Assembly: GCA_025927765.1 (NCBI GenBank)
Contig: JAICKU010000039.1
Coordinates: 1 to 35,889, forward strand
Length of the DNA: 35,889 bases
Direction of reading: 5' to 3'
From: Burkholderiales bacterium
Lineage (GTDB): Bacteria; Pseudomonadota; Gammaproteobacteria; Burkholderiales; Casimicrobiaceae
Part shown: piece by piece, positions 1 to 35,889 of the stretch
How positions within the stretch are numbered: the stretch's first letter is position 1
Layout: each line of letters begins with the position of its first letter
The notes under the pieces: model-generated
Told to the model about the DNA's origin: nothing
Seen by the model: the letters and a program-made list of their open reading frames with translations, nothing else
Databases searched by the model: none
Position numbers and translations under genes: made by a program

Positions 1-1
1 C

Positions 2-907
2 ACCCCTTCACGGCAACGCGGTCTCGCGTTGATCGTCGCGATGCTGATCGCGGCGCTCGCCGCGGCCGTCGCGGTGTCCGTCGCGACCGCGCAGTCGCAA
101 TGGTCGTCGCGCGTGCTGCATCGACGCGACCAGGTCGAGGCGCAGTCGATCGCGCAGGCGGGCGTGCAATGGGCGCGCACGATCCTCGAAGCGGATGGGA
201 CGACCGCCGGCGCGATCGACCATTCCGGCGAGCCGTGGGCGCTGCCGTTGCCGCCGACACCGGTCGAGAACGGCGAAGTCGAAGGCCGCATCGTCGACGC
301 GCAGGCGTTCCTCAACGTGAACAATCTCGCGAGCCCGACGCACGCGGCATTCGAGCGCGCGCGCTTCGCGCGGCTTTTTGCGATGCATGGCGTGCGCGCG
401 AGCGTCTTGCCGGCGCTCGTCGACTGGGTCGATGCCGACGACGTCGCCGAAGCGAACGGCGCCGAGGACGGGTGGTACCTGCGGCAGGCCGACGCGACGC
501 TTGCCGCGAATGGGCCGGCGATCCGCTTCGAGGAGATCGCGAGCGTGCGCAACGTCGACGTCGGGACGCTGACGCGTCTTGCGCCCTACGTCACCGCCCT
601 GCCCGTCGACACGCCGCTCAACGTGAACACCGCGCCCGCGGACGTGCTCGCGGCGACGCTGCCCGACGTCAAGCCCGAGACGATCGCCGCGCTGGTGGCG
701 AGCCGCGCCACACATCCGTTCTCCTCGATCTCCGAGTTCCGCGAGCGCGCCGGGGGCGCGATCGGCGATGAGACGGCGTACTCGGTGAACAGTCATTACT
801 TCATCGTGACGGTGCGTTCGCGGCAGGGCGAAACGCATGCGCGGGCCCGGGCGCTGGTCGAACGCACGGGCGGCACGTCGACGATCGTCTGGCAAACGCT
901 CGAATAG
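2..907 (+). CDS. gspK: Type II secretion minor pseudopilin GspK (5' end outside window)
   Basis: Largest minor pseudopilin of the type II secretion system, part of the GspI-J-K tip complex of the periplasmic pseudopilus. The reading frame is open from the first bases, so the true start lies upstream. The visible start shows a type III prepilin signal, RQRG followed by LALIVAMLIAAL, with cleavage expected after the Gly and then a long hydrophobic helix. Glu at mature position 5 is absent, as is usual for GspK but not for other pseudopilins. The body carries two Asn-rich motifs, LNVNNLASP and NVNTAPADVLAATLP, the latter typical of the GspK helix-hairpin-helix-like domain. It is followed 17 bases later by gspL. 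An internal TTG at 29 is only where the window frame offers a start codon and should not be taken as the start. Confidence 0.9.
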   Translation, partial: TPSRQRGLALIVAMLIAALAAAVAVSVATAQSQWSSRVLHRRDQVEAQSIAQAGVQWARTILEADGTTAGAIDHSGEPWALPLPPTPVENGEVEGRIVDAQAFLNVNNLASPTHAAFERARFARLFAMHGVRASVLPALVDWVDADDVAEANGAEDGWYLRQADATLAANGPAIRFEEIASVRNVDVGTLTRLAPYVTALPVDTPLNVNTAPADVLAATLPDVKPETIAALVASRATHPFSSISEFRERAGGAIGDETAYSVNSHYFIVTVRSRQGETHARARALVERTGGTSTIVWQTLE

Positions 908-924
908 TCGTACACTCGCGCCCC

Positions 925-2121
925 ATGCATTACGTCTACGTCACCGGAACGCCGCATCCGGATCGTGCCGATCCGTGGGTGCGCGTCGACGCGCGCGGCA
1001 CGATCGTCGAGCGCGGCGAAGCGGTCGGCGCGAAATGGCCGGCGGGCGACGTCGTCGTCGTGCTCGCGGCCGCGCAGGCGCGCCTCGTCGCGCTCGACAT
1101 GCCGCCGATGTCGCGCGATCGCCTCGAACGCGCGGTGCGGCTCGCGCTCGACGACACGCTGGCAAGCGACGCCGACGACACGGCGATCGCGATCGGCGAG
1201 CCCGCGCGGGGCAAGGTGCTGGTGGCGGTCGCCGAAAAGGCGATCGTGGAGAACCTCGCCCGGCGTTCGGACGTGGTGCGCATCGTGCCCGAAGCGGCAC
1301 TCACGCCGCTCGCCAGCGATTGGACATGGTATCGATCGCCTTTGGGCGGCGGCTTCGTGCGGCGTGACGACGGCAGCGCCTTCGCGGTTGGCGATGCGGG
1401 TGCAGGCGCGCTGGCGCCGGAACTGTCGCTCGCGCTCGCGCAGGCCGCACGCGCGTCGGCCGCACCGTCGGCGATTCGCTGTGCGTTCGCGTGCGAGGCC
1501 AGCGAACGCTCGCGCTTCACGCACGACGCCGGCGTGACGTTCGCCCCGGCTGCACCCTGGCGATGGGACGGCGCGACGCCGTCGGTCGTCGCGGCCGCAC
1601 CCGATTTCATGCGCAGCGGTGCACGTGCGTCTGCGCCAACGCAAGCTGCATGGAAATCTTTCCGGCCCGCGTTGATCCTCGCCGGCCTCGCGCTCGCCGT
1701 CCATCTCGGCGGCCTCGCCGTCACGTGGGGCTTACTCGCGTTCGAGAACGCGCGTTTGTCGCGCGCGATCGTCTCGGAAGCGGCCGCGGCGCAACTGCCC
1801 GATGCAAACACGCCGCAGGTCGCGCTGGCCGCGATCGCGCGCCAGAACGCGTCGCGACGTCACGCGGTTGGTCACCTCGCTTCGAGCGATGCACTGCCGT
1901 TGCTCGCACGCGCGTCGTCGTCGATGCAGGCGCTGCCGCCCGGCACGCTTCGCGCCGCGCATTTCAGCGGCGACGCGTGGACGTTCGAACTCGGGCCGGT
2001 CGATCGCGATGCGCAGACGCGTCTTTCGCGCGCGCTCGCCGGCGCCGGGCTCGACGCACTGGCCGTGCCGACATCCGGTGGCGTGCGCATGCGCGTGGCG
2101 CTCGCGCCGACGGCGCGCTGA
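925..2121 (+). CDS. gspL: Type II secretion inner-membrane platform protein GspL
   Basis: GspL links the cytoplasmic secretion ATPase GspE to the inner-membrane platform and pairs with GspM. The 398-residue protein has a cytoplasmic actin-like N-terminal part (about 1-240), one membrane segment (about 247-273, PALILAGLALAVHLGG onward) and a periplasmic C-terminal domain of about 120 residues. Overall sequence similarity in this family is low, so the call rests on architecture, size and position between gspK and gspM. The ATG at 925 follows the gspK stop by 17 bases. No strong Shine-Dalgarno sequence is visible, so coupling to gspK translation is likely. Confidence 0.85.
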   Translation: MHYVYVTGTPHPDRADPWVRVDARGTIVERGEAVGAKWPAGDVVVVLAAAQARLVALDMPPMSRDRLERAVRLALDDTLASDADDTAIAIGEPARGKVLVAVAEKAIVENLARRSDVVRIVPEAALTPLASDWTWYRSPLGGGFVRRDDGSAFAVGDAGAGALAPELSLALAQAARASAAPSAIRCAFACEASERSRFTHDAGVTFAPAAPWRWDGATPSVVAAAPDFMRSGARASAPTQAAWKSFRPALILAGLALAVHLGGLAVTWGLLAFENARLSRAIVSEAAAAQLPDANTPQVALAAIARQNASRRHAVGHLASSDALPLLARASSSMQALPPGTLRAAHFSGDAWTFELGPVDRDAQTRLSRALAGAGLDALAVPTSGGVRMRVALAPTAR

Positions 2122-2125
2122 AGCG

Positions 2126-2602
2126 ATGCGTGCGACACGCCTTCGCGATGCGCTGGCCGCGCTCGACGTGCGAACGCGAAGACTGGCCGTCGCGCTCGCG
2201 GCCGTCGTCGTGCTGGCAGCCACCGTCGGCGTGACCATCGCGGCGAATGCGTCGATCGCCACCGCGCGCGACGCGGTGCTGCGGCAACGCGCAATGCTCG
2301 ACGTGGCGCGCGCGCGAGCCAAGGAAAGCGCGACGCTCGAACGCACGAGCCCGCCCGCACGGATCGCGCTCGCCGATGCGATCGACACGACGCTGCGCGC
2401 GCACGTCGTCGCGTACCGGCGAACCGGCGACGCCGCGCAACGCGACGCAGAATCGGTCGTCATCGACGCGGTGCCGTTCGACGTGTTGATCCACGCGCTG
2501 GACACCCTGGCGCGCGATCATGCCGTACGACCCGTCGAGGCGAACGTCGCGGCACGCGTCGACGCCGGCAGCGTGCGCGCCGAGCTCACGCTGGCGCGCT
2601 GA
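2126..2602 (+). CDS. gspM: Type II secretion protein GspM
   Basis: Small bitopic inner-membrane protein of the type II secretion platform, partner of GspL. I place the start at ATG 2126, four bases after the gspL stop. This gives 158 residues, the usual size for GspM; the frame is open further upstream but that part overlaps gspL. Residues 1-19 are basic and cytoplasmic, 20-40 form the single membrane helix, and the rest is a periplasmic ferredoxin-like domain rich in Ala, Arg and Asp. Identification is by size, topology and gene order; the sequence itself is poorly conserved in the family. Confidence 0.8.
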   Translation: MRATRLRDALAALDVRTRRLAVALAAVVVLAATVGVTIAANASIATARDAVLRQRAMLDVARARAKESATLERTSPPARIALADAIDTTLRAHVVAYRRTGDAAQRDAESVVIDAVPFDVLIHALDTLARDHAVRPVEANVAARVDAGSVRAELTLAR

Positions 2603-2607
2603 ACGAG

Positions 2608-3351
2608 GTGCGCGTCGCGCTCGGCATCGTCGCGGGCCTCGTGCTGCTCGCGCTCGCCGTCGTCCTGCTCGCCCCCGCGTCGCTCGTCGATCCCCTGCTC
2701 GTTGCGCGCACCGGCGGACGCGTGCGTCTCGTCGACGCCGGTGGACTGTGGTGGCGTGGGCACGGCACGCTCGCGACCGCGAACGGCGATGCGCGCATGC
2801 CGATCGCGTGGCACGTCGCGCTGCTGCCGCTCGCGACGCGCACGCTGGACCTCGAGCTCGTGCCGGCCGAAGCGACGATGCCGCGCGGAGAGCTGCGCGT
2901 CGCGCACGATGCGGTGGACGCGCGCGATCTTCACGTGGCGCTTCCCGCGGCCTTGCTGCGCGCGTTCGCGCCCGCGCTCGAACCGCTGGCCCTCGGCGGC
3001 GATATCGACGTTTCGACCGCATCCTTCACGTGGCGCCCGCGACAGATCACCGGCAAGCTCGCCGGCGTATGGCGCGAATCGCGACTTGCCATCGTCGGCA
3101 TTCCGGTCACGCTCGGCCGCGTCGTGACCACGGTCTCGGGCACGGGCGACGCCGCGCAGGGCGCGTTCGACAACAGCGGCGGCGAGCTCGCGGTTCACGG
3201 CACGTGGCGCGCCATCGGCGACCGTCTGGAAGCGGCCACGACGCTGACGCCTACCTCAGCGACCTCGCCCGCGCTGCGCGCGCTGCTGCCGATGCTCGGT
3301 CAGGTGGACGCGCAGGGCAGGGTGCGTCTCACGTGGCAGGACAGGCGGTGA
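2608..3351 (+). CDS. gspN: Type II secretion protein GspN
   Basis: Accessory inner-membrane protein encoded at the end of many type II secretion operons; its exact role is unclear. The start is GTG 2608, five bases after the gspM stop. The 247-residue product has an N-terminal membrane helix (about 3-23) and a periplasmic remainder. GspN features include GGLWWRGHGTL near residue 45 and a C-terminal LPMLGQVDAQGRVRLTW segment. The length is normal for the family. Its stop codon overlaps the start of the next gene, so the type II operon seems to run on into the DUF1624 gene. Confidence 0.85.
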   Translation: MRVALGIVAGLVLLALAVVLLAPASLVDPLLVARTGGRVRLVDAGGLWWRGHGTLATANGDARMPIAWHVALLPLATRTLDLELVPAEATMPRGELRVAHDAVDARDLHVALPAALLRAFAPALEPLALGGDIDVSTASFTWRPRQITGKLAGVWRESRLAIVGIPVTLGRVVTTVSGTGDAAQGAFDNSGGELAVHGTWRAIGDRLEAATTLTPTSATSPALRALLPMLGQVDAQGRVRLTWQDRR

Positions 3352-4076
3352 GGCGCATCGCGACTTCGGCGGCGCCGCACGTTGTGCGGCTCCCAGGACT
3401 CGACGCGCTGCGCGGCCTCGCGATCGTCGCGATGATCGGCTACCACTTCTGCTTCGACCTGCGCTATTTCGGCATCACGCGTTCCGACTTCGAGCACGAC
3501 ATTCGCTGGCTGACCGCGCGGTCGGTGATCCTGTCGTCGTTCCTGCTGATCGCCGGGGTGAGCGCCGTGCTCGCATCGCGTCAGCCGCAGCCGCGTCGGC
3601 CCTGGCTGCGGCACATCGGGGTGATCGCCGGCGCGGCGCTGCTCGTCACGGCCGGCAGCGCGCTCCTGTTTCCGCGCTCGTTCATCTGGTTCGGCGTACT
3701 GCACGCGATCGCCGTGTCGCTGCTGATTGCGAAGCTGCTCGTTCGTCGCCCGGCGGTCGCCGCGGTCGCCGGCGCGATCGTCATCGCCGCGGGAATCGTC
3801 TACACGAATCCGGCGTTCGACCATCGCTGGCTGGGCTGGCTCGGCTTCATGAGGGCGAAGCCGGTCACCGAAGACTACGTGCCGCTCTTCCCGTGGATGG
3901 GGGTGCTGTTCATCGGCATCGCGCTCGGGCATGCACTCGTTGCCAATCGCTTCGCGATTCTTGCCCCGCTGCGTGCGCTGCCGGGCTGGCTGCCGTTCCT
4001 CGGGCGCCACAGCCTCGTCGTCTACCTCGTTCACCAGCCGATCCTGCTCGGTCTCCTCGCGCTCGTCGCCGCCTGA
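3348..4076 (+). CDS. DUF1624 / heparan-alpha-glucosaminide N-acetyltransferase-like membrane protein
   Basis: Integral membrane protein of the bacterial DUF1624 family, related to the catalytic domain of the lysosomal transmembrane acetyltransferase HGSNAT. The bacterial substrate is not known. I choose GTG 3348, which overlaps the gspN stop (GTGA) and gives 242 residues, the family norm. The N-terminus has the family signature RLPGLDALRGLAIVAMIGYH, with His33 in the first membrane segment, followed by about six more hydrophobic segments. A conserved FPWMGVLFIGIALGH stretch and the C-terminal LGRHSLVVYLVHQPILLGL, typical of this fold, are present. Cotranscription with gsp genes is inferred from the overlap and need not mean a role in secretion. 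Confidence 0.85.
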   Translation: MRRIATSAAPHVVRLPGLDALRGLAIVAMIGYHFCFDLRYFGITRSDFEHDIRWLTARSVILSSFLLIAGVSAVLASRQPQPRRPWLRHIGVIAGAALLVTAGSALLFPRSFIWFGVLHAIAVSLLIAKLLVRRPAVAAVAGAIVIAAGIVYTNPAFDHRWLGWLGFMRAKPVTEDYVPLFPWMGVLFIGIALGHALVANRFAILAPLRALPGWLPFLGRHSLVVYLVHQPILLGLLALVAA

Positions 4077-4081
4077 GCAAA

Positions 4082-4100
4082 GGTAGGGTCGGACCCTGCC
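4082..4100 (+). terminator. Short GC hairpin after the gsp/DUF1624 operon
   Basis: GGTAGGG and CCCTGCC can pair around a five-base loop six bases after the stop codon. Only a weak GTTTA follows, so this may be a poor intrinsic terminator. It may equally be a remnant of an extragenic palindrome, since the sequence GCAAAGGT followed by a GGACC-type core recurs at 26585-26600. Confidence 0.4.
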
Positions 4101-4132
4101 GTTTACGCGCGGCGCGGATCGGCGGATACTGC

Positions 4133-4145
4133 ATCGTAATACGAT
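4133..4145. promoter_or_regulatory. Operator-like palindrome upstream of the MFS gene
   Basis: ATCGTA and TACGAT form a perfect 13-base palindrome around a central A, 145 bases before the MFS start. The core fits the published FadR-subfamily GntR consensus t.GTa.tAC.a. An AT-rich TATAAA at 4145-4150 directly follows it, but no good -35 is seen. The regulator is unknown. The rest of 4077-4290 shows no gene. Confidence 0.4.
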
Positions 4146-4290
4146 ATAAACGGGCCGCCGCGAAGGCGCGCCCGAGGTGGCGCGGCGCGTGATTCGCGCC
4201 GCGCCGGAAGACGACCGCCGCCGCGGCTCGATCAACGCCCATCGCAATCGGGCGGCCCCGTCGTCGAATCTCGCGTCGATGGAGGACAAC

Positions 4291-5613
4291 ATGAGCACCG
4301 TATTGCCGCAGACCGCAACGCCCTCCGCCGTTCCCGTCAATCGCTGGTGGCAGATGCTGCTGGGCTTCGTCGCGATGATGGCGATCTCGAGCCCGCAGTA
4401 CACGTGGACGCTGTTCCTGCACTCGCTCGAAGGCAAGCTCGGTGCGTCGCTCGCGCAGCTGCAGGTCACGTTCTCGCTCCTGATCGTGCTGCAGACGTTC
4501 TGCTCGCCGGTGCAGGCGTGGCTCGTCGACCGCTTCGGGCCGCGGCTGCTCATCTCGATCGGCTGCGCGCTCTCGGGATTGAGCTGGGTGCTGTCGTCGT
4601 ACGTGACGAACATCTGGGCGCTCTACTTCACCTACGGCATCATCGGCGGCTTCGGCACCGGCATCGTGTACGTCGGCATCATCGGCCACATGGTTCGATG
4701 GTTCCCCGATCGGCGCGGCTTCGCCGCCGGCATCGCCGCGGCCGGCTACGGCGCCGGCGCGATCATCACGTCGTTCCCGATCGCCAACATGATCCCGACG
4801 TCGGGCTACGCGCATACGCTCTTCGTCTGGGGCTGGATCCAGCTCGTGGTCGGCGTGATCGTGAGCCAGGGGTTCCGGCTGCCCGAACCCGGTTGGGTGC
4901 CCGCCTCTACGTTCGCGGCGAACGCGGCGCGCAACGATCGCCAGTCGCAACACAGCTTCCGCGCGCGCGAGATGCTGCGCACGCCGGTGTTCTGGGTGAT
5001 GTTCATCATGATGTCGATGATGGCGACGAGCGGCCTCATGGTCGTGTCGCAGGTCGGCCCGTTCGCGGCGGACTTCGGCGTCAAGGACACGCTCGTGCTC
5101 GGCCTCGCGGCGCTGCCGCTGTCGCTCACGCTGTCGCGCGCCACCAATGGCCTCACGCGGCCGTTCTTCGGCTGGGTGTCGGACCACATCGGCCGCGAGA
5201 ACACGATGTTCATCGCGTTCGCGCTCGAAGCCGCGGCGATCTTGCTGCTGCTGCTGTTCGCACACAACGCGGCGGTGTTCGTCGTGCTGACCGGCCTCGT
5301 GTTCTTCGGCTGGGGCGAGATCTTCTCGCTGTTCCCGTCGACGCTCACCGACCTCTTCGGCACGCGATACGCGACGACCAACTACGGTTTCCTCTACATC
5401 GCGCAGGGCGTGGGCTCGGTGCTCGGCGGACCGGTCGCCGCCTACATTCGCGAAGCGACCGGCAGTTGGACGACCGTGTTCGTGATCGTGATCGTGCTCG
5501 ACGTGATCACGGCGCTGCTGGCGGTCACCGTGCTGCGGACGCTGCGCAAGCGCTGGCTCGCGCGTTCCGCTGCATCGAGCGTCACGGCGGCGGCCGGCGC
5601 GACACCTGCATAG
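4291..5613 (+). CDS. MFS transporter, oxalate/formate antiporter type
   Basis: Twelve-helix major facilitator of the oxalate:formate antiporter (OxlT) group, predicted to exchange a dicarboxylate such as oxalate for formate across the inner membrane. The start is ATG 4291, because GGAGG lies five bases upstream; the frame is open further up but has no such site. The 440-residue product begins its first helix at about 20. It carries motif A variants in the loops after helix 2 (WLVDRFGPRLL) and helix 8 (GWVSDHIGRENTMF), the OxlT-like glycine-rich YGIIGGFGTGIVYVG, and AAGYGAGAIITSFP. No oxalyl-CoA decarboxylase or formyl-CoA transferase lies nearby, so the substrate is a family-level inference; related MFS proteins carry other carboxylates. 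Confidence 0.85.
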   Translation: MSTVLPQTATPSAVPVNRWWQMLLGFVAMMAISSPQYTWTLFLHSLEGKLGASLAQLQVTFSLLIVLQTFCSPVQAWLVDRFGPRLLISIGCALSGLSWVLSSYVTNIWALYFTYGIIGGFGTGIVYVGIIGHMVRWFPDRRGFAAGIAAAGYGAGAIITSFPIANMIPTSGYAHTLFVWGWIQLVVGVIVSQGFRLPEPGWVPASTFAANAARNDRQSQHSFRAREMLRTPVFWVMFIMMSMMATSGLMVVSQVGPFAADFGVKDTLVLGLAALPLSLTLSRATNGLTRPFFGWVSDHIGRENTMFIAFALEAAAILLLLLFAHNAAVFVVLTGLVFFGWGEIFSLFPSTLTDLFGTRYATTNYGFLYIAQGVGSVLGGPVAAYIREATGSWTTVFVIVIVLDVITALLAVTVLRTLRKRWLARSAASSVTAAAGATPA

Positions 5614-5677
5614 CGCAGGATGACATATCGAACGGCGGCTCCCGCATGTTGGAATCGGATAGAATGCGCGCTTCGGC

Positions 5678-5754
5678 AGGCGCGTAGCTCAGCTGGTTAG
5701 AGCACCACCTTGACATGGTGGGGGTCGTTGGTTCGAGTCCAATCGCGCCTACCA
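5678..5754 (+). tRNA. tRNA-Val(GAC)
   Basis: A 77-base cloverleaf. Acceptor arm AGGCGCG pairs with CGCGCCT, the D arm contains AGCTCAGCTGGTTAGAGC, and the anticodon stem CCACC/GGTGG encloses the loop TTGACAT with anticodon GAC. The T arm has GGTTCGAGTCC, and the CCA end is encoded. A TAGAAT box at 5660-5665 is a plausible -10; no convincing -35 is seen. Confidence 0.96.
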
Positions 5755-5764
5755 ACGCATTCGA
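5741..5764. repeat. tRNA-Val 3' end, left copy of a possible attachment repeat
   Basis: The last bases of tRNA-Val and the ten bases after it recur imperfectly at 16687-16709. The shared blocks in order are AATCGCGC, ACCAAC and TTCGA. The 3' ends of tRNA genes are common integration sites, and the two copies enclose the minus-strand catabolic operon. There is no integrase in the window. Confidence 0.45.
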
Positions 5765-5766
5765 TC

Positions 5767-5792
5767 GCGCGGTGCGCCTCGGCACTCCGCGC
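5767..5792. terminator. Hairpin between tRNA-Val and the convergent amidase gene
   Basis: GCGCGG/CCGCGC with an inner TGC/GCA pair can form a stem in the short gap between convergent transcripts. CTCCTTT follows on the plus side, which is a weak tract. It may act in both directions. Confidence 0.35.
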
Positions 5793-5844
5793 GCTCCTTT
5801 AGCGATGCGCACGGCCCTTGCGTTACCCGGATGCGCTGCCTGCG

Positions 5845-7227
5845 CTACATCAGTCCTTGTGGTCTGCGCAGATGCCAGTCGGTCGCTGCCTGCCACGCTC
5901 GGCCAACGCGGATCAGTGTGGCCTCGTCGCCTGGCTTGCCCACGAACTGAACCCCGACCGGCATTGCATTCTGGGTGAAACCGGCCGGTAGCGACACCGC
6001 GCATGCGCCAAGGTAATTGACGGCGCGCGTAAAGGTGCCCAAGGCGGGCGACCCTTCGTCGAACTGCGACAGCGGACAGGCCGAATAGGGCGAAGTGGGG
6101 GTCACGACGAGATCGACGTTTGGCGTCGACAGAAGCCAGTTCGCGCGCAGGCGTTCCCGCGTGGCCCGCAGGGCGAGCAGGCACGAACGCGTCGTTCCCT
6201 TGCCTTGCGATACGCGTTCGCGTATCCAGTGCCCAATGGGCAGGCCGGAATTTTCGATGTAGGACGCGTGCACGCCCCACGCCTCCGCCGCAATGAGTTC
6301 CCGGCAGCGCCGGCCGAAGTCCTCGAAGTCGATCGGGACCGGGCCCTCGACGATCTGCGCTCCGCAATCGCGCAGGAAGCGGCGTACCTCCAAGACCGCG
6401 CCGACGACGTCGTCTTCGACGCATGCCGGCAGCTTGTCGGCTAGAACAGCGACTCGCAATCCGGAAAGATCGAGAGTCGTTCGGGTCGGTGCCATCGGGT
6501 CCGGCGGTACGTTTTCGCGCGCCATGACCGCAAAAAGCGACGCACAGTCGTCGATCGTGTGCGCCATGGGGCCGAGCGTGTCCAACGTCGGCGACAGCGG
6601 CAACGTCCCCGCGAGGTCGATCGAACCGGGAGTCGTCTTGATGCCCGTAATGCCGACGAGGGACGCCGGAATTCGCACGGAACCGCCTGTGTCCGACCCG
6701 ATCGCCGCCGGCGCGAGCCCGGCGGCGACCGCGACGCCGGATCCGCTCGACGATCCGCCCGGTATTCGATGCACGTCGAGGTCCCAGGGGTTTCGCGGCG
6801 TACCCATGAACTCGTTTGCTCCTGACGTTCCAAACGCAAACTCGACCATCGCGGTCTTCCCGAGCACGACCATTCCCGCGGCTTGCACACGCCGCACCAC
6901 GGCGGCAGTCGTCGTACTGCGCCTTTTCCGCCACGCCGCCGAGCCGCACGTCGTGATTTCGCCCTCGATCTCGAAAAGATCCTTGACCGCGATCGGCACG
7001 CCGTCGAGCGGTCCGCGCGGGCAACCGTCGTTTCGTCGCCTGTCGGACGCCTGCGCGGCGCGAAGCGCGCTTTCGCCCTGTACGTTGACAAACGCCTGGA
7101 GGATCGGGTCGAGGCGCGCGATGCGGTCGAGAAAGAGTTCCGTCAGCGCGGTTGCCGACCAGGCATTCGACCGAAGCGCCTGCGCGAGGTCCGACAGGCT
7201 CGAGAACGGGTCCACGGCCAGCGTCAC
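5845..7227 (-). CDS. Amidase-signature hydrolase
   Basis: Amidase-signature family enzyme that hydrolyses a C-N amide bond in the cytoplasm. The 460-residue protein carries the full Ser-cisSer-Lys triad. Lys82 lies in VPIAVKD, the cis-Ser is Ser159 in the GGSSSGSG segment (157-164), and the nucleophile is Ser183 in GSDTGGS (177-183). The start is taken at GTG 7227; Shine-Dalgarno support is weak and a GTG at 7215 is an alternative. It is the last gene of the catabolic operon, 37 bases after the flavin reductase-like gene. Allophanate hydrolase and many aryl or acyl amidases share this fold, so the substrate cannot be read from the sequence. With the neighbouring importer and DUF1989 protein, a nitrogen-rich amide or ureido compound is plausible. 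Confidence 0.88.
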   Translation of the reverse strand: MTLAVDPFSSLSDLAQALRSNAWSATALTELFLDRIARLDPILQAFVNVQGESALRAAQASDRRRNDGCPRGPLDGVPIAVKDLFEIEGEITTCGSAAWRKRRSTTTAAVVRRVQAAGMVVLGKTAMVEFAFGTSGANEFMGTPRNPWDLDVHRIPGGSSSGSGVAVAAGLAPAAIGSDTGGSVRIPASLVGITGIKTTPGSIDLAGTLPLSPTLDTLGPMAHTIDDCASLFAVMARENVPPDPMAPTRTTLDLSGLRVAVLADKLPACVEDDVVGAVLEVRRFLRDCGAQIVEGPVPIDFEDFGRRCRELIAAEAWGVHASYIENSGLPIGHWIRERVSQGKGTTRSCLLALRATRERLRANWLLSTPNVDLVVTPTSPYSACPLSQFDEGSPALGTFTRAVNYLGACAVSLPAGFTQNAMPVGVQFVGKPGDEATLIRVGRAWQAATDWHLRRPQGLM

Positions 7228-7264
7228 CGGCGAGACCGACGGGCCCGATCGGTCGAGACCGATG

Positions 7265-7885
7265 TCAGATGACCTCGTACGGACCCATGGCCCGATTGGG
7301 ATTCATGCGCACGACGTCGCCGAGCTTTGCATACGTGGGGCCGGCCAGTCGACCCACGGGCCGAAGGCGCTCGCTGTCGATCTTGCCGTCGATGCACAAG
7401 CCATCGCGAACATGAAACAGCTGCACCTCGCCCACCATGAACTCGGACCCCGATCGGCCGAATCGAAGCACCTGGACCAGCTTGCATTCCGCCGCAATGG
7501 GCGCGTGCGCGAGCCTTGGAACCGAAACGGCTTCGCTTGCGAGCGTCTCGAGGCCGAGCGCGTGCGCCTCCCCTACGTCGGCGGGAAACTCGTCCGCGGA
7601 AGCATGTAGCGCTCCCAGCATGGAATCGTCGGCGATGTGGACGACGTACTCGCCGGTTCGGTGAATGTTCCTGGCCGTATCCTTCCTTTCCCCGCGCTTC
7701 GGACCGACGGTGAAGCCGAGCAACGGGGGATCGCTCGACAGGAACATGAAGCAGCTGAATGGCGCGAGATTCACGACGCGCGGGCTGGAAAGCGTCGTCA
7801 CCCACGCAATCGGCCTCGGCACGACGATACCGATGAGCAGTTTGTAGGCATCCGCCGGTGCGATCTTGCGTGGATCGATCTTCAT
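7265..7885 (-). CDS. Flavin reductase-like FMN-binding split-barrel protein
   Basis: 206 residues of the flavin reductase-like family, which binds FMN in a split barrel and often reduces flavin with NAD(P)H. Family features are the N-terminal LLIGIVVPRPIAWVTTLSS, then NLAPFSCFMFLSSDPPLLGFTVG (about 39-61) and KDTARNIHRTGEYVVHI. The start at 7885 is preceded by GAAGGGGG, a good ribosome site. No flavin-dependent monooxygenase lies in the operon, so either this protein serves a distant partner or it has its own catalytic role. It may also support an oxidative step alongside the Rieske enzymes, but those already have their own reductase gene. The call is at family level. Confidence 0.85.
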   Translation of the reverse strand: MKIDPRKIAPADAYKLLIGIVVPRPIAWVTTLSSPRVVNLAPFSCFMFLSSDPPLLGFTVGPKRGERKDTARNIHRTGEYVVHIADDSMLGALHASADEFPADVGEAHALGLETLASEAVSVPRLAHAPIAAECKLVQVLRFGRSGSEFMVGEVQLFHVRDGLCIDGKIDSERLRPVGRLAGPTYAKLGDVVRMNPNRAMGPYEVI

Positions 7886-7925
7886 TCAACCCCCTTCGAG
7901 CCCATGCGCATCGCCGTCGCGAACG

Positions 7926-8666
7926 TCAGCGGTCGCGCGCAATCGGCCGTCGTCCGCTGCGTATACGGCGCCTGCTGTGCTCCAGATGGCGCCGAACGAG
8001 TCGTTCGGCGCGTTTTGGATCACGATCGCGCAGCGCGTGAAGAATGTCCTCGTGATCCTTAAGCGCCTGCACGCTCGCGCCCTGGGTGAACTGGCCGAGC
8101 GCCTGCTCCCCGATGAAGAATTCGCGATACGCATTGACCATCTGGATCAATCGTTCCGACCTGGACGCTGCGCAAATCAGTTGATGGAATTCCGTATTGA
8201 TGCGCACGCGCGACGTCAGGTCGTGCGGATCTGAGTTGCGAGTCGCTTCGACCAGCTCCCGCAGCCGCGCGAGTTCCGCATCGGTCACACGCTCGGCGGC
8301 GAGCGCGGCGGCGCAGCCTTCCAGCGCTTCGCGGATGCGATAGATGTCGTCGAGCTCGAATTGCGTGTCCACCACCTCGACCCCACCGCTCGAGTGGGGG
8401 CTGACGAGCCCATCGCTGGTCAGGCGCGATATCGCCTCGCGCACCGGCGTTCGGCTCGCGCCGAGCTTCCTTGCGATGTTGGACTCGACAAGCCGCGTCC
8501 TGCCTTGGATTTCACCGTTGACGATCGCCCGTCGCAGCCTTCGGTACACCTGATCGGCGATGGTATTGTCCGCGCCGCTTCGACTGCTTGCCCACCCGAG
8601 CTTGTCCTCATCCACCGATTTCCCGGACTCGCCCTCTGTCCCGGCCGCGGAAACGCTTCGTCTCAT
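7926..8666 (-). CDS. GntR-family transcriptional regulator, FCD (FadR) subfamily
   Basis: Metabolite-responsive repressor or activator. I choose ATG 8666 because AGGA lies eight bases upstream, giving 246 residues; in-frame ATGs at 8681 and 8747 are alternatives. Residues 35-100 form the winged helix-turn-helix, containing IADQVYRRLRRAIVNGEI and ARKLGASRTPVREAISRLTSDGLV. Residues 105-235 form the all-helical FCD ligand domain, with its usual metal-site elements FHQLI, DHEDI and RRHLEHS. The first position usually filled by Asp appears as Asn in NTEFH. It sits inside the operon and is the only regulator there, so it is the natural candidate to bind the palindrome at 16453-16474. That link is an inference. 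Confidence 0.88.
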   Translation of the reverse strand: MRRSVSAAGTEGESGKSVDEDKLGWASSRSGADNTIADQVYRRLRRAIVNGEIQGRTRLVESNIARKLGASRTPVREAISRLTSDGLVSPHSSGGVEVVDTQFELDDIYRIREALEGCAAALAAERVTDAELARLRELVEATRNSDPHDLTSRVRINTEFHQLICAASRSERLIQMVNAYREFFIGEQALGQFTQGASVQALKDHEDILHALRDRDPKRAERLVRRHLEHSRRRIRSGRRPIARDR

Positions 8667-8747
8667 CTTTTCATTCCTCATCCATGCACGCCGGTTTCGC
8701 GCCGGCGTGGCAAGACAGGCCGACGTGACGATGCCTGATCGGCGCAC

Positions 8748-9440
8748 TCATCGCGAGACGACGAATTGGAGTTCCCGCGGGTGATGGCCGTTGACTTGAT
8801 TCAAGTCCTGAGGACAGGCGGACATCACGACCACGCAGTCCATCATCGCCTTGAACTCCACGTAGTCGCCAGGCTTCGAGACGGTTGCCTCGAGCGTAAA
8901 CCGGCCATCCCGGTCGATCGGGATGTTCATCCAGATGTTGAACGGCTGGGGAATCTCCCGGGTACGCAAGCCGATTGCGATCAGCGCTTGGCGCAGGTTG
9001 TCCGAGCAATTGTCGTGATACGCCTCGACGCCGAGCGTGCGATAGCGCCAGATATCGCAAGCGGCGATGAACGTGTCGTGAATGCCCGGGGACGTATCAG
9101 CGACAAACCCGAGGATCGGGCGCCGGCGATTCGTCAGGAGATCGTCGCCGCTTTTCGGATTGACGTGTCCTGCGGCCAGCCGCGAATGCTCGCCCGAAAA
9201 GAATTCGCTGAGATCGTCCGCATTGAACGCCCACATGTCGCACACCTGGGTACCGTGCGTATTGATGATCCTGATCCGCTCTCCCGCCTTGAGCCTCACG
9301 GCTCTCCCTTGGCGGGCCGGAACGAAATAGACAGTTCCCGGCGCCGGCGATCCGTCCGTGGAGATTGCGTTCTTCACGGTGTCGTTGACCGTATCCGGGT
9401 CGCCGTTGTCGCGCTCACAACATTGCGGGAGCGTACTCAT
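8748..9440 (-). CDS. DUF1989 / urea carboxylase-associated family protein
   Basis: 230-residue member of the family annotated as urea carboxylase-associated protein (DUF1989). Two paralogues of this family form carboxyguanidine deiminase in guanidine degradation. Conserved blocks are INTHGTQVCDMWAFNADD (59-76), GDDLLTNRRRPIL (98-110), DTSPGIHDTFIAACD (115-129), YHDNCSDNL (141-149) and MDCVVVMSACPQD (200-212); the His and Cys residues are likely metal or catalytic ligands. Only one copy is present here, and there is no biotin-dependent carboxylase, so the known guanidine route is not encoded as such. The gene lies between the ABC ATPase and GntR genes of the operon, which suggests a role in handling an imported C-N compound. 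The exact reaction is unknown. Confidence 0.88.
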   Translation of the reverse strand: MSTLPQCCERDNGDPDTVNDTVKNAISTDGSPAPGTVYFVPARQGRAVRLKAGERIRIINTHGTQVCDMWAFNADDLSEFFSGEHSRLAAGHVNPKSGDDLLTNRRRPILGFVADTSPGIHDTFIAACDIWRYRTLGVEAYHDNCSDNLRQALIAIGLRTREIPQPFNIWMNIPIDRDGRFTLEATVSKPGDYVEFKAMMDCVVVMSACPQDLNQVNGHHPRELQFVVSR

Positions 9441-9486
9441 GATGGTTTGCCTTTCCGCATAACCGTTGAATCGCGAGCAAGGCCCG

Positions 9487-10302
9487 TCAAAGAACCTTGC
9501 TGAGAAAGTCGATCGTTCGCCGCTCGGCCGGATTGGCGAGTACGGACTCCGGCGATCCGGACTCGACGACCGAGCCTTCGTCCATCATCGCCACGGTGTC
9601 CGCGACTTCGCGCGCGAATCCGATTTCGTGAGTCACGACGACCATTGTCATTCCCTGCTTTGCGAGGTCCTTCATCACCGCGAGGACCTCTCCCACCATC
9701 TCGGGATCGAGCGCCGACGTCGGCTCGTCGAACAGCAATGCGCGCGGCCGCATTGCCAACGCGCGAGCGATGGCAGCGCGTTGCTGCTGGCCGCCGGAAA
9801 GCTCCTCGGGGTAGCAGTTGGCCTTGGCCGCCAATCCCACCCCGCCGAGAAGGTCGAGCGCCCTTTTCGTCGCACTCGCCCGCTGCTCCTTCAGCACGAC
9901 GATGGGCCCCTCGACGATGTTTTCGAGGACGGTCTTGTGCGGGAAGAGATTGAAATTCTGAAATACCATGCCCATGGTCGCGCGCAGCCTGCACATGGAT
10001 GCCGACGAGGCCTTTTTCCGTCGCCCGCGCGAATCCTTGAGGTATCCGACCAACTGTCCCGAGTAGTAGATCTCTCCCTCGTGGTATTCCTCGAGGCAGT
10101 TGATGCAGCGAAGCAGCGTGCTCTTCCCCGACCCGCTCGGTCCGATCACGACCGCGACCTCGCCGGAGCGCACGTTCAGGTCGACACCGCGCAACACGTC
10201 GAGCGCGCCATAGCGCTTTCGAACGCCACGAACCTCGATCAGCGGGGCGCCTGCTTTCCCGGCAACGGCGGACGACACCTCGCGTTCGTCGACAGTCGTC
10301 AC
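9487..10302 (-). CDS. Polar amino-acid-type ABC transporter, ATP-binding protein
   Basis: ATPase of a PAAT-family importer (GlnQ/HisP type). The start is GTG 10302, which overlaps the permease stop (GTGA) and gives 271 residues. Walker A is GPSGSGKS (54-61), the Q-loop is at Gln115 in [12 protein letters not shown], the signature is LSGGQQQR, Walker B is LLFDEP, and the switch is VVTHE. A 20-residue basic insertion ([19 protein letters not shown], about 88-106) sits between Walker A and the Q-loop, as in several family-3 systems. With the adjacent single permease gene it would form an importer in which the permease acts as a homodimer. Confidence 0.93.
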
Positions 10303-10964
10303 CGCGATGTCCGCCCGGACTTCCGGTCGAGGTAGCCCGCCAGCGCGATGATGGGCAACACGAGGATCGCATAAATCACCGCAATGGCCGTATACGTCTC
10401 CATCGGCCGGAACGTGAAGGAAATGACATTGTCCGCCGCGTGCAGCAGCTCGGGCACCGCGATGACCGAGGCCAGCGAGGTCAGCTTCATCAGGGAGGCG
10501 AACTCGTTGACGAGCGGAGGCACCATCCGTTTGAATGCCTGCGGAAGGATGATTCGCTGCATCGACTGGCGATATGACATGCCGATCGCCCGTGCCGCGT
10601 ACATCTGTCCCTTGTCGATCGATTTGATGCCGGCACGAAAGATCTCGCCGACGTAGGCGCCCTCGTGGAGCCCGAGCGTCAGAAGCACCGACACGAAGCC
10701 GCTGAGTTGAACGCCGGTGATGACCGGCAGGGCGAAGTAGACCCATACGACCTGCACGAGCGTGGGTGTCGCCCGAAAGAGTTCGACGTAAATTCCCGAT
10801 ACCCACGACAGCCAACGGTAGCTGCTCGCGCGCAGCATGCCAATGCAAGGCCCCAGCACTCCACCGATGGCAGCCGATCCGATGGTCAGCACCAACGTCG
10901 TCAGCGCGCCCTGAATCAGCAGCGAGTGGTACGAAAGGACCATGCCGAGATTGAAATTGCTCAT
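10299..10964 (-). CDS. Polar amino-acid-type ABC transporter, permease
   Basis: 221-residue inner-membrane permease of the HisM/GlnP family with about five membrane segments. The EAA coupling loop reads [20 protein letters not shown]. The upstream [14 protein letters not shown] segment is typical of amino-acid permeases. Only one permease gene is present. The gene follows the binding-protein gene after an 86-base gap that holds a strong hairpin, and its end overlaps the ATPase start. Confidence 0.93.
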
Positions 10965-11013
10965 GGCATCGCGTCGTTTGGCATCTCGGAATGACGGAGG
11001 TCAAGAGCGTGCG

Positions 11014-11040
11014 GGCGCGCGACGCCGCCGTGCGCGCGCC
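11014..11040 (-). other. Intercistronic hairpin between binding-protein and permease genes
   Basis: GGCGCGCG and CGCGCGCC form a perfect eight-pair stem with an eleven-base loop just after the binding-protein stop. Such stems often protect the binding-protein mRNA, giving more binding protein than permease. No T tract follows, so it is probably not a full terminator. Confidence 0.5.
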
Positions 11041-11050
11041 ACCGCAGCGC

Positions 11051-11893
11051 CTATTGACCGAACGGCTTGTACGTTTCCTCGACGATGAAGTGGCCCTTGG
11101 TCGGGAACCGGCTGGCGATCGTCTCCAGCATCCCGTTGATGCGCATGTTTTCGAGCGCCGTGTTCAGAAACTGCAGGAATTCCGTATCGCCATGCCGGAC
11201 GGTCCACGCGATCGCCTGCACGTTGAAGGGTTTGTCCGGGAAGAGGTTGACCATCGTCGGATGCTCGTTGATGTATCGGGTCGTCGCCCAGACGTCTTCG
11301 ATTGCCACGTCCGCCCGCTTGGCGTCCACCGCGGCCAGATCCGCCGTGAGATCGGACGTGTTGAGGGTGACGATTTCTGCGTTCTTGAAGGTGCGGCGCA
11401 CGAAATCCTGACCCCCGCCGCCAAGGATCACCGCAACCTTGACCCCCGCTTTGTCGATGTCGGCGAGCGTCTTGAATCGATTGTCGTCTTTTCGAGCCGA
11501 GGCGGTATAGCCCATGTAGTTGATCGGCACGGTGAAACTGACCGCCGACGCGCGGCCGATCGTCGCGAACGTCCCGCCGACGACGAGATCGAACTGCTTG
11601 GCCTGAAGGCCCGCGGCGAACGTCGACCACGACGTCTCGACGAACTCCGGCTTGACCTTGATCTGATCGAAAATATACTTGACGATGTCGATGTACGTGC
11701 CCGTCACCTCCCCGGACTTCGGGTCCTTGTACGCCGTGGGTGGCGCCGATATCCAGCCCACCTTCAGCGTTCTCTGCTGCAACATCCTTTGCATGGAGTC
11801 CTGCGCGTGTGCAGGCGCTGTACTCAGGATGCCGAAGAATGCCGCCAGCATCACCATCAGACACAGTTTCGTTGCCAACCTCGCGACTTTCAT
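11051..11893 (-). CDS. Family-3 (polar amino-acid-type) ABC substrate-binding protein
   Basis: Periplasmic receptor of the importer. The start at 11893 has GAGGAGG five bases upstream. The first 30 residues are a signal peptide ([20 protein letters not shown], ending APAHAQ). The mature part shows the family order: [32 protein letters not shown], then [24 protein letters not shown], then [15 protein letters not shown]. The usual ligand alpha-amino-binding Arg/Asp pattern is only partly conserved: [12 protein letters not shown] replaces the common R...FS.PY. This fits a ligand that is not a standard amino acid, for example an N-methylated or cationic one. The ligand is unknown. Confidence 0.9.
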
Positions 11894-11934
11894 GGATACC
11901 TCCTCGATGTGGGGACGTGCCGGGTCAAGCGTCG

Positions 11935-12930
11935 CTAATACTGGCGTGCCGGGTCGACCTGATTGACCAGCGCGCGGTCCTCCTTGAACCTCTTGTAGTT
12001 GTCGAAGAAAAGCTTCGCGGTGTCGATCGCGTAGCGTTCCGTGTCGTCCGACGACACGTGCGGTGTGATGATCAGGTTCGGCACGTTCCATATCGGCGAG
12101 GCTGCCGGGATCGGCTCTTCGTCGAACACGTCCAGGATCGCTCCGGCGATCGCGCCAATCGAAAGCCTCTCGAACAGCCGGCCGTAGTCGATCACTGCCG
12201 CCCTCCCGATGTTGACGAGTCCGCAATGCCTGGGGAGGCGGTCGAGTTGCCTCACCCCGATCATGTGCCTCGTCTTGTCCGTCAGCGGAAGCGCAACGAC
12301 GAGAAAATCGGCCAGGCCGAGCACCTCGTCCAGCGCGTCGACAGCCCACACCATGTCGAATCCGTCGACCGGACGTCCCGTCGAATTGACGCCGACGACC
12401 TGCATCTCCAGGCCCTTGCACCGCCTGGCGCCCGACGCTCCCATGTTCCCGGTACCGACGATGACGACCGTCTTCCCCGCGATGCAGGAGGCAAACCTGC
12501 GATCCCATGACCGCGCGGCCTTGCACGTCGCGAAATGGGGAATGTTCGCGTTGAGCGCGAGTATCGCCATCGCGATGTACTCCCCTGCCTTGCGCGCGTG
12601 GACACCGGAGTTGTTCGTCAGCGTGACGCCGGACGGCACCCAGTCCATCGGCAGCAAATGCTCGATCCCGGCACCCGTTACGTGGATCCATCTCAACCCG
12701 GGTGCGCGCGCGGCGAGATCATGACGGGGGAAGCGCCATCCCATCAGGCAATTGGCGGTCGTCATGGCACGTTCGAGGATGTCGCCATCCCAGCCGTAGG
12801 TGACGGACAGTTCCGCCATGTCGACGCCGCTCTCGACCGCCGCCGTCGCGACACGCTGGGGCGTGACATGGAACACCGGCGCTTGCGCGCTCAGGTTCTC
12901 GATATGCAGGTGAAACACAGGTCGGCTCAT
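11935..12930 (-). CDS. D-isomer-specific 2-hydroxyacid dehydrogenase
   Basis: NAD(P)-dependent oxidoreductase interconverting a 2-oxoacid and a D-2-hydroxyacid, 331 residues. The nucleotide-binding motif is GTGNMG (159-164). The catalytic triad Arg243 (LVNIGRAAVID), Glu272 (DVFDEEP) and His291 (ITPHVSS) is complete. The subfamily resembles glyoxylate/hydroxypyruvate reductases of the GhrA type, although Gly-Arg-Ala replaces the usual Arg-Gly after the catalytic Arg region. Its stop lies one base from the preceding Rieske gene's downstream end, so the two are closely spaced in one operon. It suggests that the pathway yields a 2-oxo or 2-hydroxy acid. Confidence 0.9.
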   Translation of the reverse strand: MSRPVFHLHIENLSAQAPVFHVTPQRVATAAVESGVDMAELSVTYGWDGDILERAMTTANCLMGWRFPRHDLAARAPGLRWIHVTGAGIEHLLPMDWVPSGVTLTNNSGVHARKAGEYIAMAILALNANIPHFATCKAARSWDRRFASCIAGKTVVIVGTGNMGASGARRCKGLEMQVVGVNSTGRPVDGFDMVWAVDALDEVLGLADFLVVALPLTDKTRHMIGVRQLDRLPRHCGLVNIGRAAVIDYGRLFERLSIGAIAGAILDVFDEEPIPAASPIWNVPNLIITPHVSSDDTERYAIDTAKLFFDNYKRFKEDRALVNQVDPARQY

Positions 12931-14118
12931 TTACACCGCACTCCGCTTCTGCACGCCTGATTCCTGCCGCTGTTCGCCCTCAGTGAGCCGATCGGCGATC
13001 CAATTTCCAATTCGATGGACCAGTTCTTCCATGTGCGACAGCCGGCCGGGCTCCGCATACGGGGAGCGAATGCCCTTCTGCTGCAATTCCGAGATGTCGT
13101 TGTCCTCCCGGACCGACGTCGCCCATCGGCGTTCATAGCGCTTGACGACCTCCTCGAAGTCGTCGCGTTGCACCGTTTCGTTCGGAAAACAGGAGCCGAC
13201 GATGAGGCGCATCCTTTCCGGGCCGAGAGGATGCACCTCGAACCACCACATGCAATCGATGGTGCAGCCGAACATCGTGCTCGGGTAGATCAGCGTGTAA
13301 TAGGTGCCGAGCGCAGCCAGCCCTTCGAGCCCCCGGATCGCCGGAAAACCGGTCTCGCCGGCGAGCAGGGCACGCGAGCCATCGTGTCTCGTATGCAGGC
13401 CGCACCAGTTGCCGCGCGACGGCACCACGGGCGGCAACTCCCGCTTGAGTTTTTGCAGCGACTTCGCGTGCACCATCGCCACGTGATAGGCCTCCATGGC
13501 GTTCTCAGCATAGATCTTCCAGTTGCAGTCCAACTCGTACTCAACGCGCCCCGCCTGCTTCATGTCGCCGAAACGGTAGGACGCGAGCGTCGACGGCAGA
13601 TCGCCGAGGTACTCCATCAGACTTTCCGCGCCCAGATCGAAGTTGATGAAGACAAACCCCTCCCAGGTTTCCAACCGTATTCGCTTCAGCGGGTAGCACG
13701 CGCGGTCGAATCCTTCGGTGTGCTGCATCTCGGGAGCGGCGATCAGCCGGCCGCCCGCGTCGTACGACCATCCGTGATACGGGCAGACGAGCACCTTCGC
13801 ATTGCCCTGCCCTTCGACCAGCTTCGCTCCACGGTGACGGCAGGTGTTGGCGTACGCATTCAGTCCACCTTCCCTGTCGCGGATGACGATGATCGGAACG
13901 CCGACAAAGTCCAACGTGAAGTAGTCACCCGGCAACGGGATATGGTCGGCGCGGCCGATGAAATTCCATACCTTCATGAAGATGTGCTCGACTTCGCGAT
14001 CGTAGAAATCGCGCGAGTAGTAGCACTGCGGCGGAAGCGTTTCCGCGAGCGGAAACGGAAGTCGTACCTTGGCGAAGAAGTCGGGTGCCAACGGGACGCG
14101 TGATGTACGCATCTTCAT
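12931..14118 (-). CDS. Rieske non-heme iron oxygenase alpha subunit (second copy)
   Basis: 395-residue oxygenase component. The Rieske [2Fe-2S] ligands are Cys93/His95 (CRHRG) and Cys112/His115 (CPYHGW). The mononuclear iron ligands are His212 and His217 in ENAMEAYHVAMVH, with an Asp in REDNDISELQQKG (339 or 341) as the third. The bridging residue is Glu209 rather than the Asp of ring-hydroxylating dioxygenases. Glu here is a feature of CntA-like enzymes that oxidise quaternary ammonium substrates. No beta subunit is encoded. The protein is clearly homologous to the product of 15199-16392 but diverged, so the two may act on successive substrates or form a hetero-oligomer. It probably shares the single reductase encoded upstream. 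Confidence 0.92.
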   Translation of the reverse strand: MKMRTSRVPLAPDFFAKVRLPFPLAETLPPQCYYSRDFYDREVEHIFMKVWNFIGRADHIPLPGDYFTLDFVGVPIIVIRDREGGLNAYANTCRHRGAKLVEGQGNAKVLVCPYHGWSYDAGGRLIAAPEMQHTEGFDRACYPLKRIRLETWEGFVFINFDLGAESLMEYLGDLPSTLASYRFGDMKQAGRVEYELDCNWKIYAENAMEAYHVAMVHAKSLQKLKRELPPVVPSRGNWCGLHTRHDGSRALLAGETGFPAIRGLEGLAALGTYYTLIYPSTMFGCTIDCMWWFEVHPLGPERMRLIVGSCFPNETVQRDDFEEVVKRYERRWATSVREDNDISELQQKGIRSPYAEPGRLSHMEELVHRIGNWIADRLTEGEQRQESGVQKRSAV

Positions 14119-14161
14119 AGCCTCTCTGGAGATGTTGCCTCGGTGACGTCTTCTGCGTTTC

Positions 14162-15202
14162 CTACGCGCTCACCGCGTCGCGCCTCGCGACGTCGGCGGA
14201 AGTCAGGAACGGGTCCGCATAGCACGACTGCCTGGAAATGCCGAGGGCACGGAGAACGCCCAGAACGGCATCGACCATCGGAGGCGGACCGGCGACGTAG
14301 GCCGACCACGAACGAATGTCGACCCCATGCAGATCCTCCTCGAGCGCGGCATGGAGAAAGCCCGCCCGGTGACGCGAGTCCGCGTCGGGTTCCGAGAGCA
14401 CGATGTCCACGGAAACGTTGTCATGCGACGCGACCAATTCGCGCAATTCGCTCTCGAGGTAGATGTCGCGCGCAGCGCGAACGCCGAGATAAACGTGGAT
14501 CGCCTGTCGCATGCCGCGATCGACCGCGCACCGGACAATCGACCGGATGGGTGCGAGTCCCGAGCCGCCGGCAATGGCCAGCATCGGACCGAGCGATGCC
14601 TCGCGAAGGTACGCACCACCGAAAGGACCCCTCACGGTCAGCGCGTCTCCTACCGCCAGTGACTTGAGTGCGCCATCGGTCACGCGGCCGCCAACGATCG
14701 TTCGGATGAAGAATTCGAGGTGGCCCTGCCCGGGCGGATTCGCCATCGAGAAGTCTCGGGAATCCGAATCGGGCAACGACACCCTGCAATACTGGCCGGG
14801 CAGAAACACGAATGACGGGTCGGCGGCAACCGTGACGCGCGTGATGTCGTGCGTGAGCTTGGAGACGCCGAGGACGGGCGCCTGGAATTGCGTGACGCCC
14901 GGGAGATCCGCTTCCTGCATCACCGGAGAGATCGTGCAATCGGAGAGCGGCTTCGCGCGACAGCAGAGAATCAGGCCGCCTTCCCTCTCCACGCCGGTCA
15001 ACGCGGATTCATAGTATTCGTCGTGACGGACGTCGCCGTGGATCAATCGGGATTTGCACAATCCGCACAGGCCGCTCTCGCAGCCATGGGGATAGTCGAT
15101 GCCTGCGTCGAGCAACGACTGCAGGATCGGCCTGTCGGCATCGCCTACGACGGAGATTTCGCGACCCTTCACGTTCAGCATCGGGGGTTGCGACGTGCTC
15201 AT
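14162..15202 (-). CDS. Rieske oxygenase reductase: plant-type ferredoxin, FAD and NAD domains
   Basis: 346-residue electron-transfer protein that passes electrons from NAD(P)H via FAD to a [2Fe-2S] centre and on to the oxygenases. The N-terminal ferredoxin domain has Cys41, Cys46 and Cys49 (HGCESGLCGLCK) with the fourth ligand at Cys80 or Cys81 (ILCC). The FAD domain has the RDFSMANPP form of the R-x-Y-S motif and a GRVTDGAL segment. The NAD domain has LAIAGGSGLAPIRSIV and ends with YVAGPPPMVDAV. Ferredoxin at the N-terminus is the order seen in BenC or DmpP, opposite to that of CntB or VanB. The start overlaps the upstream oxygenase stop by ATGA, indicating coupled synthesis. Confidence 0.92.
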   Translation of the reverse strand: MSTSQPPMLNVKGREISVVGDADRPILQSLLDAGIDYPHGCESGLCGLCKSRLIHGDVRHDEYYESALTGVEREGGLILCCRAKPLSDCTISPVMQEADLPGVTQFQAPVLGVSKLTHDITRVTVAADPSFVFLPGQYCRVSLPDSDSRDFSMANPPGQGHLEFFIRTIVGGRVTDGALKSLAVGDALTVRGPFGGAYLREASLGPMLAIAGGSGLAPIRSIVRCAVDRGMRQAIHVYLGVRAARDIYLESELRELVASHDNVSVDIVLSEPDADSRHRAGFLHAALEEDLHGVDIRSWSAYVAGPPPMVDAVLGVLRALGISRQSCYADPFLTSADVARRDAVSA

Positions 15203-16392
15203 CGGATCGAACCGGCGTCGCCAAGCACACGGTCGAGCACCCAGTTGTCGATCGCGTGAACGTTGGCCTCGTTCGGCGCGTAACGGCCGGCACGCACCGG
15301 ATGGTTCGACGCAAGGCCGCGCTGCTGCAATTCGCAGATTTCGTTGTCCTCGGCGATCGTGATGTCCCAGCGCTTGAAGTAATTATTCACGACGTCCGCA
15401 AAATCGGGACGCTCGACAGTCTCACGGGGGAAGAGCGAGCCCACGGTCAAGCGAGTGTGCGAAGCATCCTTCGGCTCGACCTGCAGGTACCAGCAACAAT
15501 CGATCGTCGCGCACAGTCCGAGGTGCGGGTAAACCAATGGAAAGTACGATCCGTTCGCCGCCTTCTCGTCCAGCGTGCGGATCGGAGGAAAGCCTTTGTC
15601 CTCCCTGAACAACGCCATGCTGCCGTCGTGACTCGCGAAGCTGACCAGGTACTCGCCGCGAGTCGTTTCGGGAACATACCCGGCGACCCGAACCGAAGCG
15701 TAGGTGTCGATCGTGCTGCGATGAACGGTCGCGAGGTGGTACGACTCCTTGAAGTTTTCGATGAGCAGCTTCCAATTGCATTGCAGCTCGTACGTTTCCT
15801 TTCGGACGGTAACCAGGTCCCCCATGCGATGCGAGGCGAGCGTGCGCTTCAAGTCACCGAGATGTTCGTCGAGGGGAGCATGACCCGGATTCAGGTTCGC
15901 GAACAGGAAGCCCTCCCACTCGGCGAACCCGATGCCGACGAGGGGATACTCGTTCTTGTCGAAACCGTCGACGCCCTCCATTCCGGGCGCGCTCAGCAGA
16001 TCGCCATCCAGCGAATAGCACCAACTGTGGTACGGGCAAGTCAGGACGCGTCGATTTCCATGGCCGCGGACCATCTCGGTGCCACGATGCCGGCATGAGT
16101 TCACGAAGGCGCGTATCTGCCCCGACCGACCGCGTACGACGACGAGCGGCACGCCGGCGAGCAGCGTAGTGAAGTAGTCGCCGGACTTCGGGATGTCCTC
16201 CGCCCGCCCGACCATGATCCATTCGCGGGCGAATATGCGATCGCGCTCGCGCGCGAAGAACTCGCTCGACGTATAACACCACGCCGGAAGCTGGCTCGCC
16301 TCGAGAAGCGGCCGCCTTACGTCCGCATAGAGGCGCGGGTCCAATAAGTCCCCAGGGGAATCGACGTGAGTGATCGATGAACGGTATTCCAT
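15199..16392 (-). CDS. Rieske non-heme iron oxygenase alpha subunit (first gene of operon)
   Basis: 397-residue oxygenase component and first gene after the operon promoter. Rieske ligands are Cys100/His102 (CRHRG) and Cys119/His122 (CPYHSW). The iron site is His219 and His224 in ENFKESYHLATVH, with the Asp of AEDNEICELQQRG as likely third ligand. The bridging residue is Glu216, again a CntA-like feature. I take ATG 16392 as start; ATG 16413 is also possible and the choice is not decisive. Upstream open frame beyond that crosses the promoter and is not coding. The reductase gene overlaps its stop codon. Family knowledge supports N-demethylation or hydroxylation of a betaine-like compound; the substrate itself is not known. 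Confidence 0.92.
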   Translation of the reverse strand: MEYRSSITHVDSPGDLLDPRLYADVRRPLLEASQLPAWCYTSSEFFARERDRIFAREWIMVGRAEDIPKSGDYFTTLLAGVPLVVVRGRSGQIRAFVNSCRHRGTEMVRGHGNRRVLTCPYHSWCYSLDGDLLSAPGMEGVDGFDKNEYPLVGIGFAEWEGFLFANLNPGHAPLDEHLGDLKRTLASHRMGDLVTVRKETYELQCNWKLLIENFKESYHLATVHRSTIDTYASVRVAGYVPETTRGEYLVSFASHDGSMALFREDKGFPPIRTLDEKAANGSYFPLVYPHLGLCATIDCCWYLQVEPKDASHTRLTVGSLFPRETVERPDFADVVNNYFKRWDITIAEDNEICELQQRGLASNHPVRAGRYAPNEANVHAIDNWVLDRVLGDAGSIR

Positions 16393-16452
16393 GGCGGTTC
16401 TGGCCTCGTGCATGCGTTCGGCCTGGCGCCTCGCGTTACGACGCGGGCGTCG

Positions 16453-16474
16453 CTGCATACAGCACGGTATGCAG
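16453..16474. promoter_or_regulatory. Inverted-repeat operator downstream of the operon promoter
   Basis: CTGCATAC, six bases, then GTATGCAG: a perfect palindrome with eight-base arms. It begins about twelve bases downstream of the minus-strand -10 box, so a bound protein would cover the first transcribed bases and repress. The GntR/FCD protein of the same operon is the likely ligand. Confidence 0.65.
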
Positions 16475-16485
16475 CAGTGAATACC

Positions 16486-16514
16486 AGAATACGAGGCGAA
16501 TTGATCCATGTCAA
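16486..16514 (-). promoter_or_regulatory. Sigma-70 promoter of the Rieske/ABC/amidase operon
   Basis: On the minus strand TTGACA (16509-16514) is followed by 17 bases and TATTCT (16486-16491). This is a near-consensus promoter and the best one in this divergent gap. Transcription would start near 16479 and give a leader of about 90 bases before the oxygenase start. The rest of the gap (16515-16718) shows only the repeat at 16687 and the ribosome site of the plus-strand gene. Confidence 0.7.
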
Positions 16515-16686
16515 TGCAGAGATCGGCGCCACGTACTAGGTGCGCCGCAGCAATCGATGCGGAAAGCAAGACGAGGAAGTTGCATCTCGATTTGTCCTCC
16601 CTGGCTTCTCGGATATCGTGGAGGGACGGCCGCCACGCGCATTTGCGGCGCGACGAAGAAGCGTAATGGCCGTAAGGCGTCACAAG

Positions 16687-16709
16687 AATCGCGCGCACCA
16701 ACCCTTCGA
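16687..16709. repeat. Imperfect second copy of the tRNA-Val 3' end
   Basis: This 23-base segment matches 5741-5764 in about 20 positions with one gap. It lies in the same orientation and marks the far side of the minus-strand operon. It could be the second end of an integrated islet. It overlaps the leader of the next plus-strand gene. Confidence 0.4.
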
Positions 16710-16718
16710 GAGGAACAC

Positions 16719-17738
16719 ATGCGTCTTCGCCATTTGCCGCTCCGCCTGATCGTCGCGGCGCTCCTCGTCTTTGCGACCGTGCACGCACGCGCCGCCGAAG
16801 TCGACGAAGTCACGCTCGCCAAGCAGTTCGGCATCGGCTCGCTGACCTTCATCGTCATGGAGCAGCAGAAGCTCTACGAGAAGGCACTCGCGGCGGCGAA
16901 CGTCGGACATCCGGTCAAGGTGCGCTGGGTCAAGTTCACCGGCGGCGCGGCGATGAACGACGCGATCCTCTCCGGCGACTTGAGCTTCGCACTCGCCGGC
17001 GTGGGTCCGCTCGCGACGATGTGGGCGAAGACGCGCGACAACCTCAAGGTGATGGGCGTATGCGCGGCGAACTCGATGCCGATGCTGCTCAACACGCGCG
17101 ACCCGAACGTGAAGACGATCGCCGACTTCTCGAGCCGGAACAAGATCGCGCTGCCCGGCGTCAAGGTGTCGATCCAGGCGATCCTGCTCGAGATGGCCGC
17201 GGCGCAGGCGTTCGGCGACGACCAGTACGCGAAGCTCGATCCGCTGACGACGACGCTGTCGCACGCCGACGGCATGGCCGAGCTGCTGTCGCCGAACTCA
17301 CCGATCGACAGCCACTTCACCTCGCCGCCGTACAGCTACCAGGAACTCGAGCATCCGGGCATTCATACGGTGCTGAACAGCTACAAGATCCTCGGCGGCC
17401 CGGGCACGCTCAACACGGTGTACGCGACGACGCGCTTCCGCGCCGAGAATCCGAAGGTGTACGCGGCGTTCCTCACCGCGTTCAGGGAAGCGACCGACTT
17501 CATCAACCATGACAAGCGCGCCGCGGCGCGGCTCTACCTGCAAGGGTCGAACGACAAGTCGCTGACGGAAGACGAGCTCGTGAAGATGCTCGAAAACCCC
17601 GACATCCGCTACACGATGGTGCCCGAGGGTACGATGAAGGTCGTGTCGTTCATGCACAAGCATGGCCGCATCAAGGTCGAGCCCAAGGCGTGGAGCGACA
17701 TGTTCTTTCCCGAGGTGCACGACCTGCCCGGGAATTGA
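16719..17738 (+). CDS. NitT/TauT-family ABC substrate-binding protein, orphan
   Basis: Periplasmic binding protein of the nitrate/sulfonate/aliphatic-compound family (SsuA/TauA/NMT1-like), 339 residues. The start is ATG 16719 with GAGAGG five bases upstream; the longer open frame crosses the divergent promoter. Residues 1-25 are a signal peptide ending ARA-AE. The mature part begins with VTLAKQFGIGSLTFIVMEQQKLYEKA, followed by VKWVKFTGGAAMNDAILSG-like sequence, and FALAGVGPLATMWAKT follows. No permease or ATPase gene of this family is near, so it must use a distant or shared transporter. It is transcribed away from the catabolic operon and may be unrelated to it. Confidence 0.85.
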   Translation: MRLRHLPLRLIVAALLVFATVHARAAEVDEVTLAKQFGIGSLTFIVMEQQKLYEKALAAANVGHPVKVRWVKFTGGAAMNDAILSGDLSFALAGVGPLATMWAKTRDNLKVMGVCAANSMPMLLNTRDPNVKTIADFSSRNKIALPGVKVSIQAILLEMAAAQAFGDDQYAKLDPLTTTLSHADGMAELLSPNSPIDSHFTSPPYSYQELEHPGIHTVLNSYKILGGPGTLNTVYATTRFRAENPKVYAAFLTAFREATDFINHDKRAAARLYLQGSNDKSLTEDELVKMLENPDIRYTMVPEGTMKVVSFMHKHGRIKVEPKAWSDMFFPEVHDLPGN

Positions 17739-17840
17739 GGCGCGCATCGCCGCCGGCCCGCGCTCGACGCCTTCGCGCGCGACCCGCCTGACGTCCACGC
17801 CAGTCCACGATCGCCGCAGACGCGGCAGTCTCGTCACCGC

Positions 17841-17870
17841 TTGACACGCAACCTTTTGGTTCCCTATACT
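17841..17870 (+). promoter_or_regulatory. Consensus sigma-70 promoter of the ArsR/SRPBCC pair
   Basis: TTGACA (17841-17846), an 18-base spacer and TATACT (17865-17870). Transcription would begin near 17877, about 25 bases before the ArsR start. The upstream part of the gap after 17738 shows no other feature. Confidence 0.75.
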
Positions 17871-17895
17871 GCAAACAGGCAACCATCGGGTTGCC
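17848..17895. promoter_or_regulatory. Two operator-like palindromes in the ArsR promoter
   Basis: GCAACC-TTTT-GGTTCC (17848-17863) lies in the spacer, and GGCAACC-ATCG-GGTTGCC (17878-17895) covers the expected transcription start. The two share the core CAACC-N4-GGTT and are 31 bases apart, about three helical turns. They fit an autorepressed ArsR-type gene. Confidence 0.65.
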
Positions 17896-17902
17896 TCTCG
17901 AC

Positions 17903-18226
17903 ATGGACGACGACGCCGTCTTTCACGCCCTGGCCGACGCCAGCCGCCGGATGCTCCTCGACCGCCTGCGCAAGCGGAACGGGCAGACGCTTGGCGAGCT
18001 GTGCGAAGGCCTTGCCATGACGCGCCAGGCGGTGGCGAAGCACCTGTCCATCCTCGAAGGAGCGAACCTCGTCGCGTCGCAACGGCGCGGCCGGGAGAAG
18101 CTCCACTTCATCAACGTCGTACCCATCAACGCGATCGCGGAGCGATGGATGGCGAAATTCGACCGTCCTCGTCTTCGCGCGCTCTCGAACCTGAAGCGTG
18201 CCCTCGAAGGAGACGATCATGAGTAA
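17903..18226 (+). CDS. ArsR-family winged-helix regulator
   Basis: 107-residue repressor of the metal-independent ArsR group that is usually paired with SRPBCC proteins. The helix-turn-helix reads TLGELCEGLAMTRQAVAKHLSILEGANLVASQRRGREKLHF, with the recognition helix RQAVAKHLSIL. No Cys-pair metal motif (ELCVCDL) is present, so a metal sensor is unlikely. The start is ATG 17903; an in-frame TTG at 17891 falls inside the operator. It overlaps the SRPBCC gene by eight bases, so the two are coexpressed. It probably binds the two palindromes in its own promoter. Confidence 0.9.
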   Translation: MDDDAVFHALADASRRMLLDRLRKRNGQTLGELCEGLAMTRQAVAKHLSILEGANLVASQRRGREKLHFINVVPINAIAERWMAKFDRPRLRALSNLKRALEGDDHE

Positions 18227-18671
18227 CGCAGCGAGCAGCCAATTCGTCTACGTCACCTATATCCGCACGACGCCCGAGCGCCTGTGGTCGGCGCTGACCA
18301 CACCCGAATTCATGCGGCAATACTGGTTCGACGCGTACTTCGATACCGATTGGAAGCAGGGGTCGCCGTGGAAGCTCGTGTTCAGCGATGGACGCCTGGC
18401 GGACTCCGGGAAGATCGTCGAGATCGATCCTCCGAAACGCCTCGCGCTCGAATGGCGCAACGAATGGAGTCCCGAGATCAAGGACGAGGGTTATGGCCGT
18501 TGCACGATGGACCTCGAGCCCGTCGACGGCGCCGTGAAGCTCACGGTGACGCACTCGATGGAGCGTCCGGAATCGAAGCTCGTCCGCGCGGTGTCGGGCG
18601 GATGGCCGAAGATCCTCTCCAACCTGAAGTCGCTGCTCGAGACCGGGTCGCTCGCCATCAGCAGCAAATAG
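18219..18671 (+). CDS. SRPBCC / AHSA1-like (Activator of Hsp90 ATPase homologue) protein
   Basis: 150-residue START-like protein with a hydrophobic ligand cavity. Family landmarks are VYVTYIRTTPERLWSALTTPEFMRQYWF (10-37), WKQGSPWKL, the GKIVEIDPPKRLALEW block, and the C-terminal helix GGWPKILSNLKSLLETG. The start at 18219 has AAGGAGA upstream inside the ArsR gene. Pairs of ArsR and AHSA1 genes are widespread, but the ligand and role are mostly unknown. A strong hairpin follows the stop. Confidence 0.9.
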   Translation: MSNAASSQFVYVTYIRTTPERLWSALTTPEFMRQYWFDAYFDTDWKQGSPWKLVFSDGRLADSGKIVEIDPPKRLALEWRNEWSPEIKDEGYGRCTMDLEPVDGAVKLTVTHSMERPESKLVRAVSGGWPKILSNLKSLLETGSLAISSK

Positions 18672-18679
18672 GCAGCCGA

Positions 18680-18707
18680 TGCGGCTCGGCGTCCCCGCCG
18701 AGCCGCA
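18680..18707. terminator. Hairpin between convergent SRPBCC and M20 genes
   Basis: TGCGGCTCGGCG and CGCCGAGCCGCA pair perfectly over twelve bases around a TCCC loop, filling the 39-base gap between two convergent genes. No T tract is seen on either side, so it would be a strong stem acting without a classic U run. Confidence 0.6.
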
Positions 18708-18710
18708 CTG

Positions 18711-19841
18711 CTAGACCTCGCACCAGCGGCGGATGATTTCCTCGTACGCGCCGACCGCTTCGCGGATGCGCTCCGCGACGCAGTACTCGTCGGTCTGGTG
18801 CGCCATCTGCGGCTCGCCCGGACCGAGGATCACGGTCGGCGGCATGCCGTACGCAGGACGGAGCGCGGCCGCGTCGGTGAAATAGGAGACGGAGCGCGCC
18901 TGCGGCGCTTCGCCGAGGATCGGCGTCATCACGTCGAACACTTCGCGCACCCAGTCGTCGCGCGTGTCGGTATGCACGCCGCCGACGTCGAGCCGCGTCT
19001 GCAACTCGACGTCCGGCCCGAGACGCTCGCGCAAGCGTTCGTGGAGCGCGTTGTGGTCCTGTCCCGGCACGGTTCGGATGTCGATGCCGATACGCGCCTC
19101 GTCGGGCACCGAATTGATGTTGAGGCCCCCGTGAAACGTGCCGACGTTGAGCGTGGGCGCGCCGAGCAGCGGATGCGGCGCGATGCCGAAGTCGAAATGC
19201 TCGAGCGCGGCGACTGCGCGCGCCGCCTTGTACACCGCGTTGTCGCCGCGCTCGGGCATCGAGCCGTGCGCGGTCACGCCGTGCGTGCGCGCTTCGAGCC
19301 AGAACGCGCCCTTGTGGCCAACGAGCGGATAGTTCGACGTCGGCTCGGCGACGAGCAGCGCGCCCGCACGTCCCAGGGCCCCCTGCTTCCTCGCGAGGTG
19401 GAACGCGCCTTCGCAGCCCGTCTCCTCGCCGCCGGTGATCACGAGCTCGAGTCCGGGCGAGCCCGCGAGGCGATCGCGAAACGCGAGCGCCGCGACGACG
19501 AACGCCGCCACGCCGCTCTTCATGTCGCTCGACCCGCGCCCGTACATGCGGCCGGCGTCGGTCTCGCCCGCGAATGGATCCTTGCGCCACGGTGACGCGC
19601 CGAGCGGCACCGTGTCGATGTGACCGGTGAGGCCGAGCGGCCGCTTGTCGGCCTTGCCACCGATCGACGCGACGACGCACGTGCGCCGCTCGCCGTACGG
19701 GTGGTAGTCGACGCGAAAGCCCGCGTCGGCCAGCAGATCACCGAGATGGCGCGCGCAGCCCGTTTCGTCGCCGGTCGGGTTGATCGTGTCGAATTGCAGC
19801 AGCTCCTTCGTGAGCTCGACTGCGTTGCGTTCGTTCGTCAT
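18711..19841 (-). CDS. M20 family deacylase (ArgE/DapE type)
   Basis: Metal-dependent amidohydrolase of the acetylornithine deacetylase / succinyl-diaminopimelate desuccinylase family, 376 residues. The two-zinc site is complete: His74 and Asp76 in GHIDTVP, Asp106 in GRGSSDMKSG, Glu139 and Glu140 in GGEETG, Glu166 in VAEPT, and His348 in QMAHQTDEY. The start is ATG 19841. It is the last gene of the liv operon, 14 bases after livF, and is not in an arginine or lysine cluster. It therefore more likely removes an acyl group from a compound imported by the Liv system than serves biosynthesis. The exact substrate is unknown. Confidence 0.88.
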   Translation of the reverse strand: MTNERNAVELTKELLQFDTINPTGDETGCARHLGDLLADAGFRVDYHPYGERRTCVVASIGGKADKRPLGLTGHIDTVPLGASPWRKDPFAGETDAGRMYGRGSSDMKSGVAAFVVAALAFRDRLAGSPGLELVITGGEETGCEGAFHLARKQGALGRAGALLVAEPTSNYPLVGHKGAFWLEARTHGVTAHGSMPERGDNAVYKAARAVAALEHFDFGIAPHPLLGAPTLNVGTFHGGLNINSVPDEARIGIDIRTVPGQDHNALHERLRERLGPDVELQTRLDVGGVHTDTRDDWVREVFDVMTPILGEAPQARSVSYFTDAAALRPAYGMPPTVILGPGEPQMAHQTDEYCVAERIREAVGAYEEIIRRWCEV

Positions 19842-19855
19842 GTTTACCTTCCCCG

Positions 19856-20566
19856 TTAACCGAAATACGCGCGGCGCACCTCTTCGTTGTTGCGCAGCTC
19901 GGCCGCCGTGCCCTGCGCCACGACGCGGCCCTGCGACAACACGTAGCCGCGATGCGCGATCGCGAGCGTCTGATGCGCGTTCTGCTCGACCAGCAGCACG
20001 GTGACACCCTGTTCGTTCACGCGCCGGATCACGTCGAAATTCTGCGCCACGAAGCGCGGCGACAGGCCGAGCGACGGCTCGTCGATCAGCAGCATGCGCG
20101 GGCCCGCCATCAATCCACGGCCGATCGACAGCATCGCCTGCTCGCCGCCCGACATCGTTCCCGCGAGTTGCGTCGTGCGTTCCTCGAGACGTGGAAAGAC
20201 GCGATACACGTCGCGCAGCCGTTCGCGGATCGTGTCGTCGTCCGCTTCGCGGTAGGCCCCGAGGCGAAGGTTCTCCTCGATGGTGAGCTTGGGAAACACC
20301 TTGCGTCCTTCGGGAATGCATGCGATGCCGAGCCCGATGACGCGATGCGTGGGCAGGCCGCCGATGTCCGCATCGTCGAACAGGATGCGGCCGCGGCGCG
20401 GCGGTGTGAGGCCGAGGATCGAGCGCACGAGCGTCGTCTTGCCCGACCCGTTCGAGCCGAGGATGCACGTGATCTCGCCCGTACGCGCGGCGATGCTGAC
20501 GTCCATCAGCACGTCCGCGCGATCGTAGCCCGCGAACAACCCTTCGACGGCGAGCGAAGCACTCAT
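19856..20566 (-). CDS. livF: Branched-chain amino-acid-type ABC transporter ATPase LivF
   Basis: Second ATPase of a HAAT-family importer, 236 residues, the normal LivF size. Walker A is GSNGSGKT (about 36-43), the signature region reads MSGGEQAMLSIGRGLM, Walker B is MLLIDEPSLGLSP, and the C-terminal LVEQNAHQTLAIAHRGYVLSQG is diagnostic for LivF. I choose ATG 20566, 22 bases after the livG stop; the frame is open further upstream but overlaps livG. Confidence 0.93.
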   Translation of the reverse strand: MSASLAVEGLFAGYDRADVLMDVSIAARTGEITCILGSNGSGKTTLVRSILGLTPPRRGRILFDDADIGGLPTHRVIGLGIACIPEGRKVFPKLTIEENLRLGAYREADDDTIRERLRDVYRVFPRLEERTTQLAGTMSGGEQAMLSIGRGLMAGPRMLLIDEPSLGLSPRFVAQNFDVIRRVNEQGVTVLLVEQNAHQTLAIAHRGYVLSQGRVVAQGTAAELRNNEEVRRAYFG

Positions 20567-20588
20567 GCGTTGATCGTCATCCAGCCCT

Positions 20589-21407
20589 TCACGCTTCGGC
20601 AACCGCCTGTCCCAGGTACGCCTCCTGCACTGCAGGATCCGACGCAACCACCCGGAACGGTCCCTCGGCGATCTTCTCGCCGTAATTGAGGACAACGCAC
20701 CGCTCGGTCATGCGCTCGATCACGTTCATCTCGTGTTCGATGATCACGATCGTGAGCTCGCCCCGCGCTGCGCGGATCTGCAGGATGTCGTCCATCAGCT
20801 CGCGCGTCTCGCCACGCGTCATGCCCGCCGACGGCTCGTCGAGCAGGAGCAGCCGCGGCGCGTTGACGAGCGCACGGCAGATTTCCACGCGCCGGCGATC
20901 GATCATGTCGAGCGCTGCGGCGGCCTCGAACAGACGGCTCGAAAGGCGGGGATTGAACGTTGCAGCGAGGCTGCGCGCCGCCTCGACGCACTCGTCGTAT
21001 TGGCGCCGCAGCGCGCCGCGGCGAAGCACGTTGAACGACACGCGATGATCGAGCCGCAGATGGTTGCCGATCATCACGTTGTCGAAGACGGTGAGTGGCA
21101 GGCACAGCCGCGAGCGCTGGAACGTGCGCGCGATGCCGGCGCGGCATACCTGCTGCGGCGAAGCGCCGATGATGTCGCGGCCGCCGAATTCGACGCGCCC
21201 CGCACTTGGCCGATACAGCCCGGTCAGCACATTGAAGAACGTCGTCTTGCCGGAGCCGTTGGGTCCGATCAAGCCGAGGATCTCGCCGCTCGCGACGGAG
21301 AGATCGAGCGCGTCGAGCGCGAGCAATCCGCCGAAGCGCATCGTCAGGCCGTGACACGCCAGCAGCGGTGCGACAACGGACGCCGTGCTTTGCCGTGGCT
21401 GCGTCAT
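20589..21407 (-). CDS. livG: Branched-chain amino-acid-type ABC transporter ATPase LivG
   Basis: First ATPase of the importer, 272 residues. Walker A is GPNGSGKT (48-55), the Q-loop is in GIARTFQRSRLCLPLTVFDN, Walker B is LLLLDEPSAGM (186-196), and the switch is IIIEHEMNVIERM-like. The ABC signature is unusual: where LSYGQ or LSGGQ is expected the protein has LDMID (166-170) followed by RRRVEICRAL. The start at 21407 overlaps the livM stop by ATGA, so translation is coupled. Substrate class cannot be read from the ATPase. Confidence 0.92.
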   Translation of the reverse strand: MTQPRQSTASVVAPLLACHGLTMRFGGLLALDALDLSVASGEILGLIGPNGSGKTTFFNVLTGLYRPSAGRVEFGGRDIIGASPQQVCRAGIARTFQRSRLCLPLTVFDNVMIGNHLRLDHRVSFNVLRRGALRRQYDECVEAARSLAATFNPRLSSRLFEAAAALDMIDRRRVEICRALVNAPRLLLLDEPSAGMTRGETRELMDDILQIRAARGELTIVIIEHEMNVIERMTERCVVLNYGEKIAEGPFRVVASDPAVQEAYLGQAVAEA

Positions 21408-22579
21408 CTCGGTGCCGGAAAGTAGCGGCGAACCGGACGCGGCAGCAGGCCTTCCGGTCGAAACAGCAGAATGAGGACCACGAGGATGCCGTACAGCAGG
21501 AAGCGGTACTCCTGGATGAACTGCAGCTTCTGCGGCACGACGATGATGATGAGCGCCGCGGGGACGATGCCGAGGGGATTGCCGATGCCGCCAAGGATCA
21601 GGATCGACACGAGGATCAGCGACTCGCCGAACGTGAAGTTGTTCGGCGCGATGAAGCCCTGCATCATCGCGTAGACCGCACCGGCCAGGCCGCACAGGAA
21701 ATTACCCAGCGTGAACGCGATGATCTTCGCGCGCGCAATGCCGATGCCGAACGCGGCCGCCGCGGTTTCGTCGAGGCGCACGGCGTCGAACGTGAGGCCG
21801 ATCCACGAACGATCGACGCGCCGCGAGAACACGTACGCGCCGAGCGCCAAGGCGAGCGCGAGCACCACGTAGTTCACGTAGAACGACGCGCTCGCGCCGC
21901 CAATGTCGACGTCGCGGTTGAACCGCCATCCGAAGAGATCGATGCCCGGCAATTTCAGTCCCTGCGGGCCGCCGAGCGCGTTGTTCACTTCGAGAAACGT
22001 GCTGAACAGGATGCCGAATGCGATCGTCACGAGCGCCGCGTAATAGCCACGCGTGCGCAGCACCGGCAGGATCAGCAGCGAGCCCACAAGCGCCGCGACG
22101 ATCGCGCCGCACACGATGCCGAAGAGATGCGGCACGCCCTGCTTGGCGAGCACGGCGGCGGTATACGCGCCAGTGCCGAAGAATGCGGCGCCCGCGAAAT
22201 TGACGATGCCGCAATAGCCGGTCTGGATGTCGAGGCCGATGCAGGCGACCACGAACAGCATGACCGTGCAGAGCATCAGCAGCGGATACGGCTGGTCGTG
22301 GAGCGCGGCCGCGACTGCGAGCACACCGATCGCGGCAAAGGCCACGCCCATGCGCGGACGGCGCGCGAGCGCCAGGCCGTAACGCTTCGCCACTGCACTG
22401 CGCTGCGCGAGCACGAACGCGATGGCCGCCACCGCCAGCAACGCGCCCAGGATTGCGACGCGATCGGTCACGAGAAACGCCCACAGCCACGCGGCCACCG
22501 CGGCGATGCCGAGCGCCGCGACCGGCAGGTCGGAGGCGCGCGCGGGCGCGCGCACATCGGCCTCGAGCGGCACCCTCAT
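21404..22579 (-). CDS. livM: Branched-chain amino-acid-type ABC transporter permease LivM
   Basis: 391-residue permease with about ten membrane segments. It has an extended N-terminal part before the conserved core that starts near residue 85. Family motifs include GLDIQTGYCGIVNFAGAAFFGTGAYTAAVL and, near the end, GGIGNPLGIVPAALIIIVVPQKLQFI, a variant of the GG.G...G.. loop. It pairs with LivH to form the channel. It lies 37 bases downstream of livH in the operon. Confidence 0.93.
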   Translation of the reverse strand: MRVPLEADVRAPARASDLPVAALGIAAVAAWLWAFLVTDRVAILGALLAVAAIAFVLAQRSAVAKRYGLALARRPRMGVAFAAIGVLAVAAALHDQPYPLLMLCTVMLFVVACIGLDIQTGYCGIVNFAGAAFFGTGAYTAAVLAKQGVPHLFGIVCGAIVAALVGSLLILPVLRTRGYYAALVTIAFGILFSTFLEVNNALGGPQGLKLPGIDLFGWRFNRDVDIGGASASFYVNYVVLALALALGAYVFSRRVDRSWIGLTFDAVRLDETAAAAFGIGIARAKIIAFTLGNFLCGLAGAVYAMMQGFIAPNNFTFGESLILVSILILGGIGNPLGIVPAALIIIVVPQKLQFIQEYRFLLYGILVVLILLFRPEGLLPRPVRRYFPAPR

Positions 22580-22616
22580 ACCTCGGCCTCGTCGGACCGT
22601 CGGGATCGCGCCCCGC

Positions 22617-23537
22617 TCACACCCGCTCGCTCGTCGGCTCCGCGATCAGCCCGGTAGGTTTCCACGTCATCAGGATGATCACGACGGCGAACGCGAACAC
22701 GTTGTTGTAGGCGCTCGATACCGGCAGCGCAACCGAGCCGATCGTCTGCAGCGCGGCGAACAGGAACCCGCCGATGATCGCGCCGTAGATGCTGCCCAAG
22801 CCACCGACCACCGCGGCGCTGAAGCCGATCACGCCGAGCAGCAGCCCGATGTCGAAGTTGACCTCGTTATAGTAGAGACCGTACACGACGCCGGCAATGC
22901 CGGCGAGCGCCGAGCCGATGGCGAACGTGACGAGCACGATGCGCTGGAAGTCGATGCCCATCACGCGCGCGGTCTCGCTGTCCTGCGCCACCGCGCGGAT
23001 CGCGAGGCCGAGGCGCGTGCGCCGCACGACGAGGTTCACGACGAAAATCGTCGCGAGCCCGACGACCAGCAGGATCGTCGTGTCGAGCCGCAGCGTGAAG
23101 TTGCCGAGGTTGACCGACGCGGTCGGCAGCAGCCGCGGAAACGGCTGCGGATTCGAACCGTTGGGGTAGAAGAGCCGCACGAGCTCGCGCAGGATCGAGC
23201 CCAGCATCAACGTGATCAGCAGCGTGTTGAACGCGGGCGCTGCGCGAAGCGGCAGCACGAGATAACGCGCGATCAGTGCGCCGAGCAGCGCCATCGCGAG
23301 CGCGGCCGCGCACGCGACGACGATCACCACGAGTCCGGGCACGGCAACGCCGAGCCCATGCAGCGCGAGGTACGTGGCGAGCGCCACGAAGGCGCCCGCC
23401 ATGACGACGTCACCGTGCGCGAACTGGATCACGTCGAGCACGCCGAAGAACAGCGTGAACCCGACGGCGACCATCGCGTAGATGACGCCGAGCATCAGGC
23501 CATTGAACGCGTACTGCGCGAGAACGCCGGGATCCAT
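22617..23537 (-). CDS. livH: Branched-chain amino-acid-type ABC transporter permease LivH
   Basis: 306-residue permease. The N-terminus LAQYAFNGLMLGVIYAMVAVGFTLFFGVLDVIQFAHGDVVMAGAF is the standard LivH signature. The EAA-like loop region contains RAVAQDSETARVMGID, and GGLGSIYGAIIGGF follows. About eight membrane segments are expected. It follows livK with a 42-base gap. Confidence 0.94.
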   Translation of the reverse strand: MDPGVLAQYAFNGLMLGVIYAMVAVGFTLFFGVLDVIQFAHGDVVMAGAFVALATYLALHGLGVAVPGLVVIVVACAAALAMALLGALIARYLVLPLRAAPAFNTLLITLMLGSILRELVRLFYPNGSNPQPFPRLLPTASVNLGNFTLRLDTTILLVVGLATIFVVNLVVRRTRLGLAIRAVAQDSETARVMGIDFQRIVLVTFAIGSALAGIAGVVYGLYYNEVNFDIGLLLGVIGFSAAVVGGLGSIYGAIIGGFLFAALQTIGSVALPVSSAYNNVFAFAVVIILMTWKPTGLIAEPTSERV

Positions 23538-23579
23538 CGAGTTGCGTGCGACCGGTGGCAGCAGCGACTATCGCGCGCG

Positions 23580-24749
23580 CTACTTGCCGCCGGCCAGCTT
23601 GCGCTTACCCTTCGCGTAGTCGCTGTCGCCCCACACGACCCACTTGCCGTCCTGCACGACGTAGGCGGTGACGATCGGCACCACGTTCTGACCGTGCGCG
23701 TCGAAGGTGATCGGTCCCACGATCGACTGATGGTCCTTCGTCTTCGCGAGCTCGGCCGTCACTGCCTTGCGGTTCGGGCCCACCTTCTCGATCGCGTCCA
23801 TGATCAGGTTCGCCGCGACGAACGCGTAGGGTCCGTACGCCTCGGGAGGCTCGCCGTACTTGTGCGCCGCGTACTGATCGAGGAAGAACTTGCCGCCCGG
23901 CAACTTGTCGATCGGCGCACCGTCGATGAACGCGATGGTGCCTTCGGCGAGCGGGCCGAGCGCCTGGATGTACGAATCGGACACGATGCCCGACGTGCCT
24001 TCGAACTGCGACTTGATGCCGAGCTTGTCCATCTGGCTCCGCAGCCGCACGCCGATGGGCGTGAGCCCGCCGAAGTAGACGACGTCGGGATTGAGTTCCT
24101 TGACCTTGGTGAGGATGGCCGTGAAGTCCTGCTGGTCGGCGCCGACGCCAAAGTCGGCGAGGATCTTGCCGCCGTCCTGCGTCAGGAACTTCGTGAAATA
24201 CTCGTCGTGGCCCTTCCCGTAGTCGGTGGTGTCGTGGATGATCACCCAGGTCTTGTACCCGAGGCCGGTCACGAGCTTGGCGTTGACCTCGTTCTGGTTG
24301 ATCATCGTGCCGTTGACACGGTGGATCTCCGGATAGTCGTTGCCGTAGGTGATCGCGGGCAACACCGCACCCCACACGATGACCGGCAGGCCGAACTTGT
24401 GATACGTATCGACGGTGGCGATGGCCACGGCCGAGCAGTAATGCGTGACGCCGGCAATGATGCCGTTGTCGGCGCCCGCCTTCGTCGCAACCTGCACGCC
24501 GATGTCGGGCTTGCACTGGTCGTCGAGCTTGACCATGTCGAACGTGTATTTGGCTTTGGCATCGGCGTTGTGCAGTTGCACGGCGAGGTCCGCGGAATTT
24601 CGGCCGCCGAGGCCGAGCGCGGCGTTGCCGCCGGTGAGCGGGCCGATGAACACGATCTTCACCGTCTCCTTCGCGTGCAGGGCCGTCGGCGACATCGCGG
24701 CCACGCACGCAAATGCGAGCGTGCAGGCCGTGACGAGAAAACGCTGCAT
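23580..24749 (-). CDS. livK: Branched-chain amino-acid-type (HAAT) substrate-binding protein
   Basis: Periplasmic receptor of the Liv-type importer, 389 residues. The start is ATG 24749 with AAAGGAGG upstream. A signal peptide spans about 1-26 and ends LHA. The mature protein begins ETVKIVFIGPLTGGNAALGLGGRNSADLAVQ and keeps the two-lobed family pattern: KLDDQCKPDIGVQVATK, then IAGVTHYCSAVAIA, then PDVVYFGGLTPIGVRLRSQM. Family members bind amino acids, amides, urea or aromatic acids. The adjacent amidase and deacylase genes suggest an amide or N-acyl ligand. Confidence 0.92.
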   Translation of the reverse strand: MQRFLVTACTLAFACVAAMSPTALHAKETVKIVFIGPLTGGNAALGLGGRNSADLAVQLHNADAKAKYTFDMVKLDDQCKPDIGVQVATKAGADNGIIAGVTHYCSAVAIATVDTYHKFGLPVIVWGAVLPAITYGNDYPEIHRVNGTMINQNEVNAKLVTGLGYKTWVIIHDTTDYGKGHDEYFTKFLTQDGGKILADFGVGADQQDFTAILTKVKELNPDVVYFGGLTPIGVRLRSQMDKLGIKSQFEGTSGIVSDSYIQALGPLAEGTIAFIDGAPIDKLPGGKFFLDQYAAHKYGEPPEAYGPYAFVAANLIMDAIEKVGPNRKAVTAELAKTKDHQSIVGPITFDAHGQNVVPIVTAYVVQDGKWVVWGDSDYAKGKRKLAGGK

Positions 24750-24833
24750 GGCAATCCTCCTTTGTGTCTTTGTTGATGTTGACGGCGTGACGGCCCGATA
24801 CGTCCCGCGATCGCCGCCGCGCCGCGCGGTTCG

Positions 24834-24839
24834 ATTGTA
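24834..24839 (-). promoter_or_regulatory. Probable -10 box of the liv operon
   Basis: TACAAT on the minus strand, in an otherwise very GC-rich gap, about 85 bases before livK. The -35 (TTCGCC-like at 18 bases) is poor, so an activator may be needed. Confidence 0.4.
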
Positions 24840-24877
24840 GTCCTCGGCACCCTTTGCGGCGAACCCGGGAGACCGAC

Positions 24878-26173
24878 ATGCCAAGCCTCCTTGAACTCGA
24901 CGCGTGCGAAGCGGCCGGGCGCATCCGATCGAAAGCGCTCACGTCCGAAGCACTGGCCGCCGCATGCCTTGCGCGCGTCGACGCGCGCGAACGCGACGTC
25001 GGGGCGTGGCAATACCTCGCGCGCGAGGAAGCGATGGCGCAGGCGCGCGAAGCCGATCGCACGCCTTCACGCGGCCCGCTGCACGGCGTTCCAATTGCGG
25101 TGAAGGACATCTTCGACACGCACGACATGCCGACGACGCTCGGGTCGCCGATCTACGCGCAGCGCCAGCCGGATTGGGATGCCGCGTGTGTGGCCGCAGC
25201 CCGCGCGGCCGGCGCGATCGTGCTCGGCAAGACGGTGACGACCGAATTCGCGAGCTATCACCCGGGCAAGACGCGCAACCCGCACGATCCGACACGCACG
25301 CCGGGAGGCTCGTCGAGCGGGTCGGCCGCCGCGGTGGCGGATCGCATGGTGCCGATCGCGTTCGGCTCGCAAACGGCGGCGTCGATCACGCGGCCCGCCG
25401 CGTTCTGCGGCGTGATCGGCTACAAGGCGACGTTCGGCGAGCTGTCGCTCTCCGGCGTGCGCCCGCTCGCGCAGTCGCTCGACACGCTCGGATTCTTTGC
25501 ACGCTCGATCGCGGACATCGCGTTGATGCGCAACGTGCTGCTCGGTGCAGCGCAAACGCGGGTCGACGCGCTGCCGCGCTCGCCAAGGCTCGGCCTCTGC
25601 CGCACCGCCGCGTGGCCCCTCGCGGAGCGTTCAACGCGTGACGCCCTCGACGTCGCGGTCGCCAGCTTTCGCGCCGCCGGCGCGACGATCGTCGACGTCG
25701 AGTTGCCCGCGGCATTCGACGCGCTGACCGAGGCGCAGCAGACCATCATGACGTACGAGACCGCTCGTAACTACGTGTTCGAGATGATGACGTGCATCGA
25801 TCGGCTGAGTCCCTCGTTTCGCGCAACTTGCGAAGCGGGAATGCGAATCGACCGCGAGACGTATCTCGCCGCGCTTCGACGCGTCCGGGAGGTGCGCGCG
25901 CAACTGCCGGACATCGTTGGCGACCACGATGCGCTCATCACGCCTGCCACGCGCGGCGAAGCGCCGCCGATCGAAGCCGGCACAGGCGACCCGGTGATGA
26001 GCCGGATGTGGACCGCGCTCGGCAATCCCACGCTGGCGATTCCCGTGCCGCGGCCGGCGGGTGGGTTGCCTGTCGCCGTTCAAGTGGTGGCGAACCTGCA
26101 TGCCGATCCGATGCTGCTCGAGGTCGGCGAGTGGATGAGCAAGCTGTTCCGCCAGCCGCAATCGTCGACGTAA
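24878..26173 (+). CDS. Amidase-signature hydrolase divergent from livK
   Basis: 431-residue amidase-signature enzyme. ATG 24878 has GGGAG seven bases upstream. The catalytic Lys is in VPIAVKDIFD (near residue 73), the cis-Ser is in TPGGSSSGSAAAV, and the nucleophilic Ser lies in GSQTAASITRPAAF. GSQTAAS replaces the usual GSDTGGS; the Ser itself is kept, and this variant occurs in a known amidase subgroup. Divergence from the liv operon and the M20 deacylase at that operon's end suggest one catabolic unit for an amide. The sequence is clearly different from the amidase at 5845-7227. Confidence 0.88.
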   Translation: MPSLLELDACEAAGRIRSKALTSEALAAACLARVDARERDVGAWQYLAREEAMAQAREADRTPSRGPLHGVPIAVKDIFDTHDMPTTLGSPIYAQRQPDWDAACVAAARAAGAIVLGKTVTTEFASYHPGKTRNPHDPTRTPGGSSSGSAAAVADRMVPIAFGSQTAASITRPAAFCGVIGYKATFGELSLSGVRPLAQSLDTLGFFARSIADIALMRNVLLGAAQTRVDALPRSPRLGLCRTAAWPLAERSTRDALDVAVASFRAAGATIVDVELPAAFDALTEAQQTIMTYETARNYVFEMMTCIDRLSPSFRATCEAGMRIDRETYLAALRRVREVRAQLPDIVGDHDALITPATRGEAPPIEAGTGDPVMSRMWTALGNPTLAIPVPRPAGGLPVAVQVVANLHADPMLLEVGEWMSKLFRQPQSST

Positions 26174-26380
26174 GTCACGGCGTTGCTCGCGCTCCACGAC
26201 GACGCAGGGCAGCGAGAGCACGAGTCCTGCAACCGGGCGTGACCCATGGGTGCGGCGACGCTTGCACTCGGCGTTGCCGTAGCGCGCTCCGCGACGTGGG
26301 CAGCAACCCGGCGGTGCTCGTCCCCTGGCTGTCGCGCGAGCGTGCGTTCGAAATGCGCGGCCGGGCAAGGCAGGCGGAGC

Positions 26381-26386
26381 TATAAT
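26381..26386 (+). promoter_or_regulatory. Probable -10 box of the thrS transcript
   Basis: A perfect TATAAT in GC-rich sequence, with no good -35 at 16-18 bases. Transcription from near 26393 would include the leader peptide and terminator before thrS. Between the amidase stop at 26173 and this box I see no gene or clear terminator. Confidence 0.5.
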
Positions 26387-26460
26387 TGGCGGCATTCGTT
26401 CAGTTCGGCCGGCCCGACGAGCCGAACGTGGTGGGCGACGGGCACCGAAAGGACAGGGTT

Positions 26461-26493
26461 ATGACACCGCGAACGCGTGGGGGCTTGACCTAA
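26461..26493 (+). CDS. Candidate Thr-codon leader peptide upstream of thrS
   Basis: A ten-codon [13 protein letters not shown], with three Thr codons (ACA, ACG, ACC) and an AAAGGA ribosome site seven bases upstream. It lies within the thrS leader and just before an intrinsic terminator, the arrangement of classic attenuation. The segment GACACCGC (26463-26470), which includes codons 2 and 3, pairs perfectly with GCGGTGTC (26501-26508). A ribosome on the leader would therefore change the RNA fold. Translation is not proven and the ORF is short enough to be chance. Confidence 0.5.
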
Positions 26494-26512
26494 TACCGAG
26501 GCGGTGTCGCTC

Positions 26513-26532
26513 GCGCGGACGGTCGTCCGCGC
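26513..26532 (+). other. Stable hairpin in the thrS leader
   Basis: GCGCGGAC and GTCCGCGC form a perfect eight-pair stem between the leader ORF hairpin and the terminator. It has no U tract and could be a pause or spacer element of the attenuator. Confidence 0.55.
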
Positions 26533-26540
26533 CATTGAAG

Positions 26541-26567
26541 AAAGTGCGGCGCTGCCGCACTTTTTTT
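26541..26567 (+). terminator. Intrinsic terminator or attenuator before thrS
   Basis: AAAGTGCGGC and GCCGCACTTT form a ten-pair stem with a GCT loop and run into seven T residues. It lies 118 bases before the thrS start and in the same direction, so it either ends an upstream small transcript or attenuates thrS. Confidence 0.85.
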
Positions 26568-26610
26568 GTTTCTGGCGAGGCCTCGCAAAGGTCCGACCTG
26601 GGCATAAATC

Positions 26611-26683
26611 GGGTCAGACACCAATTTCGCGGTGAAACCGCGATCGGTGCGAGATCCTCGCCGCGAAAATGGGTAGCTGACCC
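26611..26683. repeat. REP-like imperfect inverted repeat abutting the thrS start
   Basis: The left arm (26611-26632) begins GGGTCAGACACC and ends TTTCGCGG. The right arm (26661-26683) begins CCGCGAAAA and ends AGCTGACCC. They pair over about 22 bases with few mismatches, around a partly self-complementary centre. The GGGTCAGACACC type of end recalls betaproteobacterial extragenic palindromes, from memory only. The right arm stops one base before the thrS ATG and takes the place of a Shine-Dalgarno site. Confidence 0.7.
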
Positions 26684-26684
26684 T

Positions 26685-28589
26685 ATGGACATCCGACTCC
26701 CCGACGGCGCCGTCAAGCAATTCAAGGCGCCCATCTCCGTCGCCGAACTCGCCGCCTCGATCGGCCCGGGCCTCGCCAAGGCGGCGCTCGCCGGTCGCGT
26801 CGACGGCAAGCTCGTCGACACCTCGCACGTCATCGAGCAGGACGCGAACGTCGCCATCGTCACCGCGCGCGACGCCGAGGGCCTCGACGTCATTCGCCAT
26901 TCGACCGCGCACCTCCTCGCCTACGCCGTCAAGGAACTGTTCCCCGACGCGCAGGTGACGATCGGCCCGGTGATCGAGGACGGGTTCTACTACGACTTCT
27001 CGTACAAGCGCCCCTTCACCCCCGAGGACCTCGCCGCCATCGAGCAGAAGATGGCCGAGATCGCGAAGAAGAACGAGCCCGTCACGCGGAAGCTGATGCC
27101 GCGCGACGAGGCCGTGAAGTACTTCGAATCGATCGGCGAGCACTACAAGGCCGAGATCATCGCTTCGATCCCGTCGACCGAGGACATTTCGCTCTACACC
27201 GAAGGCAAGTTCACCGATCTCTGTCGCGGCCCGCACGTGCCCTCGACCGGGCGGCTCGGCGTGTTCAAGCTGATGAAGGTGGCGGGCGCGTACTGGCGCG
27301 GCGATTCGCGCAACGAAATGCTGCAGCGCATTTACGGTACCGCGTGGACGTCGAAGGCCGATCTCGACCTCTACCTGCACCGCATCGAGGAGGCCGAGAA
27401 GCGCGATCACCGCAAGCTCGCGAAGCAGCTCGACCTCTTCCACCTGCAGGACGAATCGCCCGGCATGGTGTTCTGGCACCCGAAGGGCTGGGCGCTGTGG
27501 CAGCAGGTCGAGCAGTACATGCGCACCGTCTATCGAGACAACGGCTACCAGGAGATCCGCTGCCCGCAGATCCTCGACCGCTCGCTTTGGGAACGCTCGG
27601 GACACTGGCAGAACTTCAAGGACAACATGTTCACGACGGAGTCCGAGAAGCGGGAGTTCGCGGTGAAGCCAATGAACTGCCCCGGCCATGTGCTCGTGTT
27701 CAACTCCGACCTGCGGAGCTACCGCGACCTGCCGATTCGCTACGGCGAATTCGGCAACTGCCACCGTGACGAACCGTCGGGCGCGCTGCACGGGTTAATG
27801 CGCGTGCGCGGGTTCACGCAGGACGACGCGCACATCTTCTGCACCGAGGAACAGATCGAATCGGAGGTGAAGGCGTTCAACGAGCTGGCACTCGACGTCT
27901 ACCGCGTGTTCGGCTTCGAGCACATCGACATCAAGCTCGCGCTTCGTCCCGAGCCGCGGCTTGGCGACGACGCCACCTGGGACCGCGCCGAGAACGCGCT
28001 GCGCGACGCGCTACGCGCCTGCGGCGTGCAGTGGACCGAACTACCCGGCGAAGGCGCGTTCTACGGACCCAAGGTCGAATACCACCTCAAGGATTCGCTC
28101 GGCCGCTCGTGGCAGTGCGGCACGATCCAGGTCGACTTCCAGATGCCGGGGCGGCTCGGCGCAGAGTACGTGGCGGCGGACGACACGCGGAAGGTGCCGG
28201 TGATGCTTCACCGCGCGATCGTGGGATCGCTCGAGCGTTTCATCGGCATCCTGATCGAGCATTACGCCGGCGCCTTCCCGCTGTGGCTCGCGCCCGCGCA
28301 GGCGGTGGTGATGACGATCACCGACCGCCAGCGCGACTACGCGGAGCGCGTCGCAAAGGCGCTGAAGGCGGCCGGATTGCGCGTCCAGACCGATTTGCGC
28401 AACGAGAAGATTAGCTATAAAATACGAGAACATAGCCTCCAAAAGCTGCCTTATCAACTGATCGTCGGCGATAAGGAGCAGGAGGCGAATACCGTGGCCG
28501 TGCGTTCCCGTGGCGGTGAGGATCTGGGCTCGATGCCCATCGCATCCTTGCTCGCGCGCCTCCAGGACGAGGTGGCGCATCGCCGATAG
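26685..28589 (+). CDS. thrS: Threonine-tRNA ligase
   Basis: Class II synthetase charging tRNA-Thr, 634 residues (E. coli 642). The TGS domain is about 1-62. The editing domain has the zinc-type HxxxH at His72/His76 (RHSTAHLL) and [11 protein letters not shown] with its Cys and His. The catalytic core has MNCPGHV, the motif 2 region [33 protein letters not shown], and a motif 3 around [22 protein letters not shown]. The anticodon-binding domain is about 535-634. ATG 26685 matches the family N-terminus MDIRLPDG, yet no Shine-Dalgarno site precedes it. Upstream lie a possible attenuator and a repeat; infC, rpmI and rplT follow as in many bacteria. Confidence 0.98.
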
Positions 28590-28636
28590 CCTTCCGCGGA
28601 AGGCGTCGGTGGTACTGCGGGTGCCGGCCGTTTTTT
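28590..28636 (+). other. thrS-infC intergenic palindrome and T tract
   Basis: A perfect palindrome CCTTCCGCGGAAGG starts right after the thrS stop. It is followed by GTCGGT...GCCGGC, which can pair weakly, and by six T residues at 28631-28636. This may be a partial terminator or processing site that sets the infC to thrS ratio. Confidence 0.4.
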
Positions 28637-28658
28637 GTCACTTCATGGAGATGACGCG

Positions 28659-29279
28659 ATAGCTCTAGACAAGCAGCACCAGCGACTGAACGGCGAAATC
28701 AACGCCCCCGAAATCCGCCTCGTTGGCATCGACGGCGAGCAGCTCGGCATCGTTTCACTGCAGGAAGCGCTCGCGAAGGCCGAAGCCGCAGAACTCGACC
28801 TGGTCGAGATCGCGCCGACGGCCAAGCCCCCGGTTTGCCGCATCATGGATTACGGCAAATTCAAGTACCGCGAGGCGAAGAAGCAGCACGAGGCCAAGCT
28901 CAAGCTGAAGCAGATCCAGGTCAAGGAAGTGAAATTCCGGCCCGGCACTGACGAAGGCGATTACAAGATCAAGATGCGCAACCTGACCCGCTTTCTGGGC
29001 GAAGGCGACAAGGCGAAGGTCACGTTGCGTTTTCGCGGTCGCGAAATGGCGCACCAGGAATTCGGCATACGACTGCTCGAGCGGATCCGCGGCGAGCTGG
29101 AGCCGATCGCGATCGTTGAACAGTTTCCGAGGCTCGAAGGCCGGCAAATGGTGATGCTGCTGGCCCCCAAGAAGACGCTGCCGAAGACGCATCACCCGGA
29201 CAAGCCCGAGGACGGTCCGCCGGAAGGCGCAAAAGCCGCTCCCGTGAAAGCGGAGCGCACCGCCGTGGGCAGCAAATAA
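28659..29279 (+). CDS. infC: Translation initiation factor IF-3, probable ATA start
   Basis: IF-3 binds the 30S subunit and checks start codons. The frame has no ATG near the expected N-terminus. ATA 28659 gives [14 protein letters not shown], aligned with the usual start, and has GGAG nine bases upstream; a TTG at 28635 in the T tract is less likely. Non-AUG starts are typical for infC because IF-3 represses its own gene through them. The 206-residue protein keeps both domains: [23 protein letters not shown] and [15 protein letters not shown], then [21 protein letters not shown] and [12 protein letters not shown] 26-residue polar tail rich in Pro and Lys extends beyond the E. coli end. Confidence 0.95.
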
Positions 29280-29290
29280 GGAACGGCATC

Positions 29291-29488
29291 ATGCCGAAGA
29301 TGAAAACCAAGTCGGGCGCGAAGAAGCGCTTCCGCGTGCGCGGAAGCGGCTCCGTCAAGCGCTCGCAGGCGTTCAAGCGCCACATCCTCACCAAGAAATC
29401 CACGAAGAACAAGCGGCAACTGCGCGGCGTAACGGGCATCGACCCGACGAACGCCGGCTCGGTGGCCGCGATGCTTCCGTACGCATAA
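29291..29488 (+). CDS. rpmI: 50S ribosomal protein L35
   Basis: 65-residue basic protein of the large ribosomal subunit. The N-terminus [31 protein letters not shown] in overlapping segments is diagnostic for bL35: [14 protein letters not shown] and the following [21 protein letters not shown] precedes the ATG. It lies 11 bases after infC and 9 before rplT. Confidence 0.98.
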
Positions 29489-29497
29489 GGAGCGACC

Positions 29498-29854
29498 ATG
29501 CCCAGAGTCAAACGTGGCGTGACCGCCCGCGCGCGGCACAAGAAGGTTCTCGAGCAGGCCAAGGGTTACCGCGGCCGGCGCAACAGCGTCTATCGCATCG
29601 CCAAGGAAGCGGTGATGAAGGCGGGCCAGTATCAATACCGCGACCGGCGCACGAAGAAGCGCGAATTCCGGGCGCTGTGGATCGCCCGCATCAACGCCGC
29701 GGTGCGCGAGCTCGGCATGACGTACAGCGCCTTCATGAACGGCCTGCGCAAGGCGTCGATCGACATCGACCGCAAGGTCCTCGCGGATCTCGCCGTGCAC
29801 GACAAGCCGGCATTTGGCAAGATCGCGGAGCAGGCCAGAGCTTCCCAGGCCTGA
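29498..29854 (+). CDS. rplT: 50S ribosomal protein L20
   Basis: 118-residue bL20, a 23S rRNA-binding assembly protein. It contains [20 protein letters not shown] and [20 protein letters not shown], then [20 protein letters not shown]. The length is exactly normal. AAGGAG precedes the ATG. In E. coli L20 represses its own operon through mRNA pseudoknots; I do not see an obvious equivalent here. An intrinsic terminator follows. Confidence 0.98.
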
Positions 29855-29873
29855 ATCGCTGATCGGAACGCAG

Positions 29874-29903
29874 GGGAGGCAGAGATGCCTCCCTTTCTTT
29901 TTT
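29874..29903 (+). terminator. Intrinsic terminator after rplT
   Basis: GGGAGGCA-GAGA-TGCCTCCC forms a perfect eight-pair stem with a tetraloop, followed by TTTCTTTTTT. It separates the thrS-infC-rpmI-rplT transcript from pheS, and may act as an attenuator if transcription continues. Confidence 0.92.
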
Positions 29904-29918
29904 GGGAGTCGAAAAGGC

Positions 29919-31118
<1,200 letters not shown>

Positions 31119-31122
<4 letters not shown>

Positions 31123-31145
31123 ACGCATACGAGACTGCACGATGA
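31119..31145 (+). CDS. Eight-codon linking ORF before pheT
   Basis: MNAYETAR, starting in the ATGA that ends the 40-codon ORF and ending in the ATGA that starts pheT. It completes an unbroken chain of overlaps from pheS to pheT. It is probably a reinitiation bridge rather than a functional peptide. Confidence 0.35.
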
Positions 31146-33496
31146 AATTTTCCGAGCGCTGGCTGCGCACGCTGAGCGATCCTCCCATCGGCACGGCGGA
31201 GCTTTGCGAACGCCTGACGATGGCGGGCTTCGAAGTCGAGAGCGTCGAAGCCGCGGCGCCCGCATTCGCGAACGTGGTCGTCGGGCGCATCGCGTCGATC
31301 GAGCCGCATCCGAACGCCGATCGCCTGCGCGTGTGCGGCGTCGACGTCGGCCGCGACGACGTGCTGCAGATCGTCTGCGGCGCACCGAACGCAGTGAAGG
31401 ACATGCTCGTCCCCTGCGCGCTCGAAGGCGCAACGTTGCCCGGAGGCCACGCGATCACGCGGGCAACGATGCGCGGTGTCGAATCGCAAGGCATGCTCTG
31501 CTCCGCGAAGGAACTCGGCATTTCCGAGGATGCGTCCGGGCTGATGACGCTACCGGCGAACGCGATCCCTGGACGCGACGTGCGCGATCTCCTGACGCTC
31601 GACGACGCGCTGATCACGATCAAGCTCACGCCGAATCGCCCGGATTGCCTGTCGCTCGTGGGCATTGCGCGCGAGGTGTCCGCGATCACGCGCGCACCGC
31701 TCGCGTTTCCCGAATACGCATTGCCGGGCGTGACCAGCAACGCGACGCGCAACGTGCGCATCGAGGATCTTGCGGCGTGCGCACGCTTTGCGGGTCGCGT
31801 GATCGAAGGCATCGACGCGCGTGCACCGACCCCCGACTGGATGAAGGAGCGCATCGAGCGCTCGGGCATCCGCTCGATCTCGGCAGTGGTCGACGTCACC
31901 AACTACGTGATGCTCGAACTCGGCCAGCCCCTGCACGCCTACGACGATCGGCAGCTCGAAGGCGACATCGTCGTGCGCTTCGCGCGCGAAGGCGAAACGC
32001 TCACGCTGCTGAACGGCGACACGCTGCCGCTCGAGCCGGATTTGCTGCTCGTGTGCGACAGCGCGAAGCCGCTCGGACTTGCGGGCATCATGGGCGGCGA
32101 GCGTTCGGGTATTGCCGACGATACGACGACGGTCTATCTCGAAGGCGCGTTCTGGAACCCGGCGGTGATCCAGGGGAAGATGCGCCGGCTCGGCTTCACC
32201 AGCGACGCGGGGTACCGCTTCGAGCGCGGGGTCGACTTCGAACTCGGGCCACGCGCGGTCGAGCGCGCGACGCAGCTCGTTATCGACATCTGCGGCGGTC
32301 GCGCCGGACCGCTTACCGATACCAAGGGCGAACTGCCGACGCGCGAGCCGGTACGGCTGCGAAGCGCGCGCGCTGCGCGCGTGCTCGGCATGTCCATTCC
32401 CCCCGCTGCGATCGCCGATGTTTTCACGCGGCTGCGGCTGCCGTTCACGCGCGAAGGCGACGACTTCGTCGTCACCCCGCCGTCGTACCGCTTCGACCTC
32501 GCGATCGAGGAAGACCTGATCGAGGAAGTCGCACGCATCTACGGGTACGAGAATCTGCCGGCCACACCGCGCCCGCACGTGCAGCGCATGCTGCCCGATC
32601 CGGAAGCGAAACGAAGCGTGGCGGCGCTGCGCCGGCGTCTCGTCGATCGCGGCTGGCAGGAAGTGGTGACGTTCAGCTTCGTGTCGTCCGCCGACGAGCG
32701 CGCGCTCGACGACGCTTCGCATCCGATCGTCGTGTTGAATCCAATCGCCGCGCAGCGCGACGTGATGCGCACCACACTGCTGCCGGGACTGCTGGAAACG
32801 CTGCGCACGAACGTCAAGCGACGCCTCACGCGCGCGCGCATCTTCGAAGTCGGCCGCGTGTTCTGGCGCACCCATGCCATGCAACCGATGCATGTCGGCG
32901 CGCTGGCGTTCGGGCCCGCGGATCCGGAGCAATGGTCATCGCCGCTGCGGCCGGTCGACTTCTTCGACGTCAAGGGCGACCTCGAGGCGCTCGCTTCGCC
33001 GCTCGCCGTTGCGACACCAGCGAGCCCCCGCCCGTGGCTGCACCCGGGTCGGAGCGCCGACGTTCTGATCGATGGCCGCGCCGCGGGCTGGATCGGAGAA
33101 CTCCACCCAAGGCTGCTACGGCACTTCGAATTGCCGTCGGCGCCGGTCGCGTTCGAGGTCGAACTGTCGGCGCTCGTCACCGTGCCCATGCCGCAGGCGC
33201 ACGCGGTGTCGCGCCTGCCGTTCGTGCGGCGAGATCTCGCGGTTATTCTGAACGAAAACATACCAATCGGTCACGTTGTTAACGTTTTACGTGAGCTTCG
33301 GCTCCCGTATGTCGAGACCGTCGATGTGTTCGACGTCTACCGCGGCCCCGAGCTGCCGAACGGCAGGAAAAGCGTTGCGATTCTTGTGCTTATGCGGGAT
33401 ACTGAACGTACTTTGACCGACGAGGACAGCGAGCGGATCGTGGCCGAGCTTCTCGCCACGCTGCACGCCCGGTTCGGCGCCACCCTGAGAACGTAA
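31142..33496 (+). CDS. pheT: Phenylalanine-tRNA ligase beta subunit
   Basis: Editing and tRNA-binding subunit of PheRS, 784 residues (E. coli 795). The start ATG 31142 gives [11 protein letters not shown], the usual N-terminus. The EMAP-like tRNA-binding domain is about 40-150, with [13 protein letters not shown]. The B3/B4 editing region includes [29 protein letters not shown] in overlapping parts. The B5 domain lies near 400-475, ending [22 protein letters not shown]. The C-terminal FDX-ACB domain (about 692-784) starts [15 protein letters not shown] ten-base gap separates it from ihfA. Confidence 0.97.
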
Positions 33497-33506
33497 GACG
33501 CTCCCG

Positions 33507-33815
33507 ATGACGCTCACCAAAGCCGAACTTGCCGATCTCCTCTTCGAGCAACTGGGCCTCAACAAGCGCGAAGCGAAGGACATGGTCGAGCGGTTCTTTG
33601 AGGAGATCCGAACGGCGCTGGAGGAAGGCCGCAGCGTGAAGCTGTCCGGCTTCGGCAATTTCCAACTCCGCGAAAAGCCGCAGCGCCCGGGCCGCAACCC
33701 CAAGACCGGCGAGGAAATTCCGATCACAGCACGGCGCGTGGTCACGTTTCACGCAAGCCAGAAGTTGAAGGCCATGGTCGAAGCGGCGAACCATGCCCGA
33801 AGCCAGCCGAGCTAA
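33507..33815 (+). CDS. ihfA: Integration host factor alpha subunit
   Basis: 102-residue HU-family DNA-bending protein that pairs with IhfB. It contains [32 protein letters not shown], in overlapping parts, and the DNA-binding arm [20 protein letters not shown], with the Pro that intercalates at the kink. Its place right after pheT is standard for ihfA and distinguishes it from HU. The next gene begins inside its last codons. Confidence 0.96.
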
Positions 33816-34230
33816 GCCGGCACTGCCGCCCATCCCCGCCAAGCGCTATTTCACGATTGGCGAGGTGAGCGAGCTCTGTGCGGTGAAGCCGCACGTGCTC
33901 CGCTATTGGGAGCAGGAATTCACGCAGTTGAAGCCGGTGAAGCGGCGCGGCAACCGCCGCTATTACCAGCACCACGAGGTGCTGCTGATCCGCCGCATTC
34001 GCGACCTGCTCTACGAGCAGGGATTCACGATCAATGGCGCCCGCCACCGCCTCGATTCGGAGACGGTCGTCGAGCCGCGCGCGGCATCGGCGCGCGCGAG
34101 GCCGGCGCCGTCGAACCATGTTGCGCCGCCGATGACGGCGGCGCGTCCGCTCGACAGCGAAATGCTACGCGAGGAATTGCTGGCGATCCGCGAGCTTTTG
34201 TCGGGGCGCCCGCCGCGCGAAACGTTATAA
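33793..34230 (+). CDS. MerR-family transcriptional regulator
   Basis: 145-residue regulator. The N-terminal winged helix reads [26 protein letters not shown] and [30 protein letters not shown] in overlapping segments, as in MlrA-like MerR proteins. The C-terminal half is low-complexity Ala/Arg/Pro with no metal-binding Cys. It overlaps ihfA by 23 bases, a conserved arrangement in betaproteobacteria. The target genes are unknown. Confidence 0.92.
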
Positions 34231-34231
34231 T
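34226..34231 (+). promoter_or_regulatory. Likely -10 box of tRNA-Pro
   Basis: TATAAT overlapping the merR stop codon, 12 bases before the tRNA. No good -35 is seen inside the merR end. Confidence 0.5.
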
Positions 34232-34242
34232 CGTCGTTCGGT

Positions 34243-34319
34243 CGGGGCGTAGCGCAGCCTGGTAGCGCACCTGCATGGGGTGCAGGGGGTCGAGTGTTCG
34301 AATCACTTCGCCCCGACCA
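34243..34319 (+). tRNA. tRNA-Pro(GGG)
   Basis: 77 bases. Acceptor CGGGGCG/CGCCCCG, D arm AGCGCAGCCTGGTAGCGC, anticodon stem CCTGC/GCAGG with loop ATGGGGT and anticodon GGG, T-arm GTGTTCGAATCAC, encoded CCA. The plus-strand frame that begins at 34294 runs through its 3' end and is not coding there. Confidence 0.97.
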
Positions 34320-34405
34320 AATTCAATCAGTTAGCAGCGCTCGACGCGGGCGCCGCCTAACTTTCGGAGATGCGCCTAACTCCGACGTTTCGAGTGAGTC
34401 GCAAC

Positions 34406-34434
34406 TTGGGCGAACACTCGCCCAATCTGGGCGA
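34406..34434. promoter_or_regulatory. Three half-site palindromic cluster before the RelA/SpoT gene
   Basis: TTGGGCGA-ACAC-TCGCCCAA is a perfect palindrome with eight-base arms. A third half-site, CTGGGCGA, follows at 34427-34434 and can pair with the middle one. It lies 43-71 bases before the start and may be an operator or an RNA switch between two hairpins. Confidence 0.45.
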
Positions 34435-34476
34435 TCGCCGAGCGCGCAAACGATCGGCGTCAAATGGATTGCCGCG

Positions 34477-35547
34477 ATGGCTTGGGCCACCCCTCAATAC
34501 ACTCGCTCTCAGGTGGACAATGCTGGGCGAGCCCTTGTCAGAGAGGACGAAGCACCGACCGACGACATCTCGGATCCTGCATTCCATGAATGGATGCGGG
34601 GATACGAGAACAGCTTGGCGATCATTAATAACTGGCGTTCGTCGCACAGCTTCCCGCTAAACACGTTTCAGGTAGGGCTGCGACGGAAAGCGCGTCAGGT
34701 CTCGCGTGCGCCGCTGATCGCTCAACGAATCAAGCGGCTATCCTCCATCGATCTAAAGCTACGCAGGTTCAAGAATCTGCGGCTTTCACAGATGCAGGAC
34801 ATCGGAGGTTGCCGCGCGGTGCTGCAGGATGTCCGAGAGGTATTCCAACTCGCGAATGTGTTCCGAGAGAGTACGTTCAAGCACAAGCTCGATCACGTCG
34901 ACGATTACATCGCAAGGCCGCAGTCTTCGGGCTACAGGGGCGTCCATCTCATCTATCGCTACTTCAGCGATCGGATGGACACCTATAACGGACTGAAGAT
35001 CGAGATTCAGATCCGATCGCCGCTACAACATGCATGGGCAACAGCCGTGGAAACGGTTGGCACGTTCATTCGTCAAGCGCTCAAGTCTAGCCAAGGCGAG
35101 GAAGAGTGGCTCCGCTTCTTTGCGCTAATGGGGACCGCGCTTGCGCATCGCGAACGAACACCGACCGTTGTGGATACTCCATCCCTGCGGGCCGAATTGA
35201 AAGAGAAGCTTCGGCACTTGGCAGAGCACCTCGACGTCGAGCATCGCCTGAGAACGTACGGGACGGCACTCCAGACGCTCGAGCAGCCAAGCGCCAAAGA
35301 CGCCCATTACTACCTGCTCAAGTTGGATCCGGCAGAGCATCTCGTCACTGTGACAGGGTTCAAGTTCGGCGAGCTTGAGCAAGCGCAGAACGAGTACCTG
35401 GAAGTGGAGCGATCATTAAAGGCGCGCAGCGGTTCCGACGCAGTACTCGTATCCGTAGAATCTCTTGATTCGCTTCGGCGGGCGTATCCGAACTACTTCC
35501 TAGATACCGGCGTATTCATCGACGCCGTCAACAGAGCGCTAAAGTGA
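34477..35547 (+). CDS. RelA/SpoT nucleotidyltransferase-domain protein
   Basis: 356-residue protein with a RelA/SpoT synthetase domain at about 65-200 and no hydrolase domain. Key motifs are present: LRRKARQVS, QDIGGCR (107-113, Asp108 as likely metal ligand), DDYIARPQSSGYRGVH (142-157) and EIQIRSPLQHAW (176-187, Glu176 as likely catalytic residue). A C-terminal region of about 150 residues has no family I recognise. The start ATG 34477 is chosen because the earlier frame runs through tRNA-Pro. Such single-domain proteins make alarmones or act as toxins (toxSAS) that modify nucleotides or tRNA ends. Base content is clearly lower than in neighbours (60-base lines at 34621 and 34741 are 50% G+C by hand count), suggesting transfer. 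Confidence 0.85.
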   Translation: MAWATPQYTRSQVDNAGRALVREDEAPTDDISDPAFHEWMRGYENSLAIINNWRSSHSFPLNTFQVGLRRKARQVSRAPLIAQRIKRLSSIDLKLRRFKNLRLSQMQDIGGCRAVLQDVREVFQLANVFRESTFKHKLDHVDDYIARPQSSGYRGVHLIYRYFSDRMDTYNGLKIEIQIRSPLQHAWATAVETVGTFIRQALKSSQGEEEWLRFFALMGTALAHRERTPTVVDTPSLRAELKEKLRHLAEHLDVEHRLRTYGTALQTLEQPSAKDAHYYLLKLDPAEHLVTVTGFKFGELEQAQNEYLEVERSLKARSGSDAVLVSVESLDSLRRAYPNYFLDTGVFIDAVNRALK

Positions 35548-35748
35548 ATCCGACGTAGCGGTGCTTAACCGCCCGGGTTGACGCGCTTGCGCAGCCTGCT
35601 ACCCGTGTCGCCAGTGAAGGCCGCGAGGCGACGAACGGCCTCAAGCCGGGCAGCAATGGCGCGCTTCCAAGCGGCCTTCATGAACCCCTACACCGTCCAC
35701 TTCGTCGCGATCGCGCCTGGCGCGGTCCTGGCGGTTCCGGCGCGCAAC

Positions 35749-35889
35749 TGTAATGACCCAGCCGTTTCTGCTCAGGTCAGGCTGCTAAGGCGAACGTTGC
35801 CGCGGGTGTCTTCATACCGAGGGCTTGATGCGGTCGCCGGTGGTTGTAGAAGCTGATCCAGTCGCCGATCACGCGGCTGGCGTGCTGCA
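35749..35889 (-). mobile_element. End of an IS3-family insertion sequence (continues beyond window)
   Basis: The terminal part of an element whose transposase runs off the window. The outer end may be near 35749, where TGTAATGACCCAG begins, but the matching inverted repeat lies outside the window, so the boundary is a guess. The 200 bases before it (35548-35748) hold no gene I can support. Confidence 0.65.
35777..35889 (-). CDS. IS3-family transposase, C-terminal fragment
   Basis: Minus-strand frame ending at 35777 and still open at the window edge. The 36 visible residues include VIGDWISFYNHRRPHQALGM and end TFALAA. The FYN-RRPH-ALG signature is diagnostic for the integrase domain of IS3-family OrfB. 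The catalytic DDE residues lie outside the window. Whether the element is intact cannot be judged. Confidence 0.88.
   Translation of the reverse strand, partial: QHASRVIGDWISFYNHRRPHQALGMKTPAATFALAA

Follow-up and report, generated by a model that had tools for sequence, protein, structure and literature searches.

A candidate Rieske oxygenase catabolic islet with an amino-acid-type importer and a DUF1989 protein beside tRNA-Val in a Burkholderiales bacterium

Introduction

Rieske oxygenases of group V are alpha-only enzymes with a glutamate at the bridging position, and include the carnitine monooxygenase CntA/YeaW (group Va) and the glycine betaine monooxygenase GbcA (group Vb). In group Va, a π-cation aromatic residue lies two residues before the bridging glutamate, as passages of PMC7948474 describe. 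A different arrangement is found in the NtaA-type operon, exemplified by Rhizobium sp. ACO-34A (L172), which consists of an FMN monooxygenase, an ABC importer, a D-2-hydroxyacid dehydrogenase and an M20 protein. Few DUF1989 proteins have, to our knowledge, a known function. TMAO demethylase contains a DUF1989 domain, and CgdAB are presented as members of the family in PMC11271267; in PMC8319176, one DUF1989 gene is tabulated.

Here we describe an operon that shares parts with each of these systems. It lies in a stretch of 35,889 nucleotides, referred to as the window. In line with the sequence-only reading, which knew of no named pathway with this gene set, no match to a described cluster was found in the searchable literature. 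The homarine pathway (homABCDER) was considered as an identity; no description of such an operon appeared among the papers listed.

Organization of the operon

The operon consists of eleven close minus-strand genes at positions 5845-16392, with coordinates, strand and order confirmed. The extent, strand and close spacing agree with the sequence-only reading, which had counted ten genes instead of eleven. In order of transcription, the genes encode Rieske oxygenase A, a reductase, Rieske oxygenase B, a 2-hydroxyacid dehydrogenase, a binding protein, a permease, an ATPase, a DUF1989 protein, a GntR/FCD regulator, a flavin-reductase-like protein and an amidase. With the chosen starts, the intergenic gaps are -4, 43, 0, 41, 86, -4, 46, 81, 40 and 37 bases, and the two four-base overlaps described earlier are both present. 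The Pfam scan covered ten products, whereas for the amidase the scan was of NCBIfam alone. At the level of sequence, the signature motifs of the products are intact. The earlier reading as a single catabolic unit, combining C-N hydrolases and a pair of alpha-only Rieske oxygenases with an importer of amino-acid type, is supported.

The single promoter proposed earlier is not established by the sequence: a promoter-like TTGACA-17-TATTCT (16486..16514, minus strand) is one of 2 matches, no more than the 2.2 that chance would give. It adjoins a perfect 9-bp inverted repeat, GCTGCATAC-N6-GTATGCAGC (16452..16475), for which about 0.01 matches are expected in window shuffles, counting up to 3 mismatches. 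We infer that this repeat is a candidate operator for the operon's GntR/FCD regulator (7926..8666, minus strand; PF00392 and PF07729).

Acquisition beside tRNA-Val

The inserted block adjoins a tRNA-Val (gac) gene on the plus strand (5678..5754). In the congener G018 (L158), the same tRNA lies by the far flank, with 68 bases from the aligned tRNA-Val to the far-flank gene, and the operon is absent; it is also absent after the same tRNA-Val in the congener G014. The empty site is thus seen in two congeners (L158 and L157). The flanks in G011 (L155, L159) carry no tRNA. A search of 21 congeners gave no close homolog of oxygenase A: the best match there reached an E-value of 4.9e-32, whereas two genomes further removed gave 6.6e-98 and 6.2e-121. 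The operon also forms one block of lower GC (0.628 vs 0.700 and 0.654). Taken together, it seems to be a horizontally acquired catabolic islet beside tRNA-Val. Integrase-mediated insertion found no support, with no integrase among the eleven genes and no duplicated tRNA end (no shared word of at least 10 between 5561-5900 and 16251-16800).

Rieske oxygenases A and B

Oxygenase A (397 amino acids, 15199..16392, minus strand; ENFKESYHLATVH) and oxygenase B (395 amino acids, 12931..14118, minus strand) each match PF00355 and PF00848. The bridging residues given earlier, Glu216 in A and Glu209 in B, were confirmed within ENFKESYH and ENAMEAYH, respectively. The reported absence of a beta subunit also stands: no such domain occurs in the ten Pfam-scanned products, and the amidase, scanned against NCBIfam only, gave sub-cut-off amidase matches. 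A bridging glutamate is found in 38 of the 45 tree rows and is therefore no marker of substrate class. The aromatic references XylX, AntA, HcaE and the pCAR1 enzyme carry aspartate at this position, in contrast to A and B.

In the tree, oxygenase A groups with L044_A, L045_A, L127 and L128 (99/98), and oxygenase B with L043, L044_B and L045_B (97/94). The unconstrained tree of 45 rows places A and B together in a separate branch that comprises 14 rows (83/90, not starred). This branch is not joined with YeaW, a long row, or with the GbcA-like rows, three of which score below the GbcA cut-off themselves. The four aromatic references form their own starred branch (99/88) that excludes A and B. 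Among forced groupings, all of groups named after the tree was seen, p was 0.035 for YeaW alone, 0.165 for the GbcA-like rows, 0.078 for both and 0.114 for a joint clade of the branch and the aromatic references; neither this clade nor the GbcA-like grouping was rejected. The tree therefore suggests that A and B are not within the aromatic-ring or GbcA-like reference branches, and they may be sister to either. A firm placement among aromatic-ring enzymes had been named as counting against the earlier reading; A and B lie outside that branch, although the joint clade was not rejected.

The nearest solved relative of both oxygenases is CntA, and the best NCBIfam match of both is GbcA, at 165 and 164 bits against a cut-off of 670. 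At the π-cation site of CntA (Y203 position), A has Phe, its four tree orthologs have Ala, and so does B. The π-cation argument for a quaternary ammonium substrate was rejected, as the aromatic is not conserved; group Vb also lacks it. The earlier step from CntA-like oxygenases to quaternary ammonium N-demethylation hence found no specific support: the free tree shows no YeaW/GbcA-like grouping, although the GbcA-like constraint was not rejected, and the bridging glutamate is non-discriminating. A route in which two CntA/GbcA-type enzymes N-demethylate a betaine-like quaternary ammonium compound with release of formaldehyde is consistent with the alpha-only architecture and bridging glutamate typical of group V, the solved relative, the unrejected GbcA-like constraint and the betB genes near Rieske-2HADH pairs in L170 and L173. 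We nevertheless consider it rather unlikely, given the tree, the low GbcA scores, the replaced aromatic and the lack of any recognised formaldehyde-handling family among the eleven products. Furthermore, unlike CntA/YeaW, the oxygenases of the window share their operon with a BenC-order reductase and an amino-acid importer.

Reductase, dehydrogenase and importer

The reductase (346 amino acids, 14162..15202, minus strand) overlaps oxygenase A by ATGA. Its domain order, Fer2, FAD_binding_6 and NAD_binding_1, bears out the BenC order assigned earlier, and a 52% identical partner occurs in L043. The D-2-hydroxyacid dehydrogenase (331 amino acids, 11935..12930, minus strand; PF02826) abuts oxygenase B. 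It contains GTGNMG at 159, NIGR at 240, EEP at 271 and PH at 290, and so the nucleotide motif and the catalytic Arg-Glu-His set of this family.

The importer comprises a periplasmic binding protein of family 3, amino-acid type (11051..11893; PF00497), with a signal-peptide-like N-terminus, a polar amino-acid-type ABC permease (10299..10964; PF00528, TIGR01726 over cut-off) and an ABC ATPase with a GTG start (9487..10302; PF00005, Walker motif) that overlaps the permease by GTGA, all on the minus strand. Aligned to 5jos, the binding protein keeps the Arg and Asp columns characteristic of amino-acid binding proteins.

Two further genes lie on the minus strand. The flavin-reductase-like split-barrel protein (7265..7885; PF01613) has 3bpk and 4z85 as nearest solved chains and partners in L044 (47%) and L045 (40%); in an unannotated Variovorax locus (L178) with a 55% homolog, no other operon gene was matched. 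The amidase-signature hydrolase (460 amino acids, 5845..7227) carries GSSSG and DTGGS motifs and matches NCBIfam amidases below cut-off.

Recurrence in other genomes

Much of the gene set recurs in distant bacteria. The MAG loci L044 and L045 hold eight operon families each, including both oxygenase types, and the MAG locus L043 holds oxygenase B and seven other families, with an amidase homolog several kb away. The co-occurrence proposed for testing in the sequence-only reading is thus seen for eight families; of the two oxygenase types, L043 has B only. Neither L044 nor L045 yielded a reductase or amidase homolog, which counts against the pathway proposed below. Dehydrogenase homologs occur in 6 of the 10 best loci versus 1 of 70 others, and DUF1989 homologs in 5 versus none, with the cut between the two sets chosen after the table was seen. 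Amidase homologs are no commoner near close relatives (1/10 vs 5/70 loci), again counting against that pathway.

Among nine viewed of the 12 best plasmid rows of the dehydrogenase, three have a Rieske gene nearby, four a luciferase-type flavin monooxygenase (one being an NtaA/DmoA member over cut-off) and two neither. Tartronate-semialdehyde reductase is over cut-off in L052 and L170 and annotated in L173 and L035; malate synthase G is over cut-off in L174 and annotated in L175. Since L170/L173 and L174/L175 are near-duplicate clusters, and oxygenase A is just 25-26% identical to the Rieske genes in L170 and L173, there are few such glyoxylate signals, and some of them stem from a different Rieske branch or from Rieske-less operons. 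In an unannotated gap of L171, tblastn gave no match to A or B that would indicate a hidden Rieske gene; an ORF in this gap reads like a transposase fragment.

Rieske and dehydrogenase genes adjoin in several loci, which would also fit alpha-carbon hydroxylation, whereby the Rieske enzyme yields a D-2-hydroxyacid, the dehydrogenase a 2-oxo acid, and a thiamine-diphosphate enzyme decarboxylates the latter. Such an enzyme occurs in L052 and L048, and L052 also has an aldehyde dehydrogenase as read from its sequence. However, none is encoded among the eleven genes of the operon, and DUF1989, amidase and amino-acid importer are left unexplained, making this route improbable.

Other neighbours would fit opening of an N-heterocycle (pyrimidine, barbiturate or triazine-like) by oxygenation and subsequent cyclic-amide hydrolysis. 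L130, whose Rieske gene is related (46%), encodes an AtzD-type ring-opening hydrolase and a nitrile hydratase alpha, both above Pfam and below NCBIfam cut-offs, and a RutB-like hydrolase below cut-off; PuuE-like deacetylases (L048, L129) and TRZ/ATZ-type amidohydrolases (L043, L045) are likewise below cut-offs. Since none of the operon's eleven genes was recognised as a member of a ring-opening hydrolase family, we regard this as distinctly doubtful.

The DUF1989 protein

The DUF1989 metalloprotein (230 amino acids, 8748..9440, minus strand; PF09347) aligns D68, C128, H142, C145 and C209 with the zinc and catalytic residues of TMAO demethylase, so that the metalloenzyme signature of three zinc cysteines, His and Asp is complete. 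In contrast to TMAO demethylase, it is stand-alone, within a Rieske operon, and no GcvT domain was reported by Pfam. In context, it most resembles blocks on plasmids from Caballeronia (L165) and from Klebsiella (L166) with amino-acid ABC, M20, DUF1989 (61% and 56%) and cupin genes, which lack an annotated oxygenase or dehydrogenase in the stretch shown.

The intact site, the family membership of CgdAB, and neighbours in relatives from the creatininase (L040) and arginase families (L036, L045, L135), both by Pfam, would fit a methylguanidine/guanidine route of Rieske N-demethylation followed by a carboxyguanidine deiminase. However, the deiminase set of two DUF1989 subunits plus guanidine carboxylase is not matched: the genome search found a single DUF1989 gene, at 117.8 bits against the UAAP2 cut-off of 284.7, the genome, 95.6% complete, yields no urea/guanidine carboxylase above the cut-off, and no guanidine riboswitch reaches the Rfam thresholds in the window. 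The methylguanidine demethylation described in PMC12508155 relies on a 2-oxoglutarate dioxygenase together with a separate lyase. The carboxyguanidine role suggested earlier was therefore dropped, and this route is very unlikely.

Proposed pathway

Aromatic-ring dioxygenation is the least credible reading, as automatic annotation of relatives, the BenC-order reductase and the unrejected joint clade are set against the missing beta subunit, the bridging Glu instead of Asp and the separate aromatic branch.

We tentatively favour, at somewhat below even confidence, a scheme in which the acquired islet imports and dealkylates an N-substituted compound. The GntR regulator would bind the palindrome at 16452-16475, and the ABC importer would take up an amino-acid-like N-substituted compound. 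The two alpha-only Rieske monooxygenases, both supplied with electrons by the reductase, would perform two successive oxidative C-N cleavages (N-dealkylations). A freed 2-oxo acid, perhaps glyoxylate or a homolog, would be handled by the dehydrogenase, while cutting of the remaining C-N bonds, with release of nitrogen, would fall to the Zn-type DUF1989 enzyme and the amidase. The flavin-reductase-like protein may provide a third redox step. The scheme draws on the partial recurrence of the gene set, on the flavin monooxygenase, tartronate-semialdehyde reductase and malate synthase G genes of related operons, and on C-N hydrolases beside related Rieske genes, from the creatininase, arginase and M20 (L039, L045) families. 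Against this scheme, the operon holds no glyoxylate-using gene, the dehydrogenase possibly excepted, and the latter could equally oxidise a D-2-hydroxyacid from a hydroxylase.

The NtaA-type operon L172 shares the dehydrogenase family (44%), an ABC importer and a hydrolase with the window, but has a flavin monooxygenase in place of Rieske oxygenases and a polyamine-type importer. A bolder, and in our view fairly improbable, extension is that the oxygenases belong to a new Rieske branch of 2-oxo-acid-releasing N-dealkylases (for example, N-carboxymethyl to glyoxylate) in the operon slot of the NtaA-type flavin monooxygenase, with the stand-alone DUF1989 protein as a lyase or hydrolase resolving an oxidised N-intermediate.

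If the favoured scheme is true, it would provide a testable substrate class for a Rieske branch whose relatives receive the default annotation of aromatic-ring dioxygenase, and would place DUF1989 proteins in a catabolic setting. The recurring set of paired oxygenases, D-2-hydroxyacid dehydrogenase, DUF1989 and one importer makes the substrate approachable, because the binding protein is open to direct screening.

Gene content and layout of the operon

The operon occupies positions 5845-16392 on the minus strand, beside a tRNA-Val gene, and comprises, in order, Rieske oxygenase A, a reductase, Rieske oxygenase B, a D-2-hydroxyacid dehydrogenase, a family-3 binding protein, a permease, an ATPase, a DUF1989 protein, a GntR/FCD regulator, a flavin-reductase-like protein, and an amidase. 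With the gene starts chosen by us, the intergenic gaps are -4, 43, 0, 41, 86, -4, 46, 81, 40, and 37 bases. Domains were assigned with Pfam on ten products and with NCBIfam on ten products (ATPase omitted, amidase included). The sequence-only reading had described ten genes behind one promoter. Its stretch, strand, and close spacing hold, the bridging glutamates of both oxygenases (E216 in A, E209 in B) are confirmed in the sequence, and its observations stand in all but the gene count, which is eleven, and the promoter, as the promoter-like match does not exceed chance frequency. A single promoter nevertheless remains plausible for the operon. A perfect 9-bp inverted repeat (16452-16475) adjoins this match, within the space that separates oxygenase A from the divergent gene.

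Recurrence of the gene set in other genomes

The gene set is a recurring unit. The scan of genome contigs for related loci retained 80 loci, among which an Acetobacteraceae MAG (L044) and an Alphaproteobacteria MAG (L045) carry A, B, the dehydrogenase, the flavin protein, three transporter genes, and DUF1989. Their identity to the window genes spans 38-62%. The A copy of L045 (7005-8132) is 53% identical; in one comparison, the top match of the A query within L045 was the B copy. A third locus, L043, holds oxygenase B (65%), the reductase (52%), the dehydrogenase, a transporter, and DUF1989, with an amidase homolog (33% identity) several kilobases off.

Dehydrogenase homologs occur in 6/10 best loci versus 1/70 others (Fisher p 4.7e-6) and DUF1989 homologs in 5/10 versus 0/70 (Fisher p 1.0e-5), p values that serve as a guide only, since the best-ten cut was set after the table had been viewed, several contigs are short, and the loci are non-independent. 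Flavin protein homologs are found in 2/10 versus 0/70 loci, and reductase homologs in 1/10 versus 2/70, the latter two being partial weak matches. The amidase displays no association among these loci (1/10 versus 5/70). At another locus (L039, 6116-13341, genome G048), one DUF1989 gene is flanked by two Rieske and two D-2-hydroxyacid dehydrogenase genes.

Relationships of the two oxygenases

In a tree of 45 proteins, A groups with the A copies of L044 and L045 plus the sequences from two genomes of the order (99/98), and B with L043 and the B copies of L044 and L045 (97/94). Because each groups with its own orthologs, the divergence of A and B is probably older than the separation of these clusters. 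The aromatic-ring references XylX, AntA, HcaE, and the pCAR1 enzyme form a separate branch (99/88), and the GbcA-like rows another (100/99). A and B belong to a 14-row branch (83/90) inside neither of the two; since both sit outside the aromatic-reference branch, the firm aromatic placement that the earlier reading had named as telling against its proposal is not what the tree gives. When trees were constrained, with groups named after the tree had been viewed, joining the 14 rows to the aromatic rows (p 0.114), to the GbcA-like rows (p 0.165), or to YeaW plus the GbcA-like rows (p 0.078) was not rejected, and joining them to YeaW alone was weakly rejected (p 0.035); YeaW and others are long rows, and three GbcA-like rows lie under the GbcA cut-off.

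The bridging residue is Glu in 38 of the 45 tree rows and Asp in six, with no match in one. Judged from this alignment, the bridging Glu separates the aromatic references and is no marker of substrate. In carnitine monooxygenase CntA, PMC7948474 describes E205 as required for electron transfer and Y203 as holding the quaternary amine. At the Y203 position, window A has Phe and its four orthologs Ala, and window B and its three orthologs have Ala. As the Tyr-equivalent is mostly Ala, so that the aromatic residue is not kept, and the bridging Glu is uninformative, family-level support for the quaternary-ammonium substrate proposed earlier is absent.

Importer and DUF1989 protein

The nearest solved relatives of the binding protein are cyclohexadienyl-dehydratase-like and amino-acid binding proteins, and the Arg of its GRA motif and the Asp of its ADVAIED motif are kept in the alignment, both in columns that serve amino-acid binding. 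These amino-acid-type relatives and residues point to a ligand bearing a carboxylate and an amino-like group, though to no one compound in particular.

Three Cys, a His, and an Asp of the window DUF1989 protein align with C263, C279, C343, H276, and D198 of TMAO demethylase, as listed in PMC12560246 (the numbering offset is our count). These residues are also kept in L043, L045, L039, L050, L052, and one L044 copy, whereas the other L044 copy lacks the His. With its metal and catalytic residues kept, the window protein is probably an active metalloenzyme. The family spans different reactions: TMAO demethylation is one, the isolated domain being inactive there (PMC12560246); in another, carboxyguanidine is deiminated by two paired proteins, one of them inactive (PMC11271267). 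An action on carboxyguanidine finds no support here: the window genome has a single DUF1989 gene and lacks any urea/guanidine carboxylase above cut-off, and the window lacks a guanidine riboswitch at Rfam's thresholds. Apart from this point and the quaternary-ammonium substrate, the earlier interpretation stands in outline.

The tandem DUF1989 pair of L044 (5716-6904), in which the catalytic His is present in one copy only, resembles the active/inactive pair reported for CgdAB. On a Klebsiella plasmid (L166, 2763-8326), an importer, M20, DUF1989, and cupin block is flanked by insertion sequences; 19 of the 30 DUF1989 matches listed are on Klebsiella plasmids, at 56%.

Clues to the chemistry

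Nine of the 12 best plasmid dehydrogenase homologs (H89, H92, and H93 excluded) were viewed with 5-12 kb on each side. A Rieske gene lies nearby in 3/9 loci, namely L035, where three genes separate it from the dehydrogenase, and the near-duplicates L170 and L173, whose Rieske genes are only 25-26% identical to window A. Four others carry a luciferase-type flavin monooxygenase, assigned above cut-off to the NtaA/DmoA family in L172, below the cut-offs of other luciferase-type models in L174 and L176, and by annotation in L175, a near-duplicate of L174. Neither oxygenase type is present in L171 and L177; L171 holds two DUF1989 genes, an amidase, and an amino-acid importer. Genes that handle glyoxylate appear repeatedly: tartronate-semialdehyde reductase passes its cut-off in L052 and L170 and is an annotated gene in L173 and L035, and malate synthase G passes its cut-off in L174 and by annotation is present in L175. 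Near related Rieske genes, C-N hydrolases also turn up repeatedly: Pfam places a creatininase-family gene in L040 and arginase-family genes in L036 (~6 kb off), L045, and L135, none of these above an NCBIfam cut-off, and M20 genes occur in L039, L045, and, by sequence reading, L052.

Because the Rieske enzyme swaps with an NtaA-type enzyme in otherwise similar gene company, we infer that both would cleave a C-N bond, releasing a 2-oxo acid such as glyoxylate. This reading is weakened, as it derives partly from other Rieske branches.

Elsewhere, a Rieske gene sharing 46% identity with window B (L130, 5989-10774, genome G272) neighbors a nitrile hydratase alpha and two hydrolases, one of the ring-opening AtzD type and one RutB-like, in what looks like an uncharacterized cluster for nitrile/cyclic-amide breakdown.

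Probable acquisition of the block

The operon looks like an acquired block. Among 21 congeners, several of them drafts below 90% completeness, the best match to oxygenase A has E 4.9e-32, and stronger matches lie outside the genus, in G025 of the same family (6.6e-98) and G048 of the same order (6.2e-121). A joint profile of the window A, window B, G048, and G025 sequences found, at E 1e-80, 7/399 genomes of the order, 4/369 of the class, and 2/398 of the phylum, each count including the window's own genome. GC is 0.628 in the block versus 0.700 in the left and 0.654 in the right flank. No integrase was found among the operon genes and no duplicated tRNA end around them. In congener G018, tRNA-Val and the operon's far-side gene both align, 68 bases apart. 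This arrangement could possibly reflect loss by deletion in G018 instead of gain by the window genome, but a loss is argued against by the operon being missing from the remaining congeners too, including G014, where another ORF follows tRNA-Val.

Beyond the operon lie an NMT1-type binding protein (16719-17738; seven matches at E 1e-60 in its own genome, itself counted) and branched-chain amino-acid type ABC genes with a divergent amidase (18711-26173); of the ABC stretch, most is matched in G018 and missing after tRNA-Val in G014. A RelA/SpoT-domain gene (34243-35547) immediately follows tRNA-Pro; the position directly after a tRNA is a usual site of acquired DNA.

No description of the operon was found in the open-access literature, most subscription papers being outside this scope. 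As a whole, the operon combines known families in a new arrangement.
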